Made by a program: the position numbers and the translations under genes
Part shown: in pieces, positions 1-52,661 of the stretch
How positions within the stretch are numbered: position 1 is the stretch's first letter
How the letters are laid out: each line of letters starts with the position of its first letter
Assembly: GCA_021792455.1 (NCBI GenBank)
Contig: JAJYUP010000007.1
Coordinates: 1 to 52,661, forward strand
Source: Actinomycetes bacterium
GTDB lineage: Bacteria; Actinomycetota; Thermoleophilia; Solirubrobacterales; Solirubrobacteraceae
Direction of reading: 5' to 3'
Length of the DNA: 52,661 bases
Notes under the pieces: generated by a model
Told to the model about the DNA's origin: nothing
Databases searched by the model: none
Seen by the model: only the letters and a program-made list of their open reading frames with translations

Positions 1-355
1 GGTTCTCCTCCACGCTCAGAGCGGCAAAGGTGAATCGTTCCGCTGGGATGTAGGAGATCCCCGCCCCTGCCGCCCGCCATGGGCGGCCGAGTGGCCAGCG
101 AGCGCCGTCGTAGGTGATCGACGCCTTGGAAGGCTTCACCAGGCCGATGATCGACTGCAGGGTCGTCGTCTTGCCCGCGCCGTTGCTGCCAAGGATCACG
201 ACGATCTCCCCCGTCTCGACGGTGAGCGATACGTCGTGGATGACCGGCTCCCCGCCGTAGCCCGCCGTCAGGCCCCGCACCGACAGCAGCGCGCCGGCTG
301 GCGGGGAGGCCGTGTCCCGGCGATGCTGTGCGGCGACTGCAGGCGGCTCAGACAT
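1..355 (-). CDS. livF: Branched-chain amino acid/amide ABC transporter ATP-binding protein LivF (3' part outside window)
   Basis: Cytoplasmic ATPase of a Liv-type importer; only the first ~118 codons are inside the window. Translation from the ATG at 355 gives an N-terminus followed by GLTAGYGGEPVIHDVSLTV and a perfect Walker A (GSNGAGKTT), then the YIPAERFTFAALSVEEN stretch typical of LivF (family: YVPEGRxxFxxLTVxEN). The ATG overlaps the TGA of the livM-livG gene (ATGTCTGA), so it is translationally coupled to it. Around 15 residues precede the usual LivF start region and are rich in Ala and Pro. The signature motif and Walker B lie beyond the edge. Identity as an ABC ATPase is certain; the LivF rather than LivG label rests on gene order and on the G-box neighbour being upstream. 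Confidence 0.9.
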   Translation of the reverse strand, partial: MSEPPAVAAQHRRDTASPPAGALLSVRGLTAGYGGEPVIHDVSLTVETGEIVVILGSNGAGKTTTLQSIIGLVKPSKASITYDGARWPLGRPWRAAGAGISYIPAERFTFAALSVEEN

Positions 356-2267
356 GTCCGAAGTACACCTGGGCGAGCCGCTTATCCTGCGTGATCTCCG
401 ACATCGTGCCTTCCTCGGTTATCCGGCCCTCCTCCATGAACAGCACGTGATCGGAGAGGCGTGCGACCACATCGAGGTTGTGCTCGACGAGGCACACGGT
501 CTTGCCATCTGCGCGCAGGCGTTCGACGACCCGCAACACAGGCTCGAGGTTCGCACGGTCGATTCCCGCTGCAGGCTCGTCGATCAGCAGCACATCGCCG
601 CCGGTGGCGAGCAGCCGCGCTACGGCGAGCAGCTTCCTGTCGCCGTAGCCGAGGCCGCCCGCGAGATCGTGTGCGCGGTGGGCCAGGCCGACGTACTCGA
701 GGCACCGCATCGAGCGCTCCCTCGCTGTGCGCTCTCCGCTGCGCACCGTCCAAGGGGCGAAGAACAGGTTGAGCATGCGCTCTCCTGGCTGGTTGAGCAC
801 CCCGAGCGCGACGTTGTCCAGCAGGGAGAGCCTCTCGAGCGTGCGGACATCCTGGAAGGAGCGCACCATGCCGAGCGCCGCTATGCGGTGCGGCGGCATG
901 CCCGTCACCTCGCGTCCGTGCAGCCGCACGCGACCTGCATCCGGCCGGATTCTGCCGGTGAGAAGGTTGAACACAGTCGTCTTGCCAGCGCCGTTCGGGC
1001 CGACGAGGGCTGTCACCTTGCCTGTCGCGAGCTCGAGGCTGAGATCCTGGACGGCGACGATGCCGCCGAAGTGCTTGACAAGCCCCGTCGCGGCAACGGC
1101 TGCGACCTGCGAGTTCGCTTCTGGTCTCAACGCGCCTGCCCGGCCGGGGCCGTGGGCTTCGCCGCCGTGCGGATCACCACGGCCCCTCTCGCTTCGCTGA
1201 GGCGCGAACGCAGCCGCCCCTGGGAGCGTCGAGTTCGTCGTCGGGGGGCGGACGGAGGGCACGGCAGTTCTGTCGGCCGCAGTCGCTGCTGCGCGCGGCG
1301 AGCCCCCTTGATCGGCAAGCACGGTGACGGGGGCGCTCGCGAACTCGACTGCAAGCCGCTCTCCTGGAATGTGATGGTAGGCGGCGAGACGGGAGACCCA
1401 GCTGCCCCAAGCGCCCTCTGGGATCAGCCCCTCAGGCCTGACTCGCATCACGCCGACGAGCAGAACGCCGTAGATGACCAGCTGCCAAAGGGTCGCGCTT
1501 TCAGGCGCGATGTTCACGACCTTCTCCAGGAACGGCCCGATGAAGGTGAGCACGATCGCGCCGGCGAAGGCTCCAGACAGGCTGGCGATGCCGCCGACGA
1601 CGACCGCTGCGACGACGGTCGTCATCGTCGCGAAGTTGAACGACGACGGGGAGGCTATCTCGTTGTAGTAGACGAGCGTGACGCCGGCGACGCCTGCCAC
1701 GGCCGCAGTCCACGCAAACGTGAGGATCTTGAACGCGATCACGTTCTTGCCGACCGACTGGGTTGCGTCGCTGTCGTCGCGAATGCCCCGCAGCACTCGT
1801 CCGAACGGGGACGATGAGAGGCGCCAGCAGAACAGAAGGCAACCGGCGGTGATCAGAGCAACCAGGCGGAACAGCTCTCCCGGTGTTCTCAGCGGGCCGC
1901 CGAGGCTGACGGTGTGGATGCCAATCAGCCCGTTCGTGCCTTCGAGGGCGGGGATCGCTTCTATCACTGCAGTGACGACGATCCCGAACGCAAGGGTGAG
2001 CAGGATCACGTACTCCTGGCTGAGACGCAGTGCAGGCACGCCGAGCGCGAGCCCTGCGAGGAAGGCCGCGCTCGTGCCCACTGCGAGAGCGGGTGCGAAC
2101 GCGACGCCGTGCTTTGCGGAGAGATACGCGGCGAAGTAGCCGCCGATCCCGCCTAGGCCCACCGACGCTACAGACAGCTGTCCCGCAACACCGAGAATGA
2201 CGTTCACGGATACCGCAAAGATCACGGTGATCAGTGCCTCGTTGAGGACGTTGACCCAGAAGCTCAA
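348..2267 (-). CDS. Fused Liv-type ABC permease (LivM) and ATP-binding protein (LivG)
   Basis: One 639-residue frame joins two subunits that are normally separate. Residues ~1-300 are a LivM-type inner-membrane permease: many hydrophobic segments, plus the cytoplasmic coupling-helix region GRVLRGIRDDSDATQSVG near 156-173. Residues ~300-388 are a low-complexity Ala/Pro/Arg/Gly linker without recognisable fold. Residues ~390-639 are a LivG-type ATPase with Walker A GPNGAGKT (423-430), signature-like LGYGDRKLLAVARLLA and Walker B LLIDEPAAGID. Start is taken as TTG at 2267, one base after the livH stop, because no ATG or GTG precedes the first membrane segment. Permease-ATPase fusions of this type are known in actinobacterial Liv systems. 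The linker would tether the ATPase to the membrane domain. Solute is unknown. Confidence 0.9.
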   Translation of the reverse strand: MSFWVNVLNEALITVIFAVSVNVILGVAGQLSVASVGLGGIGGYFAAYLSAKHGVAFAPALAVGTSAAFLAGLALGVPALRLSQEYVILLTLAFGIVVTAVIEAIPALEGTNGLIGIHTVSLGGPLRTPGELFRLVALITAGCLLFCWRLSSSPFGRVLRGIRDDSDATQSVGKNVIAFKILTFAWTAAVAGVAGVTLVYYNEIASPSSFNFATMTTVVAAVVVGGIASLSGAFAGAIVLTFIGPFLEKVVNIAPESATLWQLVIYGVLLVGVMRVRPEGLIPEGAWGSWVSRLAAYHHIPGERLAVEFASAPVTVLADQGGSPRAAATAADRTAVPSVRPPTTNSTLPGAAAFAPQRSERGRGDPHGGEAHGPGRAGALRPEANSQVAAVAATGLVKHFGGIVAVQDLSLELATGKVTALVGPNGAGKTTVFNLLTGRIRPDAGRVRLHGREVTGMPPHRIAALGMVRSFQDVRTLERLSLLDNVALGVLNQPGERMLNLFFAPWTVRSGERTARERSMRCLEYVGLAHRAHDLAGGLGYGDRKLLAVARLLATGGDVLLIDEPAAGIDRANLEPVLRVVERLRADGKTVCLVEHNLDVVARLSDHVLFMEEGRITEEGTMSEITQDKRLAQVYFGHV

Positions 2268-2268
2268 C

Positions 2269-3189
2269 TCAGCCTCCAGGTGCGGGCCGGAGTCGCAGCC
2301 TTGGCATCCCAGGGAGTCGGTGCATGTTCAGGAGCGGACTGAGCGCGATGTAGACGAACAGGATCCCGAAGGTGAGCACCGGCGTCCACACCGCGCCGAT
2401 CGCGAGCAGGCAGAGCTGTTGGAGCAGGGCTACGAGCACCGCGGCCACCGCGAAGCGCAGTGGGCTGCTGCGCAGGCCTGCAAGGAACGCGACGACGAGC
2501 GCGGTCAGCGTCGGCTGGAGGCCGGCGCTTGGCGAGGCGGCTCCGCGCTGCGTCAGCAGAATCGCGCCTAGCCCCGAGATCGCAGAGGCGACCGCGAAGA
2601 CGACGATCGCCACGAGCGCGGGATTGATCCCGACCGCCTGTGCCATCGAAGGGTTCTCCTGCACAGCCCGGATCGCGCGCCCGTAGCGAGCGAACCGAAT
2701 GAACGCCCACAACCCCGCGATGATCAGCACGCTGACGCCGAAGGTGACGAGATCGAGCGTGGTGACCCCGACACCTCCGCCGAAGGAGATGCGGCTCACC
2801 GTGTATCCGACGTTCAGGTTCTCATCAGAGCTGCCGGCGAGCAGCTGGATGACATTTTCTCCGACTATGACGATGCCGAGAGAGGTCACGAAGACGCCAA
2901 GCAGCGCGTGGCGCGTCTTGCGCACGAGTGGACGGTAGAACAGCCACTCGATCGCGACCCCGAGCACTACGGCGCACAGCACCCCGACGAGAATTGCGAG
3001 ATACAGCGGCATTTCGGCTCCCACCAGCGCGATCGCGACATACGCCGAGCACGCGAACGTCGTCGCGAAGGCGAAATGGAACCGACCGGTCACGCCGAGG
3101 ATCAAGCCGAAGCCGGCGCTCAGCATCCCGGACAGGCTGCCGAGGACGAGGGCGTCGACGATCGCCTGGAAGAACTCGCTCGCGCTCAT
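2269..3189 (-). CDS. livH: Branched-chain amino acid/amide ABC transporter permease LivH
   Basis: A 306-residue integral membrane protein of the LivH type, the partner permease of the LivM domain encoded next. It shows about eight hydrophobic segments and the conserved cytoplasmic loop YGRAIRAVQENPSMAQAVG, which contacts the ATPase in this family. Length is usual for LivH (~290-310). It starts six bases after the livK stop and ends one base before the livM-livG start, so the genes form one operon. The first residues MSASEFFQAIVDALVLGSL match the usual amphipathic start of LivH. Confidence 0.93.
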   Translation of the reverse strand: MSASEFFQAIVDALVLGSLSGMLSAGFGLILGVTGRFHFAFATTFACSAYVAIALVGAEMPLYLAILVGVLCAVVLGVAIEWLFYRPLVRKTRHALLGVFVTSLGIVIVGENVIQLLAGSSDENLNVGYTVSRISFGGGVGVTTLDLVTFGVSVLIIAGLWAFIRFARYGRAIRAVQENPSMAQAVGINPALVAIVVFAVASAISGLGAILLTQRGAASPSAGLQPTLTALVVAFLAGLRSSPLRFAVAAVLVALLQQLCLLAIGAVWTPVLTFGILFVYIALSPLLNMHRLPGMPRLRLRPAPGG

Positions 3190-3195
3190 TGGGCG

Positions 3196-4593
3196 CTATA
3201 CGAGTTTGAATTCGCTGTTGCTGCCCTTGTTGAAGGTTGCGAGCACCTGCACCTTGCCTTCGGAGTTCACTTCGCAGTAGACCATCGGCACGCGCACGAG
3301 CGAATGCGTCGTCGGTGAGATTTCCTTCGTGCCGTACTTCCCGCCGGATCCGTAGACGCTCGGGAACTTTGGGTTCGCCGTGAGCGCTTCCACATATGCG
3401 TTGCCCTGCTTGGTGGGATCGCCAGACTTCGCGACGATCTCGCGGATCATCTGCCAGATGAGGAAGGTCGCCTCGTAATAGTTGGCCGAGTAGTACGTCG
3501 GTTCTTCGCCGTAGGCGCGCTCGTACTCTGCGACGAACAGCTTCGCCCATTCGTTCGGCGGTTTGGAGGCGTCGAAGTAGTCGAAGGCGAACTGATAGCC
3601 GCTGATCGCAGATCCCGCGACCTTGCTCGCTTCCGGCGTGTAGTCGAACCCGATGATCGGAGCTTTCAGCCCAGAGGTCGCATACTGCTTGAGGAACACG
3701 CCCACCGATGCGCCATAGATCGCGCAGAGCACGAAGTCCGGTTTCGCGCTCTGGATCTGGGAGATGAGCGATGAGTAGTCCGTCGTCGTAACAGGGGCGA
3801 AGAACGACCCCAGGTAGCTCCACCCAGAGGAGGCGGCCGTCTGCTTGACCGCTTCTTCCTGGAGCTTGTCGCTCGCGGGGGAGTAGGCGAGACCGACCAT
3901 CACGACCTTCTTGAATGCCGGGTGCTTGGCCTTCAGGTACGCAGAGATGCCGGTGAGCTGGTCGTTCGGGATCTCCGAGCGCGTCTGGTAGAAGAACGGC
4001 TTGCCCTCGCCGAGCTTTGTCGCGCCACCCGGTTCGAGCCCCATCATCTTGAACTGTGAGTAATAGGGCAGTTCGGAGAACACGGTCGCGGAGCCGCTCG
4101 AGAGGACGACAGGCACCCCCGAGCCTCCCCATTCTCGCGCGTTGGCGACGCCCTTCTGCGCATTTGCGAGTTCGTTGTTGCGCGCCTGTACGTGCAGTTC
4201 GGGACCGCCGGCCTGCTTTATGTGTTCAGCGGCGAGCTTGATCGCTGTGTAGTCGAGGTGGCCGTAGATTGCGACCGCGCCGGAGAGCGCCATCGAGGCG
4301 CCGACGGGCACCGTGATGCCCTGTGCCGCCGCCTTGCCGCTCGGCAGGCCGAGGAGTTCGCGTATCTGTGCGCCAGCGGTGCTGGTTGCACTCGCGGAGG
4401 AGGTGCCCGTCGTGGAGCGTTCGCTCCCTGTCGTTGTGCTTGTGGTCGATTTGCTGCTTCCGCACGCCGCGACGAGCGGACCGACCGCTGTGAAGGCTGC
4501 AGCGGCGCCTGCGCGCTTCAGCAGGTTTCGTCGACTCACGCGCCGTACAGCGTCGCTGCCGTCCGTGTCGCTGAGTACATCGTTGCTCCCCAT
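3196..4593 (-). CDS. Liv-type solute-binding lipoprotein with Tat signal
   Basis: Extracytoplasmic solute-binding protein (periplasmic-binding-protein type 1, LivK-like), 465 residues, first gene of the Liv operon. The leader holds a twin-arginine motif (SRRNLLK, residues 20-26), a hydrophobic stretch and a lipobox ending at Cys44 (VAAC), followed by a Ser/Thr-rich linker. It is therefore predicted to be folded before Tat export and lipid-anchored outside the membrane. The mature part contains the family segment VPVGASMALSGAVAIYG (ligand-binding start) and later FFYQTRSEIPNDQ. AGGAG lies about ten bases upstream of the ATG at 4593. It is expected to deliver solute to LivH/LivM. Substrate cannot be read from sequence; the divergent catabolic genes suggest an organic acid or amide. 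Confidence 0.9.
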   Translation of the reverse strand: MGSNDVLSDTDGSDAVRRVSRRNLLKRAGAAAAFTAVGPLVAACGSSKSTTSTTTGSERSTTGTSSASATSTAGAQIRELLGLPSGKAAAQGITVPVGASMALSGAVAIYGHLDYTAIKLAAEHIKQAGGPELHVQARNNELANAQKGVANAREWGGSGVPVVLSSGSATVFSELPYYSQFKMMGLEPGGATKLGEGKPFFYQTRSEIPNDQLTGISAYLKAKHPAFKKVVMVGLAYSPASDKLQEEAVKQTAASSGWSYLGSFFAPVTTTDYSSLISQIQSAKPDFVLCAIYGASVGVFLKQYATSGLKAPIIGFDYTPEASKVAGSAISGYQFAFDYFDASKPPNEWAKLFVAEYERAYGEEPTYYSANYYEATFLIWQMIREIVAKSGDPTKQGNAYVEALTANPKFPSVYGSGGKYGTKEISPTTHSLVRVPMVYCEVNSEGKVQVLATFNKGSNSEFKLV

Positions 4594-4953
4594 CCCTATC
4601 CGCTCCTCATGTATCGGCGCGTCGCGGAAGCGAGTGTGTACCCATCCCGCCTTCGCGCAGGTTCTGTTTCACGGCATCGCCGCTCGAAGCGGCGACGATC
4701 GATGCTCGCACAGGAACTGGCTGAAAAGCTACGTGGAGAGAGCCAAAGTCACGATCACCGCGATTGTCGGCAGGCCCAAACGCGGACCTCACCGCACCGA
4801 ACGCTCATTTGCATCTGTGCACATCGGCCAGCGATCATCTTTGGCTGTGGCGCCATGGCATTCGCGAGTGCTTCCGAGGAGGATAGCCCGCACGGTCAGG
4901 CACGTCGTCACCGGCGATGTAGGCAGAGCAGCTCAGATGGAGGCGAAGCGCAT
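4594..4953. other. Divergent intergenic region between livK and the aldolase gene
   Basis: 360 bases with no convincing gene. It must carry the promoters of the minus-strand Liv operon and of the plus-strand aldolase gene. Short open frames here lack ribosome sites and family features. The only clear structure is a perfect 8-bp inverted repeat at 4677-4695. Confidence 0.6.
4677..4695. promoter_or_regulatory. Inverted repeat TCGCCGCT-CGA-AGCGGCGA, candidate operator
   Basis: A perfect 8+3+8 base inverted repeat lies about 85 bases upstream of the livK start, inside the divergent region. It has no T-run, and both flanking genes read away from it, so a terminator is unlikely. A dimeric-regulator site for the Liv/aldolase regulon is inferred. 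GC-rich palindromes also occur by chance in such DNA. Confidence 0.3.
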
Positions 4954-5826
4954 TTGCACTCACTGCGTGCAGTCTGGAAAGAAGGCGTGTGCGCGCTTAA
5001 CGGCTGGCTGCTCAGCCCCTCGATGCTGACCGCCGAGCATCTCGCCTACCTGCCGTGGGACTCGCTGCTGATCGATCTGCAGCACGGCGCCTTCGACTAT
5101 CAGCGCGCCTACGAGGTGTGCGCAGCGCTCGGCCGCAGCGAGCTCTCCGTCCTCGCACGCGTGCCGTCAAACGAGCCGGGACTGGTCGGCAAGCTGCTCG
5201 ACCTCGGCGCTGACGGAATCATGTGCCCGATGATCGAGAGTCGGGCGGACGCGGAAGCGTTCGTGGCCAGCTGTCGCTATCCCCCGAGAGGGAGTCGCAG
5301 CTTTGGGCCCGTGCGCGCGGCGATCGGGCGAGGTGGGCCCGGCTACATCGAGGAGGCCAACGAAGCAGTCGTGACGATCGCCCAGATCGAGACTGCGCGG
5401 GCGCTCGGCAATCTCGAGGAGATCGTCGGCACCCCCGGGCTCGACGCGATCTACGTGGGCTCCGCCGACCTGTCGATCTCGCTTGGCGGCGCCGCAGTGA
5501 TCGACCACGGCGATCGAGAGACGGCGGAGCGCCATCGCCGGATCATCGCTGCAGCGCACTCGCACCGCGTGAAGGCGGGCGTTCACGTCCTCACCTCAGA
5601 TGACATCAGCCAAGTGATGTCGTGGCAGCCCGACCTGATCTCCCTCTCTTCGGATCTCGGTCTCATGATGGAGAGCGCCAGCGCGCTTCTCTCGCAGGCG
5701 CGCGACGCACGCATCGGAGGTTGCGGAGCGGGTGCCGATCCGGCAAGCCGATCGACCGCCGATCCGCCAGTCGGCCCGCGGCCGCGCACGCCATACGAGG
5801 GTGTTCGCCCCCCGGACCCCACTTGA
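4954..5826 (+). CDS. HpcH/HpaI-family class II aldolase
   Basis: Predicted metal-dependent aldolase of the 2,4-dihydroxyhept-2-ene-1,7-dioate aldolase family, which cleaves 4-hydroxy-2-oxo acids to pyruvate and an aldehyde. About 290 residues. Visible family landmarks: LLIDLQHGAFDY near the N-terminus, the metal-ligand segment MCPMIESRADAEAF, YPPRGSRSFGPVRA, and the second ligand region YVGSADLSISLGG. The TTG at 4954 is chosen because it sits ten bases after GGAGG and places the family start (SLRAVWKEG...NGW) at the expected distance. An in-frame GTG at 4987 would remove conserved residues. The last ~35 residues are Pro/Arg-rich and exceed the usual length. It is the first gene of a plus-strand run with hyuB, hyuA and a 2-hydroxyacid oxidase. 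Confidence 0.88.
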   Translation: MHSLRAVWKEGVCALNGWLLSPSMLTAEHLAYLPWDSLLIDLQHGAFDYQRAYEVCAALGRSELSVLARVPSNEPGLVGKLLDLGADGIMCPMIESRADAEAFVASCRYPPRGSRSFGPVRAAIGRGGPGYIEEANEAVVTIAQIETARALGNLEEIVGTPGLDAIYVGSADLSISLGGAAVIDHGDRETAERHRRIIAAAHSHRVKAGVHVLTSDDISQVMSWQPDLISLSSDLGLMMESASALLSQARDARIGGCGAGADPASRSTADPPVGPRPRTPYEGVRPPDPT

Positions 5827-6077
5827 AAACCCGCCGAAGTGGCCACTACGATTCCGCAAGTGTGGGGATTGTGGGCAGGCACAGGGCGCGTGGGGCAACT
5901 TTGGCGCTCGCTCCGTTGCCAGTGGCGCTCCCGATCGTAAGGATCGTTCTGCAGTGACCGCAGGACCGGAAGGGGAGGCGAGCGTGGGCGCCGCCGTGGC
6001 GGTGGGCGCGGTGCGTGCCGCCTCGGATCCTCGTCCTCCCCGCTGCTTGAGAGACAAATTGAAACGGAGGCGCGAGC

Positions 6078-8465
6078 ATGGCTGAGCTGGCCGCTGGCAT
6101 CGAGAGCTGCGTGACCCCAGACGGGGTGATTCGCAAAGCGCAAGCGGATCTGGAGGCGCTCGGCGGCGGCCCTTGGGATGGCCGACGTTACTCATACATC
6201 CCGCGGCATCCGCTGCCCGTGCCGAAGCATGTCTCACTGCACGACGAGTTCGAGCGTGAGCTCGACCCGATCACATATCAGGTGCTGAGATCGCGCTTTT
6301 GGCACCTCAACCTGGAGCATGGAGACGTCCTCGTCCGCTCCTCCGGGTCGATGGTGATCGTGCTCTCACTCGATTTCGCGACGTGCCTGCTCACCGAGAA
6401 CGGCGACATCGTCACGATCGGACCAACGATTCAGTACTTCAGCGCGTTTTCTGACCTGGTTGTCAAGTGGACGCTGGAGAATCGCGGCAACGCCATAACC
6501 GACGGTGACATATTCATGCAGAACGACCCATTCGTCGGGACGGCGCAGCAGTCCGACACGGCGCTGTATGCCCCCGTGTTCTGGGAAGGCAAGATCTTCT
6601 GCTGGGTCTACAATTGCAGCCACATCGGCGATCTCGGTGGAGTCGACGCTGGCGGCTGGGCGATCAACGCGCGTGACATCTATGACGAGGGCGTCACGAT
6701 TCCGCCGATAAAGATCGTCAGCGGTGGTGAGATCGCTGACGACCTCGTCGAAGCGTTTGCCCGACAGAGCCGTGATCCGCGGATGATCACCCAGGGAGTG
6801 CGCAGTGCAGTGGCCGCGATCGAAGCGACCCGCCGCAAGGTCGCCGAGACGCTGCAGAAGTACGGCGCTCCGACCGTCAAGGGCGCGATGCGGCGTATGA
6901 TCGCCGATACCTCGCGCGTGCTCAGCGAGCGCCTCTCTCGCATCCCGGACGGTGTGTGGCGGGAGCGGATGTACCTGTCCGGCATCGTCGGCGAGGGCGT
7001 GGTCCACCAGGAGGTGCTGAGCCTCACCAAGCAGGGGGACAGGCTGATCATCTCCAACGAGGGCACATCCCCACAAGCAGGCCCTGGCAACACGACCTAC
7101 GCTGTCACTCGCTCAGCTGTCATCTCCGCGATAAGCACCCATCTCGCGCACGACCAGCTCGGCTGCATCGCGGGCGTCGCCAACCACGTGATGTTCAAGC
7201 CCGAGCCTGCAACCCGTAACTTCGCCAACCATCCGGCCGCGTGCTCGGCGATCGTCAGTGCGTTTCTTGCCTCGAGCGCGGCGGGTGTGCTCGTCAGCAA
7301 GATGATACTCAGCGGCGAGGCCGACCTGCGAGCCCATGCGAACGGCGTCGGCGCGCTTGGCGTCCCGATGGGCACAGTCGCGATGGGGATGGACGAGCAT
7401 GGGGACTACGTCGGGGTTGACGCAGCGGGCAACGGGGGGACGGCTCTGGCGGGTGGGCTCGCGGCCTTTCCGTATCGTGACGGCATAGATGCGGGCGGGT
7501 CCTGGTGGCTGCTCGGCACCACCGCTGGCAACGTGGAGGATGTCGAGGCCGCAGGCGTGAGCCTCACCTTGTACAGAAGGGAAAACCCGGACTCGGGCGG
7601 TCCTGGACGCTGGCGCGGAGGCAACGGCGCATCACACGCGATCGTGCCGCACAAGGTGCACATGATGATCGCGGCCTACATGTACAGCGATCCTGCCGTG
7701 AATACGGTCGAGGGGATCGGCGGAGGTGGGTACGGTCTCGCCGGCAACTTCTTCCAGGTGCACAAGGCGCGTGAGCTGCTCGATGCGGGCGTCGTGCCCA
7801 GCGATCGCACAGACCTCGAGGGGGCGGGTCTGGAGATGGAGCGGATCCATCCGCGCGCGCTCGTCGCGCCAGTGCCTCATGAGGACTGCCTGATCAATGA
7901 GTACAACGGAGGCGGCGGCTACGGTGACCCGCTGCAACGCGAGCCGGAGCGCGTCCGCGACGACGTGCGCGAAGAGAGGATCAGCGCCGCAGCCGCGGAG
8001 CGTCACTGGGGCGTCGTGCTCGACGATGCCGGAGCGGTCGATGACGCTGCGACTCAGGAGCGGCGCGATGCGATTCGCACGTCCCGGCTGGAGGGCGCGC
8101 GCCGATTCGACGGAGGGCAGCGACGTGGGGTGATCGCAGACGCCGAGATCCTGATAGAGGGCGCAGCGGGAGGGGTCGACCTCGTCCAGGCGGAGGAGGC
8201 TCTCATGTGGGCCTGCTCCTCCTGCGGTGAGTCGCTTGGCTCTGCTCAGGAGAACTTCAAGCTCGCTTCCTGCTGCAAGGAGGAGAAGCCAAACGCGGTC
8301 GATGCCCACCTCTATCCGGACCCGAGTCAGTTCGGCGACGGGTCGGTCGTGCTCAGACGCTACTTCTGTCCGGGATGCGCGACGCTGCTCGCCCAGGAAT
8401 TCGCAAGGCGCACAGATGATCCTCTCTGCGACTTCAGCATCCACAGCCTTCCCCGCGGCAAGTGA
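6078..8465 (+). CDS. HyuB/acetone-carboxylase alpha-like protein fused to a gamma-type zinc domain
   Basis: 795 residues. Residues ~25-640 are a hydantoinase B/oxoprolinase domain: DPITYQVLRSRFWHLNLEHG, MQNDPFVGTAQQSD, CSHIGDLGG and the Gly-rich GGGGYGDP are family hallmarks. Residues ~710-795 form a separate Cys-rich domain with CSSC (713-716), a later CC pair and RRYFCPGC (760-767). This pattern, with the trailing DDPLCDFSI, matches the gamma subunit of acetone carboxylase (zinc-binding, YFCPEC motif). Together with HyuA downstream the protein likely forms an ATP-dependent carboxylase or hydantoinase-like enzyme. ACGGAGG precedes the ATG by seven bases. The 250 bases upstream show no gene and probably hold a promoter. 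Carboxylase activity is inferred from the gamma domain; the substrate is not known. Confidence 0.88.
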   Translation: MAELAAGIESCVTPDGVIRKAQADLEALGGGPWDGRRYSYIPRHPLPVPKHVSLHDEFERELDPITYQVLRSRFWHLNLEHGDVLVRSSGSMVIVLSLDFATCLLTENGDIVTIGPTIQYFSAFSDLVVKWTLENRGNAITDGDIFMQNDPFVGTAQQSDTALYAPVFWEGKIFCWVYNCSHIGDLGGVDAGGWAINARDIYDEGVTIPPIKIVSGGEIADDLVEAFARQSRDPRMITQGVRSAVAAIEATRRKVAETLQKYGAPTVKGAMRRMIADTSRVLSERLSRIPDGVWRERMYLSGIVGEGVVHQEVLSLTKQGDRLIISNEGTSPQAGPGNTTYAVTRSAVISAISTHLAHDQLGCIAGVANHVMFKPEPATRNFANHPAACSAIVSAFLASSAAGVLVSKMILSGEADLRAHANGVGALGVPMGTVAMGMDEHGDYVGVDAAGNGGTALAGGLAAFPYRDGIDAGGSWWLLGTTAGNVEDVEAAGVSLTLYRRENPDSGGPGRWRGGNGASHAIVPHKVHMMIAAYMYSDPAVNTVEGIGGGGYGLAGNFFQVHKARELLDAGVVPSDRTDLEGAGLEMERIHPRALVAPVPHEDCLINEYNGGGGYGDPLQREPERVRDDVREERISAAAAERHWGVVLDDAGAVDDAATQERRDAIRTSRLEGARRFDGGQRRGVIADAEILIEGAAGGVDLVQAEEALMWACSSCGESLGSAQENFKLASCCKEEKPNAVDAHLYPDPSQFGDGSVVLRRYFCPGCATLLAQEFARRTDDPLCDFSIHSLPRGK

Positions 8466-8475
8466 GGAGCGCAGG

Positions 8476-10620
8476 ATGACTCAGACCACCGATATGGCAC
8501 CGGCGGCGTCCGTCAATGGCAACGGCGCTCGGCGCGCCGGCTATGTGATTGGCGTGGACATTGGCGGTACGTTCACCGACGCCGCGGTGGTCGGCCCGGA
8601 CGGGCAGATCGTCACCGGCAAGGTTCCGACCCGACCGGACGATCGCGCGCGCAGCTTCTTCGAGGCGATCGAGGAGGCCGCAGACAAGTTCGGGATCTCG
8701 CTCGAGACGATGCTCGAGTCCTGCGAGCGCCTCGTGCATGGCACGACGACCGGCACGAACGCGCTGATCACGCGAACAGGCGCGGACGTCGGCCTGCTCG
8801 TCACCGCTGGCTTCCGTGACATGACGACGTTCATGAACGGCAAGGGTCGGATGGTCGGCCTGCCGATCGACAAGGTGCTCGATCTCGCTGGAACCGACAA
8901 GCCCACCCCGCTGATACCGAAGCGGCTCATCGCAGAGGTCAATGAGCGCGTGGATTTCGAGGGCGAGGTGATCGTCCCCCTCGATGAGGAAAAGCTGCGG
9001 CAGCGCATCCGCGACCTCCGTGAAGCGGGGGCGGAGGCCTACGCGATCAGTCTGATGTGGTCTCTGCGCAACCCCGAGCACGAGCGTAGGGTGCTGGAGA
9101 TAGTGCGCGAGGAGCATCCGGAGGCGTTCGCTTGCTGCGGGGCGGACCTCTCTCGGCGCATGGGCGAGTACGAGCGCACGATGACGAGCGTTCTGAACGC
9201 GTACATCGGCCCGCTGATGCGCCACTATGTGGAAGCGATCATTCACGGTGCGCGCGCGCGCGGGTACGAAGGTCGCGTGCTGTACACGCAGTGCGCCGGA
9301 GGTGCGATCACCGGCTCGGAGGCGGCAGCGGCGCCGGTCCGCACGATCCATTCAGGACCCGTCAGCGGCACGCTTGGCAGCGCCTTCCTCGCGACGAGGA
9401 TGCAGGAGCGCAACGTGATCGTCACCGACATGGGCGGCACCTCCTTCGACGTCAGCATCATTCGCGATCTGGAACCGGATGTGCGTGAGGTGTCGATCGT
9501 CGAGCGCTTCGAGATCTCCCAGCCTATGGTCGACCTCGACACGATCGGCGCGGGCGGCGGAAGCATCGCCTGGATCGACGATGCGGGTGGGCTGCAGGTC
9601 GGTCCCCAGTCTGCCGGAGCGGTCCCTGGGCCGGCCTGCTACGGACGTGGTGGCGTTCAGCCGACCGTCACGGACGCCGATGTCGTGCTTGGAATTCTCG
9701 ACGCCGACAACTTCCTCCATGGTGCGATGAAGCTCGACCGTGAGGCCGCGGAGAAGGCGATCACGCGCGTCGCCGATCCTCTTGGCCTCACTCTTCATCA
9801 GGCGGCGGCCGGGATAAACCGCATCATCGACTCGAAGATGGCGGACCTGCTGCGGCGCATGAGCGTACTGCGGGGCTTGGACCCCCGCGACTTCGTGTGC
9901 TTCGCTTTCGGAGGCAGCGGACCCGTGCACGCCGGCGCGGTCGCGCGCGACGCGGGTGTGAAGAGCCTCGTCGTGCCCGTCCTCCACGTCGCGCCCGTGT
10001 GGTCCGCATTCGGTGCGGCGATCGCCCAGGTGAGTCACGTCTACGAGCGTTGGCAGCCCCACACGATGCCGGCGGACACGGGTGTGCTCAACGCGATCTT
10101 CGAGGAGCTCGAAGCGTCCGCGCGCGCGCAACTGCTCGACGAGCAGTTCTTGGAGGAGCGGATCTTGATGCAGCGGTTCGCGCGGATGAAGTACAACGCC
10201 CAAGCGTTCGACGTGGAGGTGCCCGTTGCCCTCGGGACGCTCGGCAGCGAGGAGGTCGCCGCACTCGAGGAGGACTTCCATCGCGTCTACGAGGAGCTTC
10301 ACGGCAAGGGGTCCGGATACCGCGAGGGCGGCTGCAAGATCACGGCTCTGTTCGTGCGCTCACGGGGTCTCTCCGACCAGCCGGCGGTGATCGGCGGACG
10401 GGCGGGGACAGGTCCGCAGCGGCTCTCCCGGCCGGTCTACTGGGCGGAGTACGCCGAGTTCGTCGACACACCTGTGCTGCGACTCGAAGGCTCGCTCCTC
10501 GATGAGGATCTGAACGGGCCGATGCTCCTCGAGTTGCCTGACACGGTCGTGGTCATCCGTCCTGGCCAGAGTGCGAGCTTCGACGACCTCGGCAGCCTCG
10601 TGATCGACGTGAAAGGCTGA
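8476..10620 (+). CDS. HyuA-type ATP-binding subunit (hydantoinase A/acetone carboxylase beta-like)
   Basis: 714 residues with the actin/ASKHA-fold phosphate loop DIGGTFTD (28-35) at the N-terminus, HGTTTGTNALITRTG, CAGGAITGSEAA, DMGGTSFDVS and GAGGGSIAW, all diagnostic of the HyuA/oxoprolinase A family. These enzymes phosphorylate an amide or enol(ate) substrate at the expense of ATP and hand it to HyuB. Length agrees with acetone carboxylase beta (~715). The ATG at 8476 is preceded by GAGGAGCGCAGG and lies ten bases after the hyuB stop. A longer frame to 8227 exists but would overlap the hyuB zinc domain and has no family match. Partner of the upstream HyuB-gamma protein. Confidence 0.92.
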   Translation: MTQTTDMAPAASVNGNGARRAGYVIGVDIGGTFTDAAVVGPDGQIVTGKVPTRPDDRARSFFEAIEEAADKFGISLETMLESCERLVHGTTTGTNALITRTGADVGLLVTAGFRDMTTFMNGKGRMVGLPIDKVLDLAGTDKPTPLIPKRLIAEVNERVDFEGEVIVPLDEEKLRQRIRDLREAGAEAYAISLMWSLRNPEHERRVLEIVREEHPEAFACCGADLSRRMGEYERTMTSVLNAYIGPLMRHYVEAIIHGARARGYEGRVLYTQCAGGAITGSEAAAAPVRTIHSGPVSGTLGSAFLATRMQERNVIVTDMGGTSFDVSIIRDLEPDVREVSIVERFEISQPMVDLDTIGAGGGSIAWIDDAGGLQVGPQSAGAVPGPACYGRGGVQPTVTDADVVLGILDADNFLHGAMKLDREAAEKAITRVADPLGLTLHQAAAGINRIIDSKMADLLRRMSVLRGLDPRDFVCFAFGGSGPVHAGAVARDAGVKSLVVPVLHVAPVWSAFGAAIAQVSHVYERWQPHTMPADTGVLNAIFEELEASARAQLLDEQFLEERILMQRFARMKYNAQAFDVEVPVALGTLGSEEVAALEEDFHRVYEELHGKGSGYREGGCKITALFVRSRGLSDQPAVIGGRAGTGPQRLSRPVYWAEYAEFVDTPVLRLEGSLLDEDLNGPMLLELPDTVVVIRPGQSASFDDLGSLVIDVKG

Positions 10621-10630
10621 TCACGGCTCC

Positions 10631-11845
10631 GTGCTCTGCAACCTGACCGATTACGAGTCGGCGGCGAGGCGCAGGCTGCCGAAGGCCGTCTTCGATGTGA
10701 TCGCAGGCGGGGCAGGCGACGAGGTCACACTTGCGCGCAACCGCGCTGCCTTTGCGGATCTCTCGCTTCGACCTCGTGCGCTCGCTGATGTCAACGCACG
10801 GCAGCTGTCGAGCACCGTGCTCGGCATGCCCGTGTCGATGCCAGTGATGCTCGACCCGTGCGGGTATGCGCGAATGGCCCACCGCGACGCGGAGCTCGCG
10901 GTCGCCCGCGCGGCTGCGCAGGCGGGGACGATCTATGCGCTCAGCACGATCTCCAGCGTTCCGCTCGAGATCGTCGCTGGGGCAACTGATGCCCCGAAGT
11001 GGTTCCAGCTCTACCCACCGGCTGACCGAGACGAGTGCAGCAGGCTGATCGAGCGTGCGCAGGTGGCGGGGTTCCGTGCGCTGTGCGTGACGATCGACGG
11101 TGCTCTCGCGGGCCTGCGGGAGCGCGACAAGCGCAACCGCCTCACCGTCCCGCTGAAGCTCGGCCCGCGCCTGCTGCTGGAAGGCGCGTCGCGGCCCCGC
11201 TGGGCGGTCGACTTCCTGCGCGGCGGTGCCGGGCGAGGCGACCAGGGATTCGGGGCGATGGCCCGTCCGCAGCTGCTGCGCAACGCAGGAGCTGCGATCG
11301 CTGCGACCGCGCGGGCGATCACGGCTGAGGAGATCGAGTTCATTCGGCAGCGCTGGCGTGGTCCACTCATCGTCAAGGGCCTGCAGAGAGGGGATGAGTG
11401 CGAGCTGCTGCTCAGCCTCGGCATCGATGGCATCGTCGTCTCAAACCACGGTGGGCGTCAGTTGGACGGGGTGCGCGCATCCATAGAGACGCTTCCGGAG
11501 GTGGTTGAGGCGGTCGCCGGACGCGCGGAGGTCTTCCTCGACGGGGGCGTCAGACGCGGAACCGACGTGTTCAAGGCGCTGGCGCTCGGTGCGCGCGCCG
11601 TTCTCGTGGGACGGCCCTACCTGTACGGGCTGGCCGTAGCAGGCGAGGACGGAGTGCGTCAGGTGCTGGAGATGCTGAGGTTCGAGCTCGACCAGACGAT
11701 GGCGCTCGCCGGGTGCGCGAGGATCTCCGACATAGACCACAGCCACGTTGAGGTTCAGAGAACCGGACAGGCGAAACCGGGCGCGTCGGCCGCAGATCCC
11801 ACCCCACGCTCTCGAGACCGCCACCATGGGCTCGAGAGCGTGTGA
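10631..11845 (+). CDS. FMN-dependent alpha-hydroxy acid dehydrogenase/oxidase
   Basis: 404 residues of the glycolate oxidase/lactate dehydrogenase/mandelate dehydrogenase family. Catalytic and FMN-site elements: QLYPP (Tyr128), GLRERDKRN, LIVKG (Lys249) and VSNHGGRQLDG with catalytic His273, followed by FLDGGVRRGTDVFKALALGA for phosphate binding. It converts a 2-hydroxy acid to a 2-oxo acid. No membrane anchor is apparent, so it is probably soluble or peripheral. GTG start at 10631, ten bases after hyuA, so it is co-transcribed. A 12-bp stem hairpin overlaps its last codons. The true substrate is probably an intermediate of the pathway encoded around it. Confidence 0.9.
   Translation: MLCNLTDYESAARRRLPKAVFDVIAGGAGDEVTLARNRAAFADLSLRPRALADVNARQLSSTVLGMPVSMPVMLDPCGYARMAHRDAELAVARAAAQAGTIYALSTISSVPLEIVAGATDAPKWFQLYPPADRDECSRLIERAQVAGFRALCVTIDGALAGLRERDKRNRLTVPLKLGPRLLLEGASRPRWAVDFLRGGAGRGDQGFGAMARPQLLRNAGAAIAATARAITAEEIEFIRQRWRGPLIVKGLQRGDECELLLSLGIDGIVVSNHGGRQLDGVRASIETLPEVVEAVAGRAEVFLDGGVRRGTDVFKALALGARAVLVGRPYLYGLAVAGEDGVRQVLEMLRFELDQTMALAGCARISDIDHSHVEVQRTGQAKPGASAADPTPRSRDRHHGLESV
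11805..11842. terminator. Perfect 12-bp hairpin, likely bidirectional terminator
   Basis: CACGCTCTCGAG at 11805-11816 pairs with CTCGAGAGCGTG at 11831-11842, with a 14-base loop. It overlaps the 3' end of the 2-hydroxyacid oxidase gene and lies 23 bases from the end of the convergent cyclase-family gene. No U-run follows in either direction. It fits the GC-rich stem-only terminators common in high-GC actinobacteria. Confidence 0.6.
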
Positions 11846-11864
11846 GCGAGGCACGACTGTGTGA

Positions 11865-12866
11865 TCAGAAGATCGCGAGCGGGTTGACCTGGCTGCCCGA
11901 CGAGCCAACCCACCGGAGCGGCTCGATCGTAATCAGGAACTCCCAGCGTCCACGCTCCCGGCAGGCCTCGAGCAGCTGCTCGACGACGACATTGTCGATC
12001 AGCCAAGCGCCCATCGCCACGAGCGCAACGCAATGCACGGGCAACAGCAGCTCGACTTCCTCGTTCGGAATCTTCGAGCGCTCCTCCACTGGGATGTCGA
12101 TGATCTGAGTTGTCAGCCCGTAGCCGGACGGCTGGATGTCGTTCAGCGCGTCGGAGGAGATGACGGAGACGCCCCGCTCGTGCAACCAGGGAAGACATCC
12201 AGCGTGATAGCCGTTGCAGCGTCTGTCCGCAGGTCCCTGCACTTCGACGCGGCGCAGATATCCGGTCCGAGCTATCAGCACGTCGCCCTCTCGCACGCGT
12301 ACACCCTGCCGCTCCTCGGCGCCGTCCAGGTCCTCCGGGTAGATCGCCTCACCGGGCTCGAGCCAGTCGACTCCGCGCAGCCCCGGGATGTCGAGCAGAA
12401 CTCCTCGGCTCACGACACCGCCGCGCGCGTTCTCTATCCCCATCTTCCGCGCCCCGCTCTCGGGGGTGACTTCCGATGCCGGGTAGCCGTTGTAGAGCTT
12501 CCCATCCCAGGCCATATGGGATGGCGCATCCATGTGGGTGGGGGATCCGTGCGTCTGCATCTCGATCACCTCGCGCGTTCCTTGAATGCGGTGGCCGAGG
12601 TGGTGAACAGCCGTTTCGCGCTTCAGCACGGTTTCTCGACCTATCGGATCAGGGTTCTCCGGATCGAGGTCCATTCCGAGTGGGATGACAGCGCCATCCC
12701 TCACGAGCGCGATCGCCTCCAGACGCTTCTGCGGCGTGATGAGATTCAGCGTGCCGAGCTGGTCGTCCTCGCCCCATCGACCCCAGTTGGAGAGGCGCTC
12801 GAAGTAGGACAGGACCTCCTCCCTGCTCGGGATAGTCCTCGCGGTGACACCCTCCTCCGTGCTCAT
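11865..12866 (-). CDS. Cyclase-family metal-dependent hydrolase (kynurenine formamidase-like)
   Basis: 333 residues of the cyclase/arylformamidase family (PF04199 type). The metal-binding motif HGSPTHMDAPSHM (His106, His111, Asp113, His117) fits the family pattern HxGTHxDxPxH, and DVLIARTGYLR is a second conserved block. Members hydrolyse formamides, isatin or cyclic amides and lactones with a bound divalent metal. The ATG at 12866 is chosen because AAGGAG precedes it by eight bases; a longer frame upstream has no ribosome site. It is convergent with the oxidase gene and divergent from the FAH-family gene. It may open a ring or hydrolyse an amide produced in the same route, but that is inference. 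Confidence 0.88.
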   Translation of the reverse strand: MSTEEGVTARTIPSREEVLSYFERLSNWGRWGEDDQLGTLNLITPQKRLEAIALVRDGAVIPLGMDLDPENPDPIGRETVLKRETAVHHLGHRIQGTREVIEMQTHGSPTHMDAPSHMAWDGKLYNGYPASEVTPESGARKMGIENARGGVVSRGVLLDIPGLRGVDWLEPGEAIYPEDLDGAEERQGVRVREGDVLIARTGYLRRVEVQGPADRRCNGYHAGCLPWLHERGVSVISSDALNDIQPSGYGLTTQIIDIPVEERSKIPNEEVELLLPVHCVALVAMGAWLIDNVVVEQLLEACRERGRWEFLITIEPLRWVGSSGSQVNPLAIF

Positions 12867-13245
12867 GTGAATCGCTCCTTCGCTTCGTGGGTGAGCGCCC
12901 ATCGCCCAGGCGATGACTGCGCGGATGAGTCCTGAGGCTACGTGCCATGCTGTGCGAACGCAATGCGCGGCTCGCCACACTTTTCACCTGCTGGATTGTG
13001 TGTGACGCCAAAGCGCCGATGCGCGCGGACGGCAAGCGGCTTTTATCCGAGCGTGATCGATGCTGCGTCAGGGGCAGATCGTTGTGCGACCTCACAACGT
13101 CCTCCTCGGCAGCATTGTCGGCCCGGCCATGGCGGGCGCCACCGTTTGAGAGCAACATGCTTGCCTCACATCCGTACGCTGACGGTGCGCGCAGAGCAAT
13201 CTTTGAGTGATCGCTGCCGGAAGCATCGCCATGCGAGGAGTCTCC
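12867..13245. other. Divergent intergenic region between cyclase-family and FAH-family genes
   Basis: 379 bases, no credible gene on either strand. It must hold promoters for both outward genes and contains a perfect 7+6+7 inverted repeat at 13080-13099. Base composition is somewhat less GC-rich near 12980-13045. Confidence 0.6.
13080..13099. promoter_or_regulatory. Inverted repeat CGTTGTG-CGACCT-CACAACG, candidate operator
   Basis: A perfect 7-bp-arm palindrome with six-base spacer, centred between two divergent catabolic genes. Position and symmetry fit a dimeric repressor site controlling both. The spacing (TGTG-N6-CACA) differs from the Crp consensus (TGTG-N8-CACA), so a GntR- or LacI-like protein is more plausible. 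No matching regulator gene adjoins it. Confidence 0.4.
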
Positions 13246-13914
13246 ATGCCGATCACGATCGACATCCCCGGAAAGATCATCGCTGTCGGGCTGAACTACG
13301 TCGACCACGCGAAGGAGGCACGTGCGCCGATCCCCCGCGAGCCGATGATCTTCGCCCATTGGCCAAACGCGCTCATCGGGCCAGGCGACCCGATCCGCCT
13401 GCCGGACCCAGGCATCGACTGGAGAATCGACTATGAGGGCGAGCTCGCGGTCGTGATCGGGCGCGAGGGGAAGAACGTCGACGCTGCGGACGCGCTCGAC
13501 TACGTGCGTGGCTACTGCTGCTTCAACGATGTGAGCGCGCGGGGCCTCTACGACCCGGATTCAGGTGGTCAGCTCACGCTGACGAAGTCGCTCGACACGT
13601 TCGATCCTGTGGGCGAGATGACGGCAGCGGAGGCGATTGCCGACCCACAGGCACTCCGTATCAGGACTATCCTCAACGGTGAGGTGATGCAGGACGGCAG
13701 CACCGGGGACATGATCTTCTCTGTGGCGCAGCTGATTGCATACCTGAGCCGAACCGTGACTCTATGTCCTGGCGACCTGCTCGCGACGGGTACTCCTGCG
13801 GGCGTCGGAGTCGTGCGTGACCCGCCCGTGTTCCTGACAGACGGCGATGAGGTGACCGTCGAGATCGAGGGGCTTGTCCCGCTGACCAATCCCGTGCGCG
13901 CTGCAAAACTGTGA
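13246..13914 (+). CDS. Fumarylacetoacetate hydrolase-family protein
   Basis: 222 residues of the FAH/HpaG fold (hydrolases, isomerases and decarboxylases acting on acylpyruvate-like 2-oxo acids). Landmarks: GLNYVDHAKE (15-24) with the active-site His, metal ligands in DYEGELAVVIG, the block CCFNDVSARG, and KSLDTFDPVG. GTPAGVGVVRDPP is close to the usual C-terminal GTPxGVG motif. Length suits the single-domain class. The ATG at 13246 follows CGAGGAG by five bases; an in-frame start 39 bases upstream adds only non-conserved residues. Together with the HpcH-type aldolase it suggests processing of a 2-oxo-hept-dioate-like chain, but no ring-cleavage dioxygenase is present in the window. Confidence 0.9.
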   Translation: MPITIDIPGKIIAVGLNYVDHAKEARAPIPREPMIFAHWPNALIGPGDPIRLPDPGIDWRIDYEGELAVVIGREGKNVDAADALDYVRGYCCFNDVSARGLYDPDSGGQLTLTKSLDTFDPVGEMTAAEAIADPQALRIRTILNGEVMQDGSTGDMIFSVAQLIAYLSRTVTLCPGDLLATGTPAGVGVVRDPPVFLTDGDEVTVEIEGLVPLTNPVRAAKL

Positions 13915-13915
13915 G

Positions 13916-13933
13916 GCCGCAGCCCGGTGCGGC
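13916..13933 (+). terminator. GC-rich hairpin after the FAH-family gene
   Basis: GCCGCA-GCCCGG-TGCGGC begins two bases after the stop codon. The 6-bp stem can extend by a G-U and an A-T pair and is followed by TT then a G-run. It separates the FAH gene from tatA. Confidence 0.45.
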
Positions 13934-14089
13934 TTGGGGGCGGCGAAGATCTGCAGCTCCCCTTGTCGTGGGCCACAGGATCGCTCCAATGATTTTGGAT
14001 CGGCCGCTGTTGCGAGGGGCGCCCGCGGCTGGGAGGATGCTCGGTGAGGGGTCTCCGACCGATGCCATCGACTCTGCGAGGGAGGAAAC

Positions 14090-14362
14090 ATGGGACTCGA
14101 CAATCCTCTGCACATCGCGATGCTCCTGCTGATCGTCCTGCTCGTGTTCGGCGCGAAGCGGCTTCCTGAGCTCGGGCGTTCGCTTGGCAGCGGGATGCGC
14201 GAGTTCAAGCAGTCAGTGACAGGAGAAAGCCAGCAGATGGCGATCGTGCCGGCGAGCCAGCAGACCGCGCTCGCGGCGGCGAGCAAGCCCGAGGCCGAGC
14301 CTGTCCTACGCCCGTCGACGGGGCAGGCTGCACGCGATTCGGAGCTTCCCGACGCAAGCTGA
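14090..14362 (+). CDS. tatA: Sec-independent translocase subunit TatA
   Basis: 90 residues: short N-terminal stretch, one transmembrane helix (IAMLLLIVLLVFGA, ~9-22), the conserved hinge FGAKRLPELGRSLG, then an amphipathic helix and a charged, disordered tail. This is the standard architecture of TatA/TatE, which oligomerises to form the twin-arginine export conduit. GGAGG lies six bases before the ATG. No tatB or tatC adjoins it, as is common for scattered tatA genes. The Tat signal on the Liv binding protein in this window is one possible client. Confidence 0.93.
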   Translation: MGLDNPLHIAMLLLIVLLVFGAKRLPELGRSLGSGMREFKQSVTGESQQMAIVPASQQTALAAASKPEAEPVLRPSTGQAARDSELPDAS

Positions 14363-14436
14363 CCGAGGCTCGCGGTGCATCTCTGCTGGCCTCGGCACGC
14401 CGGAGCGCGGACCTGGAGCTCCGCTCGCGGCGGTGC

Positions 14437-15201
14437 TCAGCTGGTCAGCCCGCAGTCGATCAGCAGCGCAGGCAGCTCAGAGAGCGAGCTGATCGTCGAT
14501 GCGCACGAGCTCGCAGGTGCGCGAGAGCTCGCAGGTGCGCGAGAGCTCGCTGGTGCGCGAGAGCTCGCAGGGACGGCGGGCGTCTCGTTCGCGCTCAGCA
14601 GCACCGGCTTGATGCCGGCGGCGCAAGCGCCCTGAACGTCGAGCGCCACGGAGTCGCCGACGTGCACGGCTTGCGAGGCCTCCACGCGGGCGAGCGCGAG
14701 CGCATGCCTGAAGATCGCTGGATCCGGCTTCGCGGACCCAACTGCCGCGGAGGCGACGACCCCGTCGACCTTCGCGAGCAGCTGCGCCTGCTCGAGCGCC
14801 TCTTTGAGGCTGATGTCCCAGTTGCTGACGACGATCAGCCGCATGCCAGCGGCCTTCAGGGAGCAGAGCGCCTCCGCTGCGCCTGGCGCTGCGACGAATC
14901 GCAGCGAGGCGAGCATCATCTCGCGCACCGACTGAACCGTGGTCCTGCGGCGCGCAGCCTCTGGCAGCGCTGCGCGCAGGAGGGCGGCGCAGCGAGTCCG
15001 AAGCAGCAGCAGGGAAGCGGCGTCGTGACCTTCGAGGTGGTGTGCTCTGTAGTGGGAGATCTCAGCGGAAAACGCCTGCGCTGCCTGCTGCGGCGTGACA
15101 ATGATGCCGCGCTGCGCCAGTTGAGCTGACAGCAGCGGGCCAGGTGGCTCGATGTGGATGAGAGTGCCCATTGCGTCGAGCAGGACCGCACGCGGTCTCA
15201 T
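14437..15201 (-). CDS. HAD-superfamily hydrolase with C-terminal hexapeptide repeats
   Basis: 254 residues. Motif I is LLDAMGTLIH: nucleophile Asp9 is present, but the second Asp of DxD is Met11, as in haloacid-dehalogenase-like and HDHD3-like members. Motif II is IVVSNWDIS, the motif III Lys is in SAKPDPAIF, and motif IV is HVGDSVALDVQGA. The body is complete, followed by three ASSRAP-type repeats encoded by 18-bp tandem repeats near 14507-14572. The start ATG overlaps the stop of the small ORF upstream (ATGA), making macro protein, small ORF and HAD one operon. Substrate is unknown. Lack of the second Asp argues against a plain phosphatase. Confidence 0.85.
   Translation of the reverse strand: MRPRAVLLDAMGTLIHIEPPGPLLSAQLAQRGIIVTPQQAAQAFSAEISHYRAHHLEGHDAASLLLLRTRCAALLRAALPEAARRRTTVQSVREMMLASLRFVAAPGAAEALCSLKAAGMRLIVVSNWDISLKEALEQAQLLAKVDGVVASAAVGSAKPDPAIFRHALALARVEASQAVHVGDSVALDVQGACAAGIKPVLLSANETPAVPASSRAPASSRAPASSRAPASSCASTISSLSELPALLIDCGLTS
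14507..14572. repeat. 18-bp tandem repeat inside the HAD gene
   Basis: Units GAGCTCGCAGGTGCGCGA start at 14507, 14525 and 14543 (the third with one change, CTGG for CAGG), followed by a 12-base partial copy. In frame it encodes the Ala-Ser-Ser-Arg-Ala-Pro repeat near the HAD C-terminus. Copy number may vary between strains. Confidence 0.85.
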
Positions 15202-15464
15202 GCGCTCTGTGCGGATGGCCGCATGGGCAGGCGCTCGTCCTGGGGAACGCTTTGAGAGCCTCGCGCCCGCACCCGCCGTCTCGCTCGCTGGGGCGCGCGC
15301 AGCCGCTCGCCCTGTCCTCCTCGACCTGTGAAGCCCCTCGACTGGCCTGCCGCCGATCTCTGCCCGCGCGCGGTGGCCTCGGGCGCCTCGTCGACCCCGG
15401 CGCGGGGGTTGAACTGGCCTGCCGCAGATCGCTGCGCGCACACGAAAGCGCCCGTCGCGATCAT
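15198..15464 (-). CDS. Small unrecognised ORF between macro-domain and HAD genes
   Basis: 88 codons. I do not recognise a family. Its ATG overlaps the macro-gene stop (ATGA at 15464-15461) and its TGA overlaps the HAD start (ATGA at 15201-15198), the geometry of translationally coupled genes at both ends. The product is very basic (many Arg) and low in complexity. It contains two copies of QRSAAGQ from a near-exact ~22-bp DNA repeat at about 15341 and 15412. No membrane segment or signal peptide is visible. It could be a real small basic protein, a translated spacer that carries ribosomes from macro to HAD, or chance open frame in GC-rich DNA. Confidence 0.4.
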   Translation of the reverse strand: MIATGAFVCAQRSAAGQFNPRAGVDEAPEATARGQRSAAGQSRGFTGRGGQGERLRAPQRARRRVRARGSQSVPQDERLPMRPSAQSA

Positions 15465-16000
15465 CGACGGTCCGCCGCGATCGCCTCCTCATAGGCGGCG
15501 AGGTCGCTCTCCGAGAAGAGGCAGAACCGCACGAGCTCGATCTGAGGCATCGACCTGAGAGCCTGACCCACGGTCCTCGTTGCGATGAGCGCCGCCTCTG
15601 TGACCGGATATCCGAAGATGCCGGTCGAGATGCTTGGGAACGCGACCGAGCGGCATCCGATCTGCTCGGCGAGCTCCAGCGCGCTGCGGTAAGCGCTTGC
15701 GAGCAGCCGAGGCTCATCGGCCTTGCCGCCGCGCCACGCAGGGCCGACCGCGTGGATGACGTGGGAGCAGCGAAGCTCACCAGCTGAAGTGAGCCCGCAG
15801 CCGCCAACGGGTACGAACGGGTGCTCTTCAGATTCGCGGATGAAGAGAGGTCCCGCTGCGCGCGCGATCGCGAGCGCGACCCCGCCCCCGTGGGCGAGGT
15901 GGGAGTTCGCTGCGTTTACGATGGCGTCTGTGTCCTGCCGCGTGATGTCCGCGAGCAGGATCTCGATCCTCGAGTCGAAGTTGGTCGAATGCCCCGCCAT
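15461..16000 (-). CDS. Macro-domain protein (O-acetyl-ADP-ribose deacetylase-like)
   Basis: 179 residues covering one macro domain. The ADP-ribose pocket is seen in VNAANSHLAHGGGVALAIARAAG (~28-50), with the catalytic-loop Asn/Gly-rich segment, and in FPSISTGIFGYPV. Single-domain members remove ADP-ribose adducts or deacetylate O-acetyl-ADP-ribose. The ATG at 16000 is preceded by a TACGCT hexamer nine bases upstream, so the mRNA may be nearly leaderless. A longer frame to 16123 has only a low-complexity Arg/Pro extension. First gene of the minus-strand trio with the small ORF and the HAD hydrolase. Confidence 0.92.
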   Translation of the reverse strand: MAGHSTNFDSRIEILLADITRQDTDAIVNAANSHLAHGGGVALAIARAAGPLFIRESEEHPFVPVGGCGLTSAGELRCSHVIHAVGPAWRGGKADEPRLLASAYRSALELAEQIGCRSVAFPSISTGIFGYPVTEAALIATRTVGQALRSMPQIELVRFCLFSESDLAAYEEAIAADRR

Positions 16001-16009
16001 CGTCGCCTG

Positions 16010-16015
16010 AGCGTA
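16010..16015 (-). promoter_or_regulatory. -10-like hexamer TACGCT close to macro gene start
   Basis: TACGCT on the minus strand ends nine bases before the ATG. With initiation ~7 bases downstream the transcript would have a leader of only about two bases. No clear -35 box is visible. Confidence 0.3.
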
Positions 16016-16111
16016 ACCTCTTTCTCGCTTTGCCCGAGGACCCCTTCGACGCAGCGGCCCACAACGAGGCGGTGGCGGGGCACAGCGCTTCGTCGAAGCG
16101 TCCGCTTCCGT

Positions 16112-16117
16112 TACGGT
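16112..16117 (+). promoter_or_regulatory. -10-like hexamer TACGGT, leaderless start of the SDR gene
   Basis: TACGGT lies exactly seven bases before the ATG at 16125, with no ribosome binding site between. This is the spacing expected for a leaderless transcript in Actinobacteria, and it supports 16125 rather than the GTG at 16116 as start. Confidence 0.4.
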
Positions 16118-16124
16118 GCTCACT

Positions 16125-16949
16125 ATGACATCAAGCGCGCCTCCCGACCATCAAGATCGAGCCCTCAACCGTCGACTTCAAGGCCTGTGTGCGATCGTGA
16201 CCGGAGCCGGCTCCGGCATCGGGCGCGCAGCGGCGCAGCGCTTCGCCGCTGAGGGCGCACTCGTCGTCGTCGCCGATCGCGACCTCCAAGCGGCGCAGCG
16301 CACGCGTGAAGCGATCACCTCCGGTGGTGGGGAGGCTCACGAGGTGCAGGCCGATGTGACAGACGAGCGGGACACGGAGCGCATGGTTGCCCGCTGCCTC
16401 GACAGTGCGGGACGTGTCGATGTGCTGTACGCAAATGCGGGTATCGACGGCGCGGGGAGCGCTCATGAGCTCGACCGTCACCGCTGGCAGCAGGTCATCG
16501 ATGTCAACCTCACCGGTGTCTGGCTGTCGATGAAGGCTGTGCTCCCGACGATGATCTCTGTCGGCAGCGGCTCGATCATCACCCAATCGAGCACCGCGGG
16601 GCTCGTCGGAGTTCCTGGGCTGGCGGCGTATTCGGCCGCGAAGGGCGGCGTTGTTGCGCTCACGAGGCAGGTCGCCGTCGAGTACGGAGCAAGCGGAGTG
16701 AGGGCGAACACCATCTGCCCAGGCACAGTCTGGACCCCCCTTGTCACCCGCACCTATCGGGAGCGCGGTGGCGAGAGCAGCTTCGGCAGCGAGTCCGATT
16801 TCATGCGTCTTGCCACCCGCGGCTATCCGCTGAGCCGGCTCGGCACAGTCGAGGAGGTGGCGGCGCTCGCGGCGTTCCTAGCCTCGCCAGATGCAGCTTG
16901 GATAACGGGGGCCGTGTTCGCGGTGGACGGTGGTTACACCGCGCGGTAG
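16125..16949 (+). CDS. Short-chain dehydrogenase/reductase
   Basis: 274 residues of the classical SDR family (NAD(P)-dependent alcohol/ketone oxidoreductases). Cofactor loop TGAGSGIG (26-33), acidic residue after beta2 (VVVADRD) favouring NAD, NNAG-equivalent YANAGIDGAG, catalytic Ser in ITQSSTAG and Tyr/Lys in YSAAKGG. The C-terminal ITGAVFAVDGGYTAR is typical of 3-oxoacyl-ACP-reductase-like SDRs. It is divergent from the macro-domain gene and ends 105 bases before the CUT2 binding protein. Its substrate may belong to the downstream CoA-ester pathway, but nothing fixes this. Confidence 0.92.
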   Translation: MTSSAPPDHQDRALNRRLQGLCAIVTGAGSGIGRAAAQRFAAEGALVVVADRDLQAAQRTREAITSGGGEAHEVQADVTDERDTERMVARCLDSAGRVDVLYANAGIDGAGSAHELDRHRWQQVIDVNLTGVWLSMKAVLPTMISVGSGSIITQSSTAGLVGVPGLAAYSAAKGGVVALTRQVAVEYGASGVRANTICPGTVWTPLVTRTYRERGGESSFGSESDFMRLATRGYPLSRLGTVEEVAALAAFLASPDAAWITGAVFAVDGGYTAR

Positions 16950-16960
16950 ACCTGCCGTTC

Positions 16961-16980
16961 TACCGAGCGTTTGCTCGGTA
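16961..16980. promoter_or_regulatory. Perfect inverted repeat TACCGAGC-GTTT-GCTCGGTA, candidate TetR-type operator
   Basis: An 8+4+8 perfect palindrome 75 bases upstream of the first gene of the transporter/CoA-ligase operon, which includes a TetR regulator. Shape and sequence (ACCGAGCG half-sites) resemble TetR-family operators of acyl-CoA catabolic operons. A -10-like TATGGT with extended TGC at 17001-17006 follows about 20 bases later, so bound repressor would block it. There is no T-run, so a terminator is less likely, although it also lies just after the SDR gene. Confidence 0.5.
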
Positions 16981-17054
16981 CCGACGTGATTCCCCATTGC
17001 TATGGTGGCCCCATCGCAGGGCGGCTGGTGAGTCGCTTCGAAAGGGGAACCGAG

Positions 17055-18266
17055 ATGAGAATATGTGGAAGCCGGCGACGCCGGCTGAATAATCTGCTGT
17101 CTGTCGTCGCCTGTGCGGCCAGCGCGTCGATCATCGCGGCGTGCGGAAGCTCGACGCCCGCTTCTCGCCACGCAGCGGCGTCGAGTGTCGAGAGCACGTC
17201 CGCCACCTCACAGGTGGCTTCAGCGACCTCGGCGACTTCTACGCGTGCAGCCTCGAGTTGCGAAAGTGAAGCAAAGAGCGCGCTGGCGAGCCTGAATGCC
17301 CCCATGAGCCTCGTCGTGCCGGCGTCTGCAGTAGACATGGCGGCAAACAAGGGCAAGGCGGTGTGGTTCATCTCTCCCACCCAAACGGCTGGCTATGTAC
17401 GCCGCGTGTCCGAATACTTTGCAGCCGCTGCGAGGGCCGCCGGGATGACGCCGACCGTCTTTGACGGCAAGGATGAACCAGAACGGTTCAACGAGGGCAT
17501 CGACGAGGCGGTGGCCGCGAAAGCGGCAGGGATAGTGATGTGGGCCATACCGCCAGAAGCTGTGCCAAACGCGCTGGCGCAGGCAAAGGCGGCGCACATA
17601 CCTGTAATCGCCGCGGCCACCGGGGTGCCCAACCCTACGAACGGGACGGTCGCAGAGACGATCTCGGTGAATCTGGAACAGGAGGGCGCTGCGCTCGCGG
17701 AGGTCGCGGCGGCCGCGCTCGGATGCAAGGTCGATGCTGCGATCACGCTCGACACGAGCCAGAAGGCGTTGACGAGTGAGGCCGCCGCTGCGAAGGCGGA
17801 GCTTGCGAAGCTCTGCCCCTCCACATGCAAGTCGCAGGAACAGACGATGAGCCTTGCGACGATGGCGACAGCGCTCGGTCCCGCGACCCAGACGCTGCTG
17901 CAGCGCGAACCTGGTCTGAACGCACTGCTCGTCACGTTCGACACAGCGGCGTTCTATATGGCGCCGGCGATCGCGCAGACCGGGCACCACGTCCTGCTCG
18001 TCTCCACTGATGGTTTGCCGGAAAACCTCGACCTCATACGAGAAGGCAAGCAGGCGGCGGACATCTCATACCCGCCGGCGCAGTACGCGGGCTGGCTGAT
18101 GCTCGACCAACTGGGCCGGGCGATTCTGAAAGCGCCGCTGACCAACCCGGAACTTCCGATGCACATATTCGACAAGGAAAACCTGCCGTCGAGCAACGCG
18201 TTCAGCGCGCTTTGGCCGAAGATGACTGGCTACGAGGCCGCGTTTGAGGCTGAGTGGAAATCCTGA
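17055..18266 (+). CDS. CUT2-type sugar-binding-like lipoprotein (ABC substrate-binding protein)
   Basis: 403-residue lipoprotein of the ribose/galactose-binding (periplasmic-binding type 1, RbsB-like) group. Basic N-terminus, hydrophobic core and lipobox IIAAC (Cys30), then a Ser/Ala/Thr linker. The mature part starts with GKAVWFISPTQTAGYVRRV and includes the hinge-region pattern KAAGIVMWAIPPEAVPNALAQAKAAHIPVIAA, typical of the fold. ATG at 17055, preceded by AAAGGGG. It is the first gene of a transporter operon, and its end overlaps the ATPase start. Because the operon continues into CoA-ligase and hydratase genes, its ligand may be an acid or alcohol rather than a sugar. Confidence 0.9.
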   Translation: MRICGSRRRRLNNLLSVVACAASASIIAACGSSTPASRHAAASSVESTSATSQVASATSATSTRAASSCESEAKSALASLNAPMSLVVPASAVDMAANKGKAVWFISPTQTAGYVRRVSEYFAAAARAAGMTPTVFDGKDEPERFNEGIDEAVAAKAAGIVMWAIPPEAVPNALAQAKAAHIPVIAAATGVPNPTNGTVAETISVNLEQEGAALAEVAAAALGCKVDAAITLDTSQKALTSEAAAAKAELAKLCPSTCKSQEQTMSLATMATALGPATQTLLQREPGLNALLVTFDTAAFYMAPAIAQTGHHVLLVSTDGLPENLDLIREGKQAADISYPPAQYAGWLMLDQLGRAILKAPLTNPELPMHIFDKENLPSSNAFSALWPKMTGYEAAFEAEWKS

Positions 18267-19776
18267 GGGCACGCCGGCGTTGGCGCTCGGCGACATCCGG
18301 AAGCGTTTCGGCCCGGTGTGTGCCCTCGATGGCGTCAGCCTCACGGTGGCGCCTGGGGAGGTGCATGGACTGATCGGGGCGAACGGCTCAGGTAAGTCGA
18401 CGCTCGTGAAGACGCTTGCCGGCTACCACACGCCCGATCGCGGCTGGCTGCGAATCTGGGGGCGGCAGGTGCCGCTGCCCCTCGGAGATGGCAGACGCTT
18501 TGGCGTCTGCACCGTCCATCAGGATCTGGGCCTTGCCGAGAATCTGTCAGTTCTCGAGAACGTGATAGGGACGAGCGGCTTTGGCGCACGGCCTGCTCGC
18601 CCGATCCGATGGCGGGCGCGGCGGGGGGAGGTGCTGGCGATGCTCGAGCGTTTGGGCCTCACGATCGACCCTGACGCCGAGGTGGGCACGCTCAGCCGCG
18701 GAACCAGGACTCTCGTCGCGGTGGCGCGGTCTGTGTGGGAGCTGGATCACATGGGGCGCAGGCCGCTGCTCGTCGCAGACGAGCCGACCGCAGCGCTGAG
18801 CGGGAGCGAGGCGTCGGCTCTGTGGGAGCTGCTGCGCAGGGTGACGAGCATTGGGGGCGCAGCGCTGTTCGTCAGTCATCATCTCGAGGAGGTGCGCGCG
18901 AGATGCGATCGCGTGACGGTGCTTCGCGACGGGCGCGTCGCGCTGCACGCGAGCTGCCAACAGGCAACCGTGGAGGATCTCGTAGAGGCGATGCTCGGCG
19001 GAGCGCCGGAGGTGGAGCGCGGGGCGCCTGGGGCGACGCCTGCAGTGGCAGCGAGACGCGTGCTCGACGTTGTCGACGTGGTGGACGAGGTGCTCAATGG
19101 AGTCAGCTTCAGCGTGACGCAGGGCGAAGTGGTCGGGTTGACCGGCCTGCTCGGGATGGGTCAGGAGCGTGTGCCTGCCCTGCTGGCAGGCACCGTCAAG
19201 CGGCGAGGCGGTCGCGTCTACGTGGACGGTGCAGAGGTTCCCGGGGGGGACACAGCGTGCTCTGCTGCGAGCGGAATCGTCGCGGTGCCGGCGGAGCGTC
19301 AACGCGAGGGCCTTTGGCTGGACGCAACCGTATCCGAAAATCTTGCTGTCGTCGACTCCCGCCGCTTCTGGCGGGCGGGGCGCTATCGCCACTCGAGTGA
19401 GCGCGCGAGAGCACGCGATCTCATCAAGGCGTTCGACGTGCGGCCACGCGAGCCTGAGCGGCTCGTTCGAGAGCTGAGCGGCGGCAATCAGCAGAAGGTC
19501 CTGTTGGCGAAGTGGCTGCAGCTCGAGCCGAGAGTGATTGCGCTGCATGAGCCGACGCAGGGCGTGGACATCGCCGCAAAGCGTGAGATCCACCGCATTC
19601 TGAGACGGTTCGCCGTGGACCGTCGCGCAGCGGTCGTGATCGTGTGCTCAGACCACGAGGAGCTCGCGGAGCACTGCGATCGCGTCCTTGTGCTCAGGGC
19701 AGGCAGGGTGCGGGGAGAGCTCGCCTCCCATGAGCTCTCGCCACACTCGATCCTCGAACTGACCACGAAGCTGTGA
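18244..19776 (+). CDS. CUT2-type ABC transporter ATPase with two nucleotide-binding domains, second one degenerate
   Basis: 510 residues, two tandem ABC domains as in RbsA/XylG. Domain 1 is intact: Walker A GANGSGKST (45-53), signature LSRGTRTLVAVARS, Walker B LLVADEPTAALSG. Domain 2 keeps the signature LSGGNQQKVLLAKWL, but its Walker A is GLLGMGQERVP instead of a GxGxxGR/KT loop, and Walker B reads VIALHEPTQGVD, with His in place of the Asp of LDEPT. The second site probably does not hydrolyse ATP. The TTG start at 18244 lies inside the binding-protein gene (23-base overlap). Stop and permease start overlap as GTGA. Confidence 0.9.
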   Translation: MRLSGNPEGTPALALGDIRKRFGPVCALDGVSLTVAPGEVHGLIGANGSGKSTLVKTLAGYHTPDRGWLRIWGRQVPLPLGDGRRFGVCTVHQDLGLAENLSVLENVIGTSGFGARPARPIRWRARRGEVLAMLERLGLTIDPDAEVGTLSRGTRTLVAVARSVWELDHMGRRPLLVADEPTAALSGSEASALWELLRRVTSIGGAALFVSHHLEEVRARCDRVTVLRDGRVALHASCQQATVEDLVEAMLGGAPEVERGAPGATPAVAARRVLDVVDVVDEVLNGVSFSVTQGEVVGLTGLLGMGQERVPALLAGTVKRRGGRVYVDGAEVPGGDTACSAASGIVAVPAERQREGLWLDATVSENLAVVDSRRFWRAGRYRHSSERARARDLIKAFDVRPREPERLVRELSGGNQQKVLLAKWLQLEPRVIALHEPTQGVDIAAKREIHRILRRFAVDRRAAVVIVCSDHEELAEHCDRVLVLRAGRVRGELASHELSPHSILELTTKL

Positions 19777-20891
19777 GCTCGCAGGCCACCCCAGCCCAGC
19801 TCGGCGGCCGACGGCACGCTCGCGCTCTGAATCCGCGCACTCTGCTCGAGCGGTTCGGCCTCGTGATCGTGCTGCTCGCGATGATCGCGCTGTTCAGCGC
19901 CCTGCTGCCCGGAAGGTTTCCAACCACCACGAACCTCACCATCACTCTCTCCGGTCAGGTCTCGATCCTGATGTTGGCGCTTGCCGTGACCTTGCCGCTG
20001 AGAGCAGGCGACTTCGACCTGTCTGTGAGCTCCGTGATGATCGCCTCCGCCTCCACGGTCGCGCTGCTGACGAGCCAGGAGCACTTCACCGTCCTGCCGG
20101 CGGTCCTGATCGCCGTGGCACTCGCCGCTCTCGTAGGTCTCATCAATGCCGCCTTCGTCGTCGGACTCGGCATCGACGCGTTCATAGTGACCCTCGGCAC
20201 GATGACATGGCTTGGCGGCGTGACGATCGCAGTCACAGGTGGTCAAGACATAACCGGCATCCCCCACGTACTCGGAACGATCGCGAACACAAACCTGGTG
20301 GGGACCGTTCCAACGCGCGTCTTCTACGGCTGGGCGCTTGCCCTCATCCTCTGGTACGTCTATGAGCTCACGCCGTTCGGGCGACGGCTGCTCTTCGTTG
20401 GGGGCAACCGCGAGGCCGCTCAGCTCTCACGGCTCCGAGTGGGCCGGATCCGCACCGCGGCCTTCGTCGCATCCAGCGTGATCGCAGCATCGGCTGGCGT
20501 CGTCCTGCTCGGCGCGCTGGGTGCTGTCGATCCGACATCCTCCGGTGCCTACCTGCTCCAGCCATATGCAGCCGCGTTCCTTGGAACGACGGTGATTCAG
20601 TTCCGCCGGTTCAACGTGCTCGGCACCGTCGTCGGGGTCTATCTGCTCGCCGTCGGAGTCTCGGGCCTACAGCTGCTCGGGGTGGCCTCGTGGGTATCAG
20701 AAGTCTTCAACGGGGTCGTTCTCGTCGCAGCGGTCGCCATTGCGACGGTGCTGCGCAAGAGCTCCCTGATCACGGGTCTCGCGCTGTTCCGCCCGCGCGA
20801 GCGAGCGCGCCTGCTCGCGCCATCCGAAAGCGCCGCCGTGCCGGGGTCAACCACACAGAAGGAGGTACCAGCGAGTGCACGGGATGAGTGA
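19773..20891 (+). CDS. CUT2-type ABC transporter permease
   Basis: 372-residue RbsC-like membrane protein. About ten hydrophobic segments, the family pattern LPLRAGDFDLSVSSVM (usual GGIDLSVGS), FIVTLGTMTWLGGV and FGRRLLFVGGNREAAQLSRLRV as the cytoplasmic ATPase-contact loop. The highly conserved GGIDLS is AGDFDLS here, a small departure. GTG start overlaps the ATPase stop. The hydrophilic C-terminal tail after ~345 is Ala/Pro/Arg-rich. Forms the pore for the binding protein and double ATPase encoded upstream. Confidence 0.92.
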   Translation: MSSQATPAQLGGRRHARALNPRTLLERFGLVIVLLAMIALFSALLPGRFPTTTNLTITLSGQVSILMLALAVTLPLRAGDFDLSVSSVMIASASTVALLTSQEHFTVLPAVLIAVALAALVGLINAAFVVGLGIDAFIVTLGTMTWLGGVTIAVTGGQDITGIPHVLGTIANTNLVGTVPTRVFYGWALALILWYVYELTPFGRRLLFVGGNREAAQLSRLRVGRIRTAAFVASSVIAASAGVVLLGALGAVDPTSSGAYLLQPYAAAFLGTTVIQFRRFNVLGTVVGVYLLAVGVSGLQLLGVASWVSEVFNGVVLVAAVAIATVLRKSSLITGLALFRPRERARLLAPSESAAVPGSTTQKEVPASARDE

Positions 20892-21342
20892 TTACCGCCG
20901 ATCCCTCGTCGGCGTTCGCCTTCCTGAAGGCAGGTTCACAGTCGAGGAGAGCCTTCACCGCATGTTCTGCGAGGCTGTGTTCGCCTCCGGATGGGAGAGC
21001 GAGTACGCGCATCCGCTCTTCCTCTATCTCGCCGCTCACTGTGGCAAGGGAATGTCGCTCAGCGCCTTCTTCAAGCTGCTCGGTACCGAGCTCGAGGCTG
21101 GCGTGACATTCGGAGAGGGCGCCCTCGAGTTCCATCAGGCGGTGCGGATCGGCGCGGAATACCGTGTGCACACCACGATCGCTGATGTCGTCACGAAGGT
21201 GGGCCGACGCCGGGGAGCTTTCGACGTCGTGACCTGCGACAGCGACGTGCTCGACCTCGAAGGACAGCTCGTCGGAACCTCACGAGAGGCATACATCGTA
21301 CCGGCAGCGGAAGGGAGCTCAAGTGCAGACTGCAGGAAGTGA
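20875..21342 (+). CDS. Hot-dog fold MaoC/FAS1-type dehydratase, N-terminal-like subunit
   Basis: 155 residues resembling the MaoC-like N-terminal dehydratase domain (PF13452 type). These usually pair with a catalytic MaoC subunit to hydrate trans-enoyl-CoA. Segments GMSLSAFFKLLGTELEAGVTFGEGALEFHQAVRIGAEYRVHTTIADV fit the pattern of a hot-dog fold. I see no catalytic Asp/His pair, as expected for the structural partner. Start is the GTG at 20875, nine bases after GGAGG; an ATG nine bases further is also possible. It overlaps the permease end and the next MaoC gene, so the pair is probably co-translated. Confidence 0.75.
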   Translation: MHGMSDYRRSLVGVRLPEGRFTVEESLHRMFCEAVFASGWESEYAHPLFLYLAAHCGKGMSLSAFFKLLGTELEAGVTFGEGALEFHQAVRIGAEYRVHTTIADVVTKVGRRRGAFDVVTCDSDVLDLEGQLVGTSREAYIVPAAEGSSSADCRK

Positions 21343-21733
21343 CATCGCGCCGGGCACGGCGCTGCCACGCGCAACAATCACCGACATCACAAGAGAGAGG
21401 ATGATCGCGGTGATGCAGGTCATGGGGGACGAAAACCCAATACATGACGACGAAGCTCTCGCGACCGCGCTCGGGTTCCGCGGCATCGTCAACCAAGGGC
21501 CCGCAAACCTCGCGTACGTCGCGAACGTACTTCTGGACTGGTGCGGCAACGCAACAGCGATACGCAGCATGCGCTTTCGGTTCCTCGACAACGTAGTGCC
21601 AGGGGATGAGCTCGAGGTGAGGGCGAAGGTTACTGCTGTGGCGCAAGAGGAGGTCGAATGCGCGTTCGAGCTCGCATCAGAGCAGCGACTTCATGTGACG
21701 GGCACGAGCCGACTCATCCGCGACGATGTCTGA
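21323..21733 (+). CDS. MaoC-like (R)-specific enoyl-CoA hydratase, catalytic subunit
   Basis: 136 residues with the hydratase-2 catalytic signature: VMGDENPIHDDEALATALGFRGIVNQGP corresponds to the family pattern D-x4-(N/D)P-x-H-x-D...(G)F. Asp and His of DENPIH are the catalytic dyad. Start is GTG at 21323 behind AAGGGAG. It partners the hot-dog protein encoded immediately upstream, and the two together form a full hydratase. Its end overlaps the start of the CoA-ligase gene. Role inferred: hydration of the enoyl-CoA made after ligation and dehydrogenation of the imported acid; no acyl-CoA dehydrogenase is present here. Confidence 0.85.
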   Translation: MQTAGSDIAPGTALPRATITDITRERMIAVMQVMGDENPIHDDEALATALGFRGIVNQGPANLAYVANVLLDWCGNATAIRSMRFRFLDNVVPGDELEVRAKVTAVAQEEVECAFELASEQRLHVTGTSRLIRDDV

Positions 21734-23288
21734 GCCGCTCGTCGCCCTGCCTGCGCTGATCGCGCAGCGTGCCCGCGAGTGCCCAGGCAGGCCGTTTCTG
21801 CAGCACGTTGGAGGTGAGAGCCTCACCTTTGGCGATGTCCAGGCGCGGGCGCTGGTCTGGGCGAGGCGGCTGCGGGGGCTTGGTGTCAAAGATGGTGACC
21901 GTGTGGTCGTGATGCTGCCCGCCTCTTTTGAGGCGGTGACCGTCTGGCTCGGGATCGGATGGCTGAAAGCCGTGGAGGTGCCAGTACACACCGAGTTTCG
22001 AGGCAGGATGCTGCAGTATGCAATCAGCACCGTCGCCCCTGTGGCGATGGTGGTGCATGCGAGCTTTCGAGATCGAGTCGAGGAGGTGGAGGATCAGCTG
22101 CCAAGCGGTTTGCAGCTGGCTCTTGTCGGGGAGCCGGAGCGCAGTCTGCAGGCAGAGGATGCCGAGAGAGAGGGCTCGGGGGAGCTGCAGCTCGCTCCTC
22201 CGCAGCCACACGAGCTCTCCGGCATCCTCTACACGTCTGGGACCACTGGGCCATCGAAGGGAGTGATGATCACGTGGGCGCATGCGCAGGCGATGTCCGA
22301 AGGATGCGTCCCCCTCGAGCCCTTGGGCAGCGATGACGCCTGGTACTCGCCCTATCCGCTTTTCCACGCAAGCGGCAAGATCCCCGTATATTCGATGGCG
22401 CTGCTCGGTGGGCGGGTCGTGATTCGGGAGCGATTCGACGGTACTGCCTTCTGGGGAGACATTGAGCACTTCAGATGCACGATCACGATGATGATCGGAG
22501 CCACCGCCGGCTACATCGCCGCACGGCGCGTCGCTGAGAAAGTCACGGACTCGCCGTTGCGCTTCGTGCTCGTGTCTCCGCCGCCCGCCGATCCGCCGGC
22601 ATTCGAGCGGGAGTTCGGCGTGAGGATCTGCAGCACGTTCAACATGACCGAGATCTCGGCACCGATCAGCTCAGAGTGGCGGCCGATGCGAAACCGAACG
22701 TGTGGTCGGGTTCGCGCAGGCTACGAGTGCAGAATAGTGAACGAGCTGGACGAAGAGCTGCCGGACGGCACGCCGGGCGAGCTGATCGTGCGCTCTGAGG
22801 CGCCATGGAGGCTCACGCTCGGTTACTGGAACATGCCGGAGAAGACGGTGGAGGCCTGGCGCAACGGCTGGTTTCACACGGGCGATGTCTGTGTGAAAAC
22901 GAGCGACGGTGAGTTCTTCTTCGTCGACCGTCTGAAGGATGCGATCAGGAGGCGCGGCGAGAACATCTCCTCCATGGAGGTGGAGGCTGTGGTGATCGAG
23001 TACGAGGATGTCCAGGAGTGCGCGGCCTTCGGCGTGCCGGCGGACGACGGTGAGGAAGAGGTGAAGATTGCGGTGGTCGCAGCGGATCCTGACAGCTTCG
23101 ATCCCGCGAGGCTGATCGAGTTCCTTGCGCCTCGGCTGCCGCGATTCATGGTTCCCCGCTACGTCGAGGTGGTCGAGAGTCTGCCGCGGACCGCGACGGA
23201 GAAGGTCCAGAAGGACGCTCTGCGGGCGGCAGGAGTGACCGCGAGCACCTGGGACCGTCGCGCGGCGGGCGTGGAGGTCGCGCGGTGA
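21726..23288 (+). CDS. AMP-dependent acyl-CoA synthetase/ligase
   Basis: 520 residues of the ANL superfamily, nearest in layout to crotonobetaine/carnitine-CoA ligase and medium-chain acyl-CoA ligases. P-loop YTSGTTGPSKGV (169-180), adenine-binding region FNMTEISAP, ribose-binding Asp in WFHTGDVCVK, hinge DRLKDAIRRRGENIS, and the catalytic Lys near the end in TATEKVQKDALR. It activates a carboxylic acid to its CoA thioester through an acyl-adenylate. ATG at 21726 overlaps the previous gene. Central enzyme of this operon and the reason to think the adjacent transporter imports an acid. Confidence 0.93.
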   Translation: MSEPLVALPALIAQRARECPGRPFLQHVGGESLTFGDVQARALVWARRLRGLGVKDGDRVVVMLPASFEAVTVWLGIGWLKAVEVPVHTEFRGRMLQYAISTVAPVAMVVHASFRDRVEEVEDQLPSGLQLALVGEPERSLQAEDAEREGSGELQLAPPQPHELSGILYTSGTTGPSKGVMITWAHAQAMSEGCVPLEPLGSDDAWYSPYPLFHASGKIPVYSMALLGGRVVIRERFDGTAFWGDIEHFRCTITMMIGATAGYIAARRVAEKVTDSPLRFVLVSPPPADPPAFEREFGVRICSTFNMTEISAPISSEWRPMRNRTCGRVRAGYECRIVNELDEELPDGTPGELIVRSEAPWRLTLGYWNMPEKTVEAWRNGWFHTGDVCVKTSDGEFFFVDRLKDAIRRRGENISSMEVEAVVIEYEDVQECAAFGVPADDGEEEVKIAVVAADPDSFDPARLIEFLAPRLPRFMVPRYVEVVESLPRTATEKVQKDALRAAGVTASTWDRRAAGVEVAR

Positions 23289-23719
23289 GCGCTGCGATCG
23301 AAGACAGGCTTGCGATCACGGACCTTCTGCACCGGTGCGCCGGCGCTCTCGACGCCAGCGACTGGGCCGGGCTCGAGGCGCTCTTCACGAGCGACGCGGA
23401 GGCGGATTTCGGGGCGTTCGGAGGCGTGAGGCAGGGCTCGCGGGAGATCGCACGGTTCTGCGCCCGAGCGCTCGGTCGCTTCGATGTCGTGCAGCACATC
23501 ATCGGCAACGTTCTCGTCAGGGCGGATGGCACGAGCGCGTGCTCGTCGTGCTCGGTGCTCGCGGTGCACGTCTCACAGAGCCTTCCTGCGCCATTCACGG
23601 TGGGTGGCGTATACGAGGACTCGTTGCGCAGGGCGGAGGACGCGCGATGGCGGATCGCCAGGCGCGTGCTCGTCATACGATGGTGCAATGGCGCGCCGGA
23701 GGGCCTTCGTGCGAGTTGA
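23285..23719 (+). CDS. SnoaL/NTF2-like protein
   Basis: 144 residues of the SnoaL-like (NTF2) fold. EDRLAITDLLHRCAGALDASDWAGLEALFTSDAEADFG is the classical N-terminal helix region, with the conserved Tyr/His and Asp positions. Members are small hydrolases, isomerases, dehydratases or ring-hydroxylase beta subunits, so a reaction cannot be assigned. GTG start overlaps the ligase stop (GTGA). Its last codons contain the promoter-like TACGAT and the start of the tetR gene. Confidence 0.8.
   Translation: MSAAIEDRLAITDLLHRCAGALDASDWAGLEALFTSDAEADFGAFGGVRQGSREIARFCARALGRFDVVQHIIGNVLVRADGTSACSSCSVLAVHVSQSLPAPFTVGGVYEDSLRRAEDARWRIARRVLVIRWCNGAPEGLRAS
23676..23681 (+). promoter_or_regulatory. -10-like hexamer TACGAT before tetR start
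   Basis: TACGAT ends six bases before the ATG at 23688, inside the SnoaL-like gene. It could give tetR an internal, leaderless promoter independent of the upstream operon promoter. Confidence 0.35.
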
Positions 23720-24350
23720 CGCGACGCTTGGCGGAGAGCGACGCAATCGCCCGCGCCGCGAGCGAGAGGTGCTGCGCGCTGCGGCTGAGGTCTTCTGCCG
23801 GCGGGGATATGGCGCGGCGACGGTGCGAGAAGTCGCGGATGCGCTCGGCATCAGCATCAGCAGCCTCTACCACTACATCGGTGGAAAGGAGGATCTGCTC
23901 GTCTCCATCCTCGCGGATGTGCATGACGCCGTCGAGCACATACTCGACGAGGTCGTCTCCGCCGAGGGTCTGAGCGCCCTCGAGCGTCTCGTGCGCTACG
24001 TGGACAGCGTGCTTGCCTACAGCTTCGAGAACGTCGAGCTTCTCACTGTCTACCACGAGGAGATGGATCATCTGCGTGGACCTCGGCGGGACGAAGTGCG
24101 CGCCCGGCGGCGTGAGCACGACTACGTCGTGACGCGGTTGATCCGCGACGCCCAAGGAGAGGGAGCGATCGCGAGCGATCTGGACGCGCACATGCTCGGC
24201 AACTGCCTGTTCGTGATCGTCGCCTCGAGCTACCGGTGGTTCCCACGCACCCGGCGCATTCCACGCGAACGGATGACCGCCTGTGCGGCGGAGTTCGTTC
24301 TGCGAGGGATGATCGGTCGCCTCCCTGACGGGGTGCGCGTCAGTGCCTGA
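23688..24350 (+). CDS. TetR-family transcriptional regulator
   Basis: 220 residues. The N-terminal helix-turn-helix is clear: AAAEVFCRRGYGAATVREVADALGISISSLYHYIGGKEDLL (~31-71). The C-terminal ligand domain contains the TetR-C pattern VYHEEMDHLRGPRRDEV, resembling regulators of fatty-acid/CoA-ester operons (KstR2- or FadR-like). The ATG at 23688 has no ribosome site; a GTG at 23709 is an alternative. It is embedded in the transporter/CoA-ligase operon and likely represses it from the palindrome at 16961-16980. The ligand is probably a CoA thioester of the pathway. Confidence 0.9.
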   Translation: MARRRAFVRVDATLGGERRNRPRREREVLRAAAEVFCRRGYGAATVREVADALGISISSLYHYIGGKEDLLVSILADVHDAVEHILDEVVSAEGLSALERLVRYVDSVLAYSFENVELLTVYHEEMDHLRGPRRDEVRARRREHDYVVTRLIRDAQGEGAIASDLDAHMLGNCLFVIVASSYRWFPRTRRIPRERMTACAAEFVLRGMIGRLPDGVRVSA

Positions 24351-25215
24351 GCCGCTCGAGATCGAGCTGCTCGACCTGATGCACCTCGGGCGAGAGTCGG
24401 TCCTCGCGGGCTATCTGCTGCGAACCGCGCATGGACTGATCCTCGTGGACTGCGGGCCCTCAGCCTGCTTGGAGCGTCTCGAGGGCGAGCTCTCGGCACG
24501 CGGTGTTGGGATTGTGGACCTCGACTGGCTGATGATCACCCACGTGCACCTCGATCACTGTGGCGCAGCTGGGCAGCTCGTTGCACGCAATCGGTCTCTG
24601 AAGGTGTGCGTGAGCGCGATCGGCGCACCCCACCTCGTCGATCCGAGCCGTTTGGAGCGCAGCGCGCGCAGGCTGTTCGGGGAGAGGTTCGATCTGCTCG
24701 CCGGAGAGATGGCCCCGGTGCCGAGCGGGAGCATCACGCTCGCGGAGGGGACCGTCGCCGGCCTCGAATGCTTTCCGACGCCTGGCCACGCGAAGCACCA
24801 CGTCAGCTTCATCGCGGCGGATCGCACCTGCTTCCCGGGAGACGTGGTTGGCATGCGGCTGCCCCCATCTCTCTACGTCGCCCCTGGCACCCCACCGCCG
24901 GACATCGACCTCGACGCCTACGCGACGTCGCTCACGGCGATCTCCGCGCGCAGTCCTTCACGCCTCTGTCTGCCGCATTTCGGGGTCGTCACCGATCCGT
25001 CAGAGCACATAGAGCTGATGAGCAGCGCGCTGGAGCGGTGGTCAGGGTGGGTGAGGGATGGCGTCGGCGAGCAGGAGTTCATTCGACGTGGGCAGGCGGA
25101 GCTCGCCTGCTTTGAGCCGGAGGTGATCGAGGCGATTGAAGTGAACACGCCGTTCAGCTCCTCATATGCGGGGCTCGCTCGCTGCTGGGCGAAGGCTCGC
25201 AGCGTCATCTCCTGA
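24343..25215 (+). CDS. Metallo-beta-lactamase-fold hydrolase
   Basis: 290 residues. The zinc motif THVHLDHCG (66-74, HxHxDH), the downstream His in FPTPGHAKHH, Asp in CFPGDVVG and a late His in LCLPHFGV complete the dinuclear site. Layout suits glyoxalase II/lactonase-like thioester or ester hydrolases. The GTG start at 24343 overlaps the tetR stop. Last gene of the operon, where it could hydrolyse a CoA or lactone intermediate; that is inferred from position only. Confidence 0.88.
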   Translation: MPEPLEIELLDLMHLGRESVLAGYLLRTAHGLILVDCGPSACLERLEGELSARGVGIVDLDWLMITHVHLDHCGAAGQLVARNRSLKVCVSAIGAPHLVDPSRLERSARRLFGERFDLLAGEMAPVPSGSITLAEGTVAGLECFPTPGHAKHHVSFIAADRTCFPGDVVGMRLPPSLYVAPGTPPPDIDLDAYATSLTAISARSPSRLCLPHFGVVTDPSEHIELMSSALERWSGWVRDGVGEQEFIRRGQAELACFEPEVIEAIEVNTPFSSSYAGLARCWAKARSVIS

Positions 25216-25285
25216 GGCGTTCGAGATCCGCTGGGGCGTTCGAGGCGCTGCACGAGACGCTGCCGCCGACACTGCGCCCCAGTCA
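25216..25285. other. Convergent spacer with weak inverted and direct repeats
   Basis: 70 bases between converging genes. GGCGTTCGAG occurs twice (25216 and 25235), and CTGGGGCG at 25231 could pair with CGCCCCAG at 25275 over a 36-base loop. A terminator is expected here, but this structure is weak. Confidence 0.3.
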
Positions 25286-26203
25286 TCACATCACCCCCGC
25301 GTCCTGGAGCGCCTGCGAGGCTTGCGCGAGGAGCGCGACGTGCTCCTGCGGGGCTCGAAGGCCAAGCCCCATCGTGCTGAGGCAGAGGTGGCTCGCCTCG
25401 AGCTGCCGCCACTGAAGGGCCTGCTGAACGACACTTCCCGGGTCGCTTGGGTGAAGCGTGATCCTCCCCTCGATGCCGATGCTCTTGGGATCGCGGCCTG
25501 CGGCCTTCGCGCCCTGATGCAGGTGCGCGAGCGAGCGCTGCAGCTCTGGACCAGGCGGCATGCGCGGAAACCAGCCATCCGCAATCGAGCCTGCGCGCCG
25601 CAGCGCAGGCTCGCTCATCGCCCCAAACCAGATCGGTATCGGGCGTTGGATCGGGGCCGGACAGATGCCCGCGCCGCTCACCTGCTCGAATCTGCCCTGA
25701 AAGGTGACGCTCCGCTGGGTCCACAGCGCCCGCATCAACTCGACCTGCTCGCTGATCCTTGCGCCCCGATTCGAGAAGCTCTTGCCAAGGGCCTGATACT
25801 CGACGGGGTTCCAACCGAGGCCGACGCCGAGGCGCAGATGCCCGCCGCACAGGAGGTCGACCTCTGCAGCCTGCTTTGCGAGCAGCGCGCTCTGGCGCTG
25901 GGGCAGGATGATGATGCCGCTGACGAGCTCCAGATTCGTGAGCGCTGAGAGAAAGCCGAAGAGGACGAGCGGCTCGTGAAAGGTCGTGTCGATGTCGTAG
26001 GGCCCGCGCCAGGGGCTGTGCACCTGAGGGTCTGCACCGAGGACGTGGTCATAGGCGAGGATGTGCTTGAAGCCGAGCTCTTGCACGGCGAACGCGTACT
26101 CTTCGATCGCGCTCCGGTCAGCGCCGATCTCCGTCTGCGGGAAGACGACGCCCACCCTGACAGCGCCTGGGTTGGATGTGTGCCGGATCTCGGCCACTGT
26201 CAC
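25286..26203 (-). CDS. LLM-class flavin-dependent (F420-type) oxidoreductase
   Basis: 305 residues of the bacterial luciferase-like monooxygenase family, of the TIGR03619-like F420 group. Features: VRVGVVFPQTEIGAD start, GFKHILAYDHVLGADP, the core GGHLRLGVGLGWNPVEYQALG, and GRFEQVSGAGICPAPIQRPIPIWFG. These enzymes use F420 or FMN, and actinobacteria have many paralogues. GTG at 26203 follows the hydrolase stop by ten bases with a G-run before it; a second GTG two codons on is also possible. Last gene of the PHA operon; no specific link of its reaction to PHA is known. Confidence 0.88.
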   Translation of the reverse strand: MTVAEIRHTSNPGAVRVGVVFPQTEIGADRSAIEEYAFAVQELGFKHILAYDHVLGADPQVHSPWRGPYDIDTTFHEPLVLFGFLSALTNLELVSGIIILPQRQSALLAKQAAEVDLLCGGHLRLGVGLGWNPVEYQALGKSFSNRGARISEQVELMRALWTQRSVTFQGRFEQVSGAGICPAPIQRPIPIWFGAMSEPALRRAGSIADGWFPRMPPGPELQRSLAHLHQGAKAAGRDPKSIGIEGRITLHPSDPGSVVQQALQWRQLEASHLCLSTMGLGLRAPQEHVALLAQASQALQDAGVM

Positions 26204-26213
26204 CCCCTGGCCG

Positions 26214-27077
26214 TCACTGCCGGGCTCCTGCGGACCGGGCGAGCCTGCCCGAGCGTCGTTGGAGGAAGCTCCTGATCGGAGGGATCGCGGCCTCAGGCTG
26301 GTCGACGAGGAAGAGGTGGCCCGCGCCCTCCAGCACGTGAAGTCGACCGTGAGGGATCATCTGGGCCATCCTGCGGGCGTTGAAGAGCGGTGCGACGGGG
26401 TCGTCGTCGCCGTGCAGCACGAGCGCAGGCTGGGAGAGGCGGTGCAGCCAGGGCTGGCTGCTCCAGCCCGTGATCGCATAGAGCTGGTAGGCGTAGCCGA
26501 TGATGCTTGGCGGCCTCTGAAGGCGCTGGTGCAGCCCTCTGTGGAGGACCTCCCTGTCTTTCGCTGTGCGCCCGCCGACGATGTGCGGGATCATCAGCGC
26601 CCCAAGCGTCTCGTTGTAGTAGCGCGCCGGCGAGAGCATCATCGCGGCGACGATCGGGTTCGGCGGCAGCGACGGGATGCCTGGGGTCGTCGCACAGAGG
26701 ATGAGGGACCTGACCGACTTGGGGAAGCGATGAGCGAGCTCCTGGGCGACTGCGCCGCCGAAGGAGTAGCCGAGCACGTCGATGCCTCCCCTAGGGGCCT
26801 CGACGAGGCCCTTCTGGCGAAGGCTGATCAGAAGCTTCGCGACGAGTGCGGCGAGCCCGCGCATTCGCGGCGGCAGCGTCGGCGCCGGCGAGCGGCCGCA
26901 TCCTGGCAGGTCGAAGGCGACGAGCTGGCGCTGAGGCATTGCGTCGATCAGCGGCCGCCACATCTCGACGGAGGCGCCTATCCCGTTTATGAGCAGCAGA
27001 GGCGGGCCCTGCCCACTGATCTGGACCCTGAGGCGCTGACCGTCGATCGGGATGAACCGATCCCGTCCGCCGCTCAT
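26214..27077 (-). CDS. Alpha/beta hydrolase, PHA depolymerase-like
   Basis: 287 residues. Nucleophile elbow GYSFGG (Ser105), acid in LHGDDDPVAPL and His in EGAGHLFLVDQP form the catalytic triad. The block LLLINGIGASVEMWRPLID and LVAFDLPGCGRSPAP resembles intracellular medium-chain poly(3-hydroxyalkanoate) depolymerases. The PHA synthase gene lies two genes upstream in the same operon, which supports that role. The ATG at 27077 overlaps the stop of the acetoacetyl-CoA synthetase gene (ATGA). Longer in-frame codons upstream only read through its repeat tail in another frame and are rejected. Confidence 0.82.
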   Translation of the reverse strand: MSGGRDRFIPIDGQRLRVQISGQGPPLLLINGIGASVEMWRPLIDAMPQRQLVAFDLPGCGRSPAPTLPPRMRGLAALVAKLLISLRQKGLVEAPRGGIDVLGYSFGGAVAQELAHRFPKSVRSLILCATTPGIPSLPPNPIVAAMMLSPARYYNETLGALMIPHIVGGRTAKDREVLHRGLHQRLQRPPSIIGYAYQLYAITGWSSQPWLHRLSQPALVLHGDDDPVAPLFNARRMAQMIPHGRLHVLEGAGHLFLVDQPEAAIPPIRSFLQRRSGRLARSAGARQ

Positions 27078-29284
27078 CTCTGAGACCCCGATCTCGTTGG
27101 TCTCGATGCCTGCGACCCCGGCCCTCGCGACCCCGGCCCTCGCGACCTCGAGCCTTGCGGCCCTGACCCTTGCGGTCCTGACCCTTGCGGTCCTGACCCT
27201 TGCGGCCCTGACCCTCGCTGCTCCGTGTTGGGCAGGCGCCGCTTCGCGAAGGCGACGAACCACTCGATGGCCTCTGGCCTGTCGACGGAGCCTGCGACGA
27301 GCGCTCTCTCTGGCGGCTCACCGCTCAGGATCCTCTTGATCGGCACCTCCACCTTCTTGCCAGTCAGCGTTCTCGGGATGAAGGGCGCATGCACGATCTC
27401 GTCAGGCACGTGCCTCGGCGAGAGCTTCGCGCGCAGCAGCGCAGATATCGTCGTTCGCAGCTGGTCATCGAGGCTCACTCCCTCCTTCGTCGTGAGAAAG
27501 AGAGGCATGTAGTACTCGCCGTCAGGCAGCTCGACGCCCACGACGAGGCTGTCCTGCACCCCGTCGATCGTCTCGACGACCGCATAGATCTCTGCGGAGC
27601 CGATCCTCACCCCAGCCCTGTTCAGCGTCGCGTCTGAGCGTCCAGACGGGATGATGCTGCCCCGGTCGGTGATCGTGATCCAGTCGCCTTGACGCCAGAC
27701 GGAGGGGAACATGCTGAAGTAGGTGTCGCGGTACCGGGAGCCGTCCTCATCCCCCCAAAGCGCGATCGGCATCGAGGGCATCGGCTGCTCGATGACGAAC
27801 TCGCCGACCTCTCCGATTCTCTCCTCGCCCTGCTCACCGTAGGCGTGCGCATCGACGCCGAGCCAGCGCGCTGATATCTCCCCCTCCCAGACGGGCAGCA
27901 GCGGGCTGCCGCCGAAGAAGGCGGTGCAGACATCCGTGCCCCCAAGGATCGAATCGATCCGCACTGCCTCCTCGAGCTCTCGCGCAAGCCACTGCCATCC
28001 GCTTGGCGGCAGCGGCGATCCCGTTGGGATGAGAATGCGAAGGCTTCGGTGTGCCGGCAGCGTCAGGCCCGCCTTCTGAGATCCAGAGACATAGGCGGAG
28101 CCGAGGCCGAGGACGCTCGCCTCAGTCTGGGAGGCGAGCCGCCACAGAGCACCTGCATCTGGATGCGTTGGGCTTCCGTTGTAGAGCACGATGCTCGCGC
28201 CGTGAAGGAGGCCGCCTACGAGGTAGTTCCATGCCATCCAGCTCGTCGAGCTGTGGAAGAAGTAGCGGTCCTCGGGGCGCAGATCGAGGCAGAGCCCAAG
28301 CGCCTTCAGGTGCTCGAGCAGGATCCCCCCGTGACTGTGGAGGATGCCCTTTGGCAGGCCTGTCGTGCCTGATGAGAACAGGATCCAAAGGGGGTGCTGA
28401 AAGGGCAGGCGCTTGAAGCGCGGCTGCTTCGGCTCCCGTGTGATCTCTGCGAAGCGCAGTGCGGAAGGGGAGTGAAGGGCGCCCTCGCCACCTCCGAGCA
28501 GCTCAACGACGATCGTGGCCTGAATCGAGGGCACCGCCCGCTCGATCTCGGCGAGGACGGTCCTGCGGTCGTGGCTGCGCCCGGCGTAGAGGTAGCCGTC
28601 GACGCCGATGAGCACCTTTGGCTCTATCTGGGCGAAGCGGTCGATGACGCTCTGGGGCCCGAAGTCTGGCGCGCATGAGCTCCAAATCGCGCCGATGCTC
28701 GCAGTCGCGAGCAGTGCGATCACTGCCTCAGGGATGTTGGGGAGGTAGCCGGCGACACGGTCGCCGGCTTGGACGCCGAGATCGGTGAGTGCGGCGGCAA
28801 GCGCGCCGACGTCTCCTTCGAGGCTCTCGATCGAGATCGCGACTGGCTGCGCGCTCTCATCGAGCGCGATGATCGCCGGCGCGTCCCTGTGCGCGCGGCT
28901 GAGAATCTCCTCCGCGTAGTTGCACTCCCCTCCGGGGAACCACCTGCACTGCGGCATCTGCCCTTCAAGGACAGCAGAGTGGGGCTCGTGGAGGTCGAGG
29001 GCGTAGAAGCGGCGCACCGATTCCCAGAAGTCGGCGAGGCGGGTGATCGAGAACTCGCGCAGCTGCTCCCACCTCGAGAGCTCGACACCGACCTCGGAGG
29101 AGAGGAATGCTGCGAACCTCGCAAGATTCGCGCGATCGTGGTCCGCTGCTCCCGGTTGCCAGACGACCTTCGGCTCCCCCGCGTCTGAGCCGACCTTCGG
29201 CTCCTCCGATCCGCCGAGGACCTTCGGCTCCCCCGCTCCTCGCTGCTCATCACGACCGCGGAGGTCCCCGCGATCAGGCGCCAT
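27074..29284 (-). CDS. aacS: Acetoacetyl-CoA synthetase with repeat extensions at both ends
   Basis: 736 residues. ATP-dependent ligation of acetoacetate to CoA. Core from ~40: VVWQPGAADHDRANLARF is the AACS-type N-terminus, then CNYAEEIL, WSSCAPDFG, the AMP-binding loop LFSSGTTGLPKGILHSHGG and GGTDVCTAFFGG, with the catalytic Lys in TLTGKKVEVPIK. Two unusual additions: ~38 N-terminal residues containing EPKV three times at nine-residue spacing, and a ~45-residue tail of GSGPQ repeats and Arg/Ser/Gly. Both are encoded by DNA tandem repeats. It starts 11 bases inside the PHA synthase gene. Likely feeds acetoacetate from polymer breakdown, or from outside, into acetoacetyl-CoA. Confidence 0.92.
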   Translation of the reverse strand: MAPDRGDLRGRDEQRGAGEPKVLGGSEEPKVGSDAGEPKVVWQPGAADHDRANLARFAAFLSSEVGVELSRWEQLREFSITRLADFWESVRRFYALDLHEPHSAVLEGQMPQCRWFPGGECNYAEEILSRAHRDAPAIIALDESAQPVAISIESLEGDVGALAAALTDLGVQAGDRVAGYLPNIPEAVIALLATASIGAIWSSCAPDFGPQSVIDRFAQIEPKVLIGVDGYLYAGRSHDRRTVLAEIERAVPSIQATIVVELLGGGEGALHSPSALRFAEITREPKQPRFKRLPFQHPLWILFSSGTTGLPKGILHSHGGILLEHLKALGLCLDLRPEDRYFFHSSTSWMAWNYLVGGLLHGASIVLYNGSPTHPDAGALWRLASQTEASVLGLGSAYVSGSQKAGLTLPAHRSLRILIPTGSPLPPSGWQWLARELEEAVRIDSILGGTDVCTAFFGGSPLLPVWEGEISARWLGVDAHAYGEQGEERIGEVGEFVIEQPMPSMPIALWGDEDGSRYRDTYFSMFPSVWRQGDWITITDRGSIIPSGRSDATLNRAGVRIGSAEIYAVVETIDGVQDSLVVGVELPDGEYYMPLFLTTKEGVSLDDQLRTTISALLRAKLSPRHVPDEIVHAPFIPRTLTGKKVEVPIKRILSGEPPERALVAGSVDRPEAIEWFVAFAKRRLPNTEQRGSGPQGSGPQGSGPQGSGPQGSRSRGPGSRGPGSQASRPTRSGSQR
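27107..27227. repeat. 15-bp tandem repeats encoding the AACS C-terminal tail
   Basis: Two runs: CCCTCGCGACCCCGG-like units at about 27107-27151 and four near-identical CCTTGCGG(C/T)CCTGAC units at 27153-27212, then a decayed copy. In the AACS frame the second run encodes Gly-Ser-Gly-Pro-Gln. Likely a variable-number repeat. Confidence 0.85.
29164..29231. repeat. 27-bp imperfect tandem repeat encoding the AACS N-terminal extension
   Basis: The core (C/G)GACCTTCGGCTCC recurs at 29164, 29191 and 29218, exactly 27 bases apart, giving three nine-residue units each containing Glu-Pro-Lys-Val. Confidence 0.85.
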
Positions 29285-30992
29285 TGCTGCCTGAGCTCCG
29301 CACGCGGCCGTTGTCAGTCGGTGGCAGATCCCTCACGTACCTTCCTGGTGCCGGGTCGAGCTGTTTGTGGCGGCGGCTGCCAGGGCGGCTCGGTGCCGCC
29401 TTCAGGGTGCCGGAGCGGGGGGTGACCCAGTCGACCCAGTGCTCCCACCAGGTGCCTTTCGCAGGCTTCGCGTCGGCAAGCCACTGGTCTGGGTCTGGGC
29501 AGGGCTCAGGACCCGCGAAGTAGTGGGCCTTTGGGTTTCCAGGCGGGTTGACGAGACTTGCGATGTGGCCCGCGTTGCTGAGGATGAAAGTGCTGCGTCC
29601 GCCGAACAGCTGAGTGGACCGATAGCAGGCCTTCCACGGAGTGAGGTGATCGGAGATCGCGCCTGTGACGTAGGTGTCGACATTCACCCTCGAGAGGTCG
29701 ACGGGCGAGCCGAGCACCTCGATCGAGCCTGGCACAGCGATCGCGTTGCGCCTGAAGATGTCGAGGAACTGGCTGTGCAGGCGCGCGGGCAGGTTCGTCG
29801 AGTCGGCGTTCCAGGCGAGGATGTCGAAGACTGGCGGGTCGTTTCCGAGCAGGTAGTTGTTCACCCAGTAGTTCCAGACGAGATCGTTTGGACGAAGGAG
29901 GCTGAACACTAGACCAAGGCTGCGTCCTGTCAGGATTCCATCTCTGTTCGACTTCACACGGGAGAGCGAGAGCACGGCGCCGGAGTCGAACGCTCCGAGC
30001 ATCGCGGGGGAGTCGAAGTCGAGCAGGGTCACACCGAACGTCGCGCTGTTGATCCGCTCATCGCCCTCAACGGCGAGGTGGTTGAGGATGAGGCTCGTGA
30101 GGATCCCGCCTGCGCAGAAGGACAGCGCGTTCACGTCTTCGCTGCGAGAGATCTCTGCGACGACGTCGAGCGCCCTGAGCACCGCCTGCGCATATGTGTC
30201 GAGGTCGTAGTCGCGCTGCGGCGCCTGGGGGTTTCGCCAGCTGATGAGGAAGACAGACAGCCCCCTGCTGATCGCATATTCGACGAAGCTGCGTTTCGGT
30301 CGCAGGTCCATGAAGTAGAAGCGGCTTATCTGCGGCGGGATCAGGAGCACCGGTCGCGCGTGCACCTCAGGCGTGCTTGGCGAGTACTGCAGGATCTCGC
30401 ACACCTCGTCCCTGTAGACGACCGCGCCTGGGGTGAGCGCCATGTCCTTGCCGACTGTGAGTGCGCTGCGGTCGACCTGGGAGGGCATGCCGCCGTTCTT
30501 CAGCACGTCGGTTGCGAGGTTCTTCGCGCCCCGAAGCAGGCTGACTCCCGCCGTCTCGAAGAGCCTCTTCAGTGCCTGTGGGTTGCCGATGAGGGTGTTC
30601 GTCGGCGCAAGGCCCGTCGTCAGCAGGAGCGTGAGGAACTTCGCGCGCTCAGCGTCGTGCCACTCGAGGTTCGCCGCCTCCACGAACGCTTCGAGCTCGG
30701 AGACCCACAGCAGGTACAGCTTCATCAGACGCCGGTAGCCAGGGTGCTCCTTCCACGTCGGATCCTGGAAGCGCCAGTCCTTCGGGTCCGGCTCGATGCT
30801 CGAGCGGCCCGCCGCGATGCGAGCGCACTCCGCTCCCGCGCGAACGCTGCGACGGAGCACGCCTCTGCTGCGCAGGACGGTCTTCAGCCCGGCCCCAAGC
30901 AGGTCGTCGATCCTCGGCATCCCGATCGGCTCGGTGGCCGAGAGCGCGTCGCCGAGAGACTCTGGCACCAACCCGTCAAAGGTCACAGCCAT
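29274..30992 (-). CDS. phaC: Poly(3-hydroxyalkanoate) synthase
   Basis: 572 residues of the class I/II PHA synthase family, which polymerises 3-hydroxyacyl-CoA on the granule surface. N-terminal family block DWRFQDPTWKEHPGYRRLMKLYLL (~72-95), alpha/beta hydrolase core with nucleophile Cys293 in LSFCAGGIL, Asp448 in SDHLTPW and His476 in SNAGHIASL. The lipase-like box is usually G-x-C-x-G-G; here its first Gly is Ser (SFCAGG). LISWRNPQ matches the usual SWRNPD. ATG at 30992 behind AAGGAGGGAAGCG. First gene of a four-gene operon with AACS, a depolymerase-like hydrolase and an LLM oxidoreductase. The tail past ~530 is Arg/Pro-rich. Confidence 0.93.
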   Translation of the reverse strand: MAVTFDGLVPESLGDALSATEPIGMPRIDDLLGAGLKTVLRSRGVLRRSVRAGAECARIAAGRSSIEPDPKDWRFQDPTWKEHPGYRRLMKLYLLWVSELEAFVEAANLEWHDAERAKFLTLLLTTGLAPTNTLIGNPQALKRLFETAGVSLLRGAKNLATDVLKNGGMPSQVDRSALTVGKDMALTPGAVVYRDEVCEILQYSPSTPEVHARPVLLIPPQISRFYFMDLRPKRSFVEYAISRGLSVFLISWRNPQAPQRDYDLDTYAQAVLRALDVVAEISRSEDVNALSFCAGGILTSLILNHLAVEGDERINSATFGVTLLDFDSPAMLGAFDSGAVLSLSRVKSNRDGILTGRSLGLVFSLLRPNDLVWNYWVNNYLLGNDPPVFDILAWNADSTNLPARLHSQFLDIFRRNAIAVPGSIEVLGSPVDLSRVNVDTYVTGAISDHLTPWKACYRSTQLFGGRSTFILSNAGHIASLVNPPGNPKAHYFAGPEPCPDPDQWLADAKPAKGTWWEHWVDWVTPRSGTLKAAPSRPGSRRHKQLDPAPGRYVRDLPPTDNGRVRSSGSNGA

Positions 30993-31014
30993 CGCTTCCC
31001 TCCTTGTTCCTCCT

Positions 31015-31031
31015 CCCCCGCGTCTCGGGGG
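31015..31031 (-). other. Hairpin in the phaC leader
   Basis: CCCCCG-N5-CGGGGG forms a perfect 6-bp stem just upstream of the phaC ribosome binding site. It may shield or present the site; no riboswitch fold is recognised. Confidence 0.3.
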
Positions 31032-31040
31032 ATTGGCTCG

Positions 31041-31046
31041 ATATTA
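31041..31046 (-). promoter_or_regulatory. -10-like hexamer TAATAT upstream of phaC
   Basis: TAATAT on the minus strand, about 50 bases before the phaC ATG, is the best -10 match in an otherwise GC-rich gap. No good -35 box lies 16-18 bases upstream. Confidence 0.3.
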
Positions 31047-31234
31047 CCCGCAATTCCGACAGCTATAGACGTCAGTGTCCGGGCGTGACGGACCTCGTCA
31101 GCTCGTCTGGTCAGGCAGCCGGCGAGTGCCCAGGGGGACCGGCACGAGGCCCCTGCAAAGGACGGGGCGGCGCTCTGGCCTGTGGGCGACCGCAAAGTAC
31201 GGCGCGCCGCTCGCGCGCACCGCAGGCGGTGCGC

Positions 31235-31240
31235 TAGCCT
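31235..31240 (+). promoter_or_regulatory. -10-like hexamer TAGCCT, leaderless start of the dehydrogenase gene
   Basis: TAGCCT ends seven bases before the GTG at 31248 with no ribosome binding site between, the geometry of a leaderless mRNA; it supports that start. Confidence 0.4.
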
Positions 31241-31247
31241 GCCGGCT

Positions 31248-32234
31248 GTGGACGAGTCGCTGCAGGCAGTGTCGGATGATCGGCCGCTCGTCGTGATCGC
31301 GCGAGTGCTGCTCGACTCGGGCCTGGCGCTGCTGAGCGAGCGCTGCGAGGTGCGATCAGGGGGGCTTCACGCGACGAGGGCGCAGATCCTCTCGCTCGTG
31401 CGTGGGGCTGCCGCGATCGTCAGCGACGCCTCTGTGTCGGTCGACGCGGAGCTGCTTGCTTCGTGCGGGCCGCAGCTGCAGATCGTCGCGAACTTCGCAG
31501 TCGGCTACGACAACGTCGATCTCGGGGCGTGCGCTGGGGCAGGGGTGCTCGTCACGAACACTCCTGGGGTGCTCTCGAGCGCGACCGCCGAACTCGCTGT
31601 CGCGTTGACGCTCGCGGCAGCCCGGGGCATCTTCGATGCCGCAGCCGACCTGCGGGCGGGCAGATGGCGCCACTGGGACCCGTCCGCCTACGCTGGCCCT
31701 CAGGTTGCCGGCTCTGTGCTCGGCGTCGTCGGCATGGGCCGCATAGGAACGGAGTACGCGCGGATGATGAAGGGGCTTGCCGTCAGGCAGATCCTGTACG
31801 CGAGCCGCTCAGCGAAGCCTGAGGTCGAGCGCGAGCTTCAGGCCTCACAGGTCGAGCTCGCTGAGCTGATGAGCGCCGCTGACATCGTCAGCCTGCACAC
31901 GCCCGCGACGGCAGAGACACACCAGCTGATCGATGCGCAGATGCTGAGCCTGATGAAGCCGAGCGCGATTTTGATCAACACCTCGAGGGGATCGGTGCTC
32001 GACGAGCTCGCGCTTGCGGCGGCGCTTTCGGAGGGGCGAATCTGGGGCGCGGGACTCGACGTCTTCGAGCGGGAGCCAAGCGTGCCAGATGAGCTGCTGA
32101 GCGCGCCGCGCGCGGTGCTGCTGCCGCACATCGGCTCTGCGACGGCGCGCGCACGCAACGAGATGGCGGTGCTCGTTGCGCGCAACGTGCTGAGCGTGCT
32201 CGATGGCGGTGAGGCGCTGACGCCTGTGTGCTGA
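31248..32234 (+). CDS. D-isomer-specific 2-hydroxyacid dehydrogenase
   Basis: 328 residues. NAD(P)-dependent reduction of a 2-oxo acid such as glyoxylate or hydroxypyruvate. Cofactor loop GVVGMGRIG, catalytic Arg in INTSRGSVLDE, Glu in LDVFEREP and His in LLPHIGSAT. FAVGYDNVDLGAC and TNTPGVLSSATAEL are the classic substrate-domain segments of glyoxylate/hydroxypyruvate reductases. Start is taken as GTG 31248 because of the TAGCCT hexamer seven bases upstream; GTG 31269 is an alternative. It converges on the C1/methylamine operon and is separated from it by a strong hairpin. A role in C1 or glyoxylate metabolism is possible but unproven. Confidence 0.92.
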   Translation: MDESLQAVSDDRPLVVIARVLLDSGLALLSERCEVRSGGLHATRAQILSLVRGAAAIVSDASVSVDAELLASCGPQLQIVANFAVGYDNVDLGACAGAGVLVTNTPGVLSSATAELAVALTLAAARGIFDAAADLRAGRWRHWDPSAYAGPQVAGSVLGVVGMGRIGTEYARMMKGLAVRQILYASRSAKPEVERELQASQVELAELMSAADIVSLHTPATAETHQLIDAQMLSLMKPSAILINTSRGSVLDELALAAALSEGRIWGAGLDVFEREPSVPDELLSAPRAVLLPHIGSATARARNEMAVLVARNVLSVLDGGEALTPVC

Positions 32235-32301
32235 GCCCTGTGCGGCGAGGGGCTTGCGGTGAGCCCCGCGCGGTGGTGGGGGCGTTAGGGGGCGTGACCT
32301 C

Positions 32302-32329
32302 AGTCCTGCGGGCTCCTCCCCGCGGGACT
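32302..32329. terminator. Bidirectional terminator hairpin between convergent genes
   Basis: AGTCCTGCGGG at 32302-32312 pairs with CCCGCGGGACT at 32319-32329 (11-bp stem, one T-G pair, 6-base loop) in the 104-base gap between the dehydrogenase gene and the end of the folD operon. No T-run follows, so a stem-only terminator is inferred. Confidence 0.6.
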
Positions 32330-32338
32330 CCGGGCGTC

Positions 32339-33316
32339 TCAGCGTGCGAAGGACCGCAGCTCGTCGACCAGGTGCAGGGTGTCTGGGCGATCATGCCGCC
32401 CCTCGCGCCGCTCCGCGGCGAGCACGGCGTTATGCAGGACCCAAGCGTCCGTGATCGGCCCGACGCCGCCGGGAACGGGCGATACGGCGCCCGCGACCTC
32501 GATCGCGCTATCGAAGTCCACGTCGCCAACGAGCCTCGTCGATCCGCGGGCGTCGCTGATCGCGTTGATGCCGATGTCGATCACGATGCTGCCTGGGCGC
32601 AGCATCTCTCCTGTGATCAACCTCGGCACGCCCGCCGCAACGATCAGTATGTCGGCGAGGCGGGTGTGCTCGTCCAGCCTGTCGGCGTCAGCGGTGTGCT
32701 TGTGAGCCGAGATCACGGTCGCGTTGCGAGCGAGCCCGAGGATCGCCGCCGGCTTGCCGACGTTGTTCGAGCGGCCCACGATGACGAGGTCGAGCCCGTC
32801 GTATGCGAGTGCCGGATTCATGCCCTGGTCGAGCATGTAGCGGTCAAGCATCAGGAACGCCGCCGCAGGCGTGGATGGCAGGAACCTGGGTGTGCCCAGC
32901 GCAAGCAGCCCAGCGTTCTCCGGATGCTGTGCCTCGACGTCCTTCTCCGGCGGGATCGCGCGCAGGACGCGGGTCTCCGGCAGGCTTGCTGGCAGAGGCC
33001 GCAGCACCAGCATGCCGGAGATCTCCGGATCGACATCGAGCTCGGCGATCTTGCCGACGACCTGGCCGAGGCTCGCATCGGCGGGCAGGTGCTCGACTCG
33101 TGAGGCGACGCCGGCTTCGCGCGCTCCCCGGTCTATCCGCCGCTGATAGATCGAGGCCGTCACATCGTCGCCCACGAGCAGGGTTGCGATCCCGGCGCCA
33201 TGCTCCACGGCGCCTGCTCTGGCTGTGACGGCTCCCATCAGCTCTCGCGCGTATGCACGGCCATCGAGCGTGACGCCCGCGCTCACTGCTTCGTCGCCTG
33301 CGGGGAAGCTGAGCAC
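32339..33316 (-). CDS. Divergent FolD paralogue lacking canonical cyclohydrolase residues
   Basis: 325 residues with the FolD two-domain layout: LDGRAYARELM, the folate-side region, nucleotide-binding VIVGRSNNVGKPAAILG, VIDIGINAI and VSPVPGGVGPIT. It departs at the active site. The catalytic Lys of YVxxK is Ile in IYQRRIDRGAREAGV (aligned on the Tyr and the Gly 12 residues on). The Gln of VQLPLP is replaced (VLRPLP), and KDVDG reads KDVEA. These residues (human K56, Q100, D125) serve cyclohydrolase chemistry and folate binding. It is probably a dehydrogenase-only enzyme, a changed specificity, or an inactive partner of the neighbouring FolD. GTG start at 33316, one base after the other folD. 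Last gene of the ten-gene operon. Confidence 0.85.
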   Translation of the reverse strand: MLSFPAGDEAVSAGVTLDGRAYARELMGAVTARAGAVEHGAGIATLLVGDDVTASIYQRRIDRGAREAGVASRVEHLPADASLGQVVGKIAELDVDPEISGMLVLRPLPASLPETRVLRAIPPEKDVEAQHPENAGLLALGTPRFLPSTPAAAFLMLDRYMLDQGMNPALAYDGLDLVIVGRSNNVGKPAAILGLARNATVISAHKHTADADRLDEHTRLADILIVAAGVPRLITGEMLRPGSIVIDIGINAISDARGSTRLVGDVDFDSAIEVAGAVSPVPGGVGPITDAWVLHNAVLAAERREGRHDRPDTLHLVDELRSFAR

Positions 33317-33317
33317 A

Positions 33318-34229
33318 TCATCCTCGTTCTCGCTTGCGTTCGGAGATCTCCGCGGCCTTCAGCGTGTTGAGCAGGAGACAGGCGATCGTCATCGGCCCCA
33401 CCCCTCCAGGCACCGGCGTGCTCGCGCTGGCAAGTGGTCTCACGGCCGCGAAGTCGAGGGCCTCGTTTGGGCCCTCGTGTGTCCGTACTGCCCCGATGTC
33501 GATCACCACTGTGCCCGGGCTAACATGTGCTGCGCCGATTGCGCTCGGGGTTCCCGCGGCGATGACGAGGATCTGGGCGTGACGGCATATCTCCTTCAGG
33601 AAGCGCGTCTTCGCGTCGCAGATTGTGACGGTCGCCTCGCGCGCCAGCAGCATCGCTGCGAGCGGCTTGGCGATCAGGTTCGAGCGTCCGATGATGACGA
33701 CATGCCGGCTGGCGAGCGGCACCCGCGAGCGCTCGAGCAACTCGATCACCCCGAGGGGCGTGCAGGGCGGCAGGCCATCGTCGCCTCGCCACAGCGCGCC
33801 TGTGTTCGTCGTCGTCAGGCCGTCGACATCCTTCTCGGGAGCGATCAGGTTCGTCAGTGCGAGCGGGTCGAGGCCGGTGGGAAGCGGCAGCTGGAGCAGG
33901 ATGCCATCGACTGTCGTGTTCCCGTTCAGCGAGCGGATCACCTGTTCGAGCTCGGCAGCGCTCGTGTCTGCGGCAAGGCGGTGGTCGAATGAGAGGATGC
34001 CGACCTCCGTGCAGGCGTGGTGCTTGGCGTCTACGTAGGCCTGGATACTCGGGTCCTGGCCGACGAGGACGGTTGCGAGCACTGGCGCGCGCCGTCCAGC
34101 CAGTGCGCGTTCCCTCACGCGCGTTGCCGCAAGCGCCCGCAGCTGGGCGGAGATCGTGATGCCGTCGAGTGGCGCTCCGCGCTGCGCGCCTACTCTGCCT
34201 GGGACCCGGTGAACGTCCGCGAGTCCCAC
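33318..34229 (-). CDS. folD: Methylenetetrahydrofolate dehydrogenase/methenyltetrahydrofolate cyclohydrolase FolD
   Basis: 303 residues. NADP-linked oxidation of 5,10-methylene-THF and hydrolysis to 10-formyl-THF. The active site is canonical: AYVDAK (catalytic Lys), ILLQLPLP (Gln), PEKDVDGL (Asp), then VIIGRSNLIAKPLAAML (nucleotide loop, with Ile where most have Val-Gly) and STPVPGGVGPMT. Twenty residues before the usual APLDG start come from choosing GTG 34229, six bases after purU; a later start cannot be excluded. It lies between purU and a second, divergent folD, so the operon can turn methylene-THF into formate and NADPH. Confidence 0.93.
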   Translation of the reverse strand: MGLADVHRVPGRVGAQRGAPLDGITISAQLRALAATRVRERALAGRRAPVLATVLVGQDPSIQAYVDAKHHACTEVGILSFDHRLAADTSAAELEQVIRSLNGNTTVDGILLQLPLPTGLDPLALTNLIAPEKDVDGLTTTNTGALWRGDDGLPPCTPLGVIELLERSRVPLASRHVVIIGRSNLIAKPLAAMLLAREATVTICDAKTRFLKEICRHAQILVIAAGTPSAIGAAHVSPGTVVIDIGAVRTHEGPNEALDFAAVRPLASASTPVPGGVGPMTIACLLLNTLKAAEISERKRERG

Positions 34230-34235
34230 TGGCCC

Positions 34236-35138
34236 CTAGAACACGATCGTCGTGTTGCCGTTTACGAGTACGCGGTCTTCGCAGTGCCAGTTCACCGCTC
34301 GCGCGAACACGGCGCGCTCGATGTCGGCTCCAAGCGTGGCGAGCTCCGCTGCGCTGTGGTGGTGCGACACGCGAATCACATCTTGCTCGATGATCGGACC
34401 GGCGTCGAGCTCCTCGGTCACGTAGTGGGCGGTCGCACCGATCAGCTTCACGCCACGCTCCTTCGCGCGCTCATATGGGTTCGCGCCCGCGAAGGCGGGC
34501 AGGAAGCTGTGGTGGATGTTGATCACGGGGACGCCGACGCGGTCGAGGAACTCGCCGGTGAGGATCTGCATGTAGCGCGCGAGCACGACGAGGTCGACTC
34601 TGCCGTCGAGGAGCCTCAGCATCTCCCGCTCGGCCGCATTCTTTGCGTCCTTTGTGACAGGCACGTGCTCGTAGGGGACTCCGAAGGGTTCGACGTCAGA
34701 GCGCAGGTCAGGGTGGTTCGAGATCACGAGCACGATCTCCGCCTCCAGCTGGTCGCGGCGCCAGCGCCACAGCAGCTCGAGCAGGCACTGGTCGTGCTTG
34801 GAGACGAGGACCGCCACGCGCTTGCGCCTGCTCGCATCCCACATCGTCCACGTCATAGAAAACGGGTTACCCACCTCCCGTTCGAAGCGCGCTTCGAACT
34901 CGGTGCGGTCCCTGTCGGTGAGTGGAAGATAGAACTCGTTGCGCATGAAGAAGGAGCCTTCGGTCGGGTCGGTCGAGTACTGGGCCGAAGAGACGATGTT
35001 CGCCCCGGCCTCCTTCAGCAGCCCAGAGACGGCGGCGACGATGCCGGGACGGTCCGCACAGGAGATCAGCAGCCGCGTGATGTCCGTCGGCCCGCTCCGG
35101 TGCGGGCGCTCTAGCATCGGGGTCGCCATCGTGCCCAT
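34236..35138 (-). CDS. purU: Formyltetrahydrofolate deformylase PurU
   Basis: 300 residues: N-terminal ACT regulatory domain (LLISCADRPGIVAAVSGLLKEAGANIV), then a formyltransferase-fold domain with VAVLVSKHDQCLLELL, VINIHHSFLPAFAGANPY (catalytic Asn/His) and ATAHYVTEELDAGPIIEQD (catalytic Asp). It hydrolyses 10-formyl-THF to formate and THF, recycling folate when C1 units are in excess. The ATG at 35138 shares one base with the soxB stop. Position between the demethylating oxidase and the folD genes is typical of gene sets that dispose of formaldehyde released from N-methyl groups. Confidence 0.95.
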   Translation of the reverse strand: MGTMATPMLERPHRSGPTDITRLLISCADRPGIVAAVSGLLKEAGANIVSSAQYSTDPTEGSFFMRNEFYLPLTDRDRTEFEARFEREVGNPFSMTWTMWDASRRKRVAVLVSKHDQCLLELLWRWRRDQLEAEIVLVISNHPDLRSDVEPFGVPYEHVPVTKDAKNAAEREMLRLLDGRVDLVVLARYMQILTGEFLDRVGVPVINIHHSFLPAFAGANPYERAKERGVKLIGATAHYVTEELDAGPIIEQDVIRVSHHHSAAELATLGADIERAVFARAVNWHCEDRVLVNGNTTIVF

Positions 35139-36349
35139 CAGTGGCTCACCGCGGCGGCGGCCAGCTCCGAGACGAGGCTGTCTGTGTAGAAGCGCTCGAG
35201 CGCGAACGGGGCGATCAGGTCAGGCGTCCGGCCCGTCGCGATCAGCTCTGCCAGCGTCTTTCCGACTATCGGCGCCGCCTTGAAGCCGTAGGTGCCCCAT
35301 CCCGCGGAGATGTGGAAATTCGACAGCTCGGTTGCCCCCAGTATCGGGCTGTAGTCGGGAGATATGTCGCACAGTCCAGCCCAGGCTCGCAGCATGCGCG
35401 CATGCTCGAGCTGCGGAAACAGCTCAAGGGTGTGACGCGCCAACTCCTGGAGGAAGTTGAGCGTGTTCAGCATGCGGTAGGTGGTCCATGGTTCTATCTC
35501 CGCGCCCATCACGAACTCGCCGCGGTCGGACTGTGAGATGTAGACGTGCATCTGGGAGGAGACGATCACGACGTCGAGCAGCGGCTTGACCGGCTCGGTC
35601 ACACATGCCTGCAAGATGTGGGTCGTGATCGGCAGGGCGACGCCGGCCATCGCCGCTGTCAGTGACGACCAGCCTGCGGTTGCGCTGAGCACCGTGCCGG
35701 CGGCGACGGTGCCGCGCGTCGTCTGCACAGCGGTGATCCTGTCGCCGTCGCGCTGCATGCCGGTCACCTCAGTGCCTGGATGAATCTCCACGCCGCCTTC
35801 GTCAGCGCCCCGCGCGAAGCCCCACACGACCGCGTCATGCCTGATGATGCCGCCCGGTGGGTGATAGAGGGCGCCCATGACCGGATATGTCGCATCTGGA
35901 CTCAGAGACATCGCGGGCGCGAGTTGCTTGATCTCCTCTGGGCCGATCAGCCGCGAGTCGATGCGATTCAGTCGGTTGACCTCCGCCCTGTTTGCCATCA
36001 CAAACATCGCGCGGTCTGAGTGGGCGAGCGTGAGATGCCCGCATTTGCTGAACAGCAGGTTGAAAGACAGCTCCACGGCGAGCTGGTCGTAGAGCTTCAG
36101 GCTCGCGTCATAGAAGCGCGCGCCCTCTGGGGTCTTATAGTTGGAGCGGAGGATCGTCGTGTTTCGTCCCGCCGCCCCAGAGCCGATGTAGCCCTTCTCC
36201 AGCACCGCGACGTCAGTGATCCCCATCTTCTGGAGGTAGTAGGCCGTTGCCAGGCCATGGGCGCCGCCGCCGATGATCACGACCTCGTAGCTTCGCTTCA
36301 GCTCGCTGCGCGGACGCCACATGCGCCTGGTGCGGAACAGGTCACGCAC
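35138..36349 (-). CDS. soxB: Sarcosine oxidase/N-methylglutamate dehydrogenase beta-type subunit (SoxB/MgdA-like)
   Basis: 403 residues. FAD-dependent amine-oxidising subunit: dinucleotide motif VVIIGGGAHGLATAYYL (~23-40), AGRNTTILRSNYK and GGIIRHDAVVWGFARGA, the region carrying the covalent flavin His in the heterotetrameric enzyme. It ends with SAGWGTYGFKAAPIVGKTLAELI. It oxidises an N-methyl amino acid to the amino acid and a methylene unit. The GTG at 36349 overlaps the soxG stop by eight bases; ATG 36322 is a second option. It is the last of the four subunits here (order D-A-G-B, not the usual B-D-A-G). Confidence 0.92.
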   Translation of the reverse strand: MRDLFRTRRMWRPRSELKRSYEVVIIGGGAHGLATAYYLQKMGITDVAVLEKGYIGSGAAGRNTTILRSNYKTPEGARFYDASLKLYDQLAVELSFNLLFSKCGHLTLAHSDRAMFVMANRAEVNRLNRIDSRLIGPEEIKQLAPAMSLSPDATYPVMGALYHPPGGIIRHDAVVWGFARGADEGGVEIHPGTEVTGMQRDGDRITAVQTTRGTVAAGTVLSATAGWSSLTAAMAGVALPITTHILQACVTEPVKPLLDVVIVSSQMHVYISQSDRGEFVMGAEIEPWTTYRMLNTLNFLQELARHTLELFPQLEHARMLRAWAGLCDISPDYSPILGATELSNFHISAGWGTYGFKAAPIVGKTLAELIATGRTPDLIAPFALERFYTDSLVSELAAAAVSH

Positions 36350-36962
36350 TGACTGGCAACTCCCCTGCGCGCAGTGCGTCCAACCCGACCGGACGGCCTC
36401 CGAGATGCGCGCCGGCGTCGGAGACGACCGTCCAGATGTACTCGCCATACGCAGCTCCGAACAGCACCAGGTAGCGATCTCGTGTCTCACAGAGCACGTA
36501 TCCGGGCGTGCGCGCGACCGAACCTGGCATCAGTGTTCCCGGCGGACTTGTCTCTGGGCGCAGATCGAGCGCGCAGAAACGGGCGAGCAGATCCCGCGCG
36601 AGCGGTCCCGCGAGCGACAGCGCTGCGAGCTGTATCGTGATGTCGATCGCGTGCACGCCAGTGGCCTCGGGCGGCGTCATTGCGTCGAGCAGCAGCGCAC
36701 GCTCCGGCGTGAGCCGGAACCACAGGCCCCGCTCCGGCCGAGCACCCTCGAGGTGGGCGGGATCGCCCTGGATCTCGTGCTTGCGCCGATGTGAGACATC
36801 GGCCCACCCCACTGACTCGCCGCAGATGCGCCGCTCCAGCGCCGGGTCGCCGAAGTGCGTCGCCACCTGCCAGCCGTCGAGCGTCTGCAGCGTCGCACCT
36901 GCCTCTCGCAGAGGAGCGGCGAGCGGGCTGCGAGCACCAGCGCCAGCGGTGAGGAACCTCAT
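36342..36962 (-). CDS. soxG: Sarcosine oxidase/N-methylglutamate dehydrogenase gamma-type subunit (SoxG/MgdD-like)
   Basis: 206 residues of the SoxG family, related to the folate-binding aminomethyltransferase fold. Recognised by GWADVSHRRKHEIQGDPAHL, IDITIQLAALSLAGPLARDLLARFCALDLRPE and GYVLCETRDRYLVLFGAAYGEYIWTVV. The small structural subunit packs against the alpha chain. Start ATG overlaps the soxA stop (ATGA). Length is normal. It is one of four subunits and has no catalytic residues of its own that I can identify. Confidence 0.9.
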   Translation of the reverse strand: MRFLTAGAGARSPLAAPLREAGATLQTLDGWQVATHFGDPALERRICGESVGWADVSHRRKHEIQGDPAHLEGARPERGLWFRLTPERALLLDAMTPPEATGVHAIDITIQLAALSLAGPLARDLLARFCALDLRPETSPPGTLMPGSVARTPGYVLCETRDRYLVLFGAAYGEYIWTVVSDAGAHLGGRPVGLDALRAGELPVSA

Positions 36963-39850
36963 GATCTCAGCGCCGCTCCGTCGGGGTCGTAAAACGGCTT
37001 CGTCGTGATCAGCGCCTCAAGGGTGCGCTGTCCGTCGGAGATCGTGATCCTCGCGCCGTCGAACGCTGCCCCCGGAGGTACCCACGCCATGCCGATCGAC
37101 TGCTCGAGCTGCGCGGAGCGGCGCGCGCTCGTCACCTGCCCAACGACAGCTCCCCCAGGCTCGGCGAGCACGACAGCGCCCTCGGTTGGGACCTCGCCAG
37201 ACGGGACCGTGAAGCCGACGAGCATGCTCTGCGGCTCTCGTTGCGCCGCATCCTCGAGTGCCCATCTGCCGATGAAGTCATGGCTCTTGTCGAGCTTCAC
37301 GACCCACTGCATCGACGCGCTGTACGGAGTCGACTCCGAGTCTGTGTCCTGACCGACGAGTATGTGCTGCTTCTGCAGGCGCAGGATCCGCTGCGGCTCC
37401 AGGCCGAAGGGACGCACGCCGAGGTCGGCGCCGGCCTGAAGCAGCGCGGCCCACAGCTGCCCGGCGTTCGGTCCCGGACAGTGGATCTCATATCCAAGCT
37501 CGCCAACGAATCCGATCCGCAGCAGCAGGCACTCGATGCCCGCCACCTGCCCCTGCCTCGCGTCGAGGTACCTGAAGGACTCTGGGCCGACGTCGAAGTC
37601 GGCGATCTTTGCGAGCACCATGCGGGCGTTCGGCCCGGCGAGGTTCATTGCCGCCACACCCTGGGTGACATCGGTGATGTGTGCCTGCAGGCGCCAGTCC
37701 GCCAACCACCACGAGAACCACTGCTCGACGGCGGTGGCGCCGGTCGAGGTCGTCGTCACGTAGAAGGTCTCCTCGTCCAGCCGGCAGACGGTGCCGTCGT
37801 CAGTGATCCGGCCGCTGTCGGATAGAAGCACGCCGTAACGGATGCGTCCAGGCTGGAGCGTGGAGATCACGTTCGGGTATAGGCGGTCGAGCAGCTCCCC
37901 CGCCTCAGGTCCCCGCACGATCAGCTTACCGAGCGTCGAGACGTCGATCAGCCCCGCCCTCGTGTGGACCGCGAGCGCCTCGCCGTCCGGATCCCCGTAG
38001 TCGTAGGCCCTCCGCCAGTCGCCAGCCCAGCGGATGCTCGCGCCGAGACGACGGTGCTCGGCGTGCAGTGCCGAGCGCTTCGCGGGCTCAAACGGCCTGC
38101 CGGCGAGCACGCCAAGCGGCACGGAGACCCATGGCGGACGGGCGGTGGTCAGGCCGACCTCCTCTAGCGGCACGGCCGTCAGCTCTCCCAGCAGACGCGC
38201 ACTCCCCTGAGCGGAGAATCGTCCTTGGGAGGGCCCCATCGTGACGGTCGTATAGCGCTTCGCGAGCTCGATCACGTCGTAGCCCTCCTTCACCGCGAGG
38301 GCCATGTCTTTCACCGTCACGTCCTCGTCGAGGTCGACGAATGCCTTGCCGCCGCGCCGGCCGTCGCGGGTGTAGGCGGGGGCGGGGGTGAGCGGCTCTG
38401 CGCTGTGGCTCTCGAGGCGTTCGCGGAGAGCCCGCAGTTCGAGGCTCTCGGTGCCTGTGCCAGTGCCTGCGCTGGCGGAGCCCGCGCTTGCCTGCAGCCC
38501 CGCGATCTGGCCGGAGAGCTCGGCCGCGTCGACATCTTCGTAGCCGCAGATCGACCCGGCGGCATGTACGCCGTCGGGCAGCACGGTCGGCATGAATCGG
38601 TGCAACGCCGGCTCATAGCGCGCCTGCCCACCCGCCTGCAGCAGCAGTGATCCGCTGGGCATCATCCCGGCGCTCGTCGCGAGCAGGTCACACTCGATGC
38701 GCTGAGCGGCTTCCCTCGCACGGCCATCTGGTGTGACGGCGGCGAGCATCACCTCCTCGAGATGTCCTTTGCCTGCTGCGCGCACGACGGCAGCTCCAGG
38801 GAGCACCTCGACGCCGGCGCTCGCGAGTGCGATCGCCGCGGGGCGTCGCAGAGCGTCGGTGCGCAGATCGGCGACAGCTGCGATCTGAATGCCCTTCGCC
38901 TTCAGCGCGAGAGCGCTGTTCAGGCCCGAATCGCTGATGCATGCAACCACCGCGCGCTCCCCGGGCGCGAGCGCGTACAGCTCGGCGAGGCGCCGCGCTC
39001 CGCTCGCCAGCATCACGCCTGGAAGATCGTTCTCTGGGAACACGAACGGCTGCTCGATCGCACCGGTCGCCGCGATGTGGGTGCGCGCCCGCACCTGGTG
39101 GAGCACATCGCCCTGCCAGATCGCCACTAGCCCGTCGAAATAGCCGAGCGCAGACGCTCCGCTCAGCAACTCGACCCCGGCCTGCTCGGCGCGCGCTGCC
39201 AGCTGCCGTACGCGAGCCGCCCCGCCTTCCCATAGCAGCGATCCGCCAAGCTGCGGGCCCTCATCGCAGAGGACAACGTCCGCGCCCCGTTCCGCCGCGG
39301 CGAGCGCGGCCGACAGACCGGCGATCCCGCCGCCGATCACGAGCACATCGCAGTGCCTCCTGCGATATTCGGTGCGCCACTGTCTCTCTGCGCGGCTGCG
39401 TGGCAGTCGGCCGAGCCCCGCGGCCTTGCGCAGCGCCTGCTCATACAGGGGCCACAGTCGCCGCGGACGGATGAACGTCTTGTAATAGAAGCCGACGGGG
39501 GTGAGCAGGCCACCGATGCGATCGGTCACGCTCATCGCGTCGAAGCGCAGAGACGGCCAAGCGTTCTGGTGGACCACGGGCATGCCTGACTGCACCGCGT
39601 GCCCGCATGCGCGTACGCCGGGCGCATCGCCGACCTGCACGAGCGAGTTCGCGCACTGTCCGCAGCCGCAGATCTCACCGCGTGGTCGGTGGTACTTGAA
39701 GCTGCGCGAGAGCACGTGCTGTCCTGCGGCGAGCAGCGCGGATGCGATCGTGTCGCCCTCGAACGCGCTCACGCTCGCACCGTCGAAGGTGAAAGTCAAC
39801 GGTCGTGTCCGGTCGATCAGCTCGTCGGGCTGGGGTGGCAGGCGCCTCAT
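36959..39850 (-). CDS. soxA: Sarcosine oxidase/N-methylglutamate dehydrogenase alpha-type subunit (SoxA/MgdC-like) with an N-terminal Cys-rich site
   Basis: 963 residues. N-terminal ferredoxin-like domain (LTFTFDGASVSAFEGDTIASAL), NAD/FAD-binding domain (VIGGGIAGL, 171-179, and later Rossmann parts), then a C-terminal aminomethyltransferase domain that takes the methylene group onto THF (GLIDVSTLGKLIVRG and FGLEPQRILRLQKQHI). In the N-terminal part PRGEICGCGQCANSL...VRAC has Cys61, 63, 66 and 82. This resembles a plant-type 2Fe-2S site in which the usual third Cys is Ser69 and an extra Cys63 is present. Many SoxA proteins have no Cys here. ATG overlaps the soxD stop. Confidence 0.92.
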   Translation of the reverse strand: MRRLPPQPDELIDRTRPLTFTFDGASVSAFEGDTIASALLAAGQHVLSRSFKYHRPRGEICGCGQCANSLVQVGDAPGVRACGHAVQSGMPVVHQNAWPSLRFDAMSVTDRIGGLLTPVGFYYKTFIRPRRLWPLYEQALRKAAGLGRLPRSRAERQWRTEYRRRHCDVLVIGGGIAGLSAALAAAERGADVVLCDEGPQLGGSLLWEGGAARVRQLAARAEQAGVELLSGASALGYFDGLVAIWQGDVLHQVRARTHIAATGAIEQPFVFPENDLPGVMLASGARRLAELYALAPGERAVVACISDSGLNSALALKAKGIQIAAVADLRTDALRRPAAIALASAGVEVLPGAAVVRAAGKGHLEEVMLAAVTPDGRAREAAQRIECDLLATSAGMMPSGSLLLQAGGQARYEPALHRFMPTVLPDGVHAAGSICGYEDVDAAELSGQIAGLQASAGSASAGTGTGTESLELRALRERLESHSAEPLTPAPAYTRDGRRGGKAFVDLDEDVTVKDMALAVKEGYDVIELAKRYTTVTMGPSQGRFSAQGSARLLGELTAVPLEEVGLTTARPPWVSVPLGVLAGRPFEPAKRSALHAEHRRLGASIRWAGDWRRAYDYGDPDGEALAVHTRAGLIDVSTLGKLIVRGPEAGELLDRLYPNVISTLQPGRIRYGVLLSDSGRITDDGTVCRLDEETFYVTTTSTGATAVEQWFSWWLADWRLQAHITDVTQGVAAMNLAGPNARMVLAKIADFDVGPESFRYLDARQGQVAGIECLLLRIGFVGELGYEIHCPGPNAGQLWAALLQAGADLGVRPFGLEPQRILRLQKQHILVGQDTDSESTPYSASMQWVVKLDKSHDFIGRWALEDAAQREPQSMLVGFTVPSGEVPTEGAVVLAEPGGAVVGQVTSARRSAQLEQSIGMAWVPPGAAFDGARITISDGQRTLEALITTKPFYDPDGAALRS

Positions 39851-40143
39851 CTGTGCCCCTCCTGCGAACCGGCGGAACGGACCGGGGGGGCGTCAGCTGG
39901 CAGCGCGGTCCAGATCACCTCGTTCGTGCGGGTGTCGCGTTCGGCGAGGAACCATGCCTGGCACCCGGAGCGATGTACCCACCACTCGCGTTGGCGCCCG
40001 GCGACGTTTCGCCTGAAGTAGTTGTAGGAGGCGAGCTCGCGCGACTGTGGTCTCGCGCTTGGGCGGGAGCTGGTCTCGCCGCCGAAGCCGAAGTCGGTCA
40101 GCTCCCTGACCCCGCAGTTCGGACACCTGAGCAGAAAGGACAC
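39847..40143 (-). CDS. soxD: Sarcosine oxidase/N-methylglutamate dehydrogenase delta-type subunit (SoxD/MgdB-like)
   Basis: 98 residues. Zinc-binding small subunit: LLRCPNCGVRELTDFGFGGE at the N-terminus and HRSGCQAWFLAERDTRTNEV near the C-terminus supply the Cys/His ligands expected for SoxD. ASYNYFRRNVAGRQREWW is the family core. The GTG at 40143 starts two bases after the mgsC stop; an upstream in-frame start would only extend into that gene. Typical length ~90-100. Required for assembly of the four-subunit enzyme. Confidence 0.92.
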   Translation of the reverse strand: MSFLLRCPNCGVRELTDFGFGGETSSRPSARPQSRELASYNYFRRNVAGRQREWWVHRSGCQAWFLAERDTRTNEVIWTALPADAPPVRSAGSQEGHR

Positions 40144-40145
40144 AG

Positions 40146-41507
40146 CTAGCGAACCTCCATGCCTGGGATCCAACGCGTGCCGGCCAGCGGAACACGCGCC
40201 ATTGCTGCTGCCTCGATGGTGAGCGCGACGAGGTCCTCAGGCTCGAGGTTGCGGACGTGAGACTTGCCGCACGCCCGGGCGAGCGTCTGCGTCTCGAGCA
40301 CGAGTGCGCGCAGGTAGTTGGCAAGGCGACGCCCGCCGAGCTGCGGGTCCAGGCGGGCTTCCAGGTGAGGATCCTGCGTGGATATGCCGGCCGGGTCGCG
40401 CCCTTCGTGCCAGTCGTCGTAGCAGCCGGCGGCGGAGCCGATCTTCGCGTAGTCGGCTTCGAAGCTCGGGGAGTTGTCTCCGAGTGCGACGAGCGCGGCT
40501 GTACCGATCGAGACCGCGTCGGCACCGAGCGCGAGTGCCTTCGCGACGTCGGCGCCGCTGCGGATGCCGCCTGAGACGATCAGCTGCACCCTGCGGTGCA
40601 TGCCAAGCTCCTGCAGCGCCTCGACCGCCTGCGGGATCGCGGCGAGGATCGGGATGCCGACATGCTCGATGAATACCTCCTGGGTGGCGGCGGTTCCTCC
40701 CTGCATCCCGTCGAGCACTACGACGTCCGCCCCCGCCTTCACCGCGAGCGTCACGTCATAGTAGGTGCGGGTAGCGCCGATCTTCACGAAGATCGGCTTC
40801 TCCCAGTCGGTTATCTCGCGCAGCTCCTCGATCTTGATCTCCAGGTCGTCGGGACCGGTCCAGTCGGGATGCCTGCATGGGCTGCGCTGGTCGATGCCAA
40901 CCGGCAGATCGCGCATGTCCGCGACCCGCTCGGAGATCTTTTGGCCGAGCAGCATGCCGCCGCCTCCTGGCTTCGCGCCCTGGCCGACGACCACCTCGAT
41001 CGCATCTGCCCGACGCAGGTCGTCCGGGTTCATGCCGTAGCGGGAAGGCAGCAGCTGATAGACGAGTGTGTCGGAGGAAAGCCGCTCCTCCCTGCTCATC
41101 CCGCCGTCGCCGGTGGTCGTGCTCGTGCCGAGCGCGCTCGCGCCGAGACCAAGTGCTTCCTTCGCGTTCGCCGAGAGCGAGCCGAAGCTCATGCCCGCGA
41201 TCGTGATCGGTATCGCGAGCCGCAGCGGCTTTCTCGCAAATCGGGTTCCGAGCCTCACATCCGTCGCACACTGCTCACGGTAGCCCTCGAGCGGATATCG
41301 CGAGATGCTTGCGCCGAGCAGCAGCAGGTCGTCGAAGTGCGGCACGTGCCGCTTCGCTCCGCCTCCCCGGATGTCGTAGATGCCCGTGCGGGCAGCGCGC
41401 TGGATCTCGTGGATCGTGAGCGCGTCGAATGTGGAGGATTCGCGCAGGCCGAGCTGTGCTCGCCTCCTACAGGCGCCTTCCGGGCGTCCGGCGCTGACTT
41501 CAGGCAT
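40146..41507 (-). CDS. mgsC: FMN-binding glutamate-synthase-like subunit (MgsC/GlxD type)
   Basis: 453 residues of the glutamate synthase central/FMN domain as a stand-alone protein. Key segments: ITIAGMSFGSLSANAKEALGLGA, TGDGGMSREER, VVGQGAKPGGGGMLLGQKI, VKIGATRTYYDVTLAVKAGADVVVLDGMQGGTAA and the late GKSHVRNLEPEDLVALT. In N-methylglutamate synthase this subunit joins ammonia-free glutamate chemistry to a methylamine donor; in GlxD-type sets the substrate is less sure. Start ATG lies inside the mgsB end (8-base overlap). I see no cluster of Cys residues for an added ferredoxin domain. Confidence 0.9.
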   Translation of the reverse strand: MPEVSAGRPEGACRRRAQLGLRESSTFDALTIHEIQRAARTGIYDIRGGGAKRHVPHFDDLLLLGASISRYPLEGYREQCATDVRLGTRFARKPLRLAIPITIAGMSFGSLSANAKEALGLGASALGTSTTTGDGGMSREERLSSDTLVYQLLPSRYGMNPDDLRRADAIEVVVGQGAKPGGGGMLLGQKISERVADMRDLPVGIDQRSPCRHPDWTGPDDLEIKIEELREITDWEKPIFVKIGATRTYYDVTLAVKAGADVVVLDGMQGGTAATQEVFIEHVGIPILAAIPQAVEALQELGMHRRVQLIVSGGIRSGADVAKALALGADAVSIGTAALVALGDNSPSFEADYAKIGSAAGCYDDWHEGRDPAGISTQDPHLEARLDPQLGGRRLANYLRALVLETQTLARACGKSHVRNLEPEDLVALTIEAAAMARVPLAGTRWIPGMEVR

Positions 41508-42231
41508 CGGGGTGGCGGTAGTCGCCAGCGTTGTCGACGTGGAAGTTGTAGAGTTCTCGTGCAGAGGCGTAGCGGCGGAACTCGGCTGCGTTCACCGCAG
41601 CGATCTCCGCCCGCTCGAGCAGTTCGCGCAGCTCGGATACATCCTCATCGCGCATCTCCTGTTCGACGCAGTCGGCGCCAAGGGCGGCGACGCTGCCACG
41701 CACGTATACAGTGGCCTCGTACAGCGAGTCGCCGAGCGAGTGCCCAGCGTCGCCGCAGACGACGAGTCGTCCGCGCTGGGCCATGAACGCGCCGAGGTGC
41801 GCGATCGATCCCTCCACCACGATGTCTGCGCCCTTCAGAGAGATGCCGCAGCGCGCGGAGGCGTCGCCATGCACTACGAGCAGCCCGCCATGGGCACTCG
41901 CGCCGGCGGACTGGCTCGCGTTGCCGTGAATCACCACCAACCCTGACATCATGTTCTCTGCGACGCCGACGCCGCAGTTGCCGAGCACGCGCACGTTGGC
42001 GCGCTGGTTCATTCCCGCGCAGTAGTAGCCGACGTGCCCCGCGATCTCGACGTCAAGCTCTGCGTCCAATCCGACGGCGATGCTGTGCTTGCCGCCTGGA
42101 TTCACGACCTGCCAGGACCGTGGCATGCCGCTTGAACAGGCTTCATGCAGTCGTGAGTTCAGCTGACGCAGGGGCTCACCGGCGAGGTCGAACTTCGCGA
42201 CATCGACGAGTGCGTCCTCCAGCGCGGTCAT
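41500..42231 (-). CDS. mgsB: Glutamate-synthase C-terminal-like subunit (MgsB/GlxC type)
   Basis: 243 residues with the GXGXG beta-helix repeats of the glutamate synthase C-terminal domain: VGYYCAGMNQRANVRVLGNCGVGVAENMMSG then GASAHGGLLVVHGDASARCGISLKGADIVV. It has a structural role in coupling the amidotransferase and FMN subunits. The ATG at 42231 overlaps the stop of the amidotransferase gene (ATGA). Stand-alone subunits of this size occur in N-methylglutamate synthase and archaeal-type glutamate synthases. Confidence 0.9.
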   Translation of the reverse strand: MTALEDALVDVAKFDLAGEPLRQLNSRLHEACSSGMPRSWQVVNPGGKHSIAVGLDAELDVEIAGHVGYYCAGMNQRANVRVLGNCGVGVAENMMSGLVVIHGNASQSAGASAHGGLLVVHGDASARCGISLKGADIVVEGSIAHLGAFMAQRGRLVVCGDAGHSLGDSLYEATVYVRGSVAALGADCVEQEMRDEDVSELRELLERAEIAAVNAAEFRRYASARELYNFHVDNAGDYRHPDA

Positions 42232-43136
42232 GTGAACACCGTCGTGCCCCAGGTGTAGACCCTGCCCCCCTCCGGCTCCCACACCTGCGCATCGGCGGCG
42301 CCCGGCAGCAGTGCGAGCGCCCTGAACTCGGAGGCCATCGCCACCCAGTCGTCGGTCTCGGCGATCACCGCCGGCTTGCAGGCAATCGGGTCGCGCAGCA
42401 CGGCGAATCCGTCGAGCGTGCCGACCGCGAATGTGTAGAAGCCGTCGAGATCCTCGAGGCATCCCTCCAGCGCCTGCTCGATGCTCGAGCCTCCGCGCAA
42501 GCGCCAGGTCAAGTATCCGGCCGCGACCTCTGAGTCGTTCTCCGTCCGAAACGATATGCCCTCACGTTGCAGCTCCCTGCGCAGCTGGTTGTGGTTGGAA
42601 AGCGAGCCGTTGTGGACCAGGCACAGATCGAGTCCGGTCGAGAAGGGATGGGAGCCGTTCGGGTTGACACGGCTCTCCGTTGCCATCCGGGTGTGCCCGA
42701 GAGCGTGAGTGCCACTCATGCGCGCAAGCTCGAAGCGCTCGACGAAGATCCTCGGCGAGACAGCGTCCTTGTAGATCTCCAGCGCACGGCCCACGCTCAT
42801 CACGTCGAGCTCTGGCATGTGCGTTTCGATCCAGTGCTGCACGGCATCTGGCTCGCCTGCCACCTGCAGGCAGGCGTACGCCTGCCCCGATCTGTGGGTG
42901 TTCGCGCTGCCGAACTCCCTTGCGAGCTCGGACTCCAGCATCCTCCAATCGGTCCCGGGCTGCTCCGTGCGCATCGAGACGCGACAGGCACCCGCCCCCA
43001 ATGGAGATCCATAGATGGCTGCGCCGGCGCTGTCCGGCCCGCGCGCGCTCATCTCGACGAGCATGCGCGACATATGACTGCCCAGTTGCCCCGCGATCGC
43101 GCTCGACTTGCTGAATATGCCAACGATGCCGCACAT
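42228..43136 (-). CDS. mgsA: Class II glutamine amidotransferase-like subunit (MgsA/GlxB type)
   Basis: 302 residues. The frame opens with MCGIVGIF: Cys2 is the nucleophile of class II amidotransferases after removal of Met. Supporting blocks: MSARGPDSAGAA, ALGHTRMATESRVNPNGSHPF and LVHNGSLSNHNQLRREL. Paired with MgsB and MgsC it makes the three-subunit glutamate-synthase-like complex, taking the amide (or methylamide) nitrogen of a glutamine analogue. The ATG is fixed by Cys2. TACGAT lies seven bases upstream, so translation may be leaderless. First gene of the operon, divergent from gmaS. Confidence 0.92.
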   Translation of the reverse strand: MCGIVGIFSKSSAIAGQLGSHMSRMLVEMSARGPDSAGAAIYGSPLGAGACRVSMRTEQPGTDWRMLESELAREFGSANTHRSGQAYACLQVAGEPDAVQHWIETHMPELDVMSVGRALEIYKDAVSPRIFVERFELARMSGTHALGHTRMATESRVNPNGSHPFSTGLDLCLVHNGSLSNHNQLRRELQREGISFRTENDSEVAAGYLTWRLRGGSSIEQALEGCLEDLDGFYTFAVGTLDGFAVLRDPIACKPAVIAETDDWVAMASEFRALALLPGAADAQVWEPEGGRVYTWGTTVFT

Positions 43137-43143
43137 CGCCGCG

Positions 43144-43149
43144 ATCGTA
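43144..43149 (-). promoter_or_regulatory. -10-like hexamer TACGAT, leaderless start of mgsA
   Basis: TACGAT on the minus strand ends exactly seven bases before the mgsA ATG, and there is no ribosome site. Likely start point of the ten-gene methylated-amine operon. No convincing -35 box. Confidence 0.42.
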
Positions 43150-43244
43150 GACGGCGCCCAACCCCATCGCCATGATCGTGTTCGCCACACCTTCGCGCCG
43201 CTTTATGGACGCGATGACCATATCTGGCGCGGCATCATCCGCTT

Positions 43245-43273
43245 TTGTCGATGTGCGGAGACGGGTGTAGACT
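43245..43273 (+). promoter_or_regulatory. Candidate promoter TTGTCG-N17-TAGACT for the glutamine-synthetase-like gene
   Basis: A -35-like TTGTCG (43245-43250) and -10-like TAGACT (43268-43273) with ideal 17-base spacing lie in the divergent gap. The transcript would have a leader of about 115 bases before the ATG at 43395. Confidence 0.45.
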
Positions 43274-43359
43274 CAATCCACAACGTGACAACTAACCATG
43301 GACGAAGTGAACATTGCCGTCTGCTGATCGCTTCCGCTTAGCTATAGCCGGACCTCACA

Positions 43360-43374
43360 ACGCGCCCGGCGCGT
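43360..43374. promoter_or_regulatory. Inverted repeat ACGCGCC-C-GGCGCGT in the gmaS leader
   Basis: A perfect 7+1+7 palindrome 20 bases before the start codon. It could be a regulator site (the PucR protein is encoded two genes on) or chance in GC-rich DNA. Confidence 0.3.
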
Positions 43375-43394
43375 GTGGAAACGGAAGCGCGAGC

Positions 43395-44828
43395 ATGGGG
43401 AGCGCCATAGTGCACAGCACCAACAAGATCGTCCAGCCCTCGTCCTCGCTCGCGCTGTCCCTGAAGCCGTTGCCCCTGACTGCAGATGATGTTCGGTCCT
43501 ATGTCGCGGAGCACGGCATCGAGTACCTGTTCGCGCAGTTCGTCGATATGCACGGAAAGCCGAGCGCGAAGCTCGTCCCGGCGCACCACCTCGACGACCT
43601 GCTCGACGCGGGCGTGGGCTTCGCTGGCTTTGCGGCGGGCGAGATAGGCCAGCGTCCGAGTGACCCGGACATCTGTGCCCTCCCTGATCCTGCCAGTTTC
43701 ACACCCCTGCCTTGGCGCCCGAATGTCGCCCGCATCGCTTGTGACCTGTACGTCAAGGGTGAGCCCTGGCCCTACTGTCCACGGACGATCTTGCGGCGAG
43801 CGCTGGAGAGGGCGAGTGCACTCGGCTACGAATTGAAGATCGGGATCGAGCTCGAGTACTTCCTCGTGCGACGCTGGCCTGACGGCTCGATCGAGCTCGC
43901 TGACAGCCTCGACACACTTGAGCAGCCCTGTTATGACATGCGCGCGCTCAGCAGGAACATCGACTTCGTCAGCGAGGTGGCGAGCTATCTCACCGCCCTC
44001 GGCTGGGACAACTACGCGACAGACCACGAGGACGGCAACGGGCAGTTCGAGCAGAACTTCGCCTTCGACTACGCTCTGACGACATGCGATCGCGCAATCT
44101 TCTTTCGCTACATGGTGCAGATGCTCGCGCAGGCGCGTGGCATGATCGCAACCTTCATGCCGAAGCCGTTCTCGCATCTGACTGGCAACGGCGCCCACAT
44201 CCATCTCAGCCTGTGGCGGGACGGGGTGAACCTGCTGGCTGCTGATCCCGCGAGCGATCCGCATGGGATGGGCCTGTCGGCGACGGGCTACCACTGCGTC
44301 GGCGGCTTGAAGCATCATGCTCAGGCCTACATCGCGCTCACTGCGCCGACGGTCACCTCTTACAAGCGGCTCGTGCTCGGTTCGCGCAGCGGGTCCGCGT
44401 GGGCACCGGTCTATGTCAGCTACGGTCATGACAACCGCACTCAGATGCTGAGGATTCCAGGGCCAGGTCGCATCGAGGACCGCACAGTCGACGGGTCCTG
44501 CAATCCCTATCTCGCGACGACGGCGATCCTCGCTGCAGGGCTCGACGGCATCGAACGAGAGCTCGACCCTGGCGACCCGACGTCGGAGCTCAACCTCCAC
44601 GATCTCGACGATGCTGGGCGTGCGGAGCTCGGCATCGAGCTGCTTCCCTCCAACCTGCTCGACGCGACCCGAAACCTTGAGGGCGATGAGGTGCTCCGAA
44701 GGGCACTCGGCTCGCACGGCGGCAAGGACTACGTCGACTACTTTGTCTCCGTCAAGCGCCGCGAATGGCGCGAAGCTCACGAGCAGATCACGCCATGGGA
44801 GATCAACCGCTACCTGCAGCTGTACTGA
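43395..44828 (+). CDS. Type III glutamine synthetase, gamma-glutamylmethylamide synthetase-like
   Basis: 477 residues of the GlnT/GS III group. FAQFVDMHGKPSAKLVP is the family N-terminal block; ATP/glutamate-site segments are KIGIELEYFLV, HEDGNGQFEQNFAFDYALTTCD, NGAHIHLSLW and YGHDNRTQMLRIPGPGRIEDR, and the end block is NPYLATTAILAAGLDGI. GS III members next to mgs genes make gamma-glutamylmethylamide from glutamate and methylamine, the donor for MgsABC. The ATG at 43395 has GGAAG upstream; ~30 residues precede the usual start. Divergent from the mgs/sox operon and followed 39 bases later by a PucR regulator. Methylamine rather than ammonia as substrate is inferred from context. Confidence 0.88.
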   Translation: MGSAIVHSTNKIVQPSSSLALSLKPLPLTADDVRSYVAEHGIEYLFAQFVDMHGKPSAKLVPAHHLDDLLDAGVGFAGFAAGEIGQRPSDPDICALPDPASFTPLPWRPNVARIACDLYVKGEPWPYCPRTILRRALERASALGYELKIGIELEYFLVRRWPDGSIELADSLDTLEQPCYDMRALSRNIDFVSEVASYLTALGWDNYATDHEDGNGQFEQNFAFDYALTTCDRAIFFRYMVQMLAQARGMIATFMPKPFSHLTGNGAHIHLSLWRDGVNLLAADPASDPHGMGLSATGYHCVGGLKHHAQAYIALTAPTVTSYKRLVLGSRSGSAWAPVYVSYGHDNRTQMLRIPGPGRIEDRTVDGSCNPYLATTAILAAGLDGIERELDPGDPTSELNLHDLDDAGRAELGIELLPSNLLDATRNLEGDEVLRRALGSHGGKDYVDYFVSVKRREWREAHEQITPWEINRYLQLY

Positions 44829-44866
44829 GCGCCGACGCGCTGCATTATGAGCACCGCGGGTCTCGT

Positions 44867-46705
44867 GTGCACCTCGGCCCTGATTCGGAGGGGCTTTCAC
44901 ACCAGGCGCCTGTGTCGGCAGCTCCGCTCGGCGCGAAGCCTCACGACACCGACGAGCAACTCGAGCGGGCGCGGACAGAGAGCGATGTGCTCTACGGCGT
45001 TATCTCCCTCATCGCATCCTCGCCGGATCTCGACCGCGTGCTCGACGGTGTCGTCTCTGCGCTGACGAAGGCGACGACCTGCCACGCCTGCTTCGTCTAT
45101 CTGCGCAGCGGCGATCGACTGCGTATGCGCGCGGCCTCAAGGGTGTACGCGCAGCTTGTCGGCGAGGTCGAGTTCGGAATCGAGGAAGGGCTCGCAGGGT
45201 GGGTCGTGCGGCGCAACAGGCTCGCCTACATACGCGAGAACGCGCTGAGCGATCCTCGGACCAATTACGTTCCTGAGCTCGAAGAGGAGCGCTTCCAGTC
45301 GATGGTGGCCATCCCGATCCCAGCACGTCAGGGGGAGGTGATCGGCGCGATTGTTCTTCATACCATCGCTCCGAGGGAGTTCGACGAGCAGACGCTGAAC
45401 CTGCTCGCACATGTCGCTCCGCTGCTGGCGGGCGCAATCGAGAACGCGACGCTCTACGCGCAGGCGCGCCGCCGCGTCGCCGCGCTGACCGCGCTGTCGA
45501 CACTCAGTCAGCGGATCGCGGCCGTAGGAACGTTAGAAGAGCTCCGGCACACGGCAGTGAGGGGCGCACGGTCGCTGCTCGGATGCGCGGGCGCACGACT
45601 GTATGACGTCGACGAGGATCAGCGCCTCGTGCTCGCCGCCAGCGACCCTCCAGATGATCGTTCACCTCCGATCGACACGACTGGCACGTTGATCCTGCTC
45701 GAGCTCGCCCAAGCGCGCCAGGTCGACCCTGCGGCGAGCAGCAGGATCCGCAGTGCCCTTGGCCTCGAGCGCCCGCTCGAGCACGCTCTCGTCGTTCCCG
45801 TCGCGGCGGGCGAGGAGCACCTGGGCATCCTTGCCGCCTTCGATCTCGGCCCGCTGCCGGAAGACGCGCAGGAGTTGATGCGTGCTGTCGCGAACCAGGT
45901 GGCGGTCGCTCTCAAGAAGGCGCAGATCATCGACCGCTTGACGGAGGAGAACGTGCTCGGTCAGCTGTTCGAGGCGCTCGAGCTTGGGCGTATCGCCGAC
46001 GCGCAGCAGCTTGCTCCCAAGCTCCGGTGCGAGATCGATAAGGCGCACGTGTTCGTCCACGTCGCGCGCGAGAAGGCAGAAGGCGCACCTGCGTGGCCCC
46101 AGTGCGCCGAGCGCGTGGATGCCGTCCTGCGCCGGATTGCGCCTGGCGCGGTGTGCGAGATCGCGGGCGAGCATGTGCGCGCGCTGCTACCGCTGCGCTC
46201 GCGGGCGAGCGAGAGCGAGCTGAGCGCGCTCGATCTCCGCCTCGGCGACCTCGGAGCGCAGCAGGCGATCGCGATCGGGCGCAGCGAGCCGCGGCAAGGC
46301 GCGGCGCAGGGACGCGATGGCCTGCGTGAAGCGGCCGACGCTGCGGCGGTCGCAGCGGCGATCATCAAACCTGGCGGTGCGCTTTCCTACCGGGAGCTGG
46401 GCGCCTACCGCTATCTCGTCCATATGGCTGAGGATGCTCCGCCCGATCCTTACGTCGAAGCCGTCCAGACCCTCGCTGAGTACGACCGCCGCCGTCGCAG
46501 CCAGCTCATCTCGACGCTCGAGCACTACCTGCTGCACCGCCGGCGCGTGACTGATACGGCGCGCGCCCTGTTGATTCATCCAAACACGTTGCGTCAGCGC
46601 CTCGAGCGGATCGAGGCTCTCACCGGCCTCGAGCTGGCGCGCGCTGACCTGCTTGCGCTGGAGCTGGCGGTGAAGCTCGCGCGTCTGCGCCCCGTGGCGC
46701 GCTGA
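44867..46705 (+). CDS. PucR/CdaR-type regulator with two GAF domains
   Basis: 612 residues. N-terminal GAF domain (~25-190; LYGVISLIASSPDLDRVLDG...FVYLRSGDRLRMRAAS, GIEEGLAGWVVRRN), second GAF-like domain (~200-350), then a PucR C-terminal region (VHMAEDAPPDPYVEAVQTLAEYDRRRRSQLISTLEHYL...LLIHPNTLRQRLERIEALTGLEL) with the helix-turn-helix. Such proteins sense small ligands and activate nitrogen or carbon catabolic genes. GTG 44867 is chosen because it is the first start after the gmaS stop that leaves the GAF domain whole; no good ribosome site is visible, so the start is uncertain. Likely regulator of the adjacent methylated-amine genes, or of the next ABC operon. Confidence 0.85.
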   Translation: MHLGPDSEGLSHQAPVSAAPLGAKPHDTDEQLERARTESDVLYGVISLIASSPDLDRVLDGVVSALTKATTCHACFVYLRSGDRLRMRAASRVYAQLVGEVEFGIEEGLAGWVVRRNRLAYIRENALSDPRTNYVPELEEERFQSMVAIPIPARQGEVIGAIVLHTIAPREFDEQTLNLLAHVAPLLAGAIENATLYAQARRRVAALTALSTLSQRIAAVGTLEELRHTAVRGARSLLGCAGARLYDVDEDQRLVLAASDPPDDRSPPIDTTGTLILLELAQARQVDPAASSRIRSALGLERPLEHALVVPVAAGEEHLGILAAFDLGPLPEDAQELMRAVANQVAVALKKAQIIDRLTEENVLGQLFEALELGRIADAQQLAPKLRCEIDKAHVFVHVAREKAEGAPAWPQCAERVDAVLRRIAPGAVCEIAGEHVRALLPLRSRASESELSALDLRLGDLGAQQAIAIGRSEPRQGAAQGRDGLREAADAAAVAAAIIKPGGALSYRELGAYRYLVHMAEDAPPDPYVEAVQTLAEYDRRRRSQLISTLEHYLLHRRRVTDTARALLIHPNTLRQRLERIEALTGLELARADLLALELAVKLARLRPVAR

Positions 46706-46721
46706 TCGAGGTGCGGTGTGT

Positions 46722-46741
46722 CCCCCCGGTCGAAAGGGGGG
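46722..46741 (+). terminator. Hairpin after the PucR gene
   Basis: CCCCCC-GGTCGAAA-GGGGGG begins 17 bases after the stop codon. A strong GC stem without T-run, placed between the regulator gene and the next operon. Confidence 0.5.
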
Positions 46742-46781
46742 TGAAGACCCTCTCTTCCTCCGTGGCGAGACTGATCAGGAA

Positions 46782-46798
46782 GGCGCTTAATGAGCGCC
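46782..46798. promoter_or_regulatory. Inverted repeat GGCGCT-TAATG-AGCGCC
   Basis: Perfect 6+5+6 repeat about 45 bases upstream of the binding-protein gene. Candidate regulator site next to the second repeat at 46801. Confidence 0.35.
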
Positions 46799-46800
46799 AA

Positions 46801-46817
46801 TGATGCCGCTGGCATCA
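46801..46817. promoter_or_regulatory. Inverted repeat TGATGCC-GCT-GGCATCA
   Basis: Perfect 7+3+7 repeat ending 16 bases before the ribosome site of the binding-protein gene. It could be an operator or a leader hairpin. Confidence 0.4.
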
Positions 46818-46843
46818 CGTCTCGTCACGAAAGGAAGTGGGAA

Positions 46844-47950
46844 ATGGGAGCGCGGGCCCGCCGCTTGATCGTATCTGTGGTGATATGCGCCGCCGCCGCG
46901 GCTCTGATCGCCGCCTGCGGATCAAGCAAAGCCGAAAACAGCAGCGAAACGAAGACGCAGACCTCCTCTGCTGCCTCATCTGGCGCTTCAGGCAGCGCCT
47001 CGAGCGCAACAGGCAGCGTGAAGAAAGGCTTGAAGCTCGCGTTCTTCTCCGTGGGGGAAAACAACACGTACCTTCAGGCGGGAATCAAGGGAGCGAGGGA
47101 AACCGCCGCGAAGTATGGCGAGTCGATCCACGTCTTCAATGGCAACTTCGAAGGCAGTCTGCAGCTGAACCAGGTGATGAGCGCGATCGCCAGCAAAGAA
47201 TATGACGGCTTCATTCTCGAGCCGAACAACAGCGCGCAGCTGTGCTCAGCCGTGAAGGCCGCTATCAGTGCGAAAATCGCGATCGGGATAGACAACGTGC
47301 CCGCATGCACGGCCGCCTACAACGAACCCTATCCTGGCACCGCCATCTTCACCGGCGGGCAGGGGCCGGAAGCATACGAACAGTGGTACGAAGAAGGATT
47401 CAAGTCTGGCAAAGGCGGCGAATTCGGCGTGCTCGTTGGTCCGCCGACACAGGGCAACTCGATCAGGGCCGAAGAAATCCTGAAGAAGGTCGGGCCGAGG
47501 TATCCCTCGTGGAAATCCGCCGGGATCTATCCGACCGAATACCAGGCGAGCGTCGCGTTGACCAAGACACAGGACCTGCTGGCATCGCACCCGAACCTCT
47601 CGCTGCTGTTTTCGAACTACTCAGGCCAGACGCCTGGGGCGATCTCGGCGATCAACGCCGCCGGCAAGAAGGGCAAGGTTAAGATCTTTGATCTGGGCGG
47701 TGACAAGGAAATGTTCGAAGCAGTCGAAAAAGGCGAAGTGGCGAGCACAGAGGTGTATCTGCCGTTTGAGGAGCAGGAGCGAACTGTGCAGGCGGTTATC
47801 GCCCAGCTATCTGGCCTGAAGGAACTGGAAGGAGTGAAGGTCGGCACCTTCTGGAATCTGACGAAGGACCCACGGCTGCACGGCCTCTCGCCGTTCGTGA
47901 CCAAGGAAACGGCAGCGAAGTATCGCGCGATTGGACTGCCGGAGTACTAG
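46844..47950 (+). CDS. CUT2-type substrate-binding lipoprotein
   Basis: 368 residues. Lipoprotein signal with lipobox LIAAC (Cys25) after a basic start and hydrophobic core, then a Ser/Thr linker. Mature RbsB-like fold: KLAFFSVGENNTYLQAGIKGARETAAKYG, KEYDGFILEPNNSAQLCSAVKAAISAKIAIGIDNVP and the late KVKIFDLGGDKEMFEAVEKGEVAST. ATG at 46844 with AAAGGAAG six bases ahead. It leads an operon of ATPase, permease, an epimerase-like protein and an amidase. Several inverted repeats precede it. Ligand unknown; the trailing amidase suggests a nitrogenous or amide compound. Confidence 0.92.
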   Translation: MGARARRLIVSVVICAAAAALIAACGSSKAENSSETKTQTSSAASSGASGSASSATGSVKKGLKLAFFSVGENNTYLQAGIKGARETAAKYGESIHVFNGNFEGSLQLNQVMSAIASKEYDGFILEPNNSAQLCSAVKAAISAKIAIGIDNVPACTAAYNEPYPGTAIFTGGQGPEAYEQWYEEGFKSGKGGEFGVLVGPPTQGNSIRAEEILKKVGPRYPSWKSAGIYPTEYQASVALTKTQDLLASHPNLSLLFSNYSGQTPGAISAINAAGKKGKVKIFDLGGDKEMFEAVEKGEVASTEVYLPFEEQERTVQAVIAQLSGLKELEGVKVGTFWNLTKDPRLHGLSPFVTKETAAKYRAIGLPEY

Positions 47951-47974
47951 AGAGCGCTGCACGAGCGAACTGGG

Positions 47975-49549
47975 ATGAGGATCGTGTCCGAGCGGGCAAC
48001 CGGAGCCGCTGTACTGGACGTGAATGCGCGACCTGCGCAGGGCGTGGTGCTGGCCCTGCGCCAGGTCAGCATGATCTATCCAGGCACGAGAGCCGCCGAC
48101 CATGTGGACCTCGAGCTGTCCGCCGGCGCGATCCATGGCCTCGTCGGGGAGAACGGTGCCGGCAAGTCCACGATCCTGAAGATCATCAGCGGCGCGCAGC
48201 GGCCGACTGAGGGTACGGTCGAAGTCCGCGGGACGGCGGTCGTCTTCCACCATCCGGCCGCGGCGCGACGGATGGGCGTTGTCGCGGTTCATCAGGAGCT
48301 GACGATTCTGCCTGCACTCAGTGCGACGGCGAACGTGTTTCTTGGCCAGGAGCTGCGGCGTGGTCGCGTCGTGCTGGACAGCCCGCAGATGCGACGGCGT
48401 TTCCGGGAGCTGTGCGAGCAGCTGGCGATCAGGATCTCGCCCTACAGGACGGCGGGCAGCCTTTCGCTCGCCGACCAGCAGAGCCTCGAGATCATGAGGG
48501 GGCTGCAGGCGAAGGCGAAGGTGCTCGTCCTCGACGAGCCGACTGCCTCGCTTGCCGCCGTCGAGCGGGAGGCGCTGTATGCGAATCTGCGGCGTCTGCG
48601 GGACAGTGGGATCGCGGTCATGCTCATCTCGCACGATCTCGACGAGGTGCTTGCGCTCTGCGACAGCGTCACGGTGATGCGCAACGGCCGCAAGGTGTCG
48701 AGCGGCCCGGTGGAGCAGTGGAACAAGCTGGCGCTGATGTCGGCGATGCTCGGGCGGCGGCCGGCGACGGTCCAGCGACGTCGCGCGTCCCGCAGGCGGA
48801 TTGACGCTGAAGAGGCTCTGCGGGTCGCGAACGTGACAGTGCCGGGGCATGTCGAGGGCGCGAGCTTGACCGCGCATCGAGGTGAGATCCTCGGTTTCGC
48901 TGGGCTCGTGGGCGCCGGCAGGACCGAGCTGCTGCGGGCGATCGGTGGCCTGGAGCCCAAATCGAGCGGCACGATGTGGGTGAGCGGTCGGCGGGTTCGC
49001 TGGCCGAGGCGCCCCCGTGTCGCCAAGCGCCTTGGCATCGCGCTCGCGCCTGAGGACCGCAAGACGCAGGGCCTCGTGCTCACGCTGCCCGCCTACGCGA
49101 ACGTGACCCTCACCTCGCCTGAGGCCTGTGCCCACGCGACCGTGCTGCCCCAGCGTCGGGAGCGCGGCCACGCCGCTGAGCTGGCGCGCGGGGTCGGCTT
49201 CGATCCCGCGCGTATTGGTGCGCTCACGCGCACGCTGTCAGGGGGCAACCAGCAGAAGCTCGTGCTCGCGAAGTGGATCGCTACGCGCACGCCGATCCTG
49301 CTCGTCGACGAGCCGACGCGGGGCATCGACATCGGCGCGAAGGCTGAAATCTTCCAGAACCTACACCGGCTTGCAGATGCTGGCACGACGATCCTGCTCG
49401 TGTCGTCGGAGCTGGAGGAGGTCTTCGAGCACAGCGACCGCGTGCTCGTGATGGCGCGCGGATCGATCATCGCCGAGCTGCCTGGCGTTGGCGCGAGCGC
49501 CGATGACGCGCTGCGGCTCATCTTCGACGCGGTGGAGCCCGCGAAGTGA
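47975..49549 (+). CDS. CUT2-type ABC transporter ATPase (two domains)
   Basis: 524 residues, tandem ATPase domains like RbsA. Domain 1: Walker A GENGAGKST (58-66), signature LSLADQQSLEIMRGL, Walker B VLVLDEPTASL. Domain 2: GLVGAGRTELLRAIGG (usual CUT2 variant), signature LSGGNQQKLVLAKWI, Walker B ILLVDEPTRGIDIGAKAEI. Both sites look normal for the family, in contrast to the ATPase at 18244-19776. ATG 25 bases after the binding-protein gene; stop overlaps the permease start (GTGA). Confidence 0.93.
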   Translation: MRIVSERATGAAVLDVNARPAQGVVLALRQVSMIYPGTRAADHVDLELSAGAIHGLVGENGAGKSTILKIISGAQRPTEGTVEVRGTAVVFHHPAAARRMGVVAVHQELTILPALSATANVFLGQELRRGRVVLDSPQMRRRFRELCEQLAIRISPYRTAGSLSLADQQSLEIMRGLQAKAKVLVLDEPTASLAAVEREALYANLRRLRDSGIAVMLISHDLDEVLALCDSVTVMRNGRKVSSGPVEQWNKLALMSAMLGRRPATVQRRRASRRRIDAEEALRVANVTVPGHVEGASLTAHRGEILGFAGLVGAGRTELLRAIGGLEPKSSGTMWVSGRRVRWPRRPRVAKRLGIALAPEDRKTQGLVLTLPAYANVTLTSPEACAHATVLPQRRERGHAAELARGVGFDPARIGALTRTLSGGNQQKLVLAKWIATRTPILLVDEPTRGIDIGAKAEIFQNLHRLADAGTTILLVSSELEEVFEHSDRVLVMARGSIIAELPGVGASADDALRLIFDAVEPAK

Positions 49550-50649
49550 ACTTCATCAACGCGCCCAACTTCACCCGGACGATGCGCATGCCCACGGTCC
49601 GCTGGCGATCTGTCTTTGACATGTTGCTGCGTTACGGCATGGTGCTCGTGCTCATCGTGATGATCATCGTGACGATCATCATCGACAACAAGTTCCTCCA
49701 GTCCGAAAACCTCCTAAACCTGCTTCTTCAGTGGGCGCCGCAGGGATTGATGGCAATCGGGATGACCTACGTCATCATCACGGGGGGATTCGACCTCTCC
49801 GTCGGAGGCATCTACGCAGGCGGCTCCGTTCTCGGCGCCGCGATTGCCATCCACGCGCCCGTCGCACTCGCGATCATCGCGACGATCGCGGCGGGCGCAG
49901 GGGTTGGGCTGCTGAACGGGGGACTGATCACGATCCTAGAGGTGAACCCCTTCGTTGCCACGCTCGGCATGGGGTTCGTAATCACAGGGGTCGCGGAGGT
50001 CGCTTCGAACGCGACGCCGGTACTGGTGACAAAGGAAAGCTTCGCCACGGTCGGCGCAGGCAAGTGGCTGTCCATCCCGATTCCTGGCTGGCTGTTGATC
50101 TTCGGCCTCATCCTCGGCGGCTTCGTGCTCGCGCGGACGATCTACGGCCGCTTCGTCTACGCGGTCGGCGGCTCGGAGGAGGCGAGCCGCCTGTCAGGAA
50201 TCCGGACCCGCACCGTGCGCACCGGGGCGTATGTGATGTCAGGTGCGCTTGCGGGGCTGGCTGGCATCATCATCGCCTCCCGGCTCTCCGAGGGCCAGGC
50301 GAACCTCGGGCAAAACGTCGAGCTCAGCGTCATCACGATCGTCGTCGTCGGCGGGACGGCGCTGACGGGCGGCGAAGGAGCGATGTGGCGCACCGCGGTC
50401 GGCATCGCGATCCTCGCGATCCTTGGCAACGCGTTCGACCGACTGCAGGTTTCCGCCTTCTATCAGGAAATCATCGAGGGGGCGGTGATCATCGGCGCGA
50501 TCGCGATCGACTCCTATGCGAAGCGCCGGCTCGCCAGCGCGACGCGGCTCCAGCAGGGTCGGTCCCCTGCTCCCGGAGAGACGGGAGCGGCCGTGGAAGG
50601 ACCCGCGGGAGTCACCATCACCAATGCGGCCACGGAGGTTGGCACATGA
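49546..50649 (+). CDS. CUT2-type ABC transporter permease
   Basis: 367-residue RbsC-like membrane protein with about ten transmembrane segments. The family motif GGFDLSVGGIYAGGSVLGAAI is intact, followed by FVATLGMGFVITGV, YAVGGSEEASRLSGI and VVVGGTALTGGEGAMWRTAVG. GTG start overlaps the ATPase stop, and the stop overlaps the next gene (ATGA). Hydrophilic C-terminal tail of ~35 residues. Confidence 0.93.
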   Translation: MNFINAPNFTRTMRMPTVRWRSVFDMLLRYGMVLVLIVMIIVTIIIDNKFLQSENLLNLLLQWAPQGLMAIGMTYVIITGGFDLSVGGIYAGGSVLGAAIAIHAPVALAIIATIAAGAGVGLLNGGLITILEVNPFVATLGMGFVITGVAEVASNATPVLVTKESFATVGAGKWLSIPIPGWLLIFGLILGGFVLARTIYGRFVYAVGGSEEASRLSGIRTRTVRTGAYVMSGALAGLAGIIIASRLSEGQANLGQNVELSVITIVVVGGTALTGGEGAMWRTAVGIAILAILGNAFDRLQVSAFYQEIIEGAVIIGAIAIDSYAKRRLASATRLQQGRSPAPGETGAAVEGPAGVTITNAATEVGT

Positions 50650-51674
50650 GAGTCTTCGTAACAGGGGGCACTGGCGAGATTGGCCGTCCCGCCGTCAGCT
50701 CCCTGGTCTCGAGAGGGCATGTCGTCCACGTCGCCTCCAGAGGCACCGACAACGACAAGCTGATCCTGTCGATGGGCGCGGTTCCGCTGCGCGTCGACCT
50801 CTTCGATCGCACGTCGGTGCAGGCCGCCGTCGCAGAAGCCGAGGCAATCCTCCACCTGGCCACGCGCATCCCGCCGACTGCCGAAATGGGTGACCCAGCC
50901 TCCTGGGTGGAGAACGATCGGCTCCGTCGTGAGACTACGGCCGATCTGATCGAGGCGGCGGTCGGACATGGGGTCAAGGTGTTCGTGCTCCAGTCGTACT
51001 TCGCCGTGGGGGCGCCGGAAGCGGATAGATGGGTCGATGACCGCACTCGTCTGCCCGCCCCGCCGTGGTCTCGGATTGGCGCGATGGAGAGCATGCGTGA
51101 GGCGGAGCTCGCGATGGCCGCGCTGAAGAGCGCCGGCACACGCGCCGTTACGCTGCGGTTTGGCAGCCTGTACTCAGAGACATCTGAGCAGCTGCACGCG
51201 CAGGTCGCGGCCCTGCTCTCCTCCGAGCCGCTCCATGTGGTGGGAAGCGGCGAGAACTTCTGGCCGTTCATCGCCTCCCGCGACGCTGGTGAGGCGGTGA
51301 GCCACGCGCTCATGCTGCCGACAGGGACGTACTGGGTCAGCGACGATGCTCCTGTCTCCGTCCGGGCTTTCTGGGAGATGGCGGCCGCCACGCTGGAGGT
51401 CGATCCGCTGCGGTTCGGTGCGCCGGGCGCAGGACCGATGGCTGACATCCTGCTCGGTTCCTGGCGGATCTCAAACCGGCGTTTCCGCCACGCCGCGCGA
51501 TGGACGCCTCAGGAGGCGTCGGTGCTCGAGGGTTGGCCGCGCGCCGTCCATCGCCTGCTCGCCGAGTGGGCGGCACCCGAGCCGGACTCCTCGGCCTGCG
51601 CGAACGCACATCCATCTTCGGCCTTGGCGTCGCTCTCCGTCGGAGCGCTGCGCCGCCCGCAAATCACAATGTAG
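50646..51674 (+). CDS. NAD-dependent epimerase/dehydratase-like protein, atypical SDR
   Basis: 342 residues. Extended-SDR nucleotide loop FVTGGTGEIG (4-13), then DLFDRTSVQAAVAEAEAILHLAT. The usual YxxxK catalytic pair is not found: the aligned stretch reads RIGAMESMREAE, so the protein is an atypical SDR, perhaps a reductase or a non-catalytic NAD(P) protein. ATG overlaps the permease stop (ATGA), so it is translated with the transporter. About 35 Ala/Ser/Pro-rich residues extend the C-terminus. Function unknown; it likely acts on the imported solute. Confidence 0.82.
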   Translation: MRVFVTGGTGEIGRPAVSSLVSRGHVVHVASRGTDNDKLILSMGAVPLRVDLFDRTSVQAAVAEAEAILHLATRIPPTAEMGDPASWVENDRLRRETTADLIEAAVGHGVKVFVLQSYFAVGAPEADRWVDDRTRLPAPPWSRIGAMESMREAELAMAALKSAGTRAVTLRFGSLYSETSEQLHAQVAALLSSEPLHVVGSGENFWPFIASRDAGEAVSHALMLPTGTYWVSDDAPVSVRAFWEMAAATLEVDPLRFGAPGAGPMADILLGSWRISNRRFRHAARWTPQEASVLEGWPRAVHRLLAEWAAPEPDSSACANAHPSSALASLSVGALRRPQITM

Positions 51675-51682
51675 GAGGACAA

Positions 51683-52567
51683 ATGCCGCGCACAGTGTCG
51701 ATAGCCGCCTGCAATTTCGCAGTCCGGCCTGTCTCCAGCTTCGACGAGTTCGCAACCCACGTCGAGACCCTACTCGAAAACACAGGCGACGCGCAGCTTG
51801 TGCTGTTCCCTGAGCTCTTCACCGTCGAGCTGTTTACCACCTACAGCGATTGGCGTGAGTCGCCTGTGTCAGAGCTCACCCGCATCGACGAGTACACCGA
51901 TCAATACCGCCAGCTGTTCGCCGAGCTGGCGAAAGGTCGCCAGCAGCACATCGTCGCCGGCTCGCACCTCATGATGGAGAAGGGCCGCTACCTGAACGTC
52001 GGGCACCTCTTCGAGCCCGACGGCCAGATGCATACGCATGCCAAGACGCACATCTTCCCCGCGGAGGGTGACTGGTCTACGGAGGAGGGCACAGAGCTCA
52101 GGGCGATCGAGCTCGACTTCGCGAAGGTCGGGTTCAACATCTGCTACGAGGCCGAGATCCCGGAGTGCGCAGCGACCCTTGCTGAGCAGGGCGCTGAGAT
52201 CATCCTCTGTCCGTCGTTCACCTTCACGGAGTATGGCTTCTGGCGGGTGCGCCACTGCGCCGCCGCACGGGCGATCGAGAACCAGGTCTACTTCGTGCAC
52301 TGCTGCTGCGGTGGGAGCCCTGGGGCGCCGCTGCCGAACGGCTGGGCGCAGAGTTCGATCCTCAGCCCCTGCGATGCGCTGTGGACGCCCGACGGAATCG
52401 TCGCTCAAGCCGAGGCCAACGTGGAGATGGTAGTCCAGGGGGAGGTGAACATTGACAGCATTTATGAGAACCGGGAGAGCGGGGCCGCGCCCACATATCG
52501 CGACCGCCGGCGGCGTGCGGAGTTGTATGCGCGGTGGCCCAGCCACCTCACGGCGCTTACAACCTAA
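51683..52567 (+). CDS. Nitrilase-superfamily carbon-nitrogen hydrolase
   Basis: 294 residues. Catalytic triad Glu44 (LFPELF), Lys121 (AKTHIF) and Cys154 (NICYEAEIPE) of the nitrilase/amidase superfamily, with the following Glu also conserved. It probably hydrolyses a linear amide, carbamoyl group or nitrile in the cytoplasm. GGAGG lies five bases before the ATG, nine bases after the epimerase-like gene. Last gene of the second CUT2 operon, suggesting that the imported compound, or one made from it, contains an amide nitrogen. Confidence 0.92.
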   Translation: MPRTVSIAACNFAVRPVSSFDEFATHVETLLENTGDAQLVLFPELFTVELFTTYSDWRESPVSELTRIDEYTDQYRQLFAELAKGRQQHIVAGSHLMMEKGRYLNVGHLFEPDGQMHTHAKTHIFPAEGDWSTEEGTELRAIELDFAKVGFNICYEAEIPECAATLAEQGAEIILCPSFTFTEYGFWRVRHCAAARAIENQVYFVHCCCGGSPGAPLPNGWAQSSILSPCDALWTPDGIVAQAEANVEMVVQGEVNIDSIYENRESGAAPTYRDRRRRAELYARWPSHLTALTT

Positions 52568-52607
52568 CCTGGATTGCCGGTACACCAATTCGACCCAGCT
52601 CGGGCGG

Positions 52608-52661
52608 TCAGGCGGGCGGGAAGCTGTAGGTGAGCTGGCGCCCGCCCCACCAGGGGATCGC
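52608..52661 (-). CDS. Possible C-terminal end of an unidentified gene (cut by the window edge)
   Basis: The last 17 codons of an open minus-strand frame reading AIPWWGGRQLTYSFPPA and TGA. The Trp-Trp-Gly-Gly run looks like coding sequence, but too little is visible to name a family. It would converge with the amidase gene, leaving a 40-base gap. Confidence 0.3.
   Translation of the reverse strand, partial: AIPWWGGRQLTYSFPPA

What the first reader, a model, noticed from the sequence alone, without database searches (positions are those of the whole stretch)
32339..44828. Complete N-methylglutamate-type methylated-amine system joined to a folate C1 branch
The minus-strand operon encodes three stand-alone glutamate-synthase-like subunits, the four sarcosine-oxidase-type subunits, PurU and two FolD proteins. 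A type III glutamine synthetase and a PucR regulator lie divergently. In known methylotrophs the same family set (GmaS, MgsABC, MgdABCD) turns methylamine into gamma-glutamylmethylamide, N-methylglutamate and a methylene unit. Here the methylene unit could go through FolD and PurU to formate. All genes are seen directly; the methylamine role is inferred from the combination, because MgdABCD and SoxBDAG cannot be told apart by eye. Such a compact set with both C1 genes in an apparent actinobacterium looks unusual.
Basis: partly seen in the sequence, partly recalled or inferred. Interest (0 to 1): 0.78.

Follow-up and report, generated by a model that had tools for sequence, protein, structure and literature searches.

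The report
Methylamine-to-formate operon in an actinobacterium
This stretch of DNA carries what looks like a complete set of genes for using methylamine by way of N-methylglutamate, with attached folate enzymes that would turn the freed carbon into formate; the pathway is already known from other bacteria, so this is a new member with a few altered parts.

Summary
In detail: MgsABC-type, SoxDAGB-type, PurU and two FolD genes on the minus strand; a type III glutamine synthetase and a PucR-type regulator divergent. Sequence tests favour methylamine over sarcosine oxidase plus ordinary GS. The synthetase lies in one supported clade with two solved GmaS-type enzymes and matches 14 of 17 GmaS positions; MgsC is 78.5% identical to a Methylobacterium protein; SoxA and SoxB separate from true sarcosine oxidases in trees and on NCBIfam cut-offs. 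Substrate use is untested. 'Unusual' is not supported: Pseudomonas-type, Pantoea and Acidithiobacillus caldus loci hold the same set, a review reports a purU-folD-mgdABCD operon in Pseudomonas sp. C5pp, and a close MgsC is in 28 of 199 sampled genomes of the same class. In mapped relatives PurU or formate-THF ligase follows SoxB in 18 of 20 distinct loci. Variant details: an alpha subunit with possible [2Fe-2S] cysteines that proteobacterial counterparts and sarcosine oxidases lack; a rare FolD paralogue with three catalytic residues replaced; a candidate selenocysteine formate dehydrogenase elsewhere in the genome. New member of a known kind.

The parts
32339..33316 (-). FolD2: FolD paralogue with the catalytic Lys, Gln and Asp replaced by Ile, Arg and Glu; C-terminal nucleotide-binding half looks intact
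   Evidence: Pfam PF00763/PF02882; alignment with two relatives that share the changes
33318..34229 (-). FolD1: FolD with catalytic Lys, Gln and Asp kept but the GDVD stretch degenerate
34236..35138 (-). PurU, formyltetrahydrofolate deformylase
   Evidence: NCBIfam TIGR00655 375.7 bits, cut-off 285.95
35138..36349 (-). SoxB/MgdA-type flavin subunit (longest ORF to 36490)
   Evidence: PF01266; TIGR01373 457 bits, below the cut-off of 529; tree and residues; start estimated
36342..36962 (-). SoxG/MgdD-type subunit
   Evidence: weak PF01571 match; position between SoxA and SoxB as in relatives
36959..39850 (-). SoxA/MgdC-type subunit: Fer2_4 domain with Cys61, Cys63, Cys66 and Cys82, flavin domain, C-terminal GCV_T (folate-binding) domain
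   Evidence: PF13510, PF17806, PF01571, PF08669; alignment A1; tree; motif count
39847..40143 (-). SoxD/MgdB-type small subunit (longest ORF to 40173)
   Evidence: PF04267; start estimated
40146..41507 (-). MgsC-type FMN glutamate-synthase domain, lacking the CxxC...C motif that the A. caldus form keeps
   Evidence: PF01645; 78.5% to Methylobacterium sp. DM1; motif
41500..42231 (-). MgsB-type GXGXG subunit (longest ORF to 42462)
   Evidence: PF01493; start estimated
42228..43136 (-). MgsA-type class II glutamine amidotransferase with an N-terminal MCGI (longest ORF to 43190)
   Evidence: PF13522; start estimated
43395..44828 (+). GmaS-type synthetase of the type III glutamine synthetase family (longest ORF from 43314)
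   Evidence: TIGR03105 576.6 bits, cut-off 469.6; tree and residues
44795..46705 (+). GAF + PucR-type HTH regulator (longest ORF from 44765), a neighbour of the cluster in relatives
   Evidence: PF13185, PF13556; homologue in 10 loci and in 3 (two of these 3 being repeats of loci)

Best explanation
A complete N-methylglutamate pathway with its own tetrahydrofolate (THF) oxidation branch. GmaS joins methylamine to glutamate using ATP; MgsABC turns the gamma-glutamylmethylamide plus 2-oxoglutarate into N-methylglutamate and glutamate; the SoxBDAG-type MgdABCD oxidises N-methylglutamate back to glutamate and passes the carbon to THF in the GCV_T domain of the alpha subunit as 5,10-methylene-THF. 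FolD takes this to 10-formyl-THF, PurU releases formate, and a candidate selenocysteine formate dehydrogenase elsewhere in the genome could oxidise formate to CO2. The gain would be nitrogen and reducing power; growth on methylamine as sole carbon source is not implied. Shown: gene content, order, relationships and residues. Inferred from homology: every reaction, the substrate, the electron acceptor and control by the PucR-type protein.
For: Synthetase: above the TIGR03105 cut-off. Best solved structures: 9qur, named Glutamate--methylamine ligase, 410 bits, and 7cql, 398 bits; best glutamine synthetase 266.9. In a 56-row tree it lies in a 41-row clade with both (95/92) and in a 26-row subclade with 7cql (100/99), apart from 9 GSI rows (100/100). 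14 of 17 positions discussed for RhGmaS match; at 30, 48, 177, 188 and 300 the window has K, A, D, N, W where the 9 GSI rows have V/F, D, H, D, E (positions from PMC7948447). MgsC is 78.5% identical to that of Methylobacterium sp. DM1 and lacks the same cysteines. SoxA and SoxB stand apart from 3 and 2 sarcosine oxidase rows, support 100 each. Three reference sarcosine oxidase alpha subunits exceed the soxA cut-off of 1164 (1249-1474 bits) while the window has 772, A. caldus 834 and Pseudomonas huaxiensis 895; for soxB (cut-off 529) the reference has 732, the window 457, A. caldus 474. PurU or formate-THF ligase follows SoxB by 3-178 bp in 19 of 22 relatives' loci, 18 of 20 without two repeats. 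Pseudomonas sp. C5pp has gmas-mgsABC-amt and purU-folD-mgdABCD operons (PMC8292978). FDH with in-frame TGA and a tRNA-Sec on one contig.
Against: No assay, transcript or growth data. Gln175 of RhGmaS, which lines the methylamine pocket, is Ala here and in the near relatives, so another small amine is possible. The loci were fetched with an alignment led by the window's own SoxA, and only 2-3 true sarcosine oxidases were in the trees. FolD2 lacks catalytic residues and FolD1 has a degenerate stretch, so the middle folate step is the least certain; a third, ordinary-looking FolD lies elsewhere in the genome (sequence). Two of the 20 mapped relatives (L063, L067) lack both PurU and Fhs within the sequence held. 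The formate dehydrogenase scores 627.6 bits, below its model's cut-off of 666.
Confidence: 0.88

Rival explanations
1. The same pathway chemistry for another primary amine (for example ethylamine): the synthetase makes a different gamma-glutamylamide and the dehydrogenase removes a different N-alkyl group.
For: Pocket residue Gln175 is Ala in the window and its near relatives, which could enlarge the site; related genomes hold paralogous GS-like and MgsC-like proteins of unknown substrate.
Against: The other pocket and catalytic positions are those of RhGmaS. The attached PurU/Fhs/FolD/FchA genes handle one-carbon units, and PurU or Fhs follows SoxB in 18 of 20 distinct loci. MgsC is nearly as close to that of Methylobacterium sp. 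DM1 (78.5%) as to most in its own class (79-88%).
Confidence: 0.08
2. SoxBDAG is a true sarcosine oxidase feeding the folate genes from betaine, while the GS and glutamate-synthase-like genes serve ammonia assimilation and are neighbours by accident.
For: Same subunit make-up and folate domain; purU lies near soxDAG in an Arthrobacter plasmid; NCBIfam's nearest names are sarcosine oxidase subunits.
Against: Trees and NCBIfam cut-offs with reference sarcosine oxidases separate them; the GS lacks the Asp, His and Glu found at three positions in the 9 GSI rows; no serine dehydratase (as beside the references) or fdhA is among the window genes that I scanned; the joint cluster recurs across genera.
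Confidence: 0.03

Closest known systems
Pseudomonas sp. C5pp gmas-mgsABC-amt and purU-folD-mgdABCD operons (Kamini et al. 2018a, seen only as cited in PMC8292978, passages)
   Same: Same enzyme set, PurU and FolD included
   Different: Two operons 37.7 kb apart there; here one block with PurU and two FolD genes at the 3' end, a PucR-type regulator, no amt among the window genes scanned, and cysteines in the alpha subunit. C5pp sequences were not compared.
Acidithiobacillus caldus ATCC 51756 plasmid mpAca1.1
   Same: purU, SoxB-, SoxD- and SoxA-type genes, glnT, MgsABC-type genes and folD in one locus
   Different: Other order; MgsC 69.6% identical and keeping the cysteines; alpha subunit without the Fer2_4 cysteines; a 177-aa ORF sits in the gamma position but matched no family
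Methyloversatilis universalis FAM5 and Methylocella silvestris BL2 clusters (as described in PMC8292978, passages)
   Same: gmaS, mgsABC and mgdABCD clustered
   Different: No purU or folD named in the clusters there; sequences not compared here
Mycobacterium sp. 141 and 155 (PMC5023230, passages)
   Same: Actinobacterial Gma and MgsA-C, N-methylglutamate pathway proposed
   Different: mgdA-D, FolD and PurU elsewhere in the genome, judged by their gene numbers
Heterotetrameric sarcosine oxidase (PDB 2gag, 1vrq; Arthrobacter, Burkholderia and Paraburkholderia plasmid loci)
   Same: Subunit make-up and folate domain
   Different: Separate in trees; 19 differing beta-subunit columns; above the NCBIfam cut-offs that the window fails; no cysteines at the Fer2_4 motif in the two solved alpha chains

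Membership tests
GmaS (gamma-glutamylmethylamide synthetase) | Groups with GmaS, apart from glutamine synthetases | tested here: met
   In a clade with PDB 9qur and 7cql (95/92); 9 GSI rows outside (100/100). GSII and eukaryote-type GS not included. That 7cql is the RhGmaS of PMC7948447 is recalled; its residue numbers fit the paper.
GmaS (gamma-glutamylmethylamide synthetase) | Catalytic Asp177, Glu186, Arg312; Ala48 and Trp300 in place of the GS Asp and Glu | tested here: met
   All five present; roles from PMC7948447, abstract and passages
GmaS (gamma-glutamylmethylamide synthetase) | Gln175 of the pocket | tested here: not met
   Ala, as in the near relatives and the Mycobacterium and Streptomyces plasmid rows; the paper calls most, not all, pocket residues conserved, so I do not treat it as defining
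GmaS (gamma-glutamylmethylamide synthetase) | Methylamine as preferred substrate | not testable with these tools
   Needs an assay
N-methylglutamate synthase MgsABC | Three stand-alone glutamate-synthase-like subunits beside gmaS | tested here: met
N-methylglutamate synthase MgsABC | N-methylglutamate synthase activity | not testable with these tools
   Needs an assay
N-methylglutamate dehydrogenase MgdABCD | SoxBDAG-type subunits distinct from sarcosine oxidase | tested here: met
   few reference rows
N-methylglutamate dehydrogenase MgdABCD | Oxidises N-methylglutamate | not testable with these tools
   Needs an assay
Heterotetrameric sarcosine oxidase | Scores above the NCBIfam soxA/B/D/G cut-offs | tested here: not met
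   772 of 1164, 457 of 529, 74 of 117, 21 of 144 bits; reference sarcosine oxidases pass for soxA (3 of 3) and soxB (1 of 1); soxD and soxG had no such control
THF-linked C1 oxidation to formate | PurU (or Fhs) and FolD beside the dehydrogenase | tested here: met
Bifunctional FolD | Catalytic Lys, Gln and Asp | tested here: not met
   Met in FolD1, not in FolD2 (Ile, Arg, Glu); roles from passages of PMC3338484 and PMC6443876

The most novel reading that the evidence does not exclude
A variant N-methylglutamate module, typical of Thermoleophilia and found in other non-proteobacterial lineages, whose dehydrogenase carries a [2Fe-2S] cluster in its alpha subunit as an electron exit (a true dehydrogenase, not an oxidase). 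In this genome two degenerate FolD paralogues would also split the folate step, FolD2 acting as dehydrogenase and FolD1 mainly as cyclohydrolase; in one relative FolD2 sits directly beside a stand-alone FTCD_C (FchA-type) cyclohydrolase, as that split would predict.
Probability: 0.3. Interest if true: 0.55.

Novelty: new member of a known kind. Interest (0 to 1): 0.36.

Why it matters
It places a well-defined methylamine pathway, with its folate end, in the actinobacterial class Thermoleophilia, whose members are abundant in soil and hot-spring samples and seldom cultivated (abstract of PMC6544083, as listed). The formate-forming step right after SoxB, made by either of two enzymes, looks like a regular part of the module there. 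The cysteine-bearing alpha subunit gives a concrete lead on how N-methylglutamate dehydrogenase passes on its electrons. Gene surveys built on proteobacterial gmaS may miss this lineage (inference, not tested).

Tried and rejected
Sarcosine oxidase plus ordinary GS/GOGAT: rejected on trees, residues and NCBIfam cut-offs. ABC transporter at 46790-50649: not counted as part of the system, because the printed maps (L034-L087, L127-L131 and the L180-L195 rows) show no match to its binding protein; they show weak ATPase matches (24-33%) in L041, L046, L048, L077 and L129, and the permease was not mapped. FolD2 as a pseudogene: not favoured, since the ORF is full length and the same replacements recur in G301 and G249. 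A stand-alone FTCD_C cyclohydrolase in the own genome: none found, in an assembly 83% complete. Literature: no paper on this pathway in Thermoleophilia among the 6 of 6 papers listed, the 15 of 61 listed, the 7 or the 5, judged by title and start of abstract; passages were read of PMC5023230, PMC7948447, PMC8292978, PMC3160333, PMC3338484, PMC6443876, PMC8262859 and PMC9173628. 'Heterotetrameric sarcosine oxidase' with '2Fe-2S': 0 papers.

Rows dropped: the first GS tree had long branches and had lost its four GSI rows; for four rows (L060_GS30, L095_GS29, L099_GS27, L110_GS27) were dropped and eight GSI rows added. SoxA tree: 71 of 89 rows kept (18 Pseudomonas-type rows dropped; rows under 38% identity or 700 residues had not been taken). 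SoxB tree: 60 rows, after dropping 19 named loci and rows under 45% or 330 residues; the Arthrobacter SoxB was lost in trimming, which left two reference rows. The SoxA, SoxB and first GS trees are 'quick' trees; the GS tree is 'careful'. The nine loci with the whole set became seven with unrounded identity limits. Structure prediction was not run.
Full report
WHAT IS THERE. The window is a whole contig of a draft genome (3.15 Mb, 242 contigs, 83% complete). ORFs, translations and family scans confirm each gene named. Minus strand: MgsA-, MgsB- and MgsC-type proteins, SoxD, SoxA, SoxG, SoxB, PurU, FolD1, FolD2. Plus strand: a type III glutamine synthetase and a GAF/PucR-HTH regulator. With the starts estimated, minus-strand neighbours overlap or lie within a few bases, as in one operon; transcription was not tested. 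The host belongs to the class Thermoleophilia: genome G068, 'same class' as the window's, is the Gaiellaceae record of L064 (taxonomy). The order is probably Solirubrobacterales, the order of Conexibacter, whose locus L060 is the nearest named row in the SoxA tree.

IS THE SYNTHETASE A GmaS? By the sequence tests made, yes. It scores 576.6 bits on TIGR03105 (cut-off 469.6), but so might other type III enzymes, hence the tree. Best solved structures are 9qur, named glutamate--methylamine ligase (410 bits), and 7cql (398; the Rhodovulum GmaS by recall, its residue numbers fitting PMC7948447); the best glutamine synthetase has 266.9. In a careful tree of 56 rows it lies in a 41-row clade with both (95/92) and in a 26-row subclade with 7cql (100/99); nine GSI rows are outside (100/100). 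Of 17 positions discussed in PMC7948447 (abstract and passages), 14 match, including Asp177, Glu186, Arg312, Ala48 and Trp300. The three others are Gln175 to Ala, Trp189 to Phe and Tyr191 to Phe. Ala175 is shared by all the near relatives in the tree and by the Mycobacterium and Streptomyces plasmid rows. It leaves room for a shifted substrate and is the main doubt.

ARE THE OTHER SUBUNITS THE METHYLAMINE TYPE? MgsC is 78.5% identical to that of Methylobacterium sp. DM1 over 428 residues. It lacks the CxxC...C motif in the same way as the Methylobacterium, Pseudomonas, Mycobacterium and Streptomyces rows, while the A. caldus, Binatia and Planctomyces rows keep it; that these are the [3Fe-4S] ligands of glutamate synthase is recalled. 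SoxA (71 rows) and SoxB (60 rows) stand apart from the reference sarcosine oxidases, 3 and 2 rows, support 100 each. Two of the reference loci carry serine dehydratase with purU or fdhA; the third is from Burkholderia vietnamiensis. At 19 beta-subunit columns where both sarcosine oxidases agree and at least 85% of the other 58 rows (the window among them) agree on something else, the window has the latter. A control on NCBIfam fits: three reference alpha subunits score 1431, 1249 and 1474 on soxA (cut-off 1164), against 772 for the window, 834 for A. caldus and 895 for Pseudomonas huaxiensis; on soxB (cut-off 529) the reference has 732, the window 457 and A. caldus 474.

THE FOLATE BRANCH. I listed 33 Thermoleophilia-type loci by hand; 22 have SoxB with at least 2 kb beyond it. 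In 19 of these PurU or formate-THF ligase follows on the same strand at 3-178 bp. Two are repeats (L193 of L064, L195 of L067; a few other pairs were compared, not all), which leaves 18 of 20; the two without are L063 and L067. L051 has both enzymes. L047 and L052 add an FTCD_C (FchA-type) gene. The own genome also holds a formate dehydrogenase alpha gene with an in-frame TGA where selenocysteine is usual (placement by recall; 627.6 bits, below the model's cut-off of 666), beside a NuoF-like gene and an Fe-S protein gene, and a tRNA-Sec match (66.6 bits, gathering score 47) on the same contig; a second, weaker match (47.3) lies elsewhere. SelA and SelB were not sought. So formate can plausibly go on to CO2.

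IS IT UNUSUAL? Not by these searches. Of 39 loci L088-L126, nine hold PurU, FolD, a GmaS-type GS, MgsC and SoxA: Pseudomonas in seven, a MAG titled Paucimonas and Candidatus Pantoea formicae (titles). Their gamma subunits were not systematically checked; the two candidate ORFs tested gave a weak GCV_T match in L094 and no match in A. caldus. The A. caldus plasmid otherwise has the set. A review states that Pseudomonas sp. C5pp has gmas-mgsABC-amt and purU-folD-mgdABCD operons and assigns purU and folD to the route to formic acid (PMC8292978, passages). Actinobacterial Gma and MgsA-C are in print for Mycobacterium (PMC5023230, passages), the pathway for Binatota, and methylamine-oxidation signatures for Actinobacteria among other phyla (PMC8262859, passages). 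In the window's class, MgsC of at least 78% identity over the matched part is in 28 of 199 sampled genomes, the own genome included and one by a partial match. The trait is patchy: in the genus, 2 of 24 genomes have a GS above the type III cut-off, and 9 of 61 relatives in all. The same order, with GmaS and PucR divergent and PurU after SoxB, stands in L035, L060 and L191; L035 also has FolD there.

WHAT DIFFERS. (1) The alpha subunit. Its Fer2_4 domain has Cys61, Cys63, Cys66 and Cys82, with Ser69 where a C-x4-C-x2-C motif would have its third cysteine. Of 89 SoxA rows examined, the window included, 43 have the four-cysteine motif; 5 have the window's form (window, L035, L040, L048, L060); 36 have no cysteine there, among them A. 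caldus, Paracoccus, the Pseudomonas-type rows, a Planctomycetota row (L124) and three Thermoleophilia-type rows (L049, L055, L057); 2 have a single cysteine; 3 were not covered by the pattern. The two solved sarcosine oxidase alpha chains show none in the aligned stretch. A [2Fe-2S] electron exit is a fair guess, unproven, and less sure for the window's form than for the four-cysteine rows. (2) FolD2. Lys, Gln and Asp are Ile, Arg and Glu. In 299 class genomes the matches at E <= 1e-55 are G301 (67%) and G249 (56%), then none above 48%. Both share the pattern, with Leu for Ile in G249, and in G249 an FTCD_C gene lies directly beside it. FolD1 keeps the catalytic residues but has a degenerate GDVD stretch. 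Division of labour is an inference.

MECHANISM AND LIMITS. Shown: genes, order, relationships, residues. Inferred: reactions, substrate, regulation, electron acceptor. The likely use is methylamine as a nitrogen source with formate oxidation for energy; carbon assimilation was not examined.

VERDICT. A real, complete and well-identified N-methylglutamate system with a folate branch: a new member of a known kind with some variant parts.

Noticed in passing
G000:C216 (L190) and G000:C216:18651-18741: Formate dehydrogenase alpha gene with an in-frame TGA at the usual selenocysteine place, beside a NuoF-like gene (450 bits, below cut-off) and an Fe-S protein gene, with a tRNA-Sec match (66.6 bits) on the same contig.
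   Followed up: partly
L043:13986-19480; L044:13986-19466; L041:6482-11771: GmaS and MgsABC with a single FAD oxidoreductase next to them and no SoxA-type match in the locus: in the Mycobacterium methanotrophicum plasmid (DAO family by Pfam), the Streptomyces sp. NBC_01320 plasmid (annotation only) and G033 (weak SoxB-like match only). Possibly a one-subunit stand-in for N-methylglutamate dehydrogenase.
   Followed up: partly
L052, L072, L079, L092; G057:C4: A paralogous set: GS of 33-35% identity to the window's with Val at position 48, and in some of these genomes MgsC-like proteins of about 50-57%; substrate unknown.
   Followed up: no
L040 (G034:C378): MgsC (81%) and SoxA (67%) near the window's but a GS from another branch (43%), so the synthetase may have been exchanged within the module.
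   Followed up: no
window 31182-32234; L047:17391-18398; L052 about 16904-17869: A 2-hydroxyacid dehydrogenase (glyoxylate reductase-like) gene lies convergent at the 3' end of the cluster in the window and in two relatives.
   Followed up: partly
L057: Record titled Bifidobacterium breve, but its SoxA and GS group with Thermoleophilia rows; the title is probably wrong.
   Followed up: no
window 6078-11845: Hydantoinase/oxoprolinase B-type protein with an acetone carboxylase gamma-like C-terminal piece, an A-type partner, then an FMN-dependent dehydrogenase.
   Followed up: no
window 27074-30992: Acetoacetate--CoA ligase and a PHA synthase (class I and II models, both below cut-off) on the minus strand, beyond the 2-hydroxyacid dehydrogenase.
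   Followed up: no
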